This document shows positions 1-64,000 of a stretch of DNA of 64,000 nucleotides, in pieces. The stretch covers positions 186,001-250,000 of the forward strand of contig NNSG01000002.1 in assembly GCA_002256485.1 (NCBI GenBank). Direction: 5' to 3'. Numbering within the stretch: the first letter of the stretch is position 1; the number at the start of each line of letters is the position of its first letter. Origin of the DNA: Fidelibacterota bacterium 408169. GTDB lineage: Bacteria > Fidelibacterota > Marinisomatia > Marinisomatales > TCS55. Below the pieces are notes generated by a model. The model searched no databases, was not told the DNA's origin, and was given only the letters and a program-made list of their open reading frames with translations. Position numbers and translations under genes: made by a program.

Positions 1-2
1 CA

Positions 3-581
3 GTCGTTTTCAGCGTTCCCAGCGGGAATTTTGGCAATTTAACTGGCGGATTATTGGCCAATCGAATGGGTATTCCCGTAGAAAAATTTATTGCTTCAAC
101 TAATGTTAATGATGTCTTTCCAAAATATTTAAATAGCGGTAATGTGAACAATCAAGAAGCAGTTCAAACATTATCAAATGCCATGGATGTGGGTGTCCCC
201 AGTAATCTCGAGCGAATTCAAAACCTTTTTCACGATAACATAGATCAGATTAAAGTTGATATTTCCAGTTGGAGTTTTAACGATGAAGAAACTAAAATAG
301 CTATAAGATATATAAATGATGAATACAATTATTTGGTTGATCCACATACCGCTGTAGGGATACTTGGATTAGAAAAATATCGATATAAAACTCATTCAAC
401 AACAAAGGGAATTGTTCTTTCTACAGCTCATCCGGGGAAATTTCACGATGTACTTGAACCTCTTGTTGATGAAAAGATTACACTAACGGAACAATTGCAA
501 TCCGCCATGATAAAGGAAAAAGTCTCACATTATATGTCTAATCGATATTCAGATTTGAAGGAATTTTTATTAACAACTTAA
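3..581 (+). CDS. thrC: Threonine synthase, C-terminal part (5' truncated by window edge)
   Basis: The reading frame is open from base 3 and begins inside the PLP phosphate-binding region, with the motif PSGNFGNLTGG, typical of threonine synthase. It continues with KFIASTNVND and a C-terminal PHTAVG element followed by STAHPGKF, both diagnostic of ThrC family members of the longer, E. coli/yeast-like type. The enzyme converts O-phosphohomoserine to threonine in the cytoplasm. The N-terminal half, including the PLP lysine, lies outside the window. A TTG at 54 could be taken for a start, but homology continues upstream of it, so it is internal. The next gene uses the same homoserine branch, which fits a Thr/Met branch-point neighbourhood. 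Confidence 0.9.
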   Translation, partial: VVFSVPSGNFGNLTGGLLANRMGIPVEKFIASTNVNDVFPKYLNSGNVNNQEAVQTLSNAMDVGVPSNLERIQNLFHDNIDQIKVDISSWSFNDEETKIAIRYINDEYNYLVDPHTAVGILGLEKYRYKTHSTTKGIVLSTAHPGKFHDVLEPLVDEKITLTEQLQSAMIKEKVSHYMSNRYSDLKEFLLTT

Positions 582-606
582 TTTTATAAGATTATAAGGA
601 GTCACA

Positions 607-1749
607 ATGAAATTCGATACAAAAGTTGTTCAGGCAGCAATGACGCCCGATCCTACAACTGGTGCCATCATACCACCAATATACCAAACAGCCACTTATG
701 TTTTAGAAGAAGTGGGCAAAGATAAGGGCTTTGATTATACACGTTCTGCAAATCCCACCCGCCAGGTAATGGAGAATCAACTGGCAGCCATAGACGGCGG
801 AAAATATGGAGTTGCTTTCTCTAGTGGTATGGCATCAGTGGATAGCTGTCTTAAGCTGCTTAAAGCAGGTGATCATGTAGTTTGTTCTGATGATGTTTAT
901 GGTGGCGTGTCCAGGCACTTTAACCAAATTTTGGTTAATTATGACCTGCATTTCACTTACGTGGATTCATCCGATACAGCCAATATTGAAAATGCAATTC
1001 AACCCAACACCAAACTTATATGGGTGGAAACACCCACAAATCCACTGCTAAAGATTACCGATCTTGAATCTGTAGACAAGATTGCCAAGAAACACGGTAT
1101 CCTGTTTGGAGTGGATTCAACATTTGCAACTCCTGTATTTTTACGTCCATTGGAATTTGGTGCTGATTTGGTCATGCACAGCACAACCAAGTATTTAAGC
1201 GGACATAATCAGCTCATAGGCGGCGTGGTTATAACAAATCGTGAAGATTTGTTTGACAAACTAAAATTTGTTCAAAAAACAATTGGTGCTGTCCCAAGTC
1301 CATTTGATTGTTGGCTTACAATCTTGGGAGTAAAAACTCTGGATTTACGCATGAAAAAACATGCGTCAAATGCTCAGGCCCTAGCTGAATATTTGGAAGA
1401 GCATCCAAAGGTTTCTACTGTTACATTCCCAGGCTTACCTTCCCATCCAATGCATTCAGTTGCGAAAAAACAAATGTCCGGTTTCAGCGGTATGATTTCG
1501 TTTGAATTAACCGGTGGAATCCCAGCGGGAAAAACGGTCATGAATTCTGTTCAATTAGCAAAACTGGCGGAAAGCCTTGGTTCGGTGGAAACCATGATTA
1601 CCCATCCAGCCACCATGACCCATGTTGATGTCCCCAAAGAAGAACGGGAAGCTCGTGGTCTGACAGATGGACTGGTCAGGATTTCAGTCGGTATAGAAAA
1701 TCCAAATGATATAATAGCTGATTTGGAACAGGCGTTAGATCAAGCATAA
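607..1749 (+). CDS. Cystathionine gamma-synthase / beta-lyase family PLP enzyme
   Basis: A Cys/Met-metabolism PLP-dependent enzyme of full family length (380 aa). Landmarks are YTRSANPTR near the N terminus, the SSGMAS phosphate-binding loop, DDVYGG, WVETPTNP, and the PLP lysine in HSTTKYLSGH (Lys195). It most likely performs a transsulfuration step between cysteine, an activated homoserine and cystathionine or homocysteine. Sequence alone does not separate gamma-synthase, gamma-lyase and beta-lyase. The location 25 bases after thrC favours a biosynthetic gamma-synthase competing for activated homoserine, but this is inference. The start is supported by an AAGGAG ribosome binding site 6-7 bases before the ATG. 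Confidence 0.85.
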   Translation: MKFDTKVVQAAMTPDPTTGAIIPPIYQTATYVLEEVGKDKGFDYTRSANPTRQVMENQLAAIDGGKYGVAFSSGMASVDSCLKLLKAGDHVVCSDDVYGGVSRHFNQILVNYDLHFTYVDSSDTANIENAIQPNTKLIWVETPTNPLLKITDLESVDKIAKKHGILFGVDSTFATPVFLRPLEFGADLVMHSTTKYLSGHNQLIGGVVITNREDLFDKLKFVQKTIGAVPSPFDCWLTILGVKTLDLRMKKHASNAQALAEYLEEHPKVSTVTFPGLPSHPMHSVAKKQMSGFSGMISFELTGGIPAGKTVMNSVQLAKLAESLGSVETMITHPATMTHVDVPKEEREARGLTDGLVRISVGIENPNDIIADLEQALDQA

Positions 1750-1774
1750 ATAATTACTGGTTGTAAATTCCGTT

Positions 1775-2050
1775 ATGCATCCTAAAGAAAAAATAAAGAT
1801 GCTCCGTCAAAAAATTGATGATTACGATGATCAAATATTGGACCTACTGATCAAACGGTTTTCTGTATCAAAAGAAATTGGTGCAATTAAAACAGCTAAT
1901 GGACTTGAAATCGGCGACCCAAACAGGGAGCAGGAGATTCTCAATCGTCTTTCAAAAAATTTAAAAGGCAAACTAAATAAAGATGACATCACGGCTATAT
2001 TTAGCCAGGTTTATCAAATTTCAAAAAATTTACAAAAAAAAGTATCATAA
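1775..2050 (+). CDS. Chorismate mutase, AroQ type, stand-alone
   Basis: A 91-residue all-helical chorismate mutase that converts chorismate to prephenate. The catalytic set of the E. coli AroQ domain is present at the same numbering: Arg11, Arg28, Lys39, Asp48, Arg51 and Glu52; the glutamine near the C terminus is probably Gln81. It is monofunctional: no prephenate dehydratase, dehydrogenase or DAHP synthase domain is attached. Its product feeds the pheA and tyrA genes 3 kb downstream. It sits 25 bases after the cystathionine enzyme and 80 bases before pabA, so it may be the last gene of the first transcript or be read through into the pab genes. Confidence 0.9.
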   Translation: MHPKEKIKMLRQKIDDYDDQILDLLIKRFSVSKEIGAIKTANGLEIGDPNREQEILNRLSKNLKGKLNKDDITAIFSQVYQISKNLQKKVS

Positions 2051-2130
2051 TTTATTTCAAATATTTTTGACATCAATTTATACCGTGATTTCTTATTATA
2101 TTTTTCAAATGGTTTTTATAGGTGTTTATC

Positions 2131-2688
2131 GTGATTTTAATCATCGATAACTATGATTCATTTACGTATAATTTGGTGCAATGTATCGGATTCTTAAACC
2201 CCGATATTAAAGTTGTATTAAATAATCAATTTAAAATCGATGATATTTCGGATTGGAACCCTTCCCACATTGTTATTTCACCCGGACCTGGAAGACCAGA
2301 GAATACTGGACTTTCTAAGGTTGTAATTCAACAATTCAATGAGGACATTCCAATTCTGGGTGTTTGTTTAGGACATCAATGCATTGGAACTGTTTACGGT
2401 GCTGAAGTACAACAAGCTAAACGAATTCTTCACGGTAAAACATCGCTGATTCATCATTCTCAAACAGATATATTCCAAAATATTCCTTCTCCTTTCCAAG
2501 GAGCAAGATATCATTCATTGTCTATTAATACTGTACCTGATCAATTCTATAAATCGGCTTGGACAAACGATGGGGAAATCATGGCTATTGTCCACAAAGA
2601 AAAAACAGTTTTCGGAGTTCAATTTCATCCCGAATCATTTTTAACACCTGTGGGATCAAAAATTCTCGAAAACTTTCTCAATGTTTAG
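2131..2688 (+). CDS. pabA: Aminodeoxychorismate/anthranilate synthase glutaminase subunit
   Basis: A class I glutamine amidotransferase of the PabA/TrpG family. The N terminus ILIIDNYDSFTYN and the triad region GVCLGHQ (Cys79) and FHPESF are canonical. It releases ammonia from glutamine for the partner PabB. I place the start at GTG 2131, giving MILIIDNYDSF as in relatives, with AGGTG a few bases upstream; a GTG at 2122 would add three residues. It overlaps pabB by 8 bases and is followed by pabC, so a folate (p-aminobenzoate) role is more likely than tryptophan synthesis; no other trp gene is present. It could still serve both, as PabA does in some bacteria. Confidence 0.85.
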   Translation: MILIIDNYDSFTYNLVQCIGFLNPDIKVVLNNQFKIDDISDWNPSHIVISPGPGRPENTGLSKVVIQQFNEDIPILGVCLGHQCIGTVYGAEVQQAKRILHGKTSLIHHSQTDIFQNIPSPFQGARYHSLSINTVPDQFYKSAWTNDGEIMAIVHKEKTVFGVQFHPESFLTPVGSKILENFLNV

Positions 2689-3805
2689 CCAGATACCTGA
2701 AAAAAGTAAACCAGTAGTATTCGTTGGCAATCCAACCTCAGGCTGGGGAAATCTGGCAGCTTGGAATCCAATTGATTCTATTTCGCTCTCTTTGGATGAT
2801 CCGCATGAAAAACTAGTTCATTTTGTCAAAAAATATTCAGGGAAATTCATTGCTGGTTTTATTACATATGAATATGGTGCAAAAAGACTTAATGCTCCCA
2901 TTCATCCACTGAACAACCACCTGCCTGCAGTTCATTTTCGTACATATGAATCTTGTGAGAGAATAGATGAATATGAGCGGGTTGGGTTGGCTGAATGGCG
3001 CTCTTTTACTCCAGCTATTACAAAAGAAAAGTACAAATTAGACTTTTATCGAATCATAGATTATATCCGATGCGGTGAATTCTATCAAATGAATTATACA
3101 TACCCAATGGTTTCTTCAACTGAACACTCCCCTAGATTACTTTTTCAGTCATTACGAGCAAAAAACCAGGTGGATTATTCTGCGTTTATGGAAGACGATT
3201 CGTGGATTATCCACAGCCTTTCTCCTGAACAATTCATATTCATTCAAGATGGAGTGATTTCGACTAAACCAATCAAAGGTACGGTGGCACGGAGTCTTGA
3301 CTCGGAATTAGATAAATCGCTTCTTAATCAATTACTGAGGAGTCAAAAAGACCAGGCAGAATTATATATGATTATTGATTTACTGCGAAATGATTTGGGA
3401 AAAGTATGTGAATTTGGTACAGTGGAAGTCATAGAATCAAAATCAGTTCAAAAACTGGAAAAAATGTATCATACATATGGGCTAATTAAAGGAAAAATCA
3501 AAAAAGAAATTCATCCCATTGAAGCTCTTTTATCCATGTTGCCGGGCGGATCTATTACCGGCTGCCCTAAAAAACGTGTATGTGAAACAATATACAAACT
3601 TGAAGACCATCCCCGTAGTGTTTATACCGGCACTATAGGATATATCCTGCCTGATGGTACTCTCAATTTTAATATCGCAATTCGAACTATTGTCCAGGAA
3701 GGAAAGAAATTGACCCTGGGGGTTGGCGGTGGAATTACCATTGATTCAAATGTGGATGATGAGTATAATGAAACAATAGCAAAAGCATCATCTTTCCAAC
3801 CATGA
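2681..3805 (+). CDS. pabB: Aminodeoxychorismate synthase component I
   Basis: A chorismate-binding enzyme of 374 residues that aminates chorismate to 4-amino-4-deoxychorismate with PabA. The catalytic C-terminal domain shows TKPIKGT, LLRNDLGKVCE, and PGGSITGCPKKR, where relatives usually have Ala instead of Cys before the PK. The TKPIKGT lysine is the feature that distinguishes PabB from TrpE. It is shorter than E. coli PabB (about 450 aa), with a reduced N-terminal subdomain. It overlaps pabA by 8 bases and pabC by 4, consistent with translational coupling in one folate-precursor unit. Confidence 0.88.
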   Translation: MFSQIPEKSKPVVFVGNPTSGWGNLAAWNPIDSISLSLDDPHEKLVHFVKKYSGKFIAGFITYEYGAKRLNAPIHPLNNHLPAVHFRTYESCERIDEYERVGLAEWRSFTPAITKEKYKLDFYRIIDYIRCGEFYQMNYTYPMVSSTEHSPRLLFQSLRAKNQVDYSAFMEDDSWIIHSLSPEQFIFIQDGVISTKPIKGTVARSLDSELDKSLLNQLLRSQKDQAELYMIIDLLRNDLGKVCEFGTVEVIESKSVQKLEKMYHTYGLIKGKIKKEIHPIEALLSMLPGGSITGCPKKRVCETIYKLEDHPRSVYTGTIGYILPDGTLNFNIAIRTIVQEGKKLTLGVGGGITIDSNVDDEYNETIAKASSFQP

Positions 3806-4599
3806 TTAAAGCATTCATCAACGGTCAATTTGAATATATCAAGAATGATAATTTATTAATCGGTGGCAGTGAATTTGCGTATGGAAGGGGTGTATATGAA
3901 ACGTTAAGGACATTAAATCATAAACCGGTATTTTTAAAAGAACACTTGGACAGACTCTTACGTTCTACTAAAATAATGGGAATAAATATACCCTATTCAA
4001 TAAATGAAATTATCTCAAGACTAAATTCTATTATTTCGGATTTCCCTAATCCGAACCAGCGAACACGGATAATTGTTGCGAAAAATCATTTCATTATTTA
4101 TACATCAAAATTAATAATCGATTCTACAATTTTCAATGGTGTTCACGTTTTAACCACTTTAACCAAAAGAAACACTCCTGAGCTTAAAACAACCGATTAC
4201 TGTAATTGCCTTAAAGCGTGGAATGAAGCACAGAAATCAAATTGTTTTGAAGCCATATTAGTTGATGAGAACAGTGATGTTTTTGAGGGTAGTCGTAGTA
4301 ATGTATTTTGGATTAAAAATGAAAAACTGATTACTCGAAAAGACAATGTATTACCTGGTGTCACAAGGCAGAAAATCATTTCAAACACTACTTATCCTTT
4401 TGAGTTCGGAAATTTAAACGTAAACGATTTTAATCTAATTGATGAATTATTTATTACAAACAGTGGATCCGGAATTGTTCCTGTTTCTCATATTAACGGT
4501 GCAATAATCGGAAACGGTGCAATTGGTGAAGTAACAAGAAATTTATTAAATGATTACACAAAATTGATTAAGAATGACATAAAAAGTGCGTGTTTTTAA
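3802..4599 (+). CDS. pabC: Aminodeoxychorismate lyase-like class IV aminotransferase
   Basis: A fold-type IV PLP enzyme (265 aa). Motifs include FAYGRGVYETLRT near the N terminus, the likely PLP lysine in ELKTTDY, EAILVDENSDVFEGSRSN, and TRKDNVLPGVTRQKI. These fit aminodeoxychorismate lyase, which releases pyruvate and p-aminobenzoate; branched-chain and D-amino-acid aminotransferases share the fold. The position directly behind pabA and pabB, with an ATGA overlap, makes PabC the best call. It closes the first plus-strand gene run; a 164-base AT-rich gap follows before the attenuator leader. Confidence 0.82.
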   Translation: MIKAFINGQFEYIKNDNLLIGGSEFAYGRGVYETLRTLNHKPVFLKEHLDRLLRSTKIMGINIPYSINEIISRLNSIISDFPNPNQRTRIIVAKNHFIIYTSKLIIDSTIFNGVHVLTTLTKRNTPELKTTDYCNCLKAWNEAQKSNCFEAILVDENSDVFEGSRSNVFWIKNEKLITRKDNVLPGVTRQKIISNTTYPFEFGNLNVNDFNLIDELFITNSGSGIVPVSHINGAIIGNGAIGEVTRNLLNDYTKLIKNDIKSACF

Positions 4600-4763
4600 G
4601 TTTAATTGGTTTATGTAATTAATAAATAACCAATGAAAATAAAATAGTGAACTGAATTAGGAAAAAATTTAAAAGGACTTTAATCTATCAAATCTCAAAA
4701 AAAATTCAAAAAAATAAAAAATACACTTGGTATCTGTTCAAACCATGTTTTAATATCCTCGCC
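4600..4763 (+). other. AT-rich spacer upstream of the attenuator
   Basis: This gene-free stretch between pabC and the leader peptide is very A-rich on the plus strand, with several A-tracts around 4695-4722. I see no open frame with coding character, no RNA gene and no repeat. The A-tracts just upstream of the proposed promoter could act as an UP-like or bent-DNA element; this is inference. Confidence 0.6.
4727..4756 (+). promoter_or_regulatory. Candidate promoter of the attenuated aromatic operon
   Basis: TTGGTA (4727-4732) and TAATAT (4751-4756) are separated by 18 bases and match sigma70 -35/-10 elements at four of six positions each. An A-tract region lies directly upstream. Transcription would begin near 4762, just before the leader peptide ORF. 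The promoter rules of this lineage are unknown, so the assignment is weak. Confidence 0.35.
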
Positions 4764-4832
4764 ATGATTAACATGAACATAGAAAAATTTTACAACTTTT
4801 ACGGATATTTTACTCATGCAGGGGAAATGTAG
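4764..4832 (+). CDS. Phe/Tyr-rich leader peptide of a transcription attenuator
   Basis: A 22-codon ORF (or 19 codons from the second ATG at 4773) ends at a TAG at 4830. Its centre encodes FYNFYGYF: three Phe and three Tyr codons in eight (4788-4811). It is followed at 33 bases by an intrinsic terminator and then by genes for prephenate dehydratase, prephenate dehydrogenase and DAHP synthase. This is the arrangement of amino-acid-biosynthesis leader peptides such as E. coli PheL, though the sequence itself is different. No clear Shine-Dalgarno precedes either ATG; with the proposed start of transcription the message would be nearly leaderless. Confidence 0.75.
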   Translation: MINMNIEKFYNFYGYFTHAGEM

Positions 4833-4871
4833 ACCCGGTAAATCTGTAATTGCTGACTACACTTAAACCCC
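4821..4871 (+). promoter_or_regulatory. Candidate antiterminator helix
   Basis: GGGG (4821-4824), AA (4826-4827) and TGTAG (4828-4832) can pair with CCCC (4868-4871), TT (4863-4864) and CTACA (4857-4861). This gives a bulged helix of about 11 pairs. It uses the 5' arm of the terminator, so the two structures exclude each other. The upstream strand lies in the last codons and stop codon of the leader peptide. A ribosome that finishes the peptide would cover it, while one stalled at the early Phe/Tyr codons would leave it free. The pairing was worked out by eye. Confidence 0.55.
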
Positions 4872-4894
4872 GACAAAGATTGGGGTTTTTTTTT
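4865..4894 (+). terminator. Intrinsic terminator of the Phe/Tyr attenuator
   Basis: AAACCCC (4865-4871) pairs with GGGGTTT (4882-4888) around a 10-base interval, and the second arm runs into nine consecutive T residues (4886-4894). It lies 52 bases before the pheA start codon and after the leader peptide, so it would stop transcription before the operon unless antiterminated. Confidence 0.8.
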
Positions 4895-4945
4895 GGCTTA
4901 ACTAAATAATTTTGAAAAATTATGTACAATTTATGAAAGGGAAAT

Positions 4946-5515
4946 ATGATTAAAATCGGTATACAAGGCGCAAAAGGTAGTTTTTCAGAAGAGGCTGCCC
5001 ATGAATTCGCTAAGAATCACGGACTGGATGATTTTTCAATTGAATATTTAATTTCATCAGAAAGTGTTTTGTCTTCTGTAGAAGAGGAAACTGTGGATTA
5101 TGGTATTTTTGCCATGGAAAATGCTCAAGGTGGAGTAGTAATAGAAAGTATTGAAGCATTAGCTAAACACCGCTGTGAAATTGTAGAAATGTTTTATATC
5201 ACAATTAGTCAGAATTTATTGGGTAGACACGGTGTACATGTTGGCGATGTTACAGAAATACATTCACATCAGCAGGCGTTGAGGCAATGCAAAGATTATT
5301 TAAGTGAACATTTTTGGACCCGCCCTTTAATTGAAGAAGATGATACAGCAGAATCTGCTCGACGATTGGCTGAAGGGAAATTACCTCAAACTGCAGCTGT
5401 AATAGCGAATAAAAATTGTGCAGACCTTTATGAATTATCAATTCTTCAGGAAGATATCCATGATTTAAAACATAATTTAACCTTATTCCTTGGGGTGAAA
5501 AAACCGGTGAAATAA
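4946..5515 (+). CDS. pheA: Prephenate dehydratase, catalytic domain only
   Basis: A 189-residue prephenate dehydratase domain (prephenate to phenylpyruvate). Recognisable motifs are IGIQGAKGSFSEEAA at the N terminus, AMENAQGGVV (usual form IENSxxGxV), HSHQQALRQC (usual SHPQALxQC) and DTAESAR. The C-terminal N-x-T-R-F signature reads NLTLF, so the catalytic Thr (Thr179) is kept but the next Arg is Leu180. There is no ACT domain and no fused chorismate mutase, so the protein lacks the usual Phe-sensing part. An AAAGGGA site precedes the ATG. It is the first gene of the attenuated operon and its stop overlaps the tyrA start by one base. The divergent motifs leave some room for a modified function. 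Confidence 0.8.
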   Translation: MIKIGIQGAKGSFSEEAAHEFAKNHGLDDFSIEYLISSESVLSSVEEETVDYGIFAMENAQGGVVIESIEALAKHRCEIVEMFYITISQNLLGRHGVHVGDVTEIHSHQQALRQCKDYLSEHFWTRPLIEEDDTAESARRLAEGKLPQTAAVIANKNCADLYELSILQEDIHDLKHNLTLFLGVKKPVK

Positions 5516-6237
5516 TGAACAGTGTTGGAATAATCGGATATGGTCGTTTTGGAAAAGTATTGGCCAATATTTTACAAAAAGGATTTGCAGTAAAAGTCTA
5601 TGATCTTAAAACTCAAGATTCTTCTCCTGATGTTGATTTTTGTAGTTTAGATGATGTGTTAAAAGAATCCTCTATTTTTATTGCTGTTCCAATTCGATCT
5701 TTTAAAGATGTTATTGCCTCCATTGCACCTAAATTAATCAACCACACCACAATTCTTGATGTTTGTTCTGTAAAAAAATATCCTGTAGGAATTATGGAGA
5801 AATTTCTTCCAAAAGAAACTGGAATAATTGCTACACATCCCATGTTTGGCCCTGATTCTTTTTTACAATCAAATCGATTGAACATTATGATGCATTCTAC
5901 AAGAGACACAAATAATGTATATTCCTTTTGGAAAAATTATTTTTCAGGGCAAGATTTAAAAGTAATAGAAATTGATCCAGATACACATGACAAACTTGCA
6001 TCCCATACTCAGGGAGTTACACATTATTTAGGTAGAACTTTGCGGTCGTTTGGAATTAAAAAAACGCAAATAGATACACAAGGTTTCCGAGATTTGCTGG
6101 ACCTAGTTGATCAAACTTGCAATGATACCATGGAATTATTTTTAGATTTACAAAATTATAATCCTTACACAAAAAATATGATTAAAAATTTAGATGCTGC
6201 ATTTAACCAAATAGCAGATAAATTAGAAAACAAATAA
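5515..6237 (+). CDS. tyrA: Prephenate/arogenate dehydrogenase
   Basis: A short TyrA (240 aa) with an N-terminal Rossmann motif GIIGYGRFG, the HPMFGPDSF catalytic-histidine region (usual HPMxGPE) and [12 protein letters not shown]. It oxidatively decarboxylates prephenate or arogenate toward tyrosine; the sequence does not settle substrate or NAD/NADP preference. Like PheA here, it lacks a C-terminal ACT domain, so end-product inhibition through that route is not expected. Translationally coupled to pheA (TAATG) and 2 bases from the DAHP synthase gene. Confidence 0.85.
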
Positions 6238-6239
6238 GT

Positions 6240-7592
6240 ATGAAAAATCAATGGCAATTAGATTCCTGGCGTAATTATTCAGTACAACACGGTCCCAATT
6301 ATGTAGATATTAAACAGCTCGAAGATGTGGAAAAAACACTTCGAGGATTTCCCCCGTTGGTTTTTGCAGGGGAAGTTCGTTCATTAACCAGAAGTTTAGA
6401 AGCTGCGTCTGAAGGGCAAGCCTTCGTCCTACAGGGCGGCGACTGCGCAGAAAGTTTCGCTGAATTTCATGCTGATAATATTAGAGATACATTCCGTGTA
6501 TTATTGCAAATGGCTGTAGTGCTGACTGCAGGTACAAATCTTCCTATAGTAAAAATGGGGAGAATGGCGGGCCAATTTGCAAAACCCAGGTCCAGTAATA
6601 CCGAATCTCAAAATGGTTTAGAATTACCCAGTTATAAAGGTGATATTATAAATGATATTGAATTCGATAAAAATAAAAGATTAGCCGATCCTTCAAGAAT
6701 GCTTAAGGCATACTCTCAAGCTGCATCCACACTAAATCTTCTTCGTGCTTTTGCTGAAGGAGGATATGCGGATTTAAAACATGTTCAATCTTGGAATATG
6801 GGCTTTGTCAAAAGCGGGGCACAGGGAGAGAGATATGGACATCTTGCTAATCAGATTCAGGAAAACTTACAGTTTATGGAGGCGCTTGGAATAGACTCCG
6901 GAAATACACCACAATTACGTAAAGTAGAATTCTTTACCAGTCATGAGGCGCTATTGCTTCCATTTGAAGAAGCTATGACGCGAACGGATTCCACCACAGA
7001 TGAAATTTATAATACATCTGCCCATTTTGTTTGGATAGGGGATCGAACACGGTTTCTTGATAGCGCACATGTTGAATTTTGTCGAGGGATTAAAAATCCA
7101 ATTGGATTCAAATGTGGACCTACAATGAATCCTGATGAACTTATAAAACTTTTGGATGTTCTAAATCCTAACAACGACGCTGGCCGTATTACAATTATAA
7201 CCAGGTTTGGTAAAGATAAAATTGCAGATTCATTACCAAAACTTATTAAAAAAATTCAACAAGAAGGGCGGTCAGTCGTTTGGTCTTGTGACCCCATGCA
7301 CGGCAATACAATCAAAAGCAGCAGCGGTATAAAAACCCGCCCTTTTAATCATATCCTTGAGGAAGTAAAGCAGAATATACAAATACATCAAGCGGAAGGG
7401 ACCCATGCAGGAGGTATCCACCTTGAAATGACGGGGCAAAATGTAACTGAATGTACTGGCGGTTTAGCAGATATTACGGAATCGGATCTATCAGACAGAT
7501 ATCATACTCATTGTGATCCCAGGCTTAATGCAAACCAAGCCATTGAATTGGCTTTCCTCATTGCTGATGAATTAAAAACAAATGGCCATTAA
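6240..7592 (+). CDS. aroG: DAHP synthase, class II (plant/actinobacterial type)
   Basis: A 450-residue class II 3-deoxy-D-arabino-heptulosonate 7-phosphate synthase, catalysing the first shikimate step from PEP and erythrose 4-phosphate. Family landmarks are [31 protein letters not shown], and the metal-site region CDPMHGNT, with [15 protein letters not shown] near the end. It is unrelated in sequence to the AroF/G/H enzymes of E. coli. Lying inside the Phe/Tyr-attenuated operon, its supply is expected to follow charged tRNA-Phe/Tyr levels. It overlaps aroA by 11 bases. Confidence 0.92.
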
Positions 7593-8829
7593 AGGAGAAA
7601 TCTCCTTCCCCGGCGATAAATCTATTTCCCACCGTTCGCTCATGTTTGCAGCATTGGCGGATGGTGAATCACGGATTTCCAACCTGTCAACAGGAGCCGA
7701 TGTGCAATCCACTCGAAAATGCCTCGAAGCATGTGGAATTAAAATATGGGATAATGGTAATGATGTAATTGTAAAAGGAAGAAAATTCTCTGATCCAAAC
7801 CTACCATTGGATTGCGGAAACTCAGGGACAACGACTCGTCTACTTTTAGGACTACTCGCTGGACAAGGAATCAATGCTACATTTATCGGAGATGAATCTC
7901 TTTCGTCAAGACCAATGAATCGAATTCTAGATCCACTTTCTCAAATGGGTTTGAAATATAAAAGTAATAATGGGAAGTTGCCTATAACTATATATAGAAG
8001 TGAGTTAAATGGAATTAAGTATGATTCTCCCGTAGCTAGTGCACAAATTAAGTCTGCTGTTCTATTAGCAGGTCTGGGCGCAGAAAAGGACACATCAGTA
8101 ACAGAACCAATTCTCTCCCGAGACCATACAGAAAAAATGCTGAAAGGACTAGGAGCAAATCTGACTTCCAATGGATTAACATCCACTATTTCGCCTTTAA
8201 CTACTACATTATCCAATTTAAATATGACTGTCCCAGGTGACCCATCCACAGCTTCATTTTTTGCTGCTGCAGCTGCGATTACACCTGGTTCTGAAATAAT
8301 TTTGCAGAATGTTTTACGCAACCCTACCCGGATTGGGTTTTTTGATACGCTTCAAAAAATGGAAGCGGGAATAGAATGTTTGGACCAATGGGAAGATTCG
8401 GGAGAATCTATTGGAACCTTGAAAGTAACCCATCAATCATTAAATGCAATAACAATTCATGATGATGAAGTACCGAGTTTGATTGATGAATTACCTATCA
8501 TTTCCATCTTGGGCACACAAGCGCAAGGAGTGACCGAAGTTCGTGGAGCAGAAGAATTACGCGTGAAAGAGTGTGACCGAATACATGCCATTTGTAAAAA
8601 CTTAAATAAAATGGGAGCCGATATAAGAGAACTTAAAGATGGCTTTATTATTAATGGACCCACAAAATTAAAAGGTGCGAAAATTGAAACGTTTCACGAC
8701 CATCGAATTGCTATGGCTTTTACCATTGCCGGACTTGTGGCTGATGGAGATGTGGTTTTAGATTTTCCGGAATGTGTTTCTATTTCTTACCCAGAATTTT
8801 TCAATCAACTGGATCGCTTGAAATCATGA
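7582..8829 (+). CDS. aroA: 5-enolpyruvylshikimate-3-phosphate synthase
   Basis: EPSP synthase of 415 residues, the sixth shikimate step, joining PEP to shikimate 3-phosphate. It shows the phosphate-binding start [28 protein letters not shown], the RDHTEKML loop, and DHRIAMAF near the C terminus. The ATG at 7582 is inside the end of the DAHP synthase gene. The stop overlaps the aroE start (ATGA). Full length and without anomalies. Confidence 0.93.
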
Positions 8830-9617
8830 AACACTTTGCCGTTATTGGTGATCCCATTTCTCAAAGTTTAAGCCCTGTCCTTCATAATGAAGTTTATTAC
8901 CAACTTGGTATAAAGGCTTCTTTTGAAAAAATACGGGTTCAACCTCATGCCCTTTCTGAGTTTATGGCTACACATCAATTAGATGGATTTAATGTTACCA
9001 TTCCTCACAAACAAACTGTACTCCCTTTTTTGGATAAAATAGATGAAGCTGCAAAAATGATTGGTGCTGTGAATTGTATTTTTGGAAATATAGGGTATAA
9101 TACAGATTGGATCGGATTTAAAAAAGCACTCCAATTGAACCATGTAGATTTGAATGGGAAAGCATGTCTTATTTTAGGTGCAGGAGGTGCAGCTAGGGCT
9201 ATTGCTTATTCTTTAATTCAATCAGGAGTGTCATCTATTTCAGTTAACAATCGGACTCAAAGTAAAGCAGATGAATTATTAGATTGGATTCAATCTTTTT
9301 CCCCTAATATTATCAAGACTAAAAGCCCAGAAATCATTGCAAATTGTACTCCTGTGGGAATGTGGCCTGATATTGATTCTTCACCAAATTATAATATAAA
9401 TAAGAACCACATACTTATAGATACCATTTACAATCCCATTGAAACAAAATGGTTGAAGATAGGAAATGAGCTAGGCGCAAAAACAGTGAGCGGTTTAGAT
9501 ATGTTTATTGCCCAAGGGTTAGCTTCTATGGATGTGTGGTTTGAAGAAGCCATATCAGAAAAAGTCAATATTGATTTGTGTAAATCAGTCTTGAGACAAG
9601 CTCTTGATTCGGTTTAA
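8826..9617 (+). CDS. aroE: Shikimate dehydrogenase
   Basis: NADP-dependent shikimate dehydrogenase (263 aa from ATG 8826), the fourth step of the shikimate pathway. Motifs: AVIGDPISQSLSP for substrate binding, FNVTIPHK with the catalytic lysine, GAVNCI, NTDWIGF, and the nucleotide-binding GAGGAAR. An open frame reaches back to 8772, but the homologous start [10 protein letters not shown] at 8826, with a 4-base overlap to aroA, is clearly preferable. It is the last gene of the attenuated operon; the next gene converges from the other strand 13 bases away, and no hairpin terminator is visible between them. Confidence 0.92.
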   Translation: MKHFAVIGDPISQSLSPVLHNEVYYQLGIKASFEKIRVQPHALSEFMATHQLDGFNVTIPHKQTVLPFLDKIDEAAKMIGAVNCIFGNIGYNTDWIGFKKALQLNHVDLNGKACLILGAGGAARAIAYSLIQSGVSSISVNNRTQSKADELLDWIQSFSPNIIKTKSPEIIANCTPVGMWPDIDSSPNYNINKNHILIDTIYNPIETKWLKIGNELGAKTVSGLDMFIAQGLASMDVWFEEAISEKVNIDLCKSVLRQALDSV

Positions 9618-9630
9618 AGCATATTCTAAT

Positions 9631-11571
9631 TTATTCAACCAATAACTCCAATGTACTATTTCGATGAATTTTCCCAGAAGCTGTTTCAGTAAACTTATCT
9701 ATGAAAAGAACTTCTTTCGGCCGTTCATATTTATCCAGTGATTTAAGTTGAATTTCCATCTCATCCCCTTCTACCACTAACACCACTTTTTGCCCCAAAG
9801 ATTCATCTGGAAATCCAGTAATAAAGAATCGCCGATTTGACATCATTGCACGTAACTTAGCTTCTACTACTTCAGGAATGGTCTTGATTCCTCCCGAATT
9901 AATCACATTGTCAAATCGCCCTAACCATTTGAATGAATAACTATCTATAAGTTCAATAATATCGTTGGTCACAACTGGTTCAGGGTTCAACATAGGCGCA
10001 TGAATCACCAAACATCCCCGATCATCCAACCCAAAATAAATTCCATCTAATGCTTTAAATACATCTGATTTATTTAAGCCATTTAAGGGTTTGATAGCTA
10101 CATGTGTTAGTGTTTCCGTCATTCCATAGGTCTCATAAATATTTGTCTGAACGTTTCGAAGCTTTTCAACCAATTGTGGACTCACTTGCCCACCCCCAAC
10201 AATAATGGTTTTTACTTTATCCAAATCATTCAGACTATTCTCCAATTGTAATGGCACCATAGCAGCAAAATCAATTGTGTCATCCAATCCATACAAAGGT
10301 GTAGATGATGGTTCCACCACATTCAGATCCAATCCCAATTCTACCGCCCGGACCACCATCATTTTCCCCGCTACATATTTAATGGGCATACAAAGTAATG
10401 CAGAATCCCCTTCATTGAATCCAAAAGTTTTTGCTGTAAGATTAGCGGAATTTTTCATCCATTCTTTTTTCACAGATATAGATTTTGGTTTACCTGTTGA
10501 ACCTGATGTTTGAAGAGTCATTTCATCTTCACCATTGAACCATTCTGAAATAAATTGGATGACATCTGTCCAAATTGGGGGCGAATCTGACGATAGGGCT
10601 CCTTGATACACTTTCAGTGGCGAAGGCAAATTATTGGTAAAAAGTTGCCCTGTGCCTAACCCCTGAAAGCCTTCGGGTTTGAGTTTGGATGTCCATTGAG
10701 CAATCGCATTTAATCCAATATTTGATTCCAAAGCTGAAGTAATCCACCAACCAATGTTTCGTTCTTTCGCCAATTGAATCCATTTCACAGATTCTGAAAA
10801 TCCACCCAATAAACTGGGTTTTAAAACCAAATATTGGGGTTTTACTTTTTCCAATATTTCAATTCGATTTTTTTTGGTAATGACTGCAATTAATTCTTCG
10901 TCTAAGGCAATGGGTACTGGAGATGAACTACATAAATCTGATAATAATTTCCTTTGCCCCTGTTGAATGGGCTGTTCAATAGAGTGCAAATCTAGTGGCG
11001 CTAATTTCACTAATTTTTCATGGACGTCATTTTTGGTGAAAGCACCATTGGCATCTACTCGAAGATCTAATTCATCTTTATCAAATCTAGATCGGATAGA
11101 TTTTAAGATGTCAAACTCTTTATCAAAATCAATGGCGCCAATTTTTATTTTAATACACTTCCATCCTTCTGACAATTTTTCTTCAACTTGGCGAACCATG
11201 AATTCTGCATCGCCCATCCAAATTAATCCATTTATATTTATAGAATGAAAATTGCCAAAATAATTTTGCCCACCACCATTTACTAAATCCAAATTGGCCA
11301 TTTCTAATCCAAATCGTATGGATGGGAATTCAAATAATTGATATAAATCATTTATAAATAATTCTGGCTCTCGACAGACTTCCATCAATTTGGATTCAAT
11401 CAGATTAAAATTATCAAGACTCAATCCGGGTAAAGGCGCACATTCTCCTATTCCCGTTATTCCATCTTGGTATAAAGTAATATACCAAATATCTCGAGTC
11501 TTCATTATACCGCGAGATGTGCCAGCAGGTTGTTTAAAATGGAGCGTCCGTTTAGTCCAATTAGCTTTCAT
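9631..11571 (-). CDS. menC-menE: MenC-MenE fusion: o-succinylbenzoate synthase / o-succinylbenzoate-CoA ligase
   Basis: One 646-residue chain carries two consecutive menaquinone enzymes. Residues 1 to about 310 are an enolase-superfamily o-succinylbenzoate synthase: IGECAPLPG, KIKIGA with the KxK base pair, RVDANGAF, SIEQP, ALDEEL, and LKPSLLGG. Residues from about 345 are a shortened acyl-CoA synthetase (MenE) with the P-loop TSGSTGKPKS, YETYGMTET, and a C-terminal GRFDNVINSGGIK and ASGKIHRN. MenE is roughly 300 residues against about 450 in E. coli, with a reduced N-terminal part as in Bacteroidota. The linker is continuous with no stop or frameshift, so this is a real fusion. It is the last gene of the men operon. 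Confidence 0.88.
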   Translation of the reverse strand: MKANWTKRTLHFKQPAGTSRGIMKTRDIWYITLYQDGITGIGECAPLPGLSLDNFNLIESKLMEVCREPELFINDLYQLFEFPSIRFGLEMANLDLVNGGGQNYFGNFHSININGLIWMGDAEFMVRQVEEKLSEGWKCIKIKIGAIDFDKEFDILKSIRSRFDKDELDLRVDANGAFTKNDVHEKLVKLAPLDLHSIEQPIQQGQRKLLSDLCSSSPVPIALDEELIAVITKKNRIEILEKVKPQYLVLKPSLLGGFSESVKWIQLAKERNIGWWITSALESNIGLNAIAQWTSKLKPEGFQGLGTGQLFTNNLPSPLKVYQGALSSDSPPIWTDVIQFISEWFNGEDEMTLQTSGSTGKPKSISVKKEWMKNSANLTAKTFGFNEGDSALLCMPIKYVAGKMMVVRAVELGLDLNVVEPSSTPLYGLDDTIDFAAMVPLQLENSLNDLDKVKTIIVGGGQVSPQLVEKLRNVQTNIYETYGMTETLTHVAIKPLNGLNKSDVFKALDGIYFGLDDRGCLVIHAPMLNPEPVVTNDIIELIDSYSFKWLGRFDNVINSGGIKTIPEVVEAKLRAMMSNRRFFITGFPDESLGQKVVLVVEGDEMEIQLKSLDKYERPKEVLFIDKFTETASGKIHRNSTLELLVE

Positions 11572-11599
11572 TGAAATTCACAAATAAACCAAAACAATA

Positions 11600-12544
11600 T
11601 TAGAAAGTTTCTATACCAAAGTGGTCTAATACCCGTAAGGCTCTCAAAGTATTCCATCTGCTCGGCTTTCCAGCTATCTCCATATCGAAATGAACCTGAC
11701 CGGGGTATTTTGCATTCAAATTCCAGGTTTTATTTTTATTCCTTTTCTGCAATAATATGTCAAGTGCGGGTTGCATTCTTTCGTCATATTCAGTGTTTGA
11801 ATATTGAAAATAATCCAATGCCCTTAAAATATCATAATACCATCGACTTGGGTAAGGTAACTTTAAAAAAGAATTATTTATCGTAGTACCCGTTCGATGT
11901 GAACGAAAAAGTTGATGGTGAAGAATAAATTCGATTGAAGATTGTTTTGCTTCTAATAATTCTTCTAATCGATAATTATAACTGTTTTTTTCAAATTCAG
12001 TAATGCCCTCTAATACCGAAATGGTTGAGTGTAATGAACTATGGACGGCACCCTTTCTACTATTATATTCACAATTAAACCCGCCATCCGCTAATTTCTG
12101 TGATAAAATAAAATCTATAATGGACTTTATTTTTTCCAAATCAGATTTAAAATACGAGGCATAATTCAAAAACATACCATTCAAACACACATCACAAATT
12201 TGGTCAGCTCCAATTGGAAGTATTCCCCCATCATTCCCTTTTTCGTTAGACAATACCATATTTATAGTTTTGGAAATCTTTGTATTAATTGGGTGGATGG
12301 AAAGATTGCGTAGATCTAAAAGTGTATAATGAGTAGATATCCATTTGGGTTGATAAAACTTTTTTCCCCAATGCCCATCTGAATTTTGTTTAGATAAAAA
12401 CTGTGCACCCCATCCTTCTTCAGAAATTCTGTTTTTTAAATCACCACGATCATCTGACAGTAAATCTCGATAAACTTGGTATTGTATGGCAACATCACCT
12501 TCTAATAACCAATTAATAATTTCTGACATATTCATTTTTTGCAT
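11600..12544 (-). CDS. Terpenoid-cyclase-like alpha/alpha-toroid protein, function unknown
   Basis: A 314-residue protein with repeated helical pairs of the squalene cyclase/prenyltransferase toroid type. QW-like repeats are visible: KQNSDGHWG near residue 54, SQKLADGGF near 149, and QKRNKNKTW near 270. The DxDD acid motif of squalene-hopene cyclases and the metal ligands of protein prenyltransferases are not apparent, so catalysis cannot be assumed. It lies between menA and menC-menE, 12 bases after menA in the reading direction, in an operon that otherwise contains only menaquinone genes and a regulator. A role in menaquinone or polyprenyl handling is possible but is inference from position. 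The start could be Met1, Met4 or Met6. Confidence 0.7.
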   Translation of the reverse strand: MQKMNMSEIINWLLEGDVAIQYQVYRDLLSDDRGDLKNRISEEGWGAQFLSKQNSDGHWGKKFYQPKWISTHYTLLDLRNLSIHPINTKISKTINMVLSNEKGNDGGILPIGADQICDVCLNGMFLNYASYFKSDLEKIKSIIDFILSQKLADGGFNCEYNSRKGAVHSSLHSTISVLEGITEFEKNSYNYRLEELLEAKQSSIEFILHHQLFRSHRTGTTINNSFLKLPYPSRWYYDILRALDYFQYSNTEYDERMQPALDILLQKRNKNKTWNLNAKYPGQVHFDMEIAGKPSRWNTLRALRVLDHFGIETF

Positions 12545-12556
12545 CGCATTTTTAAT

Positions 12557-13444
12557 CTAAAGATTGGATATAATTACAAAAAATATTGTAAATAAAAATG
12601 TCGCAATAGCCTGTTTTTTAAGAAACGAATCAAGATTTTTAAAATCGCTGATCTTCAAAATATCCCTGCTTGGTTTGATAAATAAAACAAAACCGATCAG
12701 AAAAATCCAAATGGACTTTACATCCGAGATTAAGAACCAAATTATAAAAAATACTCCAAAAAAATTGAGTAGGAAATGATAGCGTTTTGCCCAACGAATC
12801 CCTATACGAACAACCAGCGTATTTTTTCCGGATTTCGCATCTGCTTCATGGTCCCGCATATTATTGATATTTAACACGGCTGTTGTAAATAATCCAATGG
12901 CTGATGCTGGAAGAAGTATTTTTGAATCGAATGAATGTGTATGTAAAAAGTAAGAACCAATAACACCCAACCATCCAAAGAACAGAAAAACAAATACATC
13001 ACCCAGCCCCGCATAACCATATGGATTTTTTCCCATGGTATATTTCACAGCGGCGCCCATGGCGGTGAGCCCAAGGATGGCAAAAAGCAACCCCTTCGTC
13101 AAATTCAATCCGAGCGTCCCTTCATAAATGAGCCATACGCCAAAGACAGAACAGAGCAACGCAATCACCCACATGGCTCTGATCATTTCATCTTTAGTGA
13201 CGAGTCCCGATTGCATGGTGCGGTCCGGGCCAACACGTTCATCATTGTCCGTACCTTTCACAAAATCACCATAATCATTGGCAAGGTTTGAAAGGATTTG
13301 GAGAAATAAAGTCGTGACCAATGCTAAAACAAACACAATCATATTTAATTGACCATCCGCCATTGCCAACCCACTTCCCATAATGATACAAGAGAAGGCT
13401 AGCGGTAAAGTCCGGAGCCTAAAAGCGTTAATCCATTTGCTCAT
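12557..13444 (-). CDS. menA: 1,4-dihydroxy-2-naphthoate polyprenyltransferase
   Basis: A UbiA-superfamily membrane prenyltransferase that joins a polyprenyl chain to dihydroxynaphthoate. The first aspartate-rich motif reads NLANDYGDFVKGTDND and the second region NNMRDHEADAKSGK; eight or nine hydrophobic segments are visible. I start at ATG 13444 (MSKWINAFRLR, matching relatives). The frame extends five codons further, to GTG 13459, but that part is a CACAGAG repeat and not conserved coding sequence. The repeat abuts the start codon directly, so the native ribosome binding site has been replaced or displaced. Confidence 0.9.
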   Translation of the reverse strand: MSKWINAFRLRTLPLAFSCIIMGSGLAMADGQLNMIVFVLALVTTLFLQILSNLANDYGDFVKGTDNDERVGPDRTMQSGLVTKDEMIRAMWVIALLCSVFGVWLIYEGTLGLNLTKGLLFAILGLTAMGAAVKYTMGKNPYGYAGLGDVFVFLFFGWLGVIGSYFLHTHSFDSKILLPASAIGLFTTAVLNINNMRDHEADAKSGKNTLVVRIGIRWAKRYHFLLNFFGVFFIIWFLISDVKSIWIFLIGFVLFIKPSRDILKISDFKNLDSFLKKQAIATFLFTIFFVIISNL

Positions 13445-13445
13445 A

Positions 13446-13463
13446 GCCACAGAGATCACAGAG
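13446..13463. repeat. CACAGAG-type repeat, arm L1 (menA start side)
   Basis: GCCACAGAG plus CACAGAG, 2 bases apart, followed inward by TTTTAATTA. It is inverted relative to arm R1 at 13543-13574 and together they bound a 129-bp interval between menB and menA. The outer edge touches the menA start codon region. Confidence 0.75.
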
Positions 13464-13542
13464 TTTTAATTATGGATTTGGTAAGGATATAAAAAATTAT
13501 CCTTGTTTAGATTCATCGGTATTAAATCTTTATTAATCATCG

Positions 13543-13574
13543 TTTTTTCTCTGTGCGCTCTGTGGCTCTCTGGC
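13543..13574. repeat. CACAGAG-type repeat, arm R1 (menB stop side)
   Basis: On the complementary strand it reads GCCAGAG, GCCACAGAG and CACAGAG units followed by an A6 run. It begins two bases after the menB stop codon. Its T-run plus CTCTGTG edge is shared with R2 and R3, so left and right arms are distinguishable. Confidence 0.75.
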
Positions 13575-13576
13575 AA

Positions 13577-14401
13577 TCAAGGAAATTTTGGATATTTCGA
13601 AAAGTCCGGTTTACGTTTCTCCATAAAAGCATTCTTCCCTTCCTTTGCTTCATCGGATAAATAATAAAGCAAGGTGGAGTTCCCTGCCAATTCCTGAATG
13701 CCCGCCTGTCCATCCAATTCTGCATTGAACGCTGATTTCAGCATCCGGATAGCTAATGGAGATTTCTCTTGGATTTTTTTTGCCCAAGAAATAAATGTAT
13801 CTTCAAGTTCTTCCAGTGGAACGACGGTGTTTACTAATCCCATATCTAAAGCCTGTTGTGCATCATATTGATCGCAGAGAAACCAAATCTCCCGGGCTTT
13901 TTTCTGGCCAACGCTCCTGGCTAAATAAGATGCACCAAATCCACCATCGAATGAACCGACTTTCGGTCCAGTTTGTCCGAATCGTGCATTTTCTGCAGCA
14001 ATGGTTAAATCACAAACAACATGAAGAACATGACCGCCTCCTATAGACCAACCAGCCACAGCTGCAATTACCACTTTTGGAATGGAACGAATCTGTTTTT
14101 GGAGATCTAATACATTGAGCCTCGGAACTTCATCCTTACCCACATAACCGCCGTGACCCCGCACGCCTTGATCGCCACCACTACAAAAGGCCTTACCTCC
14201 TTCACCGGTAAAAACGATGACTTCAATGTTAATATCATCTCGGCAAATATTCATGGCATCGATCATTTCCTTCACTGTCCGGGGTGTGAATGCATTATGC
14301 TTCTCCGGGCGATTAATGCTAATCTTCGCTATTCCTTCAAAATATTCGAAAGTGATTTCATCATATTCTCGAATGGTTTCCCATTTTTGTTTCCACTTCA
14401 T
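13577..14401 (-). CDS. menB: 1,4-dihydroxy-2-naphthoyl-CoA synthase
   Basis: A crotonase-fold enzyme of 274 residues that closes the second ring of o-succinylbenzoyl-CoA. MenB-specific features include [55 protein letters not shown], and a C-terminal [16 protein letters not shown]. Start ATG 14401 gives the usual N terminus and an AGGAG lies upstream. It sits 13 bases after menD and before the repeat-bounded gap that separates it from menA. Confidence 0.93.
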
Positions 14402-14414
14402 AAATAACTCCTAT

Positions 14415-16049
14415 TTAAATTTTGTTTTTAATTTTATTAAATATTTCTGTGTTTGTTTTCATATCTGTAAATATTTCCAAGATGCCCGGCTTCCAATCAT
14501 GTATCTCTTCTAATGATGAAGCTGTTGAGTAAGCTAATCCAAATTCTTTCGCTGAGAGTTCGGCTGTGCGGTTATGGGGTGTTGTAAATAAATCGGTCAA
14601 TCCTTCTTGGTTGGATGGCCCCGGGATCATATTAAAAATCCCGCCACCGCCATCATTTAAAATGACAATCTGTAAATTGGATGGTAAATCATGATTTAGC
14701 CAAAGTCCATTCCGATCGTAAAAAAAGGAAAGGTCTCCAATGATCAATGTATGTTTCCGTTCTGATTCTGCCAATGCATGACCCACTGCAGTGCTGACTA
14801 CGCCATCAATGCCGGATGTACCACGATTGCACCAAACATCAATGGATGGATTATTTAATCCAATAAAATTGGCAATACGGACCGGCATGCTATTCCCCAA
14901 ATGAAGAATACTATGATCCGGAAGATTCCGGATGATTTTTTGAACTGCGCTAAAATAATTGAAGTCAGAGTTATCTAAAGTAGAATGAAATTTTTTACCT
15001 GCTTCAATCTGGGTTTTGTTGAGTTTGGATTGATAGGACGTTTGATCATTCATATGAATGCCCCATTCTTTCCATTTATTGAAGAAAATGATGGGATGCG
15101 CTTCGAACGTTTTGGTCAAACTGCGAAATGGATCGCCAACTTTACCATAACCCATATGCCAATGAAGTTTAGGAGGATATTTTCTTAATAAAAGTTTCAA
15201 GTTTTTAGAAATGATAGATCGTCCAAATGTGATCAGAACATCTGGCGCCATAGAATCATTATCAAGGTTAAATACTAAATCGGATAAATTTATAACAACT
15301 TCTATTCCATGTAAATTGGATATCACATCACCAACAATGGGAATATCTAATGTCTCTAATTCTTCTATTAAATAAGGATCTTTTTCGTTTTGCCCACCAA
15401 GAATCATTACTTTTTGTGCTGATATTAATTCATGATCTAAAAGAAACCAATCTGATGCCATGAATTCATATACATAGGGTTGACCATAAATAGGCATTAC
15501 AACAGGATTGAATGTAATATCATCCAAATTCTCCGGGTAAAATGGTTCATCAATGGGAATATTCAAATGAATGGGACCACCGCCATCATCATATAAATAC
15601 CCGAATGTATGCGTAGCTAATTCAATATCATCTTTGTTGTAAGTGATACTATCAACAATATGGGGTTTATACATTTCTTTCTGATGAATGGTTTGACCAT
15701 CCCATTGATCAATCCACTCTGCTGGGCGATCTGCTGTTAATACGATCAAGGGAACCTGCTGATAATAGGCTTCGGTAACTGCAGGAGCAAAATTTTGGGC
15801 AGCCGTTCCGGAAGTGCAAACCAAGGCTACAGGCGAACACGATTGCTGGGCAATCCCCAATCCAATAAACCCGGCGGACCGTTCATCTGTGATCGAAATT
15901 GTTTCAATGTCCGGATGCTTTCCAAACCCTATGAGTAGTGGAGCGCAACGAGACCCCGGACACACAACTGCTTTCTCCACACCATATTGAGCACAGAGAT
16001 TCACCAAATCATAAATATGCTGGGTGTTTTTTATAGCCACAGAGTTCAC
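14415..16049 (-). CDS. menD: SEPHCHC synthase (thiamine-diphosphate enzyme)
   Basis: MenD, 544 residues, catalyses the ThDP-dependent addition of 2-oxoglutarate to isochorismate. Seen are VCPGSRCAPL with the substrate-binding serine/arginine, TDERSAGFIGLG with the ThDP glutamate region, CTSGTAAQNFAPAV, HLGNSMPVR, and the ThDP/Mg site GDLSFFYDRNGLW to NDGGGGIFNM. Start choice is unusual: no ATG is available, and the only in-frame starts are GTG codons at 16049 and 16040, both inside repeat arm L2. The N-terminal residues NSVA are therefore repeat-encoded, and homology begins at about residue 8 (NTQHIYDLV). Confidence 0.92.
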   Translation of the reverse strand: MNSVAIKNTQHIYDLVNLCAQYGVEKAVVCPGSRCAPLLIGFGKHPDIETISITDERSAGFIGLGIAQQSCSPVALVCTSGTAAQNFAPAVTEAYYQQVPLIVLTADRPAEWIDQWDGQTIHQKEMYKPHIVDSITYNKDDIELATHTFGYLYDDGGGPIHLNIPIDEPFYPENLDDITFNPVVMPIYGQPYVYEFMASDWFLLDHELISAQKVMILGGQNEKDPYLIEELETLDIPIVGDVISNLHGIEVVINLSDLVFNLDNDSMAPDVLITFGRSIISKNLKLLLRKYPPKLHWHMGYGKVGDPFRSLTKTFEAHPIIFFNKWKEWGIHMNDQTSYQSKLNKTQIEAGKKFHSTLDNSDFNYFSAVQKIIRNLPDHSILHLGNSMPVRIANFIGLNNPSIDVWCNRGTSGIDGVVSTAVGHALAESERKHTLIIGDLSFFYDRNGLWLNHDLPSNLQIVILNDGGGGIFNMIPGPSNQEGLTDLFTTPHNRTAELSAKEFGLAYSTASSLEEIHDWKPGILEIFTDMKTNTEIFNKIKNKI

Positions 16050-16053
16050 AGAG
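16036..16053. repeat. CACAGAG-type repeat, arm L2 (inside menD start)
   Basis: GCCACAGAG and CACAGAG separated by TT. It provides both candidate GTG start codons of menD on the minus strand. Inverted relative to arm R2; the two arms span 70 bp. Confidence 0.75.
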
Positions 16054-16059
16054 ATTCCT

Positions 16060-17268
16060 TTATTTTAGTATTTTCTTTTTCCCTGTGTCTCGGTGTCTCT
16101 GTGGTTTAAAATTTCCATTCATCACATCCAACAACGTCTGGCATTTCAATGCTGTTTCTTCCCATTCTTTCTCCGGGATAGAGTCGTGGGTAATCCCCGC
16201 ACCAGCATAAAGGACAGCTCGTGTGTTTAGGATTTGCATACAACGAAGATTTACATAAAGACGAGTATTTCCATCCATATTGACTGGACCTAAATATCCA
16301 CTATAAAATTCTCGATTCAAATGTTCATTGGCTGCTATAAATCTCAAAGCTGAAAATTTTGGCATTCCACATACCGCCGATGTAGGGTGGAGCAAATTCA
16401 ACATAACTGTTCCCAATTCAGGAAAATGAACTTCATTTAAATCCACATTAAATTCCGTTTTTAAGTGAATCATATTCCCGGCTCGAACAGAACGTGGACC
16501 CGTTTCTACAAATTCTCGAAGGCGAATAGTTTTGAATTGTTCAATAATATATCGACTTACCATGGCTTGTTCTTCAATCTCTTTCTGATTCCAAGCCGCT
16601 TCAGATAAATCTTTGTCTATGAGATAAGGTTGAGTACCCGCGACGGCTGTTGTTCGAAAATGATCTGGAGATAATTCAATTAACAGTTCATTCATGGCGC
16701 CCATCCATGTTCCATAATTTGGAATTGATACTAAATTAACAAACGCATTGGGGTATGCTTTTTCCAATCGATTAAATTGATCTATGATATCAAAATTATC
16801 TGGCAAAGGTTCATCGTAAGTCCGGGCAGAAACCACTTTATCAAACTCTCCTTCTTCAATGGCTTTAATTCCATTTTCTACCATTTGGATAAAATGTGTT
16901 TTTTCACCGGATATCTCCGTATCGGGCCGTTTATTCAAATGATAGGATGGTTCGATTATATTGTCAGTCTTGGGTAAGTTTCCTTTTTCGATTGTCCATT
17001 GACCCTTTTCATCTTTGAAAGCATAAATATCCGGTTTTAAAAAAAGTGTTTCATTTCCTTCCGGATTCATGAATGGGCTTATAACAAACCCTGGATCTGT
17101 TGTTTGAAGATTAAGTCGACCTTTAGAAGGTGAATCAGAAAGATCCGCAAGAAAGAAGGTTCTATCTCCATTCGGACATCGCCACATAGCGACGGCGCCA
17201 TTCTCTCTCATGGCATTTGACCAAAGTGATGTTATATCAATAGATTTATCAACAAGATTCTCAAGCAT
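16060..17268 (-). CDS. menF: Isochorismate synthase
   Basis: A chorismate-binding enzyme (402 aa) that converts chorismate to isochorismate, the entry to menaquinone. The C-terminal catalytic half shows KVVSARTY, LVSIPNYGTWMGA, TTAVAGTQPY, LLHPTSAVCGMPK, and YAGAGITHDSIPEKEWEET. The last about 16 residues, from NFKPQRHRDTG to the end, are encoded by repeat arm R2, so the natural C terminus has been replaced by repeat sequence. It lies 6 bases after menI and 10 bases before the menD start. Confidence 0.9.
   Translation of the reverse strand: MLENLVDKSIDITSLWSNAMRENGAVAMWRCPNGDRTFFLADLSDSPSKGRLNLQTTDPGFVISPFMNPEGNETLFLKPDIYAFKDEKGQWTIEKGNLPKTDNIIEPSYHLNKRPDTEISGEKTHFIQMVENGIKAIEEGEFDKVVSARTYDEPLPDNFDIIDQFNRLEKAYPNAFVNLVSIPNYGTWMGAMNELLIELSPDHFRTTAVAGTQPYLIDKDLSEAAWNQKEIEEQAMVSRYIIEQFKTIRLREFVETGPRSVRAGNMIHLKTEFNVDLNEVHFPELGTVMLNLLHPTSAVCGMPKFSALRFIAANEHLNREFYSGYLGPVNMDGNTRLYVNLRCMQILNTRAVLYAGAGITHDSIPEKEWEETALKCQTLLDVMNGNFKPQRHRDTGKKKILK
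16076..16105. repeat. CACAGAG-type repeat, arm R2 (encodes the menF C terminus)
   Basis: On the minus strand it reads ACCACAGAG, a degenerate CACCGAG and CACAGGG, then an A5 run. It is in frame with menF and is translated as the final residues of that protein. Inverted partner of L2 with a 22-base interval, so the transcript can form a hairpin here. Confidence 0.7.
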
Positions 17269-17274
17269 GATGAG

Positions 17275-17691
17275 TTATCTCTTTTTTACTACAGCAAGAG
17301 TTAATCGTGAAATACAAACCAATTGATCCTTTTCATTGGTGATTTGAATATTCCAAACGTGAGTTCTTTTTCCAATATGAACTGGAGTTGCAATTCCATA
17401 AACCCAACCTGATTTTGCGCTTTTAATGTGGTTTGCATTGATTTCAGCTCCCACTACAAATTCATCAGGATAATTAACATGATATGTGGCGCCTATACTT
17501 CCTAATGTTTCTGCGAAAGCAACAGATGCACCACCATGAAGCGTTCCCAGTGGCTGTTTTGTACGATTATCCACGGGCATTTTCCCAACAACTTTTTCTT
17601 TCAACACACCCGTAACTACAATCCCAAGATTTTGGGCCATGGTATCTTTTTCTAGTTCTTTTATAGATCTTAAAAATTCATTTTCAGTCAT
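17275..17691 (-). CDS. menI: 1,4-dihydroxy-2-naphthoyl-CoA hydrolase (hotdog thioesterase)
   Basis: A 138-residue hotdog-fold thioesterase. The segment LGTLHGGASVAFAETLGS carries the catalytic Glu61 and matches the MenI/YdiI and PaaI group. It would hydrolyse the MenB product to free dihydroxynaphthoate before prenylation by MenA. Family members are broad in substrate; the place between menG and menF in a men operon makes the MenI role likely. Confidence 0.8.
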   Translation of the reverse strand: MTENEFLRSIKELEKDTMAQNLGIVVTGVLKEKVVGKMPVDNRTKQPLGTLHGGASVAFAETLGSIGATYHVNYPDEFVVGAEINANHIKSAKSGWVYGIATPVHIGKRTHVWNIQITNEKDQLVCISRLTLAVVKKR

Positions 17692-17718
17692 ATTATTTCT
17701 CCGTTTAATCTTTTGTCA

Positions 17719-18456
17719 CTAATCCTGTTTTTCCCCAATATATAAAGTACAAATCCCAAATGTCAGTGGGATTGTTTTACAGTTTTTTAATCCTATCGAC
17801 TCCATTAGGAATATGAATTCTTTTCGCGTTGGAAAATTCATAATCGAATCAGCTAGATATTCATACGCAGCTGGATTATTTGTAAATAATTTCGCCAGTT
17901 TTGGTAAAACACCATTTAAATAAAAACTGTATATACTTCGCCAAAACCCCGGCTCTGGTGTAGTGAGTTCCAATACCATTACTTGCCCCTTTTCCACAAT
18001 CACTCTTTTCATTTCGTTCAATGCTTTAATTTTGTCCGGGATATTCCGAATTCCAAACGCAATAGCTGATACATCAAAAGAATTATTATCGATTTCGAGT
18101 TGGGTGGCGTCGCCCCATTTTAACTCCACACGCTCTACTAATTTTTGCATGGAAACTTTTTCAACACCCTTATCTACCATCGCCTGAACAAAATCTACAC
18201 CTGTTACTTTGACTTTTTCATAAGTGTTGGCACAATCCAGTGCTAGATCACCTGTTCCTGTAGCTACATCCAAAAACCGATGTGTTTTGAAAAATTTCAT
18301 TTCCCTAACCGTTCGTTTCCTCCAAACCACATCTCTTCGACCAGATAAAAAACGATTTAAAAAATCATATTTATCAGTTACGGATGCAAAAATATTTTTA
18401 ACTATACTAATTCTTTGTTCATCATTCATTTTGTCTACTGGAGGATATTCAATCAT
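17719..18456 (-). CDS. menG: Demethylmenaquinone methyltransferase
   Basis: A UbiE/MenG-family SAM-dependent C-methyltransferase (245 aa), the last step of menaquinone synthesis. It contains the SAM motif FLDVATGTGDLALD, VTGVDFVQAMV, the family segment AIAFGIRNIPD and VLELTTPEPG. Its ATG overlaps the stop of the TetR gene by 4 bases, so the regulator and the men genes are co-transcribed. Confidence 0.92.
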   Translation of the reverse strand: MIEYPPVDKMNDEQRISIVKNIFASVTDKYDFLNRFLSGRRDVVWRKRTVREMKFFKTHRFLDVATGTGDLALDCANTYEKVKVTGVDFVQAMVDKGVEKVSMQKLVERVELKWGDATQLEIDNNSFDVSAIAFGIRNIPDKIKALNEMKRVIVEKGQVMVLELTTPEPGFWRSIYSFYLNGVLPKLAKLFTNNPAAYEYLADSIMNFPTRKEFIFLMESIGLKNCKTIPLTFGICTLYIGEKQD

Positions 18457-19076
18457 TTGTAAGCCATTCCATTTTTAAATATCCTACAAAGACTTTCTAC
18501 CCAATGCTTCGCATTAATTGTATTTTGGGACTCGTGGGACACTTTTAAAAACCTATTCAATACACTATCCAGTATAAATACAGTTTTTTCAATATCTAAA
18601 TTTTTGTCCAACTCGTTTCGATTTATTCCGTCCTGAATTATTTCCGTTAGATAGCCTCCGGAAAGTTTACGCAATTCCGGTAAAATTTCTTTGCTGTGGG
18701 GAGAATCTGTGGTGTAAAGCATGCGAAAGTAAATTCGGGACAGCCGTGGATGGTCTTGAATAAATGCAACCCCCGCAAGCATAATTTTTTCTAAACGAAT
18801 AAAAAAAGAATCTTCTTTCGTTTTATCTTTCACTGTTCTCAAATAATCTTTTACATTTTCAAGGGCTAATCCATAAATATAAATGAATAAGCTGGATTTA
18901 GTATTAAAATAATTAAACAGTGATCCTTTGGCTATTCCGGCAGAGTCTACAACTCGGTTCATTGAAGCAATTTGATAACCATGTTCTGAAAATTCTTTAA
19001 TGCTTGCATCCAAAATCCGATTCTGTTTGTCTGGCGAAAGCCTGTTAAAAGATTTTAATAATTGTTGTTCTTTCAT
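18453..19076 (-). CDS. TetR-family transcriptional regulator at the head of the men operon
   Basis: A 207-residue TetR-type repressor. Residues about 15-60 form the N-terminal helix-turn-helix: NRILDASIKEFSEHG, MNRVVDSAGIAKGSLFNYF. The C-terminal helical domain would bind an unknown ligand or protein. The frame opens at 19178, but ATG 19076 gives the conserved N terminus and lies just beyond the palindrome at 19085-19100, where the protein may repress its own operon and possibly aroC. A fatty-acid or redox-related ligand would be a guess. The overlap with menG ties regulator dose to menaquinone gene expression. Confidence 0.85.
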   Translation of the reverse strand: MKEQQLLKSFNRLSPDKQNRILDASIKEFSEHGYQIASMNRVVDSAGIAKGSLFNYFNTKSSLFIYIYGLALENVKDYLRTVKDKTKEDSFFIRLEKIMLAGVAFIQDHPRLSRIYFRMLYTTDSPHSKEILPELRKLSGGYLTEIIQDGINRNELDKNLDIEKTVFILDSVLNRFLKVSHESQNTINAKHWVESLCRIFKNGMAYK

Positions 19077-19084
19077 AATAAATA

Positions 19085-19100
19085 TTGACCGGGTGGTCAA
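19085..19100. promoter_or_regulatory. Palindromic operator in the TetR/aroC divergent region
   Basis: TTGACCGGGTGGTCAA has two perfect 6-base arms (TTGACC/GGTCAA) around a 4-base centre, the shape of many TetR-family operators. It lies 9 bases upstream of the regulator start codon and 60 bases upstream of aroC. A second short palindrome, TTCGTAACGAA, lies at 19122-19132. Autoregulation is the simplest reading. Confidence 0.65.
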
Positions 19101-19159
19101 ATTAAGAATACTTTTGGTTTGTTCGTAACGAATTATTAATGAATGTTTGGGTTCAAAAT

Positions 19160-20320
19160 ATGTTGAAAAAAATAACATTTCTAACAGCTGGTGAGTCTCA
19201 CGGTAGGGGTTTGGTTGGCATTATTGATGGAATTCCGTCAGGGTTACAACTGTCTGAGCATGATATCAATACTGATCTTGCCCGTAGGCAAATGGGGTAT
19301 GGCAGGGGTGGTCGTATGAAAATTGAAGTAGATAAATCTGAAATATGGTCTGGTGTCCGCCATGGGAAAACCCTTGGGAGTCCAATTTCTTTGTTAATCC
19401 ACAACAATGATTGGGAAAATTGGTCCCAAAAAATGTCTGTTGAACCAACAAATGAAGAAATTAAAAAAATAACACTTCCGCGTCCGGGTCATGCAGATTT
19501 GGCTGGAGTTCAAAAATATGGATATGATGATATACGAAACGTTCTTGAACGGTCTTCAGCAAGAGAAACAACTATGCGGGTAGGGCTTGCTTCTATTTGC
19601 CGAAAACTGTTATTAGAGACAGGCGTAGAAGTGGGTAGTCGTGTTGTCCAAATTCACAACATAGTTGATGAATCTCCAATTCCGGAAAATTTATCTCCAT
19701 CAAAATTAAACGAGCTATCAGATGAATCACCTGTTCGCTGTATAAATAAAGAAGTAGAAGAAAAAATGATGTTTGCTATTGACGAAGCAAAAAAAGAAGG
19801 TGACTCTGTAGGAGGTGTTGTTGAAGTTATTGCAACCGGTCTACCCTTTGGTTTGGGAGCACATACACAATGGGATAAAAAATTACACTCTCGTATTTCT
19901 GCAGCTATGATGAGTATAAATGCATTTAAAGGTATTGAGATTGGAGCTGGTTTTTCGGGTGCAAGTAAACCCGGTAGTGAAGTTCACGATGAAATAGGAT
20001 GGGATAATGAAAAATATATTCGTTATTCTAATAACGCCGGCGGGATTGAAGGTGGCATGAGTAATGCACAGCCAATTACGTTACGATTGGCAATGAAACC
20101 AATACCCACATTAATTAAACCTCTACGGTCAGTTGACATTGCAACAAAGGAATTGAAGGATGCTCATAAAGAGCGAACGGACGTTTGTGCTGTTCCAGCA
20201 GCAGCTATCATTGCTGAAAGTATGCTTTGTTTAGTACTGGTAGATGCACTAATGGAAAAATTCGGGGGCGATTCCATGGACCAGCTCAAAGAACATATGG
20301 CTGCAACTGCCAAGTATTAA
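19160..20320 (+). CDS. aroC: Chorismate synthase
   Basis: AroC of 386 residues from ATG 19160 (MLKKITFLTAGESHGRG), an FMN-dependent enzyme that makes chorismate from EPSP. Signature regions are TAGESHGRGLVGIIDG, RRQMGYGRGGRMKIE, PRPGHADLAGVQKYG, RNVLERSSARETTMRV, GGIEGGMSNAQPI and ERTDVCAVPAAAII. The frame extends to 19139, but the seven extra residues are not conserved. First gene of the aroC-K-B-Q run and divergent from the men operon. The aroK start overlaps its stop by one base. Confidence 0.94.
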   Translation: MLKKITFLTAGESHGRGLVGIIDGIPSGLQLSEHDINTDLARRQMGYGRGGRMKIEVDKSEIWSGVRHGKTLGSPISLLIHNNDWENWSQKMSVEPTNEEIKKITLPRPGHADLAGVQKYGYDDIRNVLERSSARETTMRVGLASICRKLLLETGVEVGSRVVQIHNIVDESPIPENLSPSKLNELSDESPVRCINKEVEEKMMFAIDEAKKEGDSVGGVVEVIATGLPFGLGAHTQWDKKLHSRISAAMMSINAFKGIEIGAGFSGASKPGSEVHDEIGWDNEKYIRYSNNAGGIEGGMSNAQPITLRLAMKPIPTLIKPLRSVDIATKELKDAHKERTDVCAVPAAAIIAESMLCLVLVDALMEKFGGDSMDQLKEHMAATAKY

Positions 20321-20817
20321 TGAAAATATATTTGATTGGCATGATGGGTTCCGGTAAGTCCACTGTGGGGGAATTATTGTCTGATAGATTAAAAATAAAG
20401 TTTATCGATCTGGATTCAACAGTCGAAACCAACACACAAAAAACTGTTTCAGAAATTTTTGAACAAGATGGTGAACTGCATTTTCGGAAATTGGAATCAA
20501 AAGCTTTGGAAAATACAATAGGTATTGATGCCGTGGTTGCCTGCGGTGGTGGAATTATTTTAGATGAAAATAACAGGTATTTACTTCAATCATCAGGGAA
20601 AACTATATTTCTTAATTCATCCATTTCTGAATTGGCAAAAAGATTGGAGTCTGCTAATGACCGCCCCCTGCTTGCTGATAAACACATCGAAAAAGAATTG
20701 GAGAAAATTTCGTCAGAAAGAATAAACCTATATGAAGAAACGGCACATTTAACAATTAATGTAAACAATAGAACACCAATGGAAATAACTAATCATATCT
20801 TGGATCAATTAAATTAA
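20320..20817 (+). CDS. aroK: Shikimate kinase
   Basis: A 165-residue P-loop kinase phosphorylating shikimate. The start MKIYLIGMMGSGKST places the Walker A at residues 7-15; DLDS (substrate Asp), ELHFRKLE, the glycine-rich ACGGGI, and the lid region NDRPLL follow. A longer frame from 20227 lies inside aroC and has no homology; ATG 20320 with a TAATG overlap is the true start. Confidence 0.92.
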   Translation: MKIYLIGMMGSGKSTVGELLSDRLKIKFIDLDSTVETNTQKTVSEIFEQDGELHFRKLESKALENTIGIDAVVACGGGIILDENNRYLLQSSGKTIFLNSSISELAKRLESANDRPLLADKHIEKELEKISSERINLYEETAHLTINVNNRTPMEITNHILDQLN

Positions 20818-21888
20818 ATGAAATCTATACAAGTACATCTTGGACCCCGATCATATGCTATACATGTAGAATCTGGGTTGATCAAAAAAATCCCACATAT
20901 TTTATCTGAAAATAATCATGGGCAAAAATGGTTAATTGTATCTCAACACCGCCTAATGGAAATGTTTGGGTTTAAATTAATTAATTTGTTAAAAGAAAAT
21001 AATTATAATACAGATTACATTACACTGCCCACAGGTGAAGCTGCGAAGAGTTTAAATGAATTCAGTCGATTAATCAGCCAAATGGTGGAAATGAAATGCG
21101 ACCGTTCCACAACTGTCTTGGCTTTGGGCGGTGGTGTTGTGGGTGATGTAGCTGGTTTTGCAGCAGCTTCTTTTATGCGAGGTATTGACTATTACCAAAT
21201 TCCCACAACTTTACTTGCTATGGTAGATTCATCTATAGGAGGGAAAACAGGAATAAATATAGCTGAAGGGAAAAATCTTGTTGGAGCTATACATCAGCCT
21301 AATGGTGTATTAATTGATACTGATCACTTAACCTCTCTTCCTAAAGAGGAATTAGTTGCAGGATTAGGCGAGGTCATAAAATATGGTGCTATCTACGACC
21401 GTGAATTCTTATTAAAAATTTCCGGGTGGTTGGATAATCTAAATACTTTTCCATTTGAAGAAGCTGTAGCTCGATCATGTGCAATCAAAGCAGATGTTGT
21501 TTCAGAGGATGAGCGAGAAAGAGGATTACGTAGAATCCTCAACTTTGGACATACTGTAGGCCATGCCCTTGAAGCTCATTTTGGTTATGGAAAAATGCGC
21601 CATGGAGAAGCAGTAGCTTACGGTATGTTATCCGCTGGTTATATTTCCAAAAAACTAGGTAGTCTTACTTCAAGCGAAACTGATCTGTTATTCGAAACTA
21701 TTCAAAAACTTCCATTACCAGAAATAGGACAACAAAACAGCAACCATTTAATGGAATATATTCGCACAGATAAAAAAAATGAAAAGGGTGTATTAAATTT
21801 TGTTATACTGGATGGTCTTGGATCTGCTATTACATCAACAGCTGTAAATGAAGATTTGATAAAGGAATCTCTTAAAGTACTTTCATGA
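20818..21888 (+). CDS. aroB: 3-dehydroquinate synthase
   Basis: NAD- and metal-dependent dehydroquinate synthase (356 aa). Key regions: PTGEAAKSL, ALGGGVVGDVAGFAAA, PTTLLAMVDSSIGGKTGIN, GLGEVIKYG, and the metal ligands in LNFGHTVGHALE and MRHGEAVAYGM. Its ATG directly follows the aroK stop and its end overlaps aroQ by 4 bases. Full length, normal family member. Confidence 0.94.
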   Translation: MKSIQVHLGPRSYAIHVESGLIKKIPHILSENNHGQKWLIVSQHRLMEMFGFKLINLLKENNYNTDYITLPTGEAAKSLNEFSRLISQMVEMKCDRSTTVLALGGGVVGDVAGFAAASFMRGIDYYQIPTTLLAMVDSSIGGKTGINIAEGKNLVGAIHQPNGVLIDTDHLTSLPKEELVAGLGEVIKYGAIYDREFLLKISGWLDNLNTFPFEEAVARSCAIKADVVSEDERERGLRRILNFGHTVGHALEAHFGYGKMRHGEAVAYGMLSAGYISKKLGSLTSSETDLLFETIQKLPLPEIGQQNSNHLMEYIRTDKKNEKGVLNFVILDGLGSAITSTAVNEDLIKESLKVLS

Positions 21889-22319
21889 AAATATTAATAA
21901 TTAACGGACCAAACCTGAATTTGCTAGGAGAAAGGGAACCAGATATTTATGGTCATGAAAGTTTGGCCGATATGGAGTTATGGCTTTCTAATCAACCTGA
22001 AGCTACAACCCATGAAATTGAATGGTTTCAGTCCAATCATGAAGGGAAAATTATTGATAAAATTCACGATGAAATGAAAACAAAAGATGGATTGATTATT
22101 AATCCTGGTGCATTTACCCATTATTCCTATGCTATCCGAGATGCAATTTCATCTGTTAATATACCAACTGTTGAAGTTCATTTGAGTGATATTGAAAACA
22201 GAGAGGACTTTCGAAGATTTTCTGTAATTCAAGATGTATGCATTGAACAAATAAAAGGGATGGGAAAAACAGGGTATTTAAATGCGCTTAAAATTTTATT
22301 AATAAATGATGACAAATAA
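21885..22319 (+). CDS. aroQ: 3-dehydroquinate dehydratase, type II
   Basis: Type II dehydroquinase (144 aa), a dodecameric flavodoxin-fold enzyme. Motifs: NGPNLNLLGEREPDIYG with the catalytic Tyr, FQSNHEGKIIDKI, INPGAFTHYSYAIRDAI, VEVHLSDIENREDFRR. It completes the shikimate pathway present in this window. The downstream aminotransferase fragment starts inside its last codons, so the two were one transcription unit. Confidence 0.93.
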   Translation: MKILIINGPNLNLLGEREPDIYGHESLADMELWLSNQPEATTHEIEWFQSNHEGKIIDKIHDEMKTKDGLIINPGAFTHYSYAIRDAISSVNIPTVEVHLSDIENREDFRRFSVIQDVCIEQIKGMGKTGYLNALKILLINDDK

Positions 22320-22938
22320 TTATAGTAAAACCCCCGGCTTTCGTTCCGTTCCCCGTACCGGAGTCATTTACGTTATGCACGAAGCTATAAAACATGGCTA
22401 TTCCCCAGAAAAAAAGGAATGGGCAAATCTCGGTCAGGGCGCTCCGGAAACTGGAGCATTAGAAGAATCACCCGAGAGACGCCAATCGGTTGAAATACTG
22501 ATAAACCACCATGAATATTCTCCGGTAGTAGGTCTTACAGATTTACGCAAAAAAGTGGCGGAGTTCTATAACTATTTTTATCGAAAAGGCAAATCATCTC
22601 AATATACTTATGAAAACGTGTGTATTTCGGGCGGAGGCAGAGCGGGCTTGACACGTTTAGCGGCGTCATTGAGCAACATTAATATGGGGCATTTTATCCC
22701 TGATTATACAGCTTACGAAGAATTACTGAATATTTTTAAAGCATTTGTTTCCATTCCTATTTTACTATCACCGAAGAAGCATTACTCCTTTTCAACCAAG
22801 GAATTAACTAAAGAAATTACCGGCAGAGGATTAAAAGCTCTGCTCATCAGTAACCCGTGTAATCCAACTGGAAAATTGATTTCTGATGAAGAACTAAATC
22901 AATGGGTGAGCTTATCCAGGAAATTGGAATGCACTTGA
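22306..22938 (+). pseudogene. Class I/II aminotransferase, 5' fragment
   Basis: The first 210 residues of a fold-type I PLP aminotransferase. The N terminus (VIYVMHEA, NLGQGAPETG), the HEYSPVVGLTDLRKKVA helix, SGGGRAGL and SNPCNPTGKLIS are intact. The reading ends at a TGA just where relatives would continue toward the conserved aspartate and the PLP lysine, so both catalytic elements are missing. The sequence switches in another frame to the end of proA at the shared string AATGCACTT (22928-22936). The product cannot be an active aminotransferase. A natural deletion or an assembly chimera are both possible. Confidence 0.8.
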
Positions 22939-23410
22939 AACATTGTTGATTCATGATGATATTGTTGATTCATTTTTACCCTCAATGATTGATGAACTTC
23001 TTTCTGCTGGAGTAGAAATTCGCGGATGCAAAAAAACACAAGTATATTCTGAAAAAATTCACTCAGCAACAGATGAAGATTATAGAACTGAATTTCTTGA
23101 ACTCATATTGGCCATAAAAATAGTGAAAAATGTTGATGAAGCTATTGCTCATATTCATCGCTTCGGCAGTGATCATACAGAAGGAATCGTAAGTAGCGAT
23201 CCAAAATCAATTGACTCATTTATTCAATCATTAGACAGCTCTGCTATTATGGTGAATGCGTCCACCCGATTTAATGATGGCGGACAATTGGGATTAGGTG
23301 CAGAAATTGGAATTAGTACAACGAAACTGCATTCGTTTGGTCCCATGGGATTAAAAGAATTGACTACCACAAAATTTGTGGTAATGGGAGATGGGCAGAT
23401 ACGGGAATAA
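22928..23410 (+). pseudogene. proA: Gamma-glutamyl phosphate reductase, 3' fragment
   Basis: From AATGCACTT onward a different frame encodes the ProA C-terminal region: NALETLLIHDDIVDSFLP, GVEIRGC, GSDHTEGIVSSDPKSIDSF, VNASTRFNDGGQLGLGAEIG, and SFGPMGLKELTT. About the first 60 percent of ProA, with its NADP site and catalytic cysteine, is absent. An ATG is available in frame at 22973 and a TTG at 22943, but the piece alone would not form an enzyme. Proline synthesis would require an intact proA elsewhere in the genome. Confidence 0.82.
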
Positions 23411-23416
23411 GCTTAA

Positions 23417-26400
23417 TTAAGAATGGTATTCTTGAATTGATTTGACCACTATTTTACGCTTCATACGAATAGCACGAACTGCTGCTGCTGCTCCTGATAG
23501 TGTGGTATTTACCATTATTCCTTTTTGAATACATGCTCTTCCAATAGCTTCTTCATCAAATCGAGATTGAGCACCCAAGGGAGTATTAATAACCATATTG
23601 ATTTTCCCGTTTTTTATACCATCCACAACATTGGGTCTTCCTTCTCCCACCTTGAAAATAGGTTCGGCAGGGATTCCATTTCGGTGCAATTCTCTTGCTG
23701 TTCCGGATGTTGCTACAATTACAAAACCGATTTCATATAGATCCCGCGCTAAGGGGATTGCATTCATTTTGTCCTGATCATTTACCGATATAAATATGCT
23801 TCCTTTTTCTGGGAAATAATTACCTGCACTAATTGTTGCTCGACGAAATGAGCCTCCAAATGTATCAGAAATGCCCATAACTTCACCGGTGGATTTCATT
23901 TCCGGACTTAAAAAGATAGATTCTTCAGGAAATTTATTAAAGGGAAGCACCGCTTCTTTCACCGCAATATGGTGAAAATCATCCCAAGATTTAAGATCCA
24001 TATTCTTCAATTTTTCTCCTGTTGCTAATTTTGCTGCTATGCGCGCTAATGGGACGTTGGTTGTCTTGCTCACAAAAGGAACGGTTCTACTTGCTCTTGG
24101 ATTTACTTCCAACACATATACTTGACCATTTTTATAAGCAAATTGCAGGTTAATGAGACCCATTACATTTAATTTTAATGATAATGCTTTTGTTATACGG
24201 ATTATCTCATCCATCGCTTCTGTAGTAATTCGATATGGAGGTAAAACACAAGCAGAATCACCTGAATGGATTCCTGCCTCTTCAATATGTTGCATCACAG
24301 CTCCAATATGAACGGACTCACCATCGCATAAAGCATCAACATCAAATTCAAATGCGTCTTCTAAAAATTCATCAATAAGAATTGGATGCCCTTCTGTAAC
24401 ATCTGCATTCCGAGAAATATAATCGATGAGCTGTTCTTTGGAATACACAATCTCCATAGCTCTTCCACCTAATACATAACTAGGTCTTGCTAAAACTGGG
24501 AACCCAATTTTTTCTGCTACTACCACCACTTCATCCAACGTTCTTCCTGTACCATATTTTGGGCAAGTAACATTTAATTTATCTAAAATAGTTCCGAATT
24601 TTTCTCTGTCTTCCGCAAGATCAATATTTTCAGGAGAAGTCCCAATAATCGGGACACCTGCTTCAGCCAAAGAATTTGCAATTTTTAAAGGTGTTTGCCC
24701 CCCAAATTGAACAAGCACTCCATCCGGTTTTTCAAATTCTACAATATTGAGAACATCTTCAAAAGTAACCGGTTCAAAATAAAGACGATCCACTAAATCA
24801 AAATCTGTGCTGACTGTTTCCGGATTACAATTCACCATAATGGTTTTATAATCTAAATCTTTTAATCCAAAAACAGCCTGTACACAGCAATAGTCAAATT
24901 CGATTCCTTGTCCAATTCGATTGGGACCTCCTCCTAAAATCATAACCTTTTTCCCGCTTAAAGGAGAAATTTCATTTTCTTCATCATATGTGGAATAGCA
25001 ATAGGGCGTTTGGGCCTCAAATTCCGCTGCACAAGTATCCACCACTTTATAAGAAGGTGTAACAGACTCTTTTTTACGACGTTCTCGTATTTCTAATTCT
25101 GTTTTCCCCCGTTGGCGTCCAATTTGTTTATCGGAATATCCATCGTGTTTTAATTTTATTAATGAAGTATCGTTTTTTTTGTTTACCAACATTTTAATCT
25201 GTTGTAAAAACCAAGGATCAATTTTTGTTACTTCAAATATTTCGTCAATCGTTTGCCCTTCCAAAAATGCTTGCCGAACTTTGAGTAATCGAAAGGCGGT
25301 TCCAAAGCGCAATGTGGACATATCCAAAGAACGAGCTCGGCTTACATCTGGATCTCCTTCAGCGGGCGGTTTGGGTTCCAATCCATCCAAACCAACTTCC
25401 AGAGATCTAAAGGCTTTTTGAACGCTTTCTCTAAAAGTTCGACCAATGGACATTACTTCACCTACACTTTGCATTTGTACACCAAGGTGGCCAGAAGCCG
25501 ATGGGAATTTCTCAAAATCGAATCTGGGAACTTTTGTTACTACATAATCGATTGTTGGCTCGAAGGCTGCTAATGTTTTACCAGTAATATCATTAGGCAA
25601 TTCATCAAGCGTATATCCTACAGCCAATTTGGCGGCTACTTTCGCAATTGGAAAACCTGTTGCTTTTGAGGCTAAAGCAGAAGATCGACTCACCCTTGGA
25701 TTCATCTCAATCACAATCATTCTACCATTTTCAGGGTTAACAGCAAACTGTACATTGGACCCGCCAGTTTCTACACCAATGGTTCTCAAACATTGAATGG
25801 ACCAATTACGCATTTGTTGATATTCTTTATCTGATAATGTCATTGCTGGTGCAACTGTTACTGAATCACCTGTGTGAATTCCCATGGGGTCTATATTTTC
25901 GATGGAGCATATAATAATGGCATTATCTGCTTTGTCCCGAACCACTTCCATTTCAAACTCTTTCCAACCCAGCAAAGATTCTTCCATTAATACTTCTGAA
26001 ATTGGACTTGCATTCAAACCGTTTTCTACAAGATCTTGGAATTCATCATAATTATAGGCGACTGACCCACCGGTGCCACCCATGGTGAATGAAGGCCTAA
26101 TAATGATTGGGAATTCCATCACATTCAATAACGCTTCGGATTCTTTCCAGGAATGGATAAAACCCCCTTTTGCAGTTTCAATGCCAACTTCATCCATGGC
26201 TTTTTTAAATCGCTCTCGATCTTCGGCTTTGTCAATAGCGTCAACTTGGGCGCCGATCAATTTGACATCATACTTTGTCAGAATACCATCTTTTTCAAGC
26301 TCCATGGCAAGATTCAAACCAGTTTGTCCGCCAACAGTTGGTAAGATTGCATCTGGTTTTTCCTTTTCAATGATGGCTGTTACATATTCTCTTGTAATAG

Positions 26401-26602
26401 GTTCAATGTACGTTGCATCCGCTAAATCTGGATCAGTCATAATCGTCGCGGGGTTTGAATTCACTAAAATTACACGGTACCCTTCTTCTTTCAATGCCCG
26501 GGTAGCTTGTGTCCCGGAGTAATCGAATTCACAGGCTTGTCCGATCACAATAGGCCCTGCGCCGATAATTAAAATGGATTCTATATCTGTTCGTTTAGGC
26601 AC
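23417..26602 (-). CDS. carB: Carbamoyl-phosphate synthase large subunit
   Basis: CarB of 1061 residues with the normal order: N-terminal carboxyphosphate ATP-grasp domain ([22 protein letters not shown]), oligomerisation region, second ATP-grasp domain ([19 protein letters not shown]) and the C-terminal MGS-like regulatory domain ([15 protein letters not shown]). It makes carbamoyl phosphate for pyrimidines and arginine with CarA. The start is a GTG at 26602 with no clear Shine-Dalgarno; the repeat arm L3 begins only about 10 bases upstream, so the original leader has probably been altered by an insertion. carA lies four genes upstream in the same direction. Confidence 0.94.
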
Positions 26603-26611
26603 GTTTTATTT

Positions 26612-26637
26612 GCCACAGAGCCACAGAGGACGCAGAG
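26612..26637. repeat. CACAGAG-type repeat, arm L3 (carB side)
   Basis: Three CRCAGAG units in tandem (GCCACAGAG, CACAGAG, CGCAGAG) spaced 1-2 bases, then ATTTTAATT inward. It starts 3 bases before the GxxExxY stop codon region and about 10 bases from the carB start. Inverted relative to R3 at 27072-27103. Confidence 0.8.
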
Positions 26638-26640
26638 ATT

Positions 26641-27012
26641 TTAATTGTTGATAAATCTTTTAATTCCATCTTTAAGTAGTTTAGAATTGAAGTTTATTAG
26701 TAAGCCTAATGGATAATTCCCCAGTTTCATATAGGAGAGAATTTGTGCTTCAAATACTGGATCATGTCTTTCAACGCTCTTTAATTCCAACACAATTTTA
26801 TTTTCAATCAGAATATCAATCTTAAAATGTCCAATAGATTCATTCTTGTATAATACCGGAAGTGATTTCTGCTGAATAAATTTTAGTCCTGCAAGATTTA
26901 ATTCGATACACAAGGCTTTTTCGTAAACGCTTTCCAATAATCCGGGGCCGAGCCGTCTGTGAACTTCAATGGCGCAACCAATTATTTTTTCTGTTATTAT
27001 ATTTAATTCCAT
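26641..27012 (-). CDS. GxxExxY protein (PD-(D/E)XK nuclease-like)
   Basis: A 123-residue member of the GxxExxY family: IGCAIEVHRRLGPGLLESVY carries the name motif GLLESVY, and KIDILIENKIVLELKS supplies the D...ExK core of the PD-(D/E)XK nuclease fold. A C-terminal LINF element also fits. The biochemical role of the family is not established to my knowledge; a nuclease or nucleic-acid-binding activity is suggested by the fold. It is the only gene between the inverted repeats and breaks up an otherwise compact car operon. Its lack of functional relation to its neighbours suggests arrival by insertion. Confidence 0.85.
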   Translation of the reverse strand: MELNIITEKIIGCAIEVHRRLGPGLLESVYEKALCIELNLAGLKFIQQKSLPVLYKNESIGHFKIDILIENKIVLELKSVERHDPVFEAQILSYMKLGNYPLGLLINFNSKLLKDGIKRFINN

Positions 27013-27071
27013 TCTAAGTGTTCTCCACGTTTTTGCTGTTATCCATTTTCTTTTTTATACATATTCACCTT

Positions 27072-27103
27072 TTTTTTCTCTGTGATCTCTGCGTCTCTGC
27101 GGC
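27072..27103. repeat. CACAGAG-type repeat, arm R3
   Basis: On the minus strand, GCCGCAGAG, CGCAGAG and CACAGAG units followed by an A6 run, the inverted equivalent of L3. Its outer base overlaps the TAG stop codon of the LolA-like gene at 27103-27105. Confidence 0.8.
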
Positions 27104-27861
27104 TATTCTTCAAATAATGAATCATCTAATCCTTTGTTAATTTTATACTTTGAAAATTTCATCACCATTTCACCAACAAATTCATCTTTATCTTTATCAT
27201 ATCCTGCGTTTTTTGCAATATTTTCAAAATCTTGTCTATCTGACCCTGGTCCTCCAAAATCGAAAGGGTTTTGTGTTGACCATCGGCTAATCCCTTTTAT
27301 TCCTATTTTGAAAACAGTCTTTTCCGGAACCATAATTTGGCTTACTTCAATATAGCTTGTTTCAATTGTAAAAATATTTTCTGACTCTAAATAAACAGCC
27401 GCTTTGGTCATAACCCAATGATCCGCATCTACAAATACCTTCATTGAAATATTTGGAATTTCATCTTTTTCTGTCGAAATGGGAATTTTTAGTGAATCCC
27501 TATTTACATTTCCAGTTATTTCATACAAAGATTTATTATCGTGAGAAATGAGTTTGATTTCAGTAATGTCGGTAAACATATCTAAAAATTCATTGGGGTT
27601 CCCATCTGCGCCCGTTTTTGGTAATATTGCAAACCCTTTTGTTTTTACTTTCAGCTTATCCGGACTTTTATAATACAATTTGATTTTCTTTTTTGGCATA
27701 CGAAAACCTGTCATTTTCACAGATATTTTTATATCAACTTGGTAATCTTCAATTTGAGAAAATTGATTAATGATATTGTCCCGTATTTGATCAATATCTG
27801 GGGTGCTCCCTCCACAAATTGTGGACAACACCAATAAATAAAAACTGATGAATAATTTCAC
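27103..27861 (-). CDS. Secreted LolA-like protein linked to an ABC exporter
   Basis: A 252-residue protein with an N-terminal signal segment (hydrophobic residues about 3-15) and a beta-rich body. The opening DIDQIRDNIINQFSQIEDYQVDIKISVKM and later YYKSPDKLKVKTKGF resemble LolA/outer-membrane lipoprotein carrier-like proteins, which hold lipid-like ligands in an open beta barrel. A Cys at about residue 16 (STICGGS) is not a good lipobox. It overlaps the permease gene by 4 bases, so it is probably the periplasmic partner of this ABC system. Substrate unknown. Confidence 0.6.
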   Translation of the reverse strand: MKLFISFYLLVLSTICGGSTPDIDQIRDNIINQFSQIEDYQVDIKISVKMTGFRMPKKKIKLYYKSPDKLKVKTKGFAILPKTGADGNPNEFLDMFTDITEIKLISHDNKSLYEITGNVNRDSLKIPISTEKDEIPNISMKVFVDADHWVMTKAAVYLESENIFTIETSYIEVSQIMVPEKTVFKIGIKGISRWSTQNPFDFGGPGSDRQDFENIAKNAGYDKDKDEFVGEMVMKFSKYKINKGLDDSLFEE

Positions 27862-28694
27862 GATTTAATATCTTTTTTTAGAAATACATACACTGCAATT
27901 CCAAAACATGAGACAGTATATACCCCCAACACTGATAGTTTTTTCACAATTTCACTCCAAGGAATTGGATCTTTAAAAGCATCCCACCATACATTAAAAT
28001 ATTTTACAAAAACGTAAGGCTCTATTTTCTCAAATATTTCCAATGGGATACCAATAATCATATAGCTTATGATGATGAGAAACATGGTCCCAATAATGGG
28101 GCCAACTGCATTATTGACCATTGTAGAAAACATAAAACAAAGAGTGGCAACCATGCACATAACTAAAATAGCTAGAGAAAATGATAAAGCCATTCTAATC
28201 CACGCCCGCGATTCGTCTAATATTAATATACCATTATCAATTACAATCAAGTCCCCAGTTCCAAGTACTATGCTTCCTATCCCCAGACTCCAAAATGCAC
28301 AAAAAATCAGAAGAGCCGCTGTATAGATATAGCTGGCTAATAATTTTGAAACCAGAATTTTAAACCGACTTACAGAACGAGTTAGAGTAATTCTAAAAAT
28401 ACCATTGGCGCCATCAGCTGCTACGGAGTCACCAGCTGCTAACGTGATCAAAAAGGGAATATGGATCCATAAAGCATTCATAATGATATATGTAGCCAAA
28501 AATGAATTGATAATGGTACCCACAACCATAAAGGTGCCACCTAATTCCTTTGTATAATCTTGGTGAAGCTCTTCTCCGCCAACAGAAAAACCCCATAAAA
28601 TGAGTGGCATAAGTAAAGAAATACCAATAAATCCTATATAGCTTCTCCAGCGACCAGTAATTACCAACAGTTCATTGTAAATTAAACCAGCCAT
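27858..28694 (-). CDS. ABC-2 type transporter permease
   Basis: A 278-residue integral membrane protein with about six hydrophobic segments (around residues 18-36, 55-80, 110-135, 160-190, 200-220, 250-272) arranged like ABC-2 exporter permeases. The segment RITLTRSVSRFKILVSKLLASY before the third membrane span is typical of that family. It overlaps the ATPase gene by one base and the LolA-like gene by four. Substrate not predictable. Confidence 0.75.
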   Translation of the reverse strand: MAGLIYNELLVITGRWRSYIGFIGISLLMPLILWGFSVGGEELHQDYTKELGGTFMVVGTIINSFLATYIIMNALWIHIPFLITLAAGDSVAADGANGIFRITLTRSVSRFKILVSKLLASYIYTAALLIFCAFWSLGIGSIVLGTGDLIVIDNGILILDESRAWIRMALSFSLAILVMCMVATLCFMFSTMVNNAVGPIIGTMFLIIISYMIIGIPLEIFEKIEPYVFVKYFNVWWDAFKDPIPWSEIVKKLSVLGVYTVSCFGIAVYVFLKKDIKS

Positions 28695-29599
28695 TAGATT
28701 TGACTCTCTGTACCTAATTTTGATAAATACAGATCTTCCAGACTCGTTTTGGGAATAATAGTTGAAACTTTAATTTTATTTTCCGTCAATATTTGAATCA
28801 TTTGTGGAATATTATCTAAACTAATCCCCACCCTTAAAACTCCATCAACAATATCACAACGATGCACCCAATCCCTGGTAGAAAGCAATTGAATGGCTGT
28901 ATCCAGGTTATCCACTTGGACTTCTGTGGTTAAAAGGTCTGATTCTGTTAAAAGATCTTCCATTTTCCCAGCTGTTATTAGTTTCCCAAAACTGATCATG
29001 GCCACGTGAGAACATATCTTTTGTACTTCATCCAATAAATGAGATGAAATAAAAATGGTGATCCCTTCCGATGATAATTCTCCAATGAGATCCCGGACTT
29101 CTTTCATCCCTTGTGGATCCAAGCCATTGGTAGGCTCATCTAAAATCAACAATTTGGGTTTGGAAAGTAACGCCTGGGCGATTCCCAATCGTTGTTTCAT
29201 CCCTTGGGAATAGGTTTTCACTTTATCATTTCCACGAGCGCCTAATCCGGTTCTTTCTAGTACAGGCTGGATGCCGGAAGAATCTATGCCGTCCATTCTA
29301 GCTAACATTTCAAGGTTGGTTTTTCCCGAAAGGTGTTTGTAAAAGTCCGGCTTTTCAATCAATGCGCCTACTTGACCCAGAGCATCATTCCCAAAAGATT
29401 GAACTGATTTCCCCTGGATAAACACTTCACCTTCATCCGGCGAGATCAAGGCTGTCATCATGCGGATGGTGGTGGATTTCCCACTCCCATTTGGACCTAA
29501 AAACCCATACACAGATCCATCCGGAATTTCCAGATTCAATGCATCCACTGCTTTTCTTGTTCCAAATGATTTTGTGAGATGTCTTGTCTCTAAAATCAT
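28694..29599 (-). CDS. ABC transporter ATP-binding protein
   Basis: A 301-residue ABC ATPase. Walker A GPNGSGKST (about residues 36-44), Q-loop region, signature YSQGMKQRLGIAQALL, Walker B LLILDEPTNGLD, and the switch histidine in SSHLLDE are all intact. A C-terminal extension of about 80 residues is typical of CcmA/DrrA-like exporters. Its start overlaps the carA stop by 4 bases, which places a transporter inside a pyrimidine operon. Confidence 0.88.
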   Translation of the reverse strand: MILETRHLTKSFGTRKAVDALNLEIPDGSVYGFLGPNGSGKSTTIRMMTALISPDEGEVFIQGKSVQSFGNDALGQVGALIEKPDFYKHLSGKTNLEMLARMDGIDSSGIQPVLERTGLGARGNDKVKTYSQGMKQRLGIAQALLSKPKLLILDEPTNGLDPQGMKEVRDLIGELSSEGITIFISSHLLDEVQKICSHVAMISFGKLITAGKMEDLLTESDLLTTEVQVDNLDTAIQLLSTRDWVHRCDIVDGVLRVGISLDNIPQMIQILTENKIKVSTIIPKTSLEDLYLSKLGTESQI

Positions 29600-30684
29600 G
29601 ATTGCATTAAGAGAGTAAATTGTTCAAATAAGTATCTGCTATCATGTGGGCCGGGACTTGACTCTGGATGGTATTGAACAGAAAAAGCCTTTAATTTTTT
29701 ACAACTAATTCCTTCTGAAGTATTGTCATTTAAATTTACGTGAGTTGCATCAACATTAGATGGAAGTGAATCCAAATCCACTGCAAAACCATGGTTCTGA
29801 CTCGTTATTTCTATTTTACCTGTTTCTATATTTTTCACAGGATGATTGCAACCTCGATGTCCAAACTTCAATTTAAATGTTTTGGCTCCTAGAGCTATTG
29901 CCAATATTTGGTGTCCTAAACAAATTCCAAAGAGGGGTTTCAACCCTAATATATCTTTGACCATTTTAATTCCATAGGTTACTGCGGATGGATCGCCTGG
30001 ACCATTACTTAAGAACACCCCGTCTGGATCAAAGTTCATTATTTCATTTGAAGTGACATTTGCGGGAAACACTGATACATCGCATCCATGATTTTCCAAA
30101 AGCCGTAATATATTATGCTTAATTCCAAAATCAATGGCGGCAACTTTAAATTGTTTTTTTTCTATTTCATTCCATCTATAGGAGGTTTTACACGTTACTT
30201 CTTTGGCCAAATCTAGTCCGGCCATTTGTGGCGCGTTTTTAAGCTTCTTTGTTAAAGATTCAATATTGGTATCCATCGTTGATATGATTCCATTCATAGC
30301 ACCATTATCGCGGATGTGTCGTGTAAGCGCTCTCGTATCTATCCCTTGAATACCTACAATATTTTGTTCCCTAAGATAATCCCCAATAGATTGAGAAGAG
30401 CGCCAATTTGATGGAACATCCGTTTCTTCCTTAACTACAAATCCAGCTACATGAATTCGATTTGATTCCACATCGTTAGGATTAACCCCATAATTCCCAA
30501 CATGTGGTGTTGTCATGGTTACAATTTGTCGACAGTATGATGGGTCCGTAAGAATTTCTTGATATCCAGTCATGCCCGTGTTAAAGCAAACTTCTCCCCT
30601 CGTTTCCCCGTTTGCTCCGAAAGATTTTCCTATAAAAAAACGGCCGTCCTGTAACAAAAGGACGGCCGTTGTAGGAATTACCAT
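29596..30684 (-). CDS. carA: Carbamoyl-phosphate synthase small (glutaminase) subunit
   Basis: CarA of 362 residues: N-terminal domain with LLLQDGRFFIGKSFGANGE and FNTGMTGYQEILTDPSY, then the class I amidotransferase domain with GICLGHQ (nucleophile Cys255) and YHPESSPGPHDS. It supplies ammonia to CarB. The start ATG 30684 is supported by the conserved beginning; no later start would keep the conserved N-terminal strand. Codons 5-17 form a perfect hairpin followed by seven U, that is, a terminator inside the gene. It is followed by three transporter-type genes before carB, an unusual split of carA and carB. Confidence 0.94.
   Translation of the reverse strand: MVIPTTAVLLLQDGRFFIGKSFGANGETRGEVCFNTGMTGYQEILTDPSYCRQIVTMTTPHVGNYGVNPNDVESNRIHVAGFVVKEETDVPSNWRSSQSIGDYLREQNIVGIQGIDTRALTRHIRDNGAMNGIISTMDTNIESLTKKLKNAPQMAGLDLAKEVTCKTSYRWNEIEKKQFKVAAIDFGIKHNILRLLENHGCDVSVFPANVTSNEIMNFDPDGVFLSNGPGDPSAVTYGIKMVKDILGLKPLFGICLGHQILAIALGAKTFKLKFGHRGCNHPVKNIETGKIEITSQNHGFAVDLDSLPSNVDATHVNLNDNTSEGISCKKLKAFSVQYHPESSPGPHDSRYLFEQFTLLMQS
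30634..30670 (-). terminator. Terminator-like hairpin within the carA coding start
   Basis: AACGGCCGTCCT (30639-30650 on the plus strand) and AGGACGGCCGTT (30659-30670) form a perfect 12-bp stem with an 8-base loop. On the minus strand, the carA sense strand, the stem is followed by T residues making a run of seven (30640-30634). On the plus strand no T-run follows. The hairpin starts at about codon 5 of carA and also lies 60 bases behind the upstream cyclase gene. Confidence 0.8.
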
Positions 30685-30730
30685 AAATGAATTTATTACC
30701 TATTTTTGGATTTATTGAAAATCAATTTCA

Positions 30731-33040
30731 TCATTTTTTTGTTAATGCCCACGAACCATCCCAATTATCTCCTGGTGAATTATCCCGGTAATGTTCACAA
30801 CGTGGAATATAAATACGACTGGGATTTGTTTTACGTCCAGGAAACATATCTTCTAACTCATCAGAGGTTTTAAATGCTTCAATTGCTTTATCCCAATCCT
30901 GATTTCGATACAAAGCAACAGCTTCGTGATATGCTGGTAGCAATTTATCATAGCCTTTTGGCATATTTCCTTCTTCAGCAATTAATTCAAATACTTGTGC
31001 CGGTTCTGTTTTTCCCATTACAATTACAAAGTCTAAATCCCTCCAAATGAATTTATCTTTACACGTTTTATATGATTCTTCCGCCACTTGAATATATACT
31101 CCATATTGCTTTGCTGATGCTTCTAAACGAGCGGCCAGATTTACCGTATCACCCATCATGGTATAATTCATGCGCATTGTGGATCCCATATTTCCTGTTA
31201 CCATTGGGCCTGTGTTAATTCCAATTCTGTTTTGCATATGATGAACAATTTTCGGCCAACGATCACCTTCATTTTGCCATTTTTCTCTAAGCTCTGCCAA
31301 CCGTTCCTGCATTTTTACTGCTGTTAAACAAGCCCAGTATTCATGATCGTTTACTGGAGCTGGGGCTCCATAAAAAGCCACAATTGCATCCCCAATATAT
31401 TTGTCCAATGTGCCTTTATTATCCAGTAGGATATCTGTCATTTCCGTTAGATAATCATTCAATAGTTCTACTAGGTCAGATGCTGATAATTTTTCTGAAA
31501 AACCTGAAAAACTTTGAATGTCTGTAAAAAATGCTGTGTGATATCCTTCTTCACCACCCAATTGTGGTTCTTCCTTATTGTCATACATTTGATCAATTAA
31601 TTCCGGTGATATGTACGTCCCAAATGTGTTTTTAAGAAATCGCTTATCTTTTTCTACAATCAGGAAATTATAGAGAAAAATTCCCAAATAAGTACTTCCC
31701 ATTGAAATAGCAGGCCGAACAATCTCCCACATTACCAGTCCAGTGAGAAATTCATTATACGTGAAGATTATCCAAGCAACAATGGCTACTAAGGGCACCG
31801 GGAGAGTATATAATGGTTTCGAAGGAATGCTAACTAAAACACCGAGCAAAACACAGAGTATAATGATCAACCAAAGATTTGTATTGGCATCAGTGATGGA
31901 AACAAATTCATTCTGTAAAATACTGTGAATCACATTGGCATGAATCTCTACTCCGGCGAATGTCTCCTGTACTGGTGTATTACGTAAATCCATGAGTCCC
32001 GGTAGAGAAGCACCAACAATAGCTACTTTACCTTTCCAATAGGACGGATCCAACATTTCCGGATCCATGCAATACATGTAGGGTAAATAATAGAATGTTT
32101 TATAAAAACCGTAATAATTCACATACATCCGGCCTTTTTCATCAATGGGAATTTCCCGAACAATCGCACCAGTAGTATCCCGCATAGTTAAAATCAATTT
32201 CTCAAAATCATAGTCCAATCCATTATTTGGTACTCCAAGGATATCCATAGCGCCAGCCATTGTCAGTGACGGATATACATGATTAGGTCCTTCAAACCAG
32301 ATAGCTGTAGGTGACCTTCTGATTATTCCATCGTCATCCTGGGGGAAATTGGCACTTCCAGTCCTGACTGAAGCTTGTAATAGATCTGGGTATGTATTTC
32401 CCAAACGATCAGCTTTAGGTAATCTTTTTGCTTGATCGTCTGGAATTTGTATTAAATGATCCGGGCGATCATAACCATCAGGTTCTGAATCCATTTTATA
32501 AATAAATATGAGTGTGTCTTCTTCCTCGAAGACTAAGGCATGATACGTTTTTTGGCTTTCATAGGTTGAATACACCATCCGTGTTGGATCGTTGCTTAAA
32601 AGAAATTGATCGGTCACATCAGCCAAGTATTCATCGTTGGGAGTATTATCGCTGTTAAGGGCATTGACCAAATCGAAATTAAACGTGTTTTCCGGATCAA
32701 AAATAATATCAAAAAGAAGCGCTGCGGGCTCACCGGAACTGACCACGTCGATGAGTTGTCCATGGTAGGCTTGAGGCCAGTTATAATATCGTCCCAATCC
32801 ACCTTCATCAACAGGCAGGGTAGATTGCTGCTCAATGTCAATAATAACAACTGTATCAATTGATGCCTCTTCTGCTCCTGATACTCCAGATCGCATACGA
32901 GCGTCGTAGGACTGAAATTCATAGCCGTCTAATAAATCGGTCAGAAAAAATCCGTCAGCATTGGTTCCGAAACTAATGACTAGACTCGCTACAAGGCCGA
33001 TAAGGGCACCGATGCCCAGACGTTTTAGAAAGTCATTCAT
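30731..33040 (-). CDS. CHASE2-domain adenylate/guanylate cyclase
   Basis: A 769-residue membrane-bound class III cyclase. A transmembrane helix (about 10-28) leads into a periplasmic CHASE2 sensor (about 40-390), followed by three membrane helices (about 390-465) and a cyclase domain (about 500-690). The metal-binding aspartates are Asp507 (FTDIQSF) and Asp551 (KYIGDAIVAFYGAP); Lys547 and Asp631 lie at purine-recognition positions, and Asn634 and Arg638 in VNLAARLE are the transition-state residues, so it should be active. A C-terminal about 80-residue extension is tetratricopeptide-like. The FecR-domain gene is 106 bases upstream. cAMP is more likely than cGMP, not proven. Confidence 0.88.
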   Translation of the reverse strand: MNDFLKRLGIGALIGLVASLVISFGTNADGFFLTDLLDGYEFQSYDARMRSGVSGAEEASIDTVVIIDIEQQSTLPVDEGGLGRYYNWPQAYHGQLIDVVSSGEPAALLFDIIFDPENTFNFDLVNALNSDNTPNDEYLADVTDQFLLSNDPTRMVYSTYESQKTYHALVFEEEDTLIFIYKMDSEPDGYDRPDHLIQIPDDQAKRLPKADRLGNTYPDLLQASVRTGSANFPQDDDGIIRRSPTAIWFEGPNHVYPSLTMAGAMDILGVPNNGLDYDFEKLILTMRDTTGAIVREIPIDEKGRMYVNYYGFYKTFYYLPYMYCMDPEMLDPSYWKGKVAIVGASLPGLMDLRNTPVQETFAGVEIHANVIHSILQNEFVSITDANTNLWLIIILCVLLGVLVSIPSKPLYTLPVPLVAIVAWIIFTYNEFLTGLVMWEIVRPAISMGSTYLGIFLYNFLIVEKDKRFLKNTFGTYISPELIDQMYDNKEEPQLGGEEGYHTAFFTDIQSFSGFSEKLSASDLVELLNDYLTEMTDILLDNKGTLDKYIGDAIVAFYGAPAPVNDHEYWACLTAVKMQERLAELREKWQNEGDRWPKIVHHMQNRIGINTGPMVTGNMGSTMRMNYTMMGDTVNLAARLEASAKQYGVYIQVAEESYKTCKDKFIWRDLDFVIVMGKTEPAQVFELIAEEGNMPKGYDKLLPAYHEAVALYRNQDWDKAIEAFKTSDELEDMFPGRKTNPSRIYIPRCEHYRDNSPGDNWDGSWALTKK

Positions 33041-33146
33041 GTATAATTAATTTCTGTGGGCTGTTTAAATCGCATTGTTGCATGAATTAAATTTCAGACT
33101 TCATTCTTTTGTGTGGAGAATGTATTTAATTCATACCACATTTGCC

Positions 33147-33935
33147 CTATTCCCCAGCAGCATCCAATTCCTTATTCCATTGCACAAATTCCAGATCGCC
33201 GTCTTTTGATTTATCAAACTCAAACATATGAAATTTCCCATCTTTGCGGACATTAATCTGCATGCCCTCGGCCAGAGTAACCCATTCTTCAAGGGTGACT
33301 TCATAAGGGCCGGATACTTGCGTAGGTGCTTTCGTTTCTGTAACTGGACCCAGGGTGAATTTGGGTTTACCAGTGGGCGCACCAGGAGCAAAGGTTTTCC
33401 GTTTTTCCTGCCGTTCGTCAATTACATTTTTGGCGGCATTTACATCTACTTTTCCGTTATATACCAATACTTCACTTTCATCATCCCCTGCTTTAGCTCT
33501 ATACTTTGTACCTCTAATGGCGGCCACTGCTGTGGGGGTTCTTAATTGGACATTTTTCTTTTCACCAAATGCTGCTTTGGCAGAGACAAAAACATTTCCT
33601 TTTTTCAGTTTAGCTTTGAAATTTTTGGTCATAGGTTTTACATTGGCTTCATTCAATTCCAATTCGGATTTTTCCCCAAGACGGATTTTGCCACCACCTT
33701 TAAGAGTAATCTCCGCCCGGGATTTTGCAGCAGTGCGAATTATATCTCCTTCAAAAACCGGGCGATTAGGTTTTACTTTTTCCCATGAATCACTTCCGGA
33801 GGATTGAATTTCCACCTTGCCAAGGGGGAGGGAAATTTTACCGAATTGTTTACCGGCAGAATGTACTTCACCCATAAAAATCATTATTAACAAAAGTGAA
33901 AGAAAGGTTAGTCTAGATAATATTTTTAACATCAA
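33147..33935 (-). CDS. Secreted FecR-domain protein
   Basis: A 262-residue exported protein: signal sequence to about residue 27 (FMGEVHSAG), then a FecR-like beta domain with GKVEIQSSGSDSWEKV, GDIIRTAAKSRAEITLKGGGKIRLG and TPTAVAAIRGTKY. Such domains without an anti-sigma membrane anchor occur in periplasmic or surface sensors. The companion CHASE2 cyclase follows on the same strand, and the two may form a periplasmic sensor unit; this pairing is inference. The C-terminal about 90 residues are charged and not recognised. Confidence 0.72.
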   Translation of the reverse strand: MMLKILSRLTFLSLLLIMIFMGEVHSAGKQFGKISLPLGKVEIQSSGSDSWEKVKPNRPVFEGDIIRTAAKSRAEITLKGGGKIRLGEKSELELNEANVKPMTKNFKAKLKKGNVFVSAKAAFGEKKNVQLRTPTAVAAIRGTKYRAKAGDDESEVLVYNGKVDVNAAKNVIDERQEKRKTFAPGAPTGKPKFTLGPVTETKAPTQVSGPYEVTLEEWVTLAEGMQINVRKDGKFHMFEFDKSKDGDLEFVQWNKELDAAGE

Positions 33936-34030
33936 AAACTCCTAAATTGAAAATTGGATGAAAGGTCGAATGAATGGAACGCTGACCATTAGTCACATCT
34001 CACTAGCTACCACTCAACCACTCCACAAAC

Positions 34031-37000
34031 TTATTTCACCAATACCATTTTTTTTGTGTTCATGTGCAGTAATTTACCCTGATCATTTTTCATAACCGTC
34101 TGATATAAGTAAAGACCTGTAGGTACTTGGCGATTTGTATTATCACGTCCATTCCAGATAATTTGATGATAACCACTTTCAATGTATTCATTATTAACCA
34201 ATATCGTCACTTCTTCTCCGAGAATATTGAAGACCTTCATGGAAACAATAGCATCTTCTGCCAACTGTAGCCTGATTGCCGTAACAGGATTAAACGGATT
34301 GGGGGCATTTTGAGCTACTGAAAATTCAGTGGGTAAAATCCCAAGGTTTTCTATGCTCTTCGATATATTTTCTGGGAGTCCCACAAAAACTTGAAAGTTG
34401 TGAGTCTCTTCATCACCAATACTTACATATTGATAGGAATTGCCTAAACGGAGATCATGCTGAATCTTATTATCCAAATCTACAAGAACAGCATCAAATT
34501 CACTTGGGATAGAAGAAATATCAATCGCATCAATTGCAATCTGACCGCTTATGTTCGATTTGACTGCAACATTCCAAATATTATGTGCATTGCCATCTTT
34601 TCGGATATCTTTTGCATAGGTTCCATTATCCTGCCAATCATTATTCTGGAACATCAGCTGAACATAATCACCAATAACCGGTGGTTCATGGGCATCCATT
34701 GAATCCCGTTCGTTTTCAGCAAGAGGATGGGCTCCCAATTTATTTTCAGAGTCATGAAATCCGTTAATGGCCGCAGACAGGTTGATCTCCCAACCGCCAG
34801 TCATTTGTTTCTGAAAACCCCCTGAAGCTGTGTGATCAAATGACAGGGTTGCGCCATCTTCATATGACCAAATCCAATAGCCTTCACCAGGTAACATTTC
34901 TGATTCAGAAAAATAACCGCTCCCGTCATACCCATAGAGAGTCATTTCCACATCCCCTGTTGCAGTAATATGGTCTGAAATATTCATATCAAATGCATAA
35001 GGATTTCCAATCATATTCCATCCTACATCAAGAGAAATTGAATATGGGTCTTCAAGTGTTGTAACCCGCCCAGAACCGCCATACAATTCATCCGAGGTGC
35101 TGGAAATTACCCAAAAGGCATTCCCTGCGGTAAAATTTCCTGAATTTTCGTCATAACTTTCACTACCAGCGTTATAACTGAAGGACCTCCATACGGTAGG
35201 GTCGTAACTGCCTAAATCATTTTCCAAAACACTTTTCACGTTTTTACTATCTAAATCACCGGGGAAAGAGACCATTGCATATTCTTCTGTATTCACTGTA
35301 TTATAGATATAATCTGAAAAATAGACGGGGATTTCAATCCAATCTGATAATGTTTCATATCCATCATTACTCTTGGAAAAAATTTCAACCATCAATCCTT
35401 CCATGGTTACATCGTCTGCTGAAATGCTACCTGTCCACGTCGACCCTGTTTCTACCAAATTTGATTCAAGCATATTTCCGTCATCGCCCCCTTTATAGTA
35501 TTGAATTTTTGCTTCGCTAATGCCCGTACCTGCATCAAGTTCTACAGAAATATCTACAGGCGCATCTCCATCGGTATAAGCATTGCCGCTGGTGATGGCA
35601 AAATTACTGATGACAGGATAATCAGCGCCGCCGCCACATTCATCCATTTCTACATTAGCATTTTCTTGGCTGCCTCCGTTTACATTAATATTTTCAACCA
35701 AACCCTTAAGATCCCATCCATCATCACAATCATCGGGTCCGGAATTAGGAGAATCCACCGCATCGATAAAAACAGCTACAGTATATCCATTTCCGTCTGG
35801 TAAATTAGTAAATTCATAATTCCAATGATCATCTGCTGCTAGGTTTACTGAAGCAGGAGCCGGCCCATAGTCCGGAGGTCCACTATCGGGATTATTACCT
35901 GGATTATAAAGCCCAATATGCACATCACCATTTATAGCTCTGTTTACATGAATATCGCAATTAATTTTGCCTGTATCACCGCTACCCGGTGGAACAAATA
36001 ATAATTCGGATGATTCATACCGATGGACTCCATCTGACTCGTACATCCACAACTTATAGTAATAATTATTACCCGGTGCCACGTCATTATCTCGCCAGCT
36101 TAAAACATTAACATTTGTCTCACTTAAAATAATAGGTGAGGATGGAATTGCTACTCCAGGAAAGGTTTCTCTACGAATCTCGTATTTGTAAAATTCACCA
36201 TCAGCATCGGGCCAGCGGTTCCACTCAAGATCAACATAATCCGAGGAATAATTAGTAAACCATAATCCGGTTCCACTATCGGTATATTTTCCTGTTTCTA
36301 TCTCAGTAATTTCTGCATGACAACTATTGTTTTGATTTCCGCCAACTTGAGTAATGTTAAGCCGGATTTGATTAGTTGAAACTTCTGCAAAATTGTATTC
36401 CATTATTTTATTCGGAGTGGAATTATCAATATTAGCAACCCACATCCAGTCTTGGCTTCCGTTATTCCACACTTCTATTGTTCCTTCTCCCATCCAATAA
36501 CATGGATTGTCACTTCCACTGGAAGTCGGAAATCCGTTTTCAATTTTTATTACATTTATTGATTGTTCTCCGTTATCTAAACTGAACTCATAATAGAAAT
36601 CATCAACCCCACCCAGACCGGCGGAAGATTCAGGGTCTCCATCCACCATAGGATCCATCATTGTGGCATTAGCAGAATTACATGGATCATTATTTGCACT
36701 ACCGCAAATAGGGGATAAAGGTTCAAAAATAAAATTGCCTCCTCCATCCCAGGGTTCATCATCAATCCAAGTTCCTGTACCAAACCCGCTTCCATTAAAT
36801 CCATTACTACTTTCATCATTTAAGACTGTGCCACTGCCTTCATCGCAGTACCATAATAAATGTGTCTCTGTATCTGGCCCAAACCCATCTGACCATGGGT
36901 CAAAATTATTACCTACATGTCGAGCTACGCTGCTGATCCGAACTACGTCGCCCAGACCATTCATCTCCCAACCAACATCCAATGAATTATTTGTAGCTGG

Positions 37001-38038
37001 AAAAGATGCGCTTACAGGAACAGTTGCCATCACAATCCCATCAAAATAAATCCTAAGATAAACACCATCATATTCTGCAGCTAAATGATGCCATTCATTT
37101 GACACAGGACTTGTATTCCAGGTTACACTGCCTACACCTTCAATTTCAAAATAATATCCACCATTTTCATATTTAAATAATAGCCAATCATCCTGTCCTC
37201 CGCTATGAACACCAAATAAATCAAAAAATGTATCACCAGTATGCAGCTTAATAAACATTTCTACTAATATTTGATTTCCTGCAGGAAAATTAAAATTTGA
37301 TACATTTGCACCATATTGCGGTGCTCCGAAGTCAAAAGAAAAGCCTCCGCTAACTCCACTGGCAAGTGTCAAGTTAATATCTGTCAAAACCAGACTCGCT
37401 GGGACATAAAGATTATCTACCATTACATAGGGTTCATCGCCTTCATACACATTGTTATTATTGGCATCAAAATAGGCCTCTATCACATATGGACCACCTT
37501 CTGTTATCTGGGGGTCTTCGAAAAAATAAACCATATTACTAAAAGGAGGATCTTCGCCCCAGTTTTGTTCCATAAATCCACCGCCAGGCAAGGTTAACTT
37601 CATACGAACCTGGCTAAATACCCATTCTTCATTCAACGTTATTGTTCCTTCAATGCGGCCATTAGAGCCGCCACCGCCTAAAGTTGCACCTTCGTCGATC
37701 CATGTAGAGACTAAATCAATTAGTGAAGATGATAGCTGGCCAGCAGGAGGCATAACATCTCCATATGTACCCGTATTGGCTAGTTTATTGTACAATACTG
37801 ATTGGCTGGGGTCAAATGGTACAATGCGATTTGCAGGAGCATAATTTGATGAAACTGCCATAAGATTCCCATGGCTAACACCATCAGATAGATCCAACAG
37901 GTGCTGATTCCAATTGCTACTGGATTGATTGTGGCAGTTTATACAGTTTAAGTTCCAAATAGGTTGAATTTCAGTTTGGTAATCAACTTCAGCATTGATA
38001 AATATAGATAGTAATAAAAATAAAAGTATTCTCTTCAT
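34031..38038 (-). CDS. Large secreted protein: c-type heme motif, LamG-like, C-terminal sorting domain
   Basis: A 1335-residue exported protein (signal sequence FLLLSIFINA). Residues about 20-125 resemble a cytochrome c domain: NLNCINCHNQSS gives a CxxCH heme motif and MPPAGQ a possible axial Met. A LamG/concanavalin-like region follows at about 230-400 (MFIKLHTGDTFFDLFG, WNTSPVSNEWHHLAAEYDGVYL), then about 450-590 a discoidin-like stretch, a fibronectin III-like module near 615-700, several beta domains, and a C-terminal secretion-sorting domain beginning NAPNPFNPVTAIRL and ending in a lysine-rich tail. Export through a type IX-like system and surface anchoring are expected. It overlaps the upstream CsgG-like gene by 4 bases, implying joint function. 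Confidence 0.75.
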   Translation of the reverse strand: MKRILLFLLLSIFINAEVDYQTEIQPIWNLNCINCHNQSSSNWNQHLLDLSDGVSHGNLMAVSSNYAPANRIVPFDPSQSVLYNKLANTGTYGDVMPPAGQLSSSLIDLVSTWIDEGATLGGGGSNGRIEGTITLNEEWVFSQVRMKLTLPGGGFMEQNWGEDPPFSNMVYFFEDPQITEGGPYVIEAYFDANNNNVYEGDEPYVMVDNLYVPASLVLTDINLTLASGVSGGFSFDFGAPQYGANVSNFNFPAGNQILVEMFIKLHTGDTFFDLFGVHSGGQDDWLLFKYENGGYYFEIEGVGSVTWNTSPVSNEWHHLAAEYDGVYLRIYFDGIVMATVPVSASFPATNNSLDVGWEMNGLGDVVRISSVARHVGNNFDPWSDGFGPDTETHLLWYCDEGSGTVLNDESSNGFNGSGFGTGTWIDDEPWDGGGNFIFEPLSPICGSANNDPCNSANATMMDPMVDGDPESSAGLGGVDDFYYEFSLDNGEQSINVIKIENGFPTSSGSDNPCYWMGEGTIEVWNNGSQDWMWVANIDNSTPNKIMEYNFAEVSTNQIRLNITQVGGNQNNSCHAEITEIETGKYTDSGTGLWFTNYSSDYVDLEWNRWPDADGEFYKYEIRRETFPGVAIPSSPIILSETNVNVLSWRDNDVAPGNNYYYKLWMYESDGVHRYESSELLFVPPGSGDTGKINCDIHVNRAINGDVHIGLYNPGNNPDSGPPDYGPAPASVNLAADDHWNYEFTNLPDGNGYTVAVFIDAVDSPNSGPDDCDDGWDLKGLVENINVNGGSQENANVEMDECGGGADYPVISNFAITSGNAYTDGDAPVDISVELDAGTGISEAKIQYYKGGDDGNMLESNLVETGSTWTGSISADDVTMEGLMVEIFSKSNDGYETLSDWIEIPVYFSDYIYNTVNTEEYAMVSFPGDLDSKNVKSVLENDLGSYDPTVWRSFSYNAGSESYDENSGNFTAGNAFWVISSTSDELYGGSGRVTTLEDPYSISLDVGWNMIGNPYAFDMNISDHITATGDVEMTLYGYDGSGYFSESEMLPGEGYWIWSYEDGATLSFDHTASGGFQKQMTGGWEINLSAAINGFHDSENKLGAHPLAENERDSMDAHEPPVIGDYVQLMFQNNDWQDNGTYAKDIRKDGNAHNIWNVAVKSNISGQIAIDAIDISSIPSEFDAVLVDLDNKIQHDLRLGNSYQYVSIGDEETHNFQVFVGLPENISKSIENLGILPTEFSVAQNAPNPFNPVTAIRLQLAEDAIVSMKVFNILGEEVTILVNNEYIESGYHQIIWNGRDNTNRQVPTGLYLYQTVMKNDQGKLLHMNTKKMVLVK

Positions 38039-38742
38039 CGTCCACCTCCAAACATCAATCTAGGCGCTGATGGAGGATCCGGGGGTTCACCTAAATCTTC
38101 AAGAACTCCACCTTCGTCTTGTTGACTCATGGCATAGGCAGCACCGGCTCCTGCAAGCGTCAGAAGACCACCCCAGAGGAGCCATTTCTTACTACCGCTT
38201 TTTTTAACAATTTTGGGCTCTTCCAGGGGAATACCCGCTTTTTCTTTCAACGCATCAGGCGGTTCCAATCCAGCAAGATCCCAAGCGACTAATTCCACTT
38301 GTGTAATTAATCCGTCTACAGCACCTTTATACGTTTTATTCACAGCTCGTATAGTTTCGCTTGTTTCAACAGAAAACAATTTAGTTTCAATAGTGTATGT
38401 TTCACCTATTTTCCCAAACGAACCGGAAACCATCTGCTGTACACCCAATAAATTTCCTATTTCCACTGCACATTCGGCAGATGAACATCCTGATTGTTGG
38501 AAACCTTGTTCCTGCAGTATTTCTTCCATTTGGGATCGATCTACAAGAATAAATGCGTTTGTATTGACCATTTCCCCAGCCAAGCGCTGGGTGAGAGCAA
38601 TTGATTCCATTGTTGTAATACCCAGGCCATCAAAATCCAGTACAGCTGTGGTCCTTCGAGTATCTGAAACTGATTCTGCATCTTGTGCGTGCAAACCAGC
38701 ACATACAAAACTAAATAATATGATACAGTTTTTAACTTTCAT
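38035..38742 (-). CDS. CsgG-like exported protein, copy 1
   Basis: A 235-residue protein with a cleavable signal (ending near AGLHAQ), a CsgG/LpoB-like domain (TTAVLDFDGLGITTMESIALTQRL, FILVDRSQMEEILQEQG, LLGVQQMVSGSFGKIGETY) and a C-terminal hydrophobic helix (KKWLLWGGLLTLAGAGAAYAM) followed by a Pro-rich tail. A pair of cysteines lies in GCSSAECAVEIG. CsgG itself is an outer-membrane lipoprotein pore; this protein has no lipobox and has an extra helix, so a pore role is not implied. It is paralogous to the protein at 55756-56478; both precede a large sortable surface protein, suggesting an export or assembly helper. Confidence 0.7.
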   Translation of the reverse strand: MKVKNCIILFSFVCAGLHAQDAESVSDTRRTTAVLDFDGLGITTMESIALTQRLAGEMVNTNAFILVDRSQMEEILQEQGFQQSGCSSAECAVEIGNLLGVQQMVSGSFGKIGETYTIETKLFSVETSETIRAVNKTYKGAVDGLITQVELVAWDLAGLEPPDALKEKAGIPLEEPKIVKKSGSKKWLLWGGLLTLAGAGAAYAMSQQDEGGVLEDLGEPPDPPSAPRLMFGGGR

Positions 38743-38881
38743 TGTAAAGACCCCTATCTAATGGATAAATGGTTGATGTGAAAATATAACCTCAAACTAA
38801 TTCAAATCCTGTGATGAAGGCAACATATAGGTTGAGTGGAAAATGGAATGATTGAATGATGGAAATAAGGATAAATTGTAC

Positions 38882-38913
38882 AAAAAGGGCTTCCAATAAG
38901 GAAGCCCTTTTTT
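38882..38913. terminator. Strong intrinsic terminator after the giant gene
   Basis: AAAAAGGGCTTCC (38882-38894) and GGAAGCCCTTTTT (38900-38912) form a 13-bp perfect stem with a 5-base loop and T-runs on both strands. It lies 25 bases behind the giant gene stop and would end its transcript on the minus strand, isolating the second surface-protein module downstream. Confidence 0.9.
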
Positions 38914-38937
38914 GAAGGTACTGGATTTACCTCGAAT

Positions 38938-41900
38938 TTATTTGACCATTATCATTTTATTGGTCTGGTTTAAAATCATTTTACCGGACATATCTCTGAT
39001 TTGAGTCATATAGAAATAAACACCGCTGGCGACTCGTTTCCCATCTCGATTCAGTCCTTTCCAAATGAAATTGTGATAACCGGCAGGGTACAGTTCGCTA
39101 TCAGAAATACGTATCACCTCTTCGCCTAAGAGATTATATACGATTAAATCAATTGAAGCAATATCTTCCAACGTAATTAGAATCGACGTTTGTGGATTGA
39201 ACGGATTCGGATAATTTTGGCTGATACTGAAGCGATCCGGATAGAGTTCCACCCCTGCGTTATTTTCTTGCACAAATTCCTTCGTCCCGGCAATAAAACG
39301 AATATCGTGAATTGCTTTCGGATTGCTAACCGCATAACGATAAATTGGCTTCCAGCGGAGATCCTGGGCTACGCCCAACGTAACATCAATGACAAACACA
39401 TCAAATTCAGCAGGAATGTCAGCTAATCCTTCAAAATTGATATATACATTATGACGGTCATCTTCCGCGGCAATTTCCATATCCCAGAATTCACCGTCTT
39501 CTTTTATCGACCTGATATCCGTTGTATATGTATCTCCATTCTGTGCCCAATCGCGATTATCTATCCGCAGGGAAACACCACCGGGAAGCATGGGCGGTTC
39601 AAATGCATCCAACGCATCATATTCATCATTAGCAGTTGTCAGCACACCCACTGTGTTTATTTTATCTACACCCAGTCCATTTCTGGCACTAATGTCAATA
39701 AGCCATTCGTTTTCACGCAGAACTATTTCCGGATTGGCGATTTTTAGACCTCCGTTACTTTTTCGGGGTATGATTTTCAGCTGGTTCGCCGTTGTTGATT
39801 TAAATACATACCCTTTCCATGGGTCAAGCTTATTTGCTGATACCCACCCGTTAGCACCATCATACGTATAGAAATTAGGATCGGCTGCAAGGTTTGTTGA
39901 ATCATCAATCGTTACATTTTCCAAGGGGATACTGAAATCAAAAGGATTCCCAAGCATCACCCATTCACCAGAAGTAAAATTGATTATAAAATCATCATCC
40001 GTAGTCACTGACCGTGTTTGACCGGTTGTAATATTAAATCCTGCATCTTTCACAATCAGGAAATATCCTACACCAGGATCAATGGTATTAATTGCAGCAA
40101 ACTCATTCCATGTACCACCGGAATACGTAAAGAAACGCCATTTCGTGTCATCATACGCCAGTAAATCATCTACAAGTAAATCCGTGGGAGTTGCATTGGC
40201 GGCTTGTCCCGGGAATGAGATAATTTGATAACTGGATACAGCAGATCCATTGGGAATTCCCGTTGGCCAGCGATCTGTGCTGGAAAGTCCAGCGCCGGGA
40301 ATAGTAACAGAAATTGAATAATGACCTTCAGTCGGTTTATAGGTTTCATTACCGGCAACATCACGGGAATAGATATAGTATTCCACACCAACTGATGTGA
40401 CAAAACTACTGGCTATTTGATAGGTATTCAGCGTTTTCATATCTACTGGAGCCTGCCATTGAACCTCACCGCCTTTACGATAATACAATTCTGCTATATC
40501 AATTCCGGACATGGGATCATCAAACGTAGCTGTTATTGTCACAGGTGCGTTTTCTGAACCTTCCAAGACAGGATTATGAGAAATAACCGGATCCGTAAAG
40601 TCAATGTTTATTGTTTGCGGATTACTGGTTTCTGTGGCATTGCCAGCGCTATCATAAACCGTAATTGTCCATTGGTGAGTTCCTTCACTAAATCCATCAG
40701 GAATACTTATTTGCGTTGAATCAGGATGCTGTTGATATGTATTCGTTGAGTTAATTGTTACTTCATAATATTTCAAGCCAGCGGTTTCATCTGATGATGC
40801 ATTCCATTCAAAATCAAGGAATTGTTGGTTATACCAGCCTGCAAGTGGATAAGTAACTGAAAAAGCATTCGGATTTGTATCGTCCCATTTGGCAACAATC
40901 GATACTGCGTTTCCAGACTCATCATTTCCGGCGTTGTCTTCTAACCAGACATCAAATGTAGAAAGTGCATTAGATGGCAGCGTTAGACCAGATAAAGATG
41001 TAATATTTTGCTCTTCTGTGAAAGAATCACCGTTTCCATCAATACTCACATGTGCACCAAAGATACCTGCATGATCGTAGGGATTACTCCACGACAATGT
41101 AAAATCATTGGTACTTGTCCATACGTTTGGGTTGATAGCCAGATCTGAAATTGGATCCGGAGCAGTCACATCATCTATATTATAGGTGCCGGTTGAACCG
41201 GTGATGCTTTCAGATGATAAATTCACCACAAAATCAAAATCCCACGGTGCATTCATCTCTATTTGAATATCACACGTCGCCTGACCTCCGGTAATACTGG
41301 CATTCGAATTAACAATAGTTACATAATTGTTTGCCGGTACAATCTCCCATACAACGGGCGTTCCTTCAGCAACTACGTTACCATACTGATCATAAGCAAT
41401 TCCTACTATTTGAAATTGATCATCTAAAAGAACATCCACTGAATCTTGAGGGAGTTCAACTGTAGCAGTAACACCTGGTAAAACATGGATAACGGCTGTG
41501 GTGTCATCCAAATCATAGACAGAACGATCATCTCGATTCAGGTTGTTTTCATCCGGTGTATTATTACTAATTCTTACAGGGAGTGAAATTAGCGTGCTTG
41601 CACCGCTAATATTCATAAAATCTGATTTAGTATTACCTGATTTCTGATTGAGCATAATCCCTGTATCAGAAGCAGAATTTAGACCGCTTTGAGGTGTCCC
41701 CATCAATACAGAAAATAACGCATTTTCCGTCACCCAACCTCGAACAGTATAATCACTATTCGACACAGTTGACGTATTTAAATCAACCCAGGCAATTCCA
41801 TTTACGTTAGTGAATGTCGAAGACGCACTAAGGCTTTCCCCTGTCCCTAAACCAGTAACAACTTCCCAATTGACTTCCACGCCTTCCAGAGCATTATCAA

Positions 41901-44900
41901 ATGTGTCGATTAATGCAGCCTCAATATAAACGGTTGCTACATCTGCTGATATATCTATTTGGGCTTCTGTTAACTCTGTGGGCATTGTCAAGTTATAAAT
42001 ATCATCTGGTATAATAGTAATGACTGCACTTTCGTGTGTCCCTGTCCCTGATGTTGCTGAAACCTTCACTTGATCGCCCACAGCTAAACTATTTCCTGTT
42101 GGGTCTGTGCTTAATATAACATTCACAATTCCTCCTTGGGTGGATGCAGTAGAATTGTCCAATGTGAATCCATCTCCATTTCCAACAACAGGAACGATAT
42201 TCCATGTGACTGTTTCATTGTCAGCAACAAGGTTCGAAAATTGATCAAATATAGTGGCTTCAAACACCAACGAACCCAGCTGCGTCATGGTCATATTCGT
42301 TTGTTCGTTTACCCAAACAGAATCTGGAGCACCGGGGACAATTTTAAAATATCCGCTTTGAGCTGTTACTCCATCTTCTGAAATGGTCATAGAATTCAAA
42401 TCATCCGTTGCGGTAGAAGTATAAAATACTTTTTGAACAATTCCCTGTAGATTGGAAGTTGCACTATATTCGCTGGTAAAAGAACCATCCACAGGACCAC
42501 CATTGCTCCACTGTGTATACGTATATGTTTTATAGTGCCCGATGGTGTTAAAGACCTGTGCGCTTACACTTAGGCCATATACTGTATTTGCGCTCGAGTC
42601 AGGGCTAACTAAAATTGTGTCACCAGAGACCGGATACAAGAAAACAATGGAGTCTGCCAGGTAACTGCTTTGGTCATGATAAAAACTTCCTGCATCGGCG
42701 AACGTATAATCAGGATCAATCCAATTTTCGGTTGTATCCAAATCAATGGCTGCCGCTGAGCTTAACAATGTAAAATCATTTGTACTGTAGCTAACAAATT
42801 GATCTGTGCTATTGGTAAATGACCCTGTTTCATTAATTGTACCACTACCTGACGTACTTCCTTCCAAGATAGAGTAATTCAAATCCACGGTTCCGCTGTT
42901 TACTTCTAATGATGTACTGTTATCATTACCGGCGATTGTAACGTGTTCAATGGTGGCGTCACCATTAATTGTCAAGGGTATAAACGCAGCCCCAACGTCC
43001 TGAATGACCATATAATAAAAACTGTCACTTTCATCGCGACTGCCGGTACCGGAATTAATAATAACACCGCCATAACTGGAATCGGGATCTGTACTTTCAA
43101 AGGAAACGGGATTTCCCGCAACACCGCTGGCTCCTAATACTCCATTCACTGTCAACGTTACGCCCGGATCAAAATATACTGTGGCGCCGGATTCGACATT
43201 CAGAGTATCGCCTGTATCAATGGTAAAATCCTGGGTTATAACAGCTGATTCATTATTGGTTACATTTACATTTCCATTGGATGTACCGGCGAGAAATTCC
43301 CGAATTAATGGGAAGGCACCCATATCTGTTACAGTGCTGTCACTGTCTAATATTGATGTAGAATCACCCGCATCAATACAGGGGCTGGTAATCTGAAGAT
43401 TGAAGTTACCATTGGCTGCATCTACAAAAACAGGATCAGAGTTAATATTGCCTGTTCCGGTATAACCGCCACCTACATCAGAATAGGTGATAGTGGGAGT
43501 ACCGTATGTTGCAGCAGTATTATTCCAAAGAATTGAATTAACAGCTGAAACAGTACCGGTAGAATTTTCATATATTCCTGTGGCATTGCCATAAATGGTC
43601 ATGTTCTCCATGTAGGCAATAGCATCATTATTTACTGTTACGCCGGAATAATTGGAATTCGTAATCAACAAATTATACATGGTTACAACCGCATCATTGT
43701 TGATTTGCAGTGCATCGCTTGTTCCATTCACATTTGTCAAGTGCAGATCGTAAAGAACAGGGGAGCCGCCTATGATTTCAAAATAACCATCAATGGTTAC
43801 ATCGCTCGGATTGGCTCCGCCCACAACCAAGAGGTCCTTGCCCCAGTTATTGAGCGATTCACTGTAAACTCCGGATTCAATATGAATTTCATCATTATAA
43901 ATGCTGTGGTTTAAGGCATGTTGAATTGTTTTAAATGGGTTTGTAATTGTTCCCATTTCAGCTGAAACAGAATCGGACCCTGCAGTGGATACATACCAAA
44001 GGTGCCTGGTATATGTAGAAGCAGCATCAAGTGCATTTTCATAGGCGCCCATATCCGGAATGCTATCAGAGCGGGCATTCCCTTCTAAATCATACAAAAC
44101 GCCTGTGGTGGCGTTGGCTTGGCCGATGACCGGTGACCAGTCCTGTAAATGAAAATCGCCGTTTTGACCATCAATAAATCCGGGGCGACCGTTGTAGTTG
44201 CCAGTGCCAAGGTTTCCACCCGGCGCACCACCCTGCACATCTGAATAGGTGACTGAAATATCAGCATCTATATCACTATTTCCCCAGAGGATTGAATTGG
44301 TAATCGTTATATCGCCGCTGACGCTCACATCGTTATCACCCTTGTTGCCCACTGCTGTGACAAAGTCCACAACAACATCGCCACCGCTTACAGCCATGAT
44401 GGCCGATTCTGCGGCATGGTTGCCGACGAATACACAGTTTACAAATTCTGCATTAGAATTTGATGCATATACCGCACCACCACTTGTAGATGCGGAATTA
44501 TCCATAAATATAACGCCATCAAATATAGGATCAGCATCATCTATTTTAACTGCTCCTCCATCAACAGATGAACCGTTTAGGATCGTTAAACCGGAAATAA
44601 TGGTTGAATCGGTAACTCCACTGTCAAATTCAAATGCTCTATCCATTCCTTCGCAATCAATCACAGTGTTTTCTGCTCCATCGGTGGATCGGATTACTTT
44701 ATCAATACCATTAAATAGAATAGAACGGTTCGACTCTCCAGCATAAGTACCAGCTGCTAATTCAATTGTGTCTCGTATAACAGATTTGTTAAAAGCTTCT
44801 GAAAGTGAAGCAAAAGGTGTTGATGTGGTTAACCCATCATTGCTGTCATCACCATCTGTTGCTAAATAATAAACATGGCGACGCTGTTCCCATCTATGGT

Positions 44901-47900
44901 GTTCAATAGGACCCAAGTCAATACTTGAACCGGCTGGTTGGATACGATCATTGCCATAATAATCCGTTTCCATATAGTCACTAACGACTACATCATCATC
45001 TAAAATTTCTGAAAAGAATTCGTTCATTCCCGATCCAATTGAGGGTGAAAATTCGGTATCATAGGTTGTTGATATATCAGGAAAAACATAGTTATCGCCG
45101 GAGCTGAACACGGGACTTGTTTCCGACTGTAGAATGGTGTGATCCACATATGCAGGACCATCCACATCTCCATCGAGACCATTGGACAGAGTATTGTTGA
45201 TGAATACACTATTTATTATTTCGGCGTACCCGAGATCTTGCATTATACTTATCCCTGCAGCTCCAAAGGTTGACTGAGTAGTATTATCTTGAAATAATGA
45301 ATTAATGATCATCAAATTTGTATTCTGATCCTTATGAACGGCTCCGCTAACTTCATTTGCATTGTTATTAATAAAAATACAATTAGCTATAAATACTTCA
45401 CCTCCGTCACTCCACAGCGCAACTGCGCCACCCCGAAAATTGCTCGAGTTGTTATCAAATTTAGTGTTCTCAATTTGAACAGGCTGATTCGAGTTTTCTA
45501 CTAATACAGCACCACCATTTTGATTTGTGTTTGAGTTATCTTGAAAAACACAATTTTTTATACTAACACTTGAATTTGATACTCTGACCGCACCGCTAGA
45601 GCTGTTAGTAATCGTAAGACCCTCAATCCTGGAGTCAGATTCTCCATTTTCAAAATCAATAAAATCATTTCCGTCAAGATTAATTATTGTCGTATCTGCA
45701 CCACCGCTACCCATAAGCGTAAGGTTTTTCACCCCGTTCTGCCAAATATCATGATTGTATTGAAAATCCAGATTACGATTCTTGGAGTGGTCATAGGTTC
45801 CGGGCATGAGCATAATGGTATCCCCATCAGCTGATTCTTCAATGGCATCCCGAATGTATTTCATGGGGTCCTCGGGGCTGCCCTCACCATTGGACGAGCC
45901 ACCGCCGTCATCCACAAACCAAACGGGTCCCTGGAAGAAGGGAGATGTTTTTTGCTGGATGGATGCAGCACTTTCATAATCTGCCGTATCCACAGCTGTT
46001 ACATAAAACCAGTAGTCATTCTCATTGGTCAGACTATCAATGGTGGTACGAGTTGAAAATCTACCGGAAACTGTATCCACAGCAGCAAAAGATATTGAAT
46101 CTTCACTCATGTACGCCACATAGCTGACTACATCTTCTTCACTATGAAAATCCCATTCCAAAAGAACGGATTTATGGAGGGGTGTTGTAGTCATATTTTG
46201 GACAGCAGCTGGATAAGGTGTTAGGGCTAATTCATGCTCGTAGGCACCCAAATCGGGGTTGGAACCGGCCGGATTAGGGCGCACATTTCCAGCTAAATCA
46301 TTCGTTGGCGGATAAATTACATTTCCATCTACATCTTCACTTTCCGAAAAGCCGGCGCCAATGGCAGGGCTGCGGTCGTGGAGGACATAGGTTGTATCAG
46401 CAAAGTCGGGATCTATATTAAATAAAATCTCATCACCGCCTAAATCATCATCGCCGCCGATTAGGGAATATGAAGCATATACATCCACATCATCATTCCA
46501 ATCGAAAAACTTAACCTGATCAGTGTGGCTGGTCATGGGAGAAGACGAAGCATTTGTGACAATAGTGTTCCCATAGATAATACTGTTGAAAATGGTCAGC
46601 TGGGGAGCATTGCCATCCTGGTTCCAGTCTTCACCTTGGATAGCGCTTCCGCCATCTGTATAGTTGGTATTCGTCCTAATCTTGTTATCAACAATCGTTG
46701 AATTGATAATGTTTATTTTTCCACCACGGAATTTTATACCGCCGCCGGTTGAGGGATATCCACCGTCAGAATTGTTGTACCAAACATTGTTACCAGCCAT
46801 AATCGTATTGACCAGTTTTACATCATTATCATTACTCCCGCCAACTGCGATGGCGCCGCCGTGAATGTATCCAGGTTGAGATGTTGTGATTGTATTATTA
46901 ATCAGTTTTGAACGATAAAAATGTGCTGTGCTTGCACCTGAGCCCCAAGGATCGCCAACAGTAATTGCACCACCAAAGGCATCATCTCCATAATTAGTTG
47001 CATCAAATGTATTACCGGAAATTTCACAATCAATGAAAACAGCTTTCCCCGCATAAAGTTCTATGGGTGTATCTTCTACAGCAACATCTTTTATAAAACA
47101 ATTCTTAAATGTAGCGCTGGAGTATGTAATAACCTCCTGATTATTCTGCCAGTAAGCTTGACCGTGAATCTTAATCATTGATCCATCGCTATCATTTTCA
47201 CCGCCAGTACTGGCGGTTATTGTAAAACCAATGATCTGCAGTGTTGTATCAGTGCCGTCCACAATTTCAAACACTCTATTTCCTTTACCATCCAAGATGG
47301 TTGTTGCTGCCCCATCTCGAGATTTTAAAACCAGATTTTTTGGCTGACCCGCATTGGCACCGCTTGTATATTTAAAATAAAGTTCCTGATCACCGCCATC
47401 ATTATAGATCCCGGGTAATATCAGCACCGTATCTCCTGCTGTAGCTGCATCTATGCCGTCTTGAATATCTTTATATGGTTTAGTTGGTGAGCCTTCTCCT
47501 GAAGATTGTGTATAACCATTATCTTCATCCACGTACCAGATTGGCCCCTGGTAATAGGGAGAAGTCTTCGCTTGAAGTGAAGCAGCACTTTCATTCTCCG
47601 CCGTATCTACTGCGGTTACAAAGAGCCAGTAATCTGTACCGTTTACCAAACTATCTATGGTTGTACGTCTTGTAAATCTGCCGGAAACGGTATCTACAGC
47701 AGAAAATGTTACAGAATCTTCGCTTATATAAGTGACATAACTGACTACATCATTGTCTTCATGAGTAGTCCATTCTAAAAGGACAGATTTGTGTAACGGT
47801 GTTGCTGTAAGATTTACGACTGGCGAAGGATAAGGTGTAACTGCCATTTCATGTTCATACGCACCTAAATCAGGTCTGGATCCCGCTGGATTTGGACGGG

Positions 47901-50900
47901 CATTACCAGCCAAATCATTTGAGGGAGCATAGATAATATTTCCTTCCGTATCTTCACTTTCCGAAAAGCCGGCGCCGATTGCAGGGCTGCGGTCGTGGAG
48001 GATATAGGTTGTATCAGCGAATTCCGGGTTCGCTACAAACACACTATCTTCAAAATCATTAACATCTTCTTCTTGTAAAATGGAATATGAAACAAAATGA
48101 CTCACATTAGCCCATTCATCAATATGTAGCTGATTATAAATTGGCATATTACCATAAACAATACTGTTAAACACATTTAGTTTTGTATCAATTCCACTGC
48201 CATCACTAGACACATAAATACCTGGGCCACCATCTGTCTGATTCCCTGCATTTTCATTATCTACAATCGTTGAATTAATGATTGTTGCTGTACCTCCTCT
48301 AACGGTGATACCGGCACCACGTGAATTATTAAAGGATCCTGGTGTTGCTGTATTTCCAGCGATTATTGAATTGTTGACTGTCAGTTTATTATCATTCGAC
48401 CAACTCATATAAACACCTGCTCCAGAAGCATCTCCTGCGTCGGCAGTGAGTGAATTATTAAGAATTTTCGTGCCAAGGATGGTTATTACGCTTCCTTCTC
48501 CGCCCCAGATTGCAGCTCCTTCTCCAGAATAATCGGGTTTAGAAACATGATTGTTTTCTATTACACAATTTTCAAATCGAACATTTGCCCGAACCAAATA
48601 TATAACCGGCGGTTCTTTTGGAGTTGCAATTGACCCATTTTCTTTAATAATACAATCCTTGAAAATTGCACCGGAAGGCGTTGTTACATATTGATTGGTA
48701 TTATTATCCCAAGTCTGCTGCCCTTCAATTTTAATTGCGTTACCCATACCATCATTCTCACCACCATTGGTAATGGTAAACCCAATAATCTGCAATGTGG
48801 TATCTGTGCCGTCCACAATTTCAAAAAGCCGCTTACTACCTCCTCCATCTAAAATAGTGGCTGTGGCTCCATCTCGAGATTTTAGAACCAGATTTTTTGG
48901 CTGACCCGCATTAGCACCACTTGTATATTTAAAATATAATTCCCTATCACCGCCATCATTATAGGTCCCGGGTAATACCAGCACCGTATCTTTCAATCCA
49001 TCTGTTCTTGCTAATGGATCCGCTTTATCTATGGCATCTTGAATATCTTTATATGGTTTAGTTGGCGAGCCATCTCCTGAAGATTGTGAAAAACCATTGT
49101 ATTCATCCACATACCATATTGGACCTGACCATTTGGGTGTCCCGGACACAAAATTTGATTTTCCGGATTCATACCCATCCAAATCTTCTGCAGATACAGC
49201 AAAATAGTATGTGGTATAATTATCCAAGCCTGTAGCCGTATAGGACGGAGTACCGGAAACACTGTCCAGTAATGTGTTTGCTGAAGCTGTACCGTAATAA
49301 ATTTTGTATTCCGATAAATCGTCTTCACTATTGGCTGTCCAGGATAGAACAATGGTGGAGTCCCCTTCTGAAGTCACTATAAGATTCTGTGGTTTGGATG
49401 GAAAAGGTGTTGTTGACAACGTATTTTCAAAGGCACCTAAGTCCGGATTAGAACCATCGGGATTTGGCCGAGAATTACTATTATAATCAAAAGATGGTGC
49501 ATCTATATTTTCATATTCATCTATTCCGGCTCCGATTGCAACACTGGCGGAAGACAAAGAATAATCTCCATTTCCAACAAAGCCAGGATCAGTATCTACA
49601 AGATCATCTTCATCCAGGCCCGTTTCAGCAAAATATTCAATAATTGAAAAATCAATGAGTGAATTATTGTCACTCCAACTTCCATAATTTGTTGCCAAAT
49701 TAATTCGTGTTTGATCATCAACATTCGTAATTGAGTTATTTGTAATGATTGAATTAAAAATAACAACATCGTGGTTATTTGTCTGTTCACGACAAATACC
49801 TGCGCCTCCAGCACCTGCTACATCATAATTTGTCGGTGTAATAGAATTTTCTGTAATAGTAGAATTAACAATCACCAATTCAGCATCTGTAGAAAGATTG
49901 TTTGGAACATAGGTACTTAAATCTGTGGACCAGCGGATAGCGCCACCGACTGTTTCTATCCAGCCATCATCACTATTTGCGTAAGATGCATCAATGGAAT
50001 TTCCAACCATCAATACATTTATAAATTCTAGAGCCGGAAATTTTGCAAAGATACCACCGCCATAAACAGCTTCACCTTTTATTTCGTTATAAGAAATAGA
50101 CGTATTGATGAATTTTATTGCTTCACCACGACTCATATAATTATCTATATAAATACCACCGCCATAAGCATTATGATGACTATTCCAATTTGAAATACCA
50201 GTGCCAATGTCAATTTTATTGGAATCAATGCGTGTATCTTTAAATAATGGTAGTGCTCCAAAACCAACATAAATTGCCCCTCCTTTGAAATTGTTCGAAT
50301 TCCAAGTATTTGAATATGTGTTAACAAGAGAATTTTCTGCAATCACACAGTTTTTGAAAACCGGGCGAAATGCTGCTGTATCCGTACTTGATTCCGTCCC
50401 TTTCATGCGAATAGGTCCTGCTATATCGTACCCACCGCCCAAGTCTTGATTTATAGATGTATTTAGATTTCTGAATTCACAGCCATCAAACACCGGTTCA
50501 GCATTTTTGATTTCAATTACTCCATGGAGATTATTATCGTTGGGGTCTATTTCATCAATTGTTGTATTGGTAAATCGACAATTTTCAAATGTGGGTGCCC
50601 AATTTAATGCACTACTCAAATTACTTGGTCCTTCAATATAAATTAGCGGTTCTTCATCATCCCCATTGGTAAATGTAAAACCAATAAATTTTGTACTGTT
50701 GGAATACCCTGTATATTCGTTTTCGTTTGCGTCCAGCCTCAATGCCGAATGACTGCCTTGGCCATCAAGAATGGTTGAATCTGGACCACTAATCGATTCT
50801 ATTACAATTTGCTTACCCAAAAGGTCTATAATGGGAAAATCAGTGCTCCCACCATTAGAGGCGGAATTTATCCAAACATTCAATGACCAGCCTGATTGAA

Positions 50901-53900
50901 AGTTGGTTTGTGTCCCAATTTCAGCACCGGAACCTTGAGTTGTTCCGTTGTATAAATGAAATCCAATATTTGACGAACTGGTGGCTTCGAGATTAAAATT
51001 CCATTGGTCATTAAAATAGGTATTTTGAGTATTAATTGTCCAGCCTGAAACCTGATATTGAGAATTTGTATGATTGAAATTCAACGATGTAATCGCACCA
51101 TTTGAAACAACGAATGTTCCCTGCTGATATCCCCAATTATCATTATAAGAAAATCCGTATTCATCGCCGGAAACAGCCCAATCTTCTGCATCAAAGACAT
51201 AAGTTCCGGCAGCGACCAGAATCCGTTTCCCGTCTGTGACTGCACTATTAGTAATGGCTTCCTGAATAGAAACAAAAGCACTATCCAACGTACTACCATC
51301 CGGGTTAGATGCATTAGATGCACTATTTACATAAATGTCATCACCGGAAAATTGTGGTTTAGCTGTTACTTCATCTGAAAATGCACTTTCATACGTATCA
51401 TCATCTATAGCTGTGATGCGAAAATAATAGGTAACATTATTGCTTAACCCTGTTACAGTAACCGACGTAGCATTGCTGACTTCTTGTTGCTTTACTGATG
51501 GACCAGAACTGGTACCATAATAAATACCGTACTTTGATACGTCTGATTCAGAACTGGCTGTCCAGGTAAGATCTACCTGACCATCGCCGGCTGTTGCTGA
51601 TAATCCTGTAGGAGCATCAGGTACTGGTGTCCCGGAAAGTGCATTTTCCAATGCACCCATATCCGGATTTCCACCCCCGCTGCCGGGACGGGCATTTCCG
51701 ACTAAATCTGTGCTGGAGATTAAATCGTCACCAGGATAGAGTCCTTGATTTGCAACAGCTCCTGCTCCCAATAAACTACTGCGTAGGCTCAATGTAAATA
51801 CATTATTGTCTTCATCAGTAAATTCCGGGTTTTCATTCAAGTTACCGGTACCACTTGTTGCAACCTGTGCATTTGAATAATTCATTTGAATATTAGGGGA
51901 ATTTTCACTGGCAAACATTTGCTCGGATGCATCAGTCGTGGACGCAGTGTTGCCCCAAATAATAGAGTTTATAAAATATGCACTTGAGCCGTTATTCCCA
52001 TTCAACCATAATGCTCCTCCACGGCCGTCAATTGAAGAAGATGTATTGGTTGCGTTATTTTTCAAAATATTTGTATGGGTAAAATATACTTGGGCACCAC
52101 CATCAATAGCGCCGCCGCCGCCTCTACTCCACCAGCCATTTGCACCGTCTCTCGTTAATTCATTATTAAAAATAATGGTATTAATAAAATTAACTGTGGA
52201 CGATTGTCCAGACGCATAAAAACCACCGCCATACATATCATTCTGGTTACCGCTGGCAATTCCCGCATTACCTCGAATAACAGAATTTTTTACCGTAACA
52301 GTATTGGTATTATTATTGGTTATGTGTAAACCAACACCATAAACATTACTGGAAAAAATCCCTGAAGTCATATTTGCAACATTCCCTTTAATGACCGTTC
52401 CTGAAATTGTAACATTTGTTTGTGATATATGAACTCCTGCACCGGAAATCGCCCTATTCCCTGGACCAATAACACAATCTTCAATTTCTACATCCCCGGC
52501 ATAATCAATTCTAATTGCACCACCGTTTCCATCATTTGACATGGCATTGACAATGGTTAACCCTTTTATTTTTAATGTCGAATACGTAAATGAAGAAATG
52601 TTAAAGCCATAATGGCGATTGTTTATACTTGCGTTTACATCAATCGTAACTGAATCGGCACCACCCATGCCCATAATAACCAAATCTTTTTGGGGATTAA
52701 TATCGTAATTGCCATAACCGGTATATGTCCCCGGTTTTAATTTAATTGTATCATTAATACTTGCTTTATCAATTGCAAACTGAATTGTAGAAAATGGTCC
52801 GGATTGGCTTCCATCGCCCGTGGAATTATTGCCTGTTGGCGACACATACCAAGCGGGACCTTCATATATCGGAATGGATTTTTTTACAATCGAAGGCATA
52901 CTTTCATAACCATCCGCATCAACAGCTGTAACATAAAACCAGTAATCATCATCATTTGTTAATCCACTAATTGTAGTGCTTGTTGAAAATCTACCTGTAA
53001 CTGTATCTACTTTTGTAAAGGATCCCGAATCGGGACTCATATAAACATAATATTTTTCTACATCATCATCTATAGAATTAGACCAATCCAACTGCACGGA
53101 CTTATACAACGGAGAAGCAGTAAAATTTTCAACGGGAGCTGGATAAAGAGTAGCGGCTAATGCATGTTCAATGGGACCTAAATCAGGATTCGATCCAGTG
53201 GGTTGTATACGACTACTGTTTAAATAATCCACACTGACAAATTCAGATAGTAGAATATTTGCTGCACTTATATTATCATAAAAATCAGTTAATCCAAGAC
53301 CTATGGCTGGCGAGGATTCTATTAATGAATAATCTCCATTGTTGGGATCATTCAAAATATACTGCTCATCAAATACATAGTTTTCACCATAATTGAACAC
53401 TGGGTTGGACTCTGATTGTAAAATATTATGAGCTATATCCATTGTATAACCTGATGTATTAATATCAGAGGATGACGATCCAGAGTTATCAGTATTACCC
53501 GTAAAAATACTGTTAATAATAGTGGTGTTACCACCATCCATTCCTGCAGACGAGTTGATGCCACCAGCCCCCCAACCATTTGAGGTATTATCGATAAAGA
53601 GTGAATTGACAACAACTAACTTAGTGTTATTATCCTGGTTAATGGCACCCCCATAATCATTTGCAGTATTATTATTAAAAATACAGTTAATTATATACAT
53701 TTCCGCACCATCCTGAGTAAAATTAATTGCACCACCACTTGAACCTGCAAAATTCCCTTCAAATAAGGTATTTAAAACAGTTACAGGATTGCTTGTACCC
53801 TGTATTTGAATTGCACCTTCATTAGTATTGTTCTTAAAAATACAGTTTTTTATATCAACACTGGAGTTGGAAATTTGAATTGCTCCAAAACTACTATTTC

Positions 53901-55713
53901 TTATAGTAAGCCCTTCAATTCGTGAATTTGTTTCCCCATTTTGGAAATCAATAAAATCGTCCCCACTTAATTCTATGATTGTCGTATCCGCACCATATTG
54001 ACTCATTAGTGTCAAGTTTTTTACTCCGTCTTGCGAAATGTCATTATTATATTGAAAATCTAAATTGCGATTACTAAAATAATTATAGGTGCCTGGCAAG
54101 AGCATTATTGTATCACCAGTTGCTGCTGCTTCAATTGCATCACGGATATTTTTCATGGGATCTTCCGGGCTGCCCTCTCCGCTGGATGAACTGTTTTGAG
54201 CCACTACATACCAAATAGGACCCGTATAGTCCGGCATAGCTGACACAATAGAAGATGCTGATCCTAATGAATTATCATTCCCTTTAAATTTTATAGCAAA
54301 ATAATATGTGGTCCCATTTGACAAGCCTGTGATTATTTTGCTTGTAGTCGTCCCATCTGATGTACTATCAACAAGAGATCCATTAGTTGATGAAGTTCCC
54401 CGATAAATATACGTTTTGGCTACTCCACTTCCACTTGGAGTGTCCCAGGTTAGCGTTACCTGTTGTGAGCCGGCTGAAGCAGATAAGTTTGCGGGTGTTT
54501 CAACGATAGGTGTGGCTGCCGCAGGAGAGGACAGAGAACTCAAATCACCATCTTGTTGTTTTGTTTTAATACCATAATAATATGTGGTACCATTGGTCAA
54601 TCCAACATCTGAATACGTCGTTACTGTAGAGGTAACAGAATCTATTTTTGTAGCATTGCCGCTACCTGTTCCTCTGAAAATCAAGTAATTGGCTATACTG
54701 TCAGATGTAGATGCTGTCCAGCTTAAATCTACTTGCTGATATGATGGAGTTGCTTCTAAAGCTGATGGTGGCTGAACTCCCGCTTCCTGAACTATTAATC
54801 GAATAGAAGCCACTTTTGAATCTGGGGACTGGGCCATGTTTGTATCAAAAGGATAATGGCCGGCTCCACTATCTGTCCATCCCCTGCGCCCCCGGTTTTG
54901 ACCCGCATCGCGCATGTATACACCGCCGCCTGTTATAAAAGCATTATTGTCATGACTGTATTCTATAATGAGATTGCTAACTCCATCCCACATAATGGGT
55001 GAACTGAAATCAAATTGCACCCAGTTATTCGGTAGAAAACTGCTCATAGCATAGTTAGTAGGACCATAAACCACCGTTGTTGTATCAAAACTGGATAAAG
55101 TGGTATTGCTTGTCCAGTTGTAAGCAATGCGGAGACTATCTACGTCCCTGCCCGGGGTTTGGTTGATTTTGAATTTTATACCCGTAATAATCGATCCGGA
55201 TAAAATACCCCCATTCCCTAAATCAGACGCATGGTATAGAGATTGGTGTTTTACATCATGATACCAGGTGTTAATTGGGTATCCCTGCTCATTACCACCG
55301 GTACCGGATTCTGTATTGCCTGTTAAAAGCTCGATTGAACCATCATCGTCGTTTGATCCACTACCCGTATTCGAGATTGAAAATGTACTGCTATACCATG
55401 TACCGGTTGAACCTAAATTCAATTCGATCTGATAATCTGAAGCGGTTGTTATTGAAGACGGTATAATCCATTCGTAGGATTGATTACCATAACTGAAATT
55501 TTGCGATGATTGTATTGTATGAACAAAACTGCCATTTTGATAAAGATTAATTGAACCATAAAATCCAGCAAAATCACTTGTCCACTGTATAGTAACCGTA
55601 TCACCTGTTTCATACGTTTCGCCTCCATACGGCAATGTCCAGGTGACAGTATAGGCCAAAATAAGGACTGGTAAGAATAAGGTTGTTAGAAAAACTAATA
55701 TCTTTTTATTCAT
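38938..55713 (-). CDS. Giant modular surface protein (5591 aa) with beta-helix/FN3 cassettes and sorting domain
   Basis: After a signal sequence (FLPVLILAYT), residues about 20-120 form a Kre9/KNH-like Ig domain, then FN3 modules from about 310. Eight cassettes begin near residues 500, 955, 1460, 2200, 2730, 3260, 3615 and 3905. Each starts with a 'WYV...GSPxxPxxxIxxAI...GDTIxLxPGTY' segment (DUF1565/pectate-lyase-like) and runs through right-handed beta-helix coils rich in Asn and 'GGAI'; most are preceded by an FN3 module. After about 4200 come Ig-like/Big1-type domains, FN3-like domains and a C-terminal sorting domain (QNYPNPFNPQTS to the end). There is no recognised catalytic site. Probable adhesin or polysaccharide-binding surface filament. 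A CsgG-like gene lies 42 bases upstream. Confidence 0.85.
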   Translation of the reverse strand: MNKKILVFLTTLFLPVLILAYTVTWTLPYGGETYETGDTVTIQWTSDFAGFYGSINLYQNGSFVHTIQSSQNFSYGNQSYEWIIPSSITTASDYQIELNLGSTGTWYSSTFSISNTGSGSNDDDGSIELLTGNTESGTGGNEQGYPINTWYHDVKHQSLYHASDLGNGGILSGSIITGIKFKINQTPGRDVDSLRIAYNWTSNTTLSSFDTTTVVYGPTNYAMSSFLPNNWVQFDFSSPIMWDGVSNLIIEYSHDNNAFITGGGVYMRDAGQNRGRRGWTDSGAGHYPFDTNMAQSPDSKVASIRLIVQEAGVQPPSALEATPSYQQVDLSWTASTSDSIANYLIFRGTGSGNATKIDSVTSTVTTYSDVGLTNGTTYYYGIKTKQQDGDLSSLSSPAAATPIVETPANLSASAGSQQVTLTWDTPSGSGVAKTYIYRGTSSTNGSLVDSTSDGTTTSKIITGLSNGTTYYFAIKFKGNDNSLGSASSIVSAMPDYTGPIWYVVAQNSSSSGEGSPEDPMKNIRDAIEAAATGDTIMLLPGTYNYFSNRNLDFQYNNDISQDGVKNLTLMSQYGADTTIIELSGDDFIDFQNGETNSRIEGLTIRNSSFGAIQISNSSVDIKNCIFKNNTNEGAIQIQGTSNPVTVLNTLFEGNFAGSSGGAINFTQDGAEMYIINCIFNNNTANDYGGAINQDNNTKLVVVNSLFIDNTSNGWGAGGINSSAGMDGGNTTIINSIFTGNTDNSGSSSSDINTSGYTMDIAHNILQSESNPVFNYGENYVFDEQYILNDPNNGDYSLIESSPAIGLGLTDFYDNISAANILLSEFVSVDYLNSSRIQPTGSNPDLGPIEHALAATLYPAPVENFTASPLYKSVQLDWSNSIDDDVEKYYVYMSPDSGSFTKVDTVTGRFSTSTTISGLTNDDDYWFYVTAVDADGYESMPSIVKKSIPIYEGPAWYVSPTGNNSTGDGSQSGPFSTIQFAIDKASINDTIKLKPGTYTGYGNYDINPQKDLVIMGMGGADSVTIDVNASINNRHYGFNISSFTYSTLKIKGLTIVNAMSNDGNGGAIRIDYAGDVEIEDCVIGPGNRAISGAGVHISQTNVTISGTVIKGNVANMTSGIFSSNVYGVGLHITNNNTNTVTVKNSVIRGNAGIASGNQNDMYGGGFYASGQSSTVNFINTIIFNNELTRDGANGWWSRGGGGAIDGGAQVYFTHTNILKNNATNTSSSIDGRGGALWLNGNNGSSAYFINSIIWGNTASTTDASEQMFASENSPNIQMNYSNAQVATSGTGNLNENPEFTDEDNNVFTLSLRSSLLGAGAVANQGLYPGDDLISSTDLVGNARPGSGGGNPDMGALENALSGTPVPDAPTGLSATAGDGQVDLTWTASSESDVSKYGIYYGTSSGPSVKQQEVSNATSVTVTGLSNNVTYYFRITAIDDDTYESAFSDEVTAKPQFSGDDIYVNSASNASNPDGSTLDSAFVSIQEAITNSAVTDGKRILVAAGTYVFDAEDWAVSGDEYGFSYNDNWGYQQGTFVVSNGAITSLNFNHTNSQYQVSGWTINTQNTYFNDQWNFNLEATSSSNIGFHLYNGTTQGSGAEIGTQTNFQSGWSLNVWINSASNGGSTDFPIIDLLGKQIVIESISGPDSTILDGQGSHSALRLDANENEYTGYSNSTKFIGFTFTNGDDEEPLIYIEGPSNLSSALNWAPTFENCRFTNTTIDEIDPNDNNLHGVIEIKNAEPVFDGCEFRNLNTSINQDLGGGYDIAGPIRMKGTESSTDTAAFRPVFKNCVIAENSLVNTYSNTWNSNNFKGGAIYVGFGALPLFKDTRIDSNKIDIGTGISNWNSHHNAYGGGIYIDNYMSRGEAIKFINTSISYNEIKGEAVYGGGIFAKFPALEFINVLMVGNSIDASYANSDDGWIETVGGAIRWSTDLSTYVPNNLSTDAELVIVNSTITENSITPTNYDVAGAGGAGICREQTNNHDVVIFNSIITNNSITNVDDQTRINLATNYGSWSDNNSLIDFSIIEYFAETGLDEDDLVDTDPGFVGNGDYSLSSASVAIGAGIDEYENIDAPSFDYNSNSRPNPDGSNPDLGAFENTLSTTPFPSKPQNLIVTSEGDSTIVLSWTANSEDDLSEYKIYYGTASANTLLDSVSGTPSYTATGLDNYTTYYFAVSAEDLDGYESGKSNFVSGTPKWSGPIWYVDEYNGFSQSSGDGSPTKPYKDIQDAIDKADPLARTDGLKDTVLVLPGTYNDGGDRELYFKYTSGANAGQPKNLVLKSRDGATATILDGGGSKRLFEIVDGTDTTLQIIGFTITNGGENDGMGNAIKIEGQQTWDNNTNQYVTTPSGAIFKDCIIKENGSIATPKEPPVIYLVRANVRFENCVIENNHVSKPDYSGEGAAIWGGEGSVITILGTKILNNSLTADAGDASGAGVYMSWSNDNKLTVNNSIIAGNTATPGSFNNSRGAGITVRGGTATIINSTIVDNENAGNQTDGGPGIYVSSDGSGIDTKLNVFNSIVYGNMPIYNQLHIDEWANVSHFVSYSILQEEDVNDFEDSVFVANPEFADTTYILHDRSPAIGAGFSESEDTEGNIIYAPSNDLAGNARPNPAGSRPDLGAYEHEMAVTPYPSPVVNLTATPLHKSVLLEWTTHEDNDVVSYVTYISEDSVTFSAVDTVSGRFTRRTTIDSLVNGTDYWLFVTAVDTAENESAASLQAKTSPYYQGPIWYVDEDNGYTQSSGEGSPTKPYKDIQDGIDAATAGDTVLILPGIYNDGGDQELYFKYTSGANAGQPKNLVLKSRDGAATTILDGKGNRVFEIVDGTDTTLQIIGFTITASTGGENDSDGSMIKIHGQAYWQNNQEVITYSSATFKNCFIKDVAVEDTPIELYAGKAVFIDCEISGNTFDATNYGDDAFGGAITVGDPWGSGASTAHFYRSKLINNTITTSQPGYIHGGAIAVGGSNDNDVKLVNTIMAGNNVWYNNSDGGYPSTGGGIKFRGGKINIINSTIVDNKIRTNTNYTDGGSAIQGEDWNQDGNAPQLTIFNSIIYGNTIVTNASSSPMTSHTDQVKFFDWNDDVDVYASYSLIGGDDDLGGDEILFNIDPDFADTTYVLHDRSPAIGAGFSESEDVDGNVIYPPTNDLAGNVRPNPAGSNPDLGAYEHELALTPYPAAVQNMTTTPLHKSVLLEWDFHSEEDVVSYVAYMSEDSISFAAVDTVSGRFSTRTTIDSLTNENDYWFYVTAVDTADYESAASIQQKTSPFFQGPVWFVDDGGGSSNGEGSPEDPMKYIRDAIEESADGDTIMLMPGTYDHSKNRNLDFQYNHDIWQNGVKNLTLMGSGGADTTIINLDGNDFIDFENGESDSRIEGLTITNSSSGAVRVSNSSVSIKNCVFQDNSNTNQNGGAVLVENSNQPVQIENTKFDNNSSNFRGGAVALWSDGGEVFIANCIFINNNANEVSGAVHKDQNTNLMIINSLFQDNTTQSTFGAAGISIMQDLGYAEIINSVFINNTLSNGLDGDVDGPAYVDHTILQSETSPVFSSGDNYVFPDISTTYDTEFSPSIGSGMNEFFSEILDDDVVVSDYMETDYYGNDRIQPAGSSIDLGPIEHHRWEQRRHVYYLATDGDDSNDGLTTSTPFASLSEAFNKSVIRDTIELAAGTYAGESNRSILFNGIDKVIRSTDGAENTVIDCEGMDRAFEFDSGVTDSTIISGLTILNGSSVDGGAVKIDDADPIFDGVIFMDNSASTSGGAVYASNSNAEFVNCVFVGNHAAESAIMAVSGGDVVVDFVTAVGNKGDNDVSVSGDITITNSILWGNSDIDADISVTYSDVQGGAPGGNLGTGNYNGRPGFIDGQNGDFHLQDWSPVIGQANATTGVLYDLEGNARSDSIPDMGAYENALDAASTYTRHLWYVSTAGSDSVSAEMGTITNPFKTIQHALNHSIYNDEIHIESGVYSESLNNWGKDLLVVGGANPSDVTIDGYFEIIGGSPVLYDLHLTNVNGTSDALQINNDAVVTMYNLLITNSNYSGVTVNNDAIAYMENMTIYGNATGIYENSTGTVSAVNSILWNNTAATYGTPTITYSDVGGGYTGTGNINSDPVFVDAANGNFNLQITSPCIDAGDSTSILDSDSTVTDMGAFPLIREFLAGTSNGNVNVTNNESAVITQDFTIDTGDTLNVESGATVYFDPGVTLTVNGVLGASGVAGNPVSFESTDPDSSYGGVIINSGTGSRDESDSFYYMVIQDVGAAFIPLTINGDATIEHVTIAGNDNSTSLEVNSGTVDLNYSILEGSTSGSGTINETGSFTNSTDQFVSYSTNDFTLLSSAAAIDLDTTENWIDPDYTFADAGSFYHDQSSYLADSIVFLYPVSGDTILVSPDSSANTVYGLSVSAQVFNTIGHYKTYTYTQWSNGGPVDGSFTSEYSATSNLQGIVQKVFYTSTATDDLNSMTISEDGVTAQSGYFKIVPGAPDSVWVNEQTNMTMTQLGSLVFEATIFDQFSNLVADNETVTWNIVPVVGNGDGFTLDNSTASTQGGIVNVILSTDPTGNSLAVGDQVKVSATSGTGTHESAVITIIPDDIYNLTMPTELTEAQIDISADVATVYIEAALIDTFDNALEGVEVNWEVVTGLGTGESLSASSTFTNVNGIAWVDLNTSTVSNSDYTVRGWVTENALFSVLMGTPQSGLNSASDTGIMLNQKSGNTKSDFMNISGASTLISLPVRISNNTPDENNLNRDDRSVYDLDDTTAVIHVLPGVTATVELPQDSVDVLLDDQFQIVGIAYDQYGNVVAEGTPVVWEIVPANNYVTIVNSNASITGGQATCDIQIEMNAPWDFDFVVNLSSESITGSTGTYNIDDVTAPDPISDLAINPNVWTSTNDFTLSWSNPYDHAGIFGAHVSIDGNGDSFTEEQNITSLSGLTLPSNALSTFDVWLEDNAGNDESGNAVSIVAKWDDTNPNAFSVTYPLAGWYNQQFLDFEWNASSDETAGLKYYEVTINSTNTYQQHPDSTQISIPDGFSEGTHQWTITVYDSAGNATETSNPQTINIDFTDPVISHNPVLEGSENAPVTITATFDDPMSGIDIAELYYRKGGEVQWQAPVDMKTLNTYQIASSFVTSVGVEYYIYSRDVAGNETYKPTEGHYSISVTIPGAGLSSTDRWPTGIPNGSAVSSYQIISFPGQAANATPTDLLVDDLLAYDDTKWRFFTYSGGTWNEFAAINTIDPGVGYFLIVKDAGFNITTGQTRSVTTDDDFIINFTSGEWVMLGNPFDFSIPLENVTIDDSTNLAADPNFYTYDGANGWVSANKLDPWKGYVFKSTTANQLKIIPRKSNGGLKIANPEIVLRENEWLIDISARNGLGVDKINTVGVLTTANDEYDALDAFEPPMLPGGVSLRIDNRDWAQNGDTYTTDIRSIKEDGEFWDMEIAAEDDRHNVYINFEGLADIPAEFDVFVIDVTLGVAQDLRWKPIYRYAVSNPKAIHDIRFIAGTKEFVQENNAGVELYPDRFSISQNYPNPFNPQTSILITLEDIASIDLIVYNLLGEEVIRISDSELYPAGYHNFIWKGLNRDGKRVASGVYFYMTQIRDMSGKMILNQTNKMIMVK
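46337..46403. repeat. Internal DNA repeat of the giant gene, unit end A
   Basis: Nearly identical to 47957-48023: both contain TTCCGAAAAGCCGGCGCC and GGGCTGCGGTCGTGGAGGA. They encode the end of two adjacent beta-helix cassettes (SPAIGAGFSESED region) about 1.6 kb apart. Confidence 0.75.
47312..47434. repeat. Internal DNA repeat of the giant gene, cassette-start copy 1
   Basis: A 123-base segment matching 48869-48991 with 9 mismatches by hand alignment (about 93 percent). It encodes the PGTYNDGG to LKSRDGA part of a cassette. The pair is separated by 1557 bases, the period of one cassette with its FN3 module. Confidence 0.8.
47957..48023. repeat. Internal DNA repeat of the giant gene, unit end B
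   Basis: Partner of 46337-46403; only a few mismatches over the segment. Together with the 123-base pair it shows that two whole neighbouring cassettes arose by a recent tandem duplication. Confidence 0.75.
48869..48991. repeat. Internal DNA repeat of the giant gene, cassette-start copy 2
   Basis: Partner of 47312-47434, same length without gaps. It encodes the equivalent positions of the preceding cassette (residues near 2250). Confidence 0.8.
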
Positions 55714-55755
55714 ATAATGTCTCTTAAGTTTATTTTTAAACCTGTTTTTATTATT

Positions 55756-56478
55756 TTATTCAGGCATAGCCGGTGGTTCCGGCAATACAGCAGGCGGCTG
55801 TTCTAAATTCAAATAATAATACGCTCCGCCACCGGCTGCGGCAAGTCCCAACGTTGTCCAAAGCAGCCAGCTGCTGCCCTTTTCCTGTTGAGATACTTGA
55901 GCTACAGGACCTTCAGGTTGTTTTTGTTTTGCAACTAAATGTTCCGGAGGAGTCAATCCCAGAATTTCCCAGGCTAATATTTCAATTTCAGTAATGAGTC
56001 CATCAATTTCACCTTTATAGGATTTACTCACCGTTTTGATAGTAGCACCGGATTCCACAGAAAACATCTTGGCATCAATTGTATAGGTGTTTCCCAATTT
56101 ACCAAAAGCTCCCGAAATCATATTCTTAACTCCCAGCAATGCACCCACTTCAGCAGCACATTCGTCAGAAGTACAACCGGACTGCTGAAATCCCTGCTCA
56201 TCTAAAATTTCTGACATTTGTCCCCGTTCTACCAAAATAACGGCTTCGGTATTGGCTAACTCTGATGAAAGGCGATCCGTTAGGGTGGCAGATTCCAATT
56301 GGGATATGCCTCGTCCTTCAAAATCCAATACAGCTACAGTGTACTTGCCGGCGGCTAAATCAGCGGCAGTTTCTTCGTTGAGTGACGGATTGCCCTGTGC
56401 CAATAAAAATACCGGCAACAACAATCCGATGAATGTTTTTATAATATGTTCCTTGGTTTGCATCATAATGCACTCCAA
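55756..56478 (-). CDS. CsgG-like exported protein, copy 2
   Basis: A 240-residue paralogue of the protein at 38035-38742, with the same order: signal sequence (FIGLLLPVFLLAQG), CsgG/LpoB-like domain (YTVAVLDFEGRGISQLES, VILVERGQMSEILDEQG, LLGVKNMISGAFGKLGNTY), the two-cysteine segment GCTSDECAAEVG, a C-terminal hydrophobic helix (SWLLWTTLGLAAAGGGAYYYL) and a Pro-rich end. The start may be Met1, Met5 or Met6. It directly precedes the giant gene, and the conserved pairing suggests that each CsgG-like protein serves the neighbouring large surface protein. The mechanism is unknown. Confidence 0.72.
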   Translation of the reverse strand: MECIMMQTKEHIIKTFIGLLLPVFLLAQGNPSLNEETAADLAAGKYTVAVLDFEGRGISQLESATLTDRLSSELANTEAVILVERGQMSEILDEQGFQQSGCTSDECAAEVGALLGVKNMISGAFGKLGNTYTIDAKMFSVESGATIKTVSKSYKGEIDGLITEIEILAWEILGLTPPEHLVAKQKQPEGPVAQVSQQEKGSSWLLWTTLGLAAAGGGAYYYLNLEQPPAVLPEPPAMPE

Positions 56479-56522
56479 TTTATTAAAGGTTGGGTTAATT
56501 TTTCAGTGCGCTGGAACACACT

Positions 56523-57149
56523 TTATTCTTCTTCAGCGATCAACTCATCAATCAGTGCGGATAATTCTCCTTCCAGATCTTCGCCTTCATGGAATCCCTG
56601 CCTTGCTTCACGGATCGTCTGGAATTTATCAATGACAAAGAGTCTAGGCAATGTTTTTGCACCATAGCGTTCTTTAGCCACTCCGCGGGTATCGAATAAG
56701 ATGGGGATTGTAATTCCTTTATCAGCTAAGAATGGCCCGGCTTTAGGTGAATCTTCAAAACCAGGATTATTGCGGGTTGCTTCTGTAATATCTACCAGGA
56801 AAAATTTGACTGGCTCATTTTTGTAGGCTTGATATACATTTTCCAGATGTGGAAGTTCTTTCATACAGGGTTTACACCATGTAGCAAAAAAGCTTAATAC
56901 CATAGGATAACGATCTGGCTGAGACATGAATTTGCGTAATTTTTTATCTCGCTCTACCGTCCAGTTTTTCAAAAATTCAAATTTCCCCGGAGCATACATA
57001 AGTGCCCATGATGGAGCTAAGTCTCCGGGTTTTAAACCGGGGTCTTTGGTTGTATCATCAGGCACAACAGCAACTTCCCCAACGTCTTGGGCGATACCAA
57101 GACCCCATGCAATTAATAGTATACTTATCCATTTAATTAGAATATTCAC
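56523..57149 (-). CDS. TlpA-like periplasmic thioredoxin
   Basis: A 208-residue exported thioredoxin-fold protein. A signal sequence at about 1-20 precedes a peroxiredoxin/TlpA-like domain with the redox motif ATWCKPCMKELPHLE (CKPC), followed by a cis-Pro loop region AKTLPRLFVI. Such proteins reduce or isomerise disulfides or heme-binding cysteines outside the cytoplasm. Its neighbours include two CsgG-like proteins with a conserved cysteine pair and a protein with a CxxCH heme motif, which are plausible clients (inference). Terminates 44 bases before the CsgG-like copy 2. Confidence 0.8.
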   Translation of the reverse strand: MNILIKWISILLIAWGLGIAQDVGEVAVVPDDTTKDPGLKPGDLAPSWALMYAPGKFEFLKNWTVERDKKLRKFMSQPDRYPMVLSFFATWCKPCMKELPHLENVYQAYKNEPVKFFLVDITEATRNNPGFEDSPKAGPFLADKGITIPILFDTRGVAKERYGAKTLPRLFVIDKFQTIREARQGFHEGEDLEGELSALIDELIAEEE

Positions 57150-57324
57150 AATTAACCTTTCACTAATTTAAGTTTGCTTTTTATTCCTATTCATTAACCT
57201 ATCAAAGGTTGCCTGTCCGCCTATCTACTGGAATAGAATGTTGAGTAAAAACCTTTGACAGTTTTTTACATCGGTGTTCTTTGAACAAGGTAATTTTAAA
57301 AAATAAATATTTCATTTAGAAAAA

Positions 57325-58149
57325 TCAATCTAAAACAAAAAGTACTCGGCAGTCTCGGAGAACTCCATGCGCACTGTTAGCAGATTGTATTTTCATTACA
57401 TCAGCGTTGGCGATAACAACATCCGCTTTATTTGCACCGCTGGCTGAAACACCTTTTATGACCAGAGGATTGCCTTTAACTCGGTCATCTGCAGATGCTT
57501 TATCAAGCCCTTTCGCATAGCCGGCTACACCATTTTGGATAGAATACTCCCGCGTATAATTTCCTGGCCCATAAACAACTCCGCCGTTTTGATCCAAGAT
57601 TCTTGGTGACATGGCGGGGCGTAAACCTAAACCCCGAACATCAATAATTAAACCAGTGATACCCGAAGTTGTTGGTCCGCTTGTTTCAGATGTTTCTGGT
57701 GCTGTACCGGGAGCAAGTGATGGGAGAAAACCTGTTGGTGGTGTTATAACATCCGAAATTCCGCTCATAGGAACTTCATAAGTCACTTCAATGGATGTAT
57801 CACTTAAATATCTCGGTTCACCCACTTGCCTTGCACCACGGATGGCACCTTGAACGCGGGACTTGATCACATCATCAAACATGGCATTACTCATGGTCGT
57901 CTCGCTGGTAACAACAACACCATTTACAATTTCAATCAACTGTCGCATGGCATCCTGTTTTGCGATTCGAAGAGCAGCCCGGCGAGCTTGTCCTGCATTG
58001 ATCACATTTTCCGGAATAAATCCTATTCCCGTTGCTTGGATAGTCCGATCAGAATAATTAATAGATCCTCTGTCAAACTGTTCGCCCACAAAAGACGATT
58101 GTGCTGAAAGAAGACCGAAACAGAATAATATGCTAATTAGCTTTTTCAT
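57325..58149 (-). CDS. LPP20/FlgT_N-like secreted protein
   Basis: A 274-residue exported protein (signal CFGLLSAQ). The N-terminal domain TIQATGIGFIP...INAGQARRAALRIAKQDAMRQLIEIVNGVVV is the alanine-rich helix pattern of LPP20/DUF400-type domains, also seen in FlgT and outer-membrane assembly factors. The C-terminal part (about 170-274) includes GLIIDVRGLGLRPAMSPRILD and a KGNPLVIKGV segment, which recur in proteins of this type but have no known activity. It lacks a lipobox. It is 14 bases downstream of a related gene, so the two are probably co-expressed. Confidence 0.65.
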   Translation of the reverse strand: MKKLISILFCFGLLSAQSSFVGEQFDRGSINYSDRTIQATGIGFIPENVINAGQARRAALRIAKQDAMRQLIEIVNGVVVTSETTMSNAMFDDVIKSRVQGAIRGARQVGEPRYLSDTSIEVTYEVPMSGISDVITPPTGFLPSLAPGTAPETSETSGPTTSGITGLIIDVRGLGLRPAMSPRILDQNGGVVYGPGNYTREYSIQNGVAGYAKGLDKASADDRVKGNPLVIKGVSASGANKADVVIANADVMKIQSANSAHGVLRDCRVLFVLD

Positions 58150-58163
58150 AACTTACCTCGCTG

Positions 58164-59282
58164 TTATTGAATGATTTCTACTGTAATTCTATTTCCGGAA
58201 AGACCGGTCACTTTAAAATCCAATCCATCGGGAGACGTTCGGCTTAAGCCCATGGCTAGCGCTTGGGCTTTCCCTTCGAATTCAACCTCAAATTCTGCTA
58301 CACTTTCATTCAAACTTTTGGCGTAAGCATTCCTGATTCCCGAAACAGTCTGTGCGTTTAAAAATGATTCAAATGTCATGTAAGACATAAAATCCGCGTT
58401 ATTCAAAACAATATATACTTTGATGAAATTGGATTGTTGTGTACTCCATTTTTGGATTAGCTGCCTGATTATTTCCTTCCCCAACTTCCCGGCGGCATCA
58501 TTTGTTGCATTCACACCAGCCGTAGAAACTGAAATGTGTGGTTTTTTACCATGGGCATTTGGTACGACTGCCAAGATTTCACCTGTATCAGCGCGAACTA
58601 TTTTACCGTTAATGTCGGCTTGGCCGGAATACATATTATACACCTTTCCACCGGATGATATCTTTGCCATACCAATAACAATCACTTCCGCTCCAAGTTG
58701 TGTTGCTATTGTTGCTGCGGCAGATACATTCCCTGCAAGAGCGCTTTCATAATCAGGTTGACCTTTTAAAGCTGCGACCAATTGACGATCGACTACATCA
58801 AACCCTTTTTCATAAAACATGCTTAATAATTTCGTTTCAGCAAAATCAGTGGGAGTATTGTCAATAAGATTCTCTTCCCTGATCATAAATATTATACGGG
58901 GACGATTCATGGCATTCAGCAACGTTTGGAGTGCGGCCTCATCCTGCATGACTTGATCCAGCATTTGAGTTACTTCTGCATTAATGGATATTTCCCAGAG
59001 GCCATCGGGCCCTTGGCTTTCAGAAACGATTTTAAATGTTTTTATAAACCCTTGGGCTTTGGAATATATATTATCACTTAAGGATGTGGCGGTTACGACT
59101 GTTTCAGAGGAAATAAACGCACCCAATCCTACTTCTACAGCATCTCGTTTCGCCTGTTCAATAGCTGCGTCTTTTGTTTGCCCATAACCAACTCCCTGGG
59201 CCGTTTGTCCCTGAGCCCAAATGAACGATATGGTTAAACAGATGGCTATACAAATCGTTTTAGTATGTAAAAAGGTCTTCAT
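58164..59282 (-). CDS. FlgT-like secreted protein (LPP20 plus CsgG/LpoB-like domain)
   Basis: A 372-residue exported protein (signal ending near SFIWAQG). Residues about 25-110 form an LPP20/FlgT_N-like domain (GVGYGQTKDAAIEQAKRDAVEVGLGAFI). A middle FlgT/LpoB-like alpha/beta domain includes IIFMIREEN, LLSMFYEKGFDVVDRQ and LGAEVIVIGMAKIS, and a C-terminal domain follows from about 270. True FlgT is a flagellar H-ring protein; no flagellar gene is in the window, so I infer a non-flagellar envelope role related to the CsgG-like proteins. First gene of the minus-strand run that includes the giant protein. Confidence 0.68.
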   Translation of the reverse strand: MKTFLHTKTICIAICLTISFIWAQGQTAQGVGYGQTKDAAIEQAKRDAVEVGLGAFISSETVVTATSLSDNIYSKAQGFIKTFKIVSESQGPDGLWEISINAEVTQMLDQVMQDEAALQTLLNAMNRPRIIFMIREENLIDNTPTDFAETKLLSMFYEKGFDVVDRQLVAALKGQPDYESALAGNVSAAATIATQLGAEVIVIGMAKISSGGKVYNMYSGQADINGKIVRADTGEILAVVPNAHGKKPHISVSTAGVNATNDAAGKLGKEIIRQLIQKWSTQQSNFIKVYIVLNNADFMSYMTFESFLNAQTVSGIRNAYAKSLNESVAEFEVEFEGKAQALAMGLSRTSPDGLDFKVTGLSGNRITVEIIQ

Positions 59283-59360
59283 TCTTTATTAATCCCCTGC
59301 ATTGAATATTGAGTTAAATTATCTAATTGTACTCCGATTTGCAATGATAAACATCATTAC

Positions 59361-59378
59361 ATGTGATCTATATCATAT
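59361..59378. promoter_or_regulatory. CRP-like palindrome in a divergent intergenic region
   Basis: ATGTGATCTATATCATAT is palindromic at 14 of 18 positions and resembles a CRP/FNR family site (TGTGA-N6-TCAxA). It lies 79 bases before the FlgT-like gene and 79 bases before the TPR-SLH gene. A membrane cyclase in the same window makes cAMP-dependent control conceivable, but one weak match has little weight. Confidence 0.3.
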
Positions 59379-59456
59379 TATAAGATTCACAGGCTTTATT
59401 TTCTATCAATTTTACCCTATATTCCAGCAAGATTACTAACCAAAAAGGGTTCTACC

Positions 59457-60575
59457 ATGAAGCATTATCTATATTTAACACTTGCAATCCTTCTACTTGT
59501 TGGTTGCAGTCAAAAACCCCAAAGTGATGTGGATACACCTGAATACCATTTTAAAGCGGGTATTCGAGCTGTAGAAACCGGGGAATACAATGCAGCATTA
59601 ACATCTTTTCAGCGCTCAGTCGATCTCGATAAAAAATTTGCACCAGGATATTGCGGTTTGGGACTCGCACACGCACACCTTGGCAACGTCAAAGAAGCCA
59701 AGAAAAATGTGGATAAGGGTGTAAGTAAAGGGAAGAAAGATCCCGATGTTTTGGCCTTGGGCGCACGTGTTTGGATCACCTTGCGTGAGCATGAAAAGAA
59801 ATGGTTTAAGCGGGCCACTAAACTGCTCGATAAATCTCTAAAACGAAAGAAAAATCACGAAGCATCCTTGTACTATTACGGCGTTGCTCACTTGTACAAT
59901 TATGAATTTGAAGAAGCCGGGTCGTATTTCCGAAAAGTTGTGGCAAAGAAAGGTGATTACGCCGGCAAAGCAGATACCAAGTGGAATCTAGCCCAGAAAA
60001 TTGTTCGGGCTATGCCGGGAACTCCCGTTGGGAAAAAAGTGGCACTCCACGAAAAAATAACCCGTGCTGATCTTGCTGTATTATTTGCCGAAGAATTAAA
60101 AATCAGCGAACTGTTTGCTAAAATGCCCCAGCAGAATAGCGGATTTCAGACGCCGGGGCAATCCAGCGTAAGCGGGAGTTCAGCAGCAAATCCAATTGAT
60201 AGCCGCGGACATTGGGCAGAAACATGGATCAATGAAATGACTAAATACAGTGTCTTGGAAGTAAGCCCGGACAGAAAATTTTATCCGGAAGAAGTTATTT
60301 CAAGAGCTGAATATGCTATGGCTGTGCAACGTTTATTGGTCGTTGCGACACGAGATGCTGGATTGGAAACACGGTATTTCGGTGAAAGTCCTTCCCGTTT
60401 CAGCGACGTACCCAGTAGTCATTTTGCTTACAATGCCATGGCCCTTTGTGCTGAACGAGGCATTATGCAAGCGGATATGATTACCGGGAATTTTAATCCT
60501 TCAGGATTTGTTACTGGTGCTGACGCATTGCTTATTATCCGGGGGATTCAAAGTTCTTTGCGAATGACGTTTTAG
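59457..60575 (+). CDS. Lipoprotein with TPR repeats and SLH domains
   Basis: A 372-residue lipoprotein: signal ILLLVGCSQ with the lipobox cysteine at about residue 17. Residues about 28-190 contain TPR helices (EYHFKAGIRAVETGEYNAALTSFQRSV and following). Residues about 250-372 hold S-layer homology elements: HWAETWINEMTKYSVLE, FYPEEVISRAEYAMAVQRL, RFSDVPSSHFAYNAMALCAERGIM, FNPSGFVTGADALLIIRG. SLH modules in diderms bind cell-wall polymers, so it may tie the outer membrane to the wall while the TPR part binds partners. Followed by its own terminator. Confidence 0.82.
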   Translation: MKHYLYLTLAILLLVGCSQKPQSDVDTPEYHFKAGIRAVETGEYNAALTSFQRSVDLDKKFAPGYCGLGLAHAHLGNVKEAKKNVDKGVSKGKKDPDVLALGARVWITLREHEKKWFKRATKLLDKSLKRKKNHEASLYYYGVAHLYNYEFEEAGSYFRKVVAKKGDYAGKADTKWNLAQKIVRAMPGTPVGKKVALHEKITRADLAVLFAEELKISELFAKMPQQNSGFQTPGQSSVSGSSAANPIDSRGHWAETWINEMTKYSVLEVSPDRKFYPEEVISRAEYAMAVQRLLVVATRDAGLETRYFGESPSRFSDVPSSHFAYNAMALCAERGIMQADMITGNFNPSGFVTGADALLIIRGIQSSLRMTF

Positions 60576-60601
60576 TTTTAATTCAGACTTTTGTTTAAAT
60601 T

Positions 60602-60631
60602 AAAGGCACATCAAATTGATGTGCCTTTTTT
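60602..60631 (+). terminator. Intrinsic terminator after the TPR-SLH gene
   Basis: AAAGGCACATCAA (60602-60614) and TTGATGTGCCTTT (60616-60628) form a stem ending in a T6 run (60626-60631). The next start codon is at 60635, so the hairpin also occupies the whole leader of the PAP2-type gene. Confidence 0.88.
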
Positions 60632-60634
60632 ATT

Positions 60635-61465
60635 ATGTTAAATATTATTGATAAACTGCTTCTACTCTACGAACTGCTCCTTACGGTGCACATACTGTTA
60701 TTTAATTTTACAATCCCCGATTGGGCAGAACATCTTCAACTAAATTTTATTATTACTGGGTGGATATTTTTTTCAGCGTGGGCAGCTAACCATTTTAAGC
60801 GCCAACCATTTAAATTCCTCCACACGTTCTACCCGGTGTTTTTGCTCATTTGGCATTATCCCCAAGCGTGCGAATTACAATATTCAGTCATTCCTTTCAG
60901 CTTGGATCCAATGTTAATAAAATGGGATCTGGCTATTTTTAAATTGCCCCTTTATTATGTCATTCCACAAAAGTTAAATCTCTTGGGTCTGGAAATTTTC
61001 CACTTTTTCTATTTTGCATATTACCTGTTACTTGGTGTACCTGCTTGGATTGTTTATAAGAAAAGACATCCTAAAATAAGTGAATACATTTTTGTAATAA
61101 TATTTACGACGACTTTACACCAATGGTTACTGATTTTTCTCCCGGCGGATGGTCCAATTCCTTTACGCTCAGAAATAATACCCCATGGTGTATTAATGAT
61201 ACCTATCATGAATTTGATTTATACACTCCATCCCGGCGGCGGTGCGTTTCCCAGTCTGCATGTTGCCGGAGCAATGATCACCTGTGTCTATGCAAATATA
61301 TTTCTTCCCGGTCGAAAATGGTTATGGATCATTGCTTTTTTGTTGATCACTTTTTCTACGTTTGTGTGTTCTTTCCATTATCCAATTGACAGTCTTGTTG
61401 GAATATTTACCGGTTGGATTTGTTATATTTATGCACCTCGTATTTACGATTATGTTCGCAAATAA
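60635..61465 (+). CDS. PAP2-superfamily (Aur1/Ipt1-like) membrane protein
   Basis: A 276-residue protein with about six membrane helices. The late motifs PGGGAFPSLHVAGAM and CSFHYPIDSLVG correspond to the C2 (PSxH) and C3 (HxxxD) phosphatase motifs of the PAP2 group, in the form seen in inositolphosphoryl-transferase-like members. It likely hydrolyses or transfers a lipid phosphate at the membrane; substrate unknown. The start at ATG 60635 follows a terminator by 4 bases and has no Shine-Dalgarno, so it may be read from low-level read-through or begin further in at the next Met. It overlaps the following lipoprotein gene by 14 bases. Confidence 0.75.
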   Translation: MLNIIDKLLLLYELLLTVHILLFNFTIPDWAEHLQLNFIITGWIFFSAWAANHFKRQPFKFLHTFYPVFLLIWHYPQACELQYSVIPFSLDPMLIKWDLAIFKLPLYYVIPQKLNLLGLEIFHFFYFAYYLLLGVPAWIVYKKRHPKISEYIFVIIFTTTLHQWLLIFLPADGPIPLRSEIIPHGVLMIPIMNLIYTLHPGGGAFPSLHVAGAMITCVYANIFLPGRKWLWIIAFLLITFSTFVCSFHYPIDSLVGIFTGWICYIYAPRIYDYVRK

Positions 61466-62429
61466 TAAAATTAATTTTGTTATTCTTACCTTTGCTGGTA
61501 TACTTTTCACCAGTTGTGTTGAAACGCTCATTTTTGTTTCGGTTCATCCAGATGGCCATTATACAATGAATTTCATATCCAAAGGTGATTCCACCGATGT
61601 TTTTAATAATGACTTTCCCCATCCAGCTGGCCTGGACTGGAATACCCATGTTACAAAAGAAAAAAGAGATGATGATGACATTTGGATTATGTCCACTAAA
61701 GGAATTATAACAAATTCGTATATTTTTACATCCAGAAATGATTCATTAACTGTCCTTCAGCATCCGATACAAATAATAAAAAAGGATGGATATTTTGCTA
61801 CGCATTATATTTTACAAAACCTATTTAAAGGACGACAGGTTTATCGAAAATATCCTGCCTTCGGTAAAAGCCTCCAGGAAAGTGACTCCGATTCAACTCG
61901 CTGGTTGGATGAAGCCTTTTATTATATATGCTCTCATGGTCTGAAGGATTTACAAAATGATCCATCAACCACCATTGACAATGAACTGGCTGAACGAGTT
62001 GAAAACCATATTCACAATACACTGGCCAGAGTGAGTCAAAAGGCATTATTTGATGAACTGGATAATAAGCAATCCTTTATTGAGCAAATGCTAAAGCCTT
62101 TTAGCAGAGACTTGCCAATTGGTTACAGCACGTTATTAAGTAATGCAACTGACGTTTATGAAGAGGAGTTGGAATTGACAAGTGATTTGCAGGATGATCA
62201 ATTTGAATATCGGGTACTATTGCCCGGAGTCATTACTTCTACCAATGCGGATACCATTTCCGGTGATACATTAAAGTGGTCATTCGGACTACAGGATTAT
62301 ATTAACGATGATTATGTGATTGAGGCAGCATCCGTTGTGTATTCACCACAACGTATTCAAGCTACAGTTCTTATCACTGCTGGATTATTCTTAATAATTT
62401 TATTTTTAGTTTACAAACGGAGAAAGTAA
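61452..62429 (+). CDS. Lipoprotein with C-terminal membrane helix, function unknown
   Basis: I do not recognise the family. From ATG 61452 (inside the end of the previous gene) the protein has 325 residues and starts with a signal and lipobox LTFAGILFTSC, Cys near residue 21. The frame extends to 61362, but the added part is antisense-free overlap with the PAP2 gene and lacks signal character. The body is a charged, mixed alpha/beta region with no evident repeat or catalytic motif; the end ITAGLFLIILFLVYKRRK is a membrane helix with a positive tail. The coupled position after a PAP2-type enzyme suggests an envelope role. Confidence 0.65.
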   Translation: MFANNKINFVILTFAGILFTSCVETLIFVSVHPDGHYTMNFISKGDSTDVFNNDFPHPAGLDWNTHVTKEKRDDDDIWIMSTKGIITNSYIFTSRNDSLTVLQHPIQIIKKDGYFATHYILQNLFKGRQVYRKYPAFGKSLQESDSDSTRWLDEAFYYICSHGLKDLQNDPSTTIDNELAERVENHIHNTLARVSQKALFDELDNKQSFIEQMLKPFSRDLPIGYSTLLSNATDVYEEELELTSDLQDDQFEYRVLLPGVITSTNADTISGDTLKWSFGLQDYINDDYVIEAASVVYSPQRIQATVLITAGLFLIILFLVYKRRK

Positions 62430-62430
62430 A

Positions 62431-62847
62431 ATGAAAAAACTGATTTTATTACTTCTTCCATTATTGATTTTTGCCAAACCAAAATTTAATGATGCTGATT
62501 TAAAATCCATGACACCACGATATTTTCATCGCAACCATTCAGCTCCAAAATTGTTAGGCGTTAATATTTATAAAACCAGGCAAGGGCGTGTGTATCAAGT
62601 AGATATAAAAGTTGATCGTAATCGTGCAAATGAAGATTTGGAGTTTGCTTATTCTGCATTAACAAATATGGGACAATATGCCAAAAAACAGTTCAACCAG
62701 TTTATTGTTGTTATACACAGCGAAGTTCGCGGTGAACCACCCCTAGTATGTATAGGTAAAGCAAAATGCAGCATTGACTGTTTCATTCACCAAAAAGTCA
62801 GCTATGAAAAGTGGTATAAGGACTGTATTTATTTTAAGGAATTGTAG
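62431..62847 (+). CDS. Small secreted protein, function unknown
   Basis: A 138-residue exported protein (signal KKLILLLLPLLIFAK) not recognised further. It carries four cysteines near the C terminus (VCIGKAKCSIDCFIH and YKDCIYF), which could form disulfides in the periplasm. The ATG follows the previous stop by one base, so the three genes from 60635 look like one unit. Confidence 0.6.
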   Translation: MKKLILLLLPLLIFAKPKFNDADLKSMTPRYFHRNHSAPKLLGVNIYKTRQGRVYQVDIKVDRNRANEDLEFAYSALTNMGQYAKKQFNQFIVVIHSEVRGEPPLVCIGKAKCSIDCFIHQKVSYEKWYKDCIYFKEL

Positions 62848-62926
62848 AAGTACAGAAAGTTATAGACATAACTTTTGAGAGAGTGAAAAAACATAAGAAT
62901 TGTATTAGTATTTATTTTGATTATTG

Positions 62927-62955
62927 TTTACAATTTTCCATTAAAATTATATACC
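62927..62955 (+). promoter_or_regulatory. Candidate promoter of the class V aminotransferase gene
   Basis: TTTACA (62927-62932) and TATACC (62950-62955) with 17-base spacing, in an AT-rich gap, 40 bases before the start codon. A sigma70-like reading only. Confidence 0.3.
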
Positions 62956-62994
62956 TTTTAAACAACTCTCTAACAATACTTAAAAACCATTACT

Positions 62995-64000
62995 ATGCAA
63001 AAAGTCAATAATTCTCTTAACCTATTATCCAAAGTTGCGGCAGATTTTATCGGTCTGGATACAGTTTATAAAACCGCAGATGGTGAAAAAAGTCGCCGTA
63101 TTTATTTGGATTCCACAGCTTCAACACTAATGATGGGTGTAGCCCATGATGCCTTGGAAGCTTTTTATGACCATTATGCAAATACACACAGTGTGCTGCA
63201 TTTTTCTGCGCGCATATCTACAGATTTATATTATTGGGCTCATGATAGAATTCTTTCCTTTTTGAAGGCTGACCCCGATTCCTATGCATGTTTTTTCACT
63301 GGAAGTGGAACTACAGCAGGGATTAACCGCCTAGCCCGTGTATTTCGCGATAACAGACCCGATAGAGATACCGCTCTAGTTTCTTTAATGGAACATCATT
63401 CTAATGATCTTCCTCATCGCAAGCATATGAATAAAGTTATCCATTTACCACTGGATAATCACCAAGGTCAACCAGGATGCATTAATCTTGAAGCCCTTGA
63501 GTTTGAATTAAGCAAAAACAGTGAAAAAGTAAATTATGTAGCAGTAACCGGGGTAAGCAATGTAACAGGTATTATTAATCCCATTCATGACGTTGCGGAA
63601 ATGGCTCATGAATACGGAGCCTTGGTATTAGTAGACGGAGCCCAGGCGGTTGCCCATATGCCTGTGCAAATGGCTGGTCATAAAAATCCAAATAGAAATA
63701 TAGATGCATTCGTTTTTTCAGGTCATAAAACTTATGTCCCCGGATCCCCCGGAGTTGTAGTCTGTAGAAAGGATATTTTATTAAATATTGAACCTGAAGA
63801 AGTGGGCGGTGGAATGGTGGAAAATGTATACATTGACCGTTACGAAATTAAAAAATCGTTTCCAGACAGGGAAGAAGCAGGAACTCCAAATATTCCGGGA
63901 GCAATAAGTCTCGCTGTAGCAATTGATGTTTTGGATCGCATCGGAATGCAAAAAATCTATGAGGAAGAAGAAGAACTAATATTAATTGCCATGAAGAAAA
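62995..64000 (+). CDS. Class V aminotransferase / cysteine desulfurase-like enzyme (3' truncated)
   Basis: The frame runs open from ATG 62995 to the window end (335 codons seen). It shows the fold-type I class V pattern: IYLDSTASTLMMG, GSGTTAGINRLARVF, MEHHSNDLPHR, GVSNVTGIINP, VDGAQAVAHMPV and the PLP lysine in SGHKTYVPGSPG (Lys245). The EHHSN histidine and the VDGAQ aspartate/glutamine are in place. Group members include cysteine desulfurases and other sulfur- or amino-transferring enzymes; the cysteine loop that decides desulfurase function would lie near or past the edge. Separate unit with a possible own promoter. Confidence 0.82.
   Translation, partial: MQKVNNSLNLLSKVAADFIGLDTVYKTADGEKSRRIYLDSTASTLMMGVAHDALEAFYDHYANTHSVLHFSARISTDLYYWAHDRILSFLKADPDSYACFFTGSGTTAGINRLARVFRDNRPDRDTALVSLMEHHSNDLPHRKHMNKVIHLPLDNHQGQPGCINLEALEFELSKNSEKVNYVAVTGVSNVTGIINPIHDVAEMAHEYGALVLVDGAQAVAHMPVQMAGHKNPNRNIDAFVFSGHKTYVPGSPGVVVCRKDILLNIEPEEVGGGMVENVYIDRYEIKKSFPDREEAGTPNIPGAISLAVAIDVLDRIGMQKIYEEEEELILIAMKK

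Follow-up and report, generated by a model that had tools for sequence, protein, structure and literature searches.

The window, by which we mean the whole 64,000-nucleotide stretch analysed, belongs to a 2.47-Mb MAG (G000, 95% complete) whose closest named relatives are members of Candidatus Neomarinimicrobiota (Marinimicrobia, SAR406; Fidelibacterota in GTDB). Its plus strand carries, in this order, a gene for a chorismate mutase domain (1802–2038; PF01817 match at G000:C12:187802-188038), a pabA/trpG-like gene, a pabB-like gene, an aminotransferase class IV gene (pabC-like), a short leader, pheA, tyrA, a class II DAHP synthase gene, aroA and aroE. The prephenate dehydratase gene pheA lies at 4946–5515 and the prephenate dehydrogenase gene tyrA at 5515–6237. 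The DAHP synthase (6240–7592) scores over the cut-off of TIGR01358 and matches PF01474, while the EPSP synthase AroA (7582–8829) and the shikimate dehydrogenase AroE (8820–9617) score over the cut-offs of TIGR01356 and TIGR00507, respectively. As originally predicted, PheA and TyrA have no ACT domain. Pfam finds only PDT in PheA, which also lacks a chorismate mutase domain, and PDH_N with a sub-threshold NAD-binding match in TyrA. The last gene upstream of the leader ends at 4599, and the region is AT-rich. Elsewhere in the window, a 5591-codon open reading frame on the minus strand (38938–55713) encodes a giant protein of surface type, which has fibronectin type III domains and a beta-helix region.

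The leader contains a plus-strand ORF of 22 codons (4764–4832, MINMNIEKFYNFYGYFTHAGEM) that ends with a TAG stop codon at 4830–4832 and has homologs in other genomes. Codon alignment with relatives that have or lack trp genes (trp+ and trp-) delimits a block of control codons at 4788–4811, TTT TAC AAC TTT TAC GGA TAT TTT, encoding FYNFYGYF. Every coordinate predicted for this ORF, its aromatic run and its stop codon checks out. A putative sigma-70-type promoter (4727–4756) precedes the ORF on the same strand, with TTGGTA at 4727–4732, a 17-nt spacer and TTAATA/TAATAT at 4750–4756. A similar TTGGTA-17-TTAATAT-like arrangement is found before most homologous leaders, and when these are aligned the information peaks fall on the -35 and -10 positions. 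TAATAT usually lies 7–10 nt before the ATG, and 7 nt before it in the window. A separate scan with a consensus promoter yielded a single match (4923–4950), which overlaps the start of pheA, and fewer matches than in shuffled sequences; this candidate was rejected. The leader ORF has no visible Shine-Dalgarno site, and such a site was seen in one of 62 leaders. Since just 11 of 42 genes in the window have one, its absence was rejected as proof of leaderlessness, and it is solely the promoter spacing that suggests a near-leaderless mRNA whose 5' UTR has a few bases at most.

Between the leader ORF and the first structural gene sits an intrinsic terminator (plus strand, 4865–4894), the only terminator-like site in 4500–5100. 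Its AAACCCC/GGGGTTT stem (4865–4888, AAACCCCGACAAAGATTGGGGTTT) and T run (4886–4894) are placed as predicted, and it has counterparts before pheA or trpE in relatives. The predicted competing helix exists as well. Folding, arm pairing and covariation identify its 5' arm at 4821–4832, within the end of the ORF and the stop codon, and its 3' arm at 4857–4871, overlapping the 5' arm of the terminator. The two structures are mutually exclusive, and the antiterminator 5' arm is located 3' of the control codons, where a ribosome at the stop codon can reach it. In the window copy this helix is interrupted (GGGG/CCCC, AA/TT and UGUAG/CUACA, 11 pairs). Its fold has -14.7 kcal/mol, compared to -15.5 for the terminator-bearing tail once the ORF is covered, so the energies are close. 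The pairing of its arms is borderline (z -1.5) and weaker than in most relatives; attenuation could therefore be leaky here. The fold of 4764–4894 taken alone is also only weakly better than shuffled sequences (z -1.66), and the strength of the case comes from the relatives.

Combinations of this kind are rare by chance. To qualify, an ATG-initiated ORF of 10–35 codons had to include a stretch of eight codons of which six or more are aromatic, and to have a terminator behind it. The window contains one (with two in-frame ATGs), whereas none was found in 60 random 64-kb sequences generated by a first-order Markov model with the dinucleotide frequencies of the window. Rfam reports no family at gathering score in the window, no leader family there even at E 10 and no T-box riboswitch match. 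Phe_leader (RF01859) and Trp_leader (RF00513) both missed the gathering threshold; leader L137 reached 24.6 bits for Trp_leader, where 41 are required.

About 60 genomes carry the element, and in every one of them the gene behind it is pheA (or a tyrA-pheA fusion) or trpE. Among the relatives with a close PheA, many whose pheA is not located behind trpA have an equivalent element directly 5' of pheA. Seventeen genomes, including the host of the window, have no trpE, and in these the leader directly precedes pheA or is parted from it only by trp remnants. The peptides encoded before pheA include MENINMNNFYSLYWFFSHEGVL (G004), MINMNKENYYSLYRFFSREGVL (G029), MNYINTKNYLNLFYFFSHKGVS (G033), MATNYYYKFFMNNGLRIRP (G006), MKTSYYYFRYATDGLEDCP (G037) and MNRSFLTFSYYFKYFFRPQEVY (G143). 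Despite wide sequence divergence, the arm in which the ORF ends stays complementary to the 5' side of the terminator, as GGGGTTT/AAACCCC, GGGTTGAGGATCAG/CTGACCTCAACCC, GGGTTGGAA/TTCCAACCC or GAGGTTT/AAACCTC. In family f30 a YYFF leader with the same logic precedes a tyrA-pheA fusion. The genes upstream of the element differ among genomes while ORF, arm and terminator stay together; in G001, G131 and G004 the gene directly 5' of the leader is chorismate mutase-like.

In the other close genomes pheA lies behind trpA. Locating trpE in these relatives and scanning its upstream DNA revealed the same kind of element before trpE in most of them, with Trp codons. This related element codes for Phe, Tyr and Trp (NYYSWYWFF) and heads a super-operon, trpEGDCFBA-pheA-tyrA-DAHPS-aroA-aroE. 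The peptides include MNNMNTKIYYSWYWFFSREGVL (G001), MINMNTKNFYSWYWFFSQEGVS (G022) and MIHMNTENFYSWYWYFCRKGVL (G013). In G001 the order is chorismate mutase-like gene, leader, trpE, trpG, trpD, trpC, trpF, trpB, trpA, pheA, tyrA, DAHP synthase gene, aroA and aroE, with no sizeable gaps; its trp genes were named partly by family search and otherwise from sequence and order. The trp operon of G083 runs on into DAHP synthase, aroA and aroE, not into pheA and tyrA (names read from sequence), and has a Tyr/Phe/Trp leader. The DNA upstream of trpE yielded no recognisable leader in G066, in G200 and in several members of family f16. L123 from G178 (MQKITYIRLYFRIYFQVLE) was left out because its arm pairing failed (z +0.9). 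The least certain member is L061 from G053, which has three aromatic codons only and a weak arm-pairing score; it was kept for its position and for an arm identified by eye (GGUCUGACGGG with CCCGCAGACC). Families f27 and f29 include Trp-only leaders (L160, L163, L182 and L183) whose ORFs end in bases able to pair with the loop of the terminator (for example CATTTC with GAAATG), and their antiterminator seems to be built differently.

The antiterminator pairing is conserved beyond its sequence. Over 61 leaders, pairing between cognate arms is better than in shuffles (mean z -2.4), with a shuffle fraction of at most 0.05 in 38 of them. A MAFFT alignment of 21 leaders was one base off in several rows, and covariation was counted on 13 well-aligned rows. 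In these, five antiterminator pairs show two-sided changes, compared to 1.9 in shuffles, and 91% of the antiterminator cells are paired, compared to 32–46% for slid versions. The compensatory changes reach the stop codon, which is TAG opposite CTA or CTG in most leaders and TAA opposite TTA in L050. The outer GGGG/CCCC pairs hardly vary and hence say little. Similarly, the terminator is 99% paired in the 13 leaders but almost invariant, with little covariation. A covariance model built from the 13 leaders matched best in front of pheA or trpE in the close genomes, and had further weak matches near E 0.01–0.1. The comparison of homologous operons thus came out in favour of the original prediction, with aromatic codons, arms and terminator kept in about 60 genomes and an antiterminator that covaries.

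The locus combines the hallmarks of an attenuator, namely a cluster of end-product codons in a short ORF, a terminator, an exclusive antiterminator, and conservation with compensatory changes. Judged from its sequence and its relatives, 4764–4894 is very probably a ribosome-mediated transcription attenuator that turns on the aromatic genes when Phe or Tyr is short. RNA polymerase would start just 5' of the leader ORF, and ribosomes would translate the ORF during its transcription. When charged tRNA-Phe or tRNA-Tyr is scarce, a ribosome would pause within 4788–4811 and leave 4821–4832 free to pair with 4857–4871; the terminator would then be blocked and pheA-tyrA-DAHPS-aroA-aroE transcribed. 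When charged tRNAs for both amino acids are plentiful, a ribosome at the stop codon would cover the 5' arm, the terminator at 4865–4888 would form and transcription would stop near 4894. A ribosome covers about 15 nt beyond its A site. With this footprint, an A site at 4788–4806 leaves 4821–4832 free and one at the stop codon covers it. At 4809 a stalled ribosome would graze the first bases of the arm. The proposal that charging of tRNA-Phe and tRNA-Tyr sets expression of the operon is supported by anatomy, conservation, compensatory changes and the match between codons and operon content.

This last match is most evident for Trp. The control block includes a Trp codon in all 45 tabulated trpE leaders but in only three of 17 trp- leaders, leaving 14 of the 17 trpE-less genomes without one (Fisher p 2e-11, a value that ignores relatedness, the 17 trp- rows not being independent). 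G046 and G024 do have a TGG, but outside the control block, within the antiterminator arm. Among the colinear 22-codon leaders, those of the close trp+ genomes (12 of 12) have TGG as codon 12 and again as codon 14. In three trp- genomes these positions read TTG and CGG (G029), TTG and TGG (G004), and TTT and GGA (window). Codon 13 encodes Tyr in all 12 close trp+ leaders, and every close leader ends its control block with a Phe codon. Across leaders F, Y and W replace one another, and both TAT/TAC and TTT/TTC are used.

Two genomes carry scars of trp deletion. In G131 (L185, G131:C236) the leader is followed by the start of trpE joined to the end of trpA and then by pheA, and both Trp codons are kept. 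G117 (L077, G117:C15) has an independent trpE'-'trpA fusion, in frame and open, and one TGG has become GGG, so that one Trp codon is left. In G033 just a short trpE-like start lies between leader and pheA. Classical TrpB and TrpD scored over cut-off in all three trp+ controls, whereas not one of the 16 trp- genomes examined had a match at that level; the MAGs are incomplete, and the absence of trp genes is in part negative evidence. Several genomes without a trp operon encode distant TrpB-like proteins (G000:C29:779-1813 and its equivalents) that score about 140 bits, below the TrpB cut-off. These may permit indole salvage in trp- genomes.

On the PheA tree the trp label changes about 11 times (10–12 in bootstraps), and at least five changes are forced by well-supported branches. 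The association between codons and operon is therefore replicated. Some of these changes could be regain by transfer rather than loss. In genus g8, trp+ G012 and G019 are nested among trp- G024, G027 and G030, a pattern explained by three losses of the trp operon or else by its regain. For the lineage of the window, the most likely course is that the trp genes were lost and the Trp codons then mutated away, a direction of change that we infer. The original description as a Phe/Tyr attenuator of an aromatic operon holds for the window, but the element is not Phe/Tyr-specific as such, since its trp+ relatives have Trp codons and a trp-phe-tyr-shikimate super-operon. We consider it likely that a single leader peptide senses Phe, Tyr and Trp on behalf of this whole super-operon, and that repeated loss of trp was each time followed by the loss of the Trp codons alone. 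This would be a replicated natural experiment, with intermediates, on a ribosome-based sensor that changes its specificity. Codons that track the enzymes still encoded by the operon are strong comparative evidence of selection on leader codon identity for sensing. The speed and the steps by which an RNA sensor changes what it senses become directly testable, and the codons provide a signature in the sequence from which Trp auxotrophy of SAR406 lineages can be predicted.

Among the other explanations, the one that survives best is that the leader senses Phe only and that its Tyr codons are passengers. There is a reported precedent in the AroR leader of Corynebacterium glutamicum, where Tyr availability is said to have had no effect (PMC11802643). 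The invariant Phe at the end of the control block of close leaders fits this explanation too, as stalls nearest the arm may matter most. We nevertheless regard it as unlikely, because Tyr codons are as well conserved as Phe codons (codon 13 above) and because the selective loss of Trp codons together with the trp genes indicates that codon identity is under selection. Less probable still is that the Trp codons drifted away in a leader that fell out of use after trp loss. The persistence of Trp codons for a time in the two scar genomes and in G004 agrees with drift, but trp- genomes keep their Phe and Tyr codons, arms, terminator and mostly the promoter while the Trp codons vanish. A protein or a riboswitch-like ligand, not the ribosome, might choose between the helices, given that some sequence separating the arms is conserved (TAGTCCCAGG..ACCTG) and in part able to form a small hairpin. 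We hold this to be very improbable, as the Rfam matches are weak and below gathering score, divergent members keep only the peptide and arm logic and not the loop sequence, and the codons track operon content. The idea that the terminator serves only to end the transcript of the upstream chorismate mutase-pabABC genes, with the aromatic ORF a coincidence of TTT and TAT codons, has in its favour the AT-richness, the upstream gene end at 4599 and the weak z of the isolated fold, and we count it as refuted by the comparative data, given the empty random sequences, the joint occurrence of ORF, arm and terminator in about 60 genomes behind differing upstream genes, and the use of both synonymous codons with interchange of F, Y and W.

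Retaining the attenuator reading, we turn to its relation to allostery. The suggestion that RNA-level control replaces allosteric control is borne out in part. ACT-less PheA sits under F/Y leaders, while the distant G209, G216, G217 and G202 have an ACT-like domain on PheA, and the leaders read in the last three are Trp-only or mainly Trp. Against a simple replacement stand the ACT-less TyrA-PheA fusions of family f23, for which no F/Y leader was found in the stretch searched, and G083, which combines an ACT-like PheA with its Y/F/W leader.

Leaders of other amino acid operons were also seen. With the same scan, neither ilvB nor leuA turned out to be preceded by a canonical leader-terminator pair. 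Upstream of ilvD, at a distance of about 300 nt (L245, G000:C12:175500-182500, minus strand; L246, L247 and L248), lies a conserved 49-codon ORF ending in ...LLINLLILVIIGLAVLVA (...LPAIIIIIGLPS in G043), followed by conserved GGACTCGCCGTCC and GACGGCGGAGAC, which are able to pair; there is no T-run terminator, and this is possibly a branched-chain leader of another type. Histidine leaders, each with a strong terminator, precede hisG in G006 (L219, around 1340) and G038 (L220), encoding MNMQRQHHHHHCPFTQEGRSRGAA and MKLYHRHHHLSNINPNRRSVGIK. No hisG match was found in the host of the window.

Leader peptides for Phe (pheL), for Trp (trpL) and for several amino acids at once (ilv) are textbook systems. 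In leaders of the ilvGMEDA type, one leader reads several amino acids made by one operon; they share the multivalent logic of the element described here, but theirs is of Enterobacteria and concerns branched-chain and not aromatic amino acids. A survey from 2010 noted that attenuators were known only in Proteobacteria and Actinobacteria before it added Firmicutes (PMC2965389). In the papers searched, we found no paper joining Marinimicrobia, attenuation and leader peptide, and neither a leader for the Neomarinimicrobiota phylum nor a Phe+Tyr+Trp leader was described. The claim that a Phe/Tyr leader before a shikimate operon is undescribed thus stands for this phylum and yields elsewhere to AroR, a Phe-Tyr-Phe leader that precedes aroF in C. 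glutamicum (Neshat 2014, cited in PMC11802643). AroR is the nearest system in codon content and also precedes a DAHP synthase operon. It differs in having three control residues only, in its reported response to Phe and not to Tyr and in its actinobacterial host. In Flavobacteriaceae, the main text of PMC9723704 reports a conserved structured element 5' of pheA and a suspicion of leader-peptide attenuation for amino acid operons. Being conserved before pheA in another phylum, it is a possible cousin, for which that main text gives neither peptide nor structure.

The E. coli pheL-pheA and pheST leaders (RF01859) resemble the element in their Phe-rich short ORF, their terminator/antiterminator switch and, for pheA, the prephenate dehydratase gene downstream (PMC11802643). 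Here, by contrast, there are Tyr codons too, the operon includes tyrA, DAHP synthase, aroA and aroE, the phylum is different, PheA has no ACT domain, and an Rfam match and a visible Shine-Dalgarno site are absent. The Trp-codon leaders before trpE in the trp+ relatives resemble trpL of E. coli and Sinorhizobium meliloti. In S. meliloti the trpL (rnTrpL) RNA is leaderless, starting at the ATG of the leader ORF (PMC7298713), a start similar to the one proposed here. Those trpL leaders read Trp only, whereas the trp+ relatives add Phe and Tyr codons and their operon continues into pheA-tyrA-aro. Descriptions of attenuators usually deal with a single amino acid and come mainly from Proteobacteria and Actinobacteria; here, in a deep, uncultured phylum of marine bacteria, one leader would serve three amino acids.
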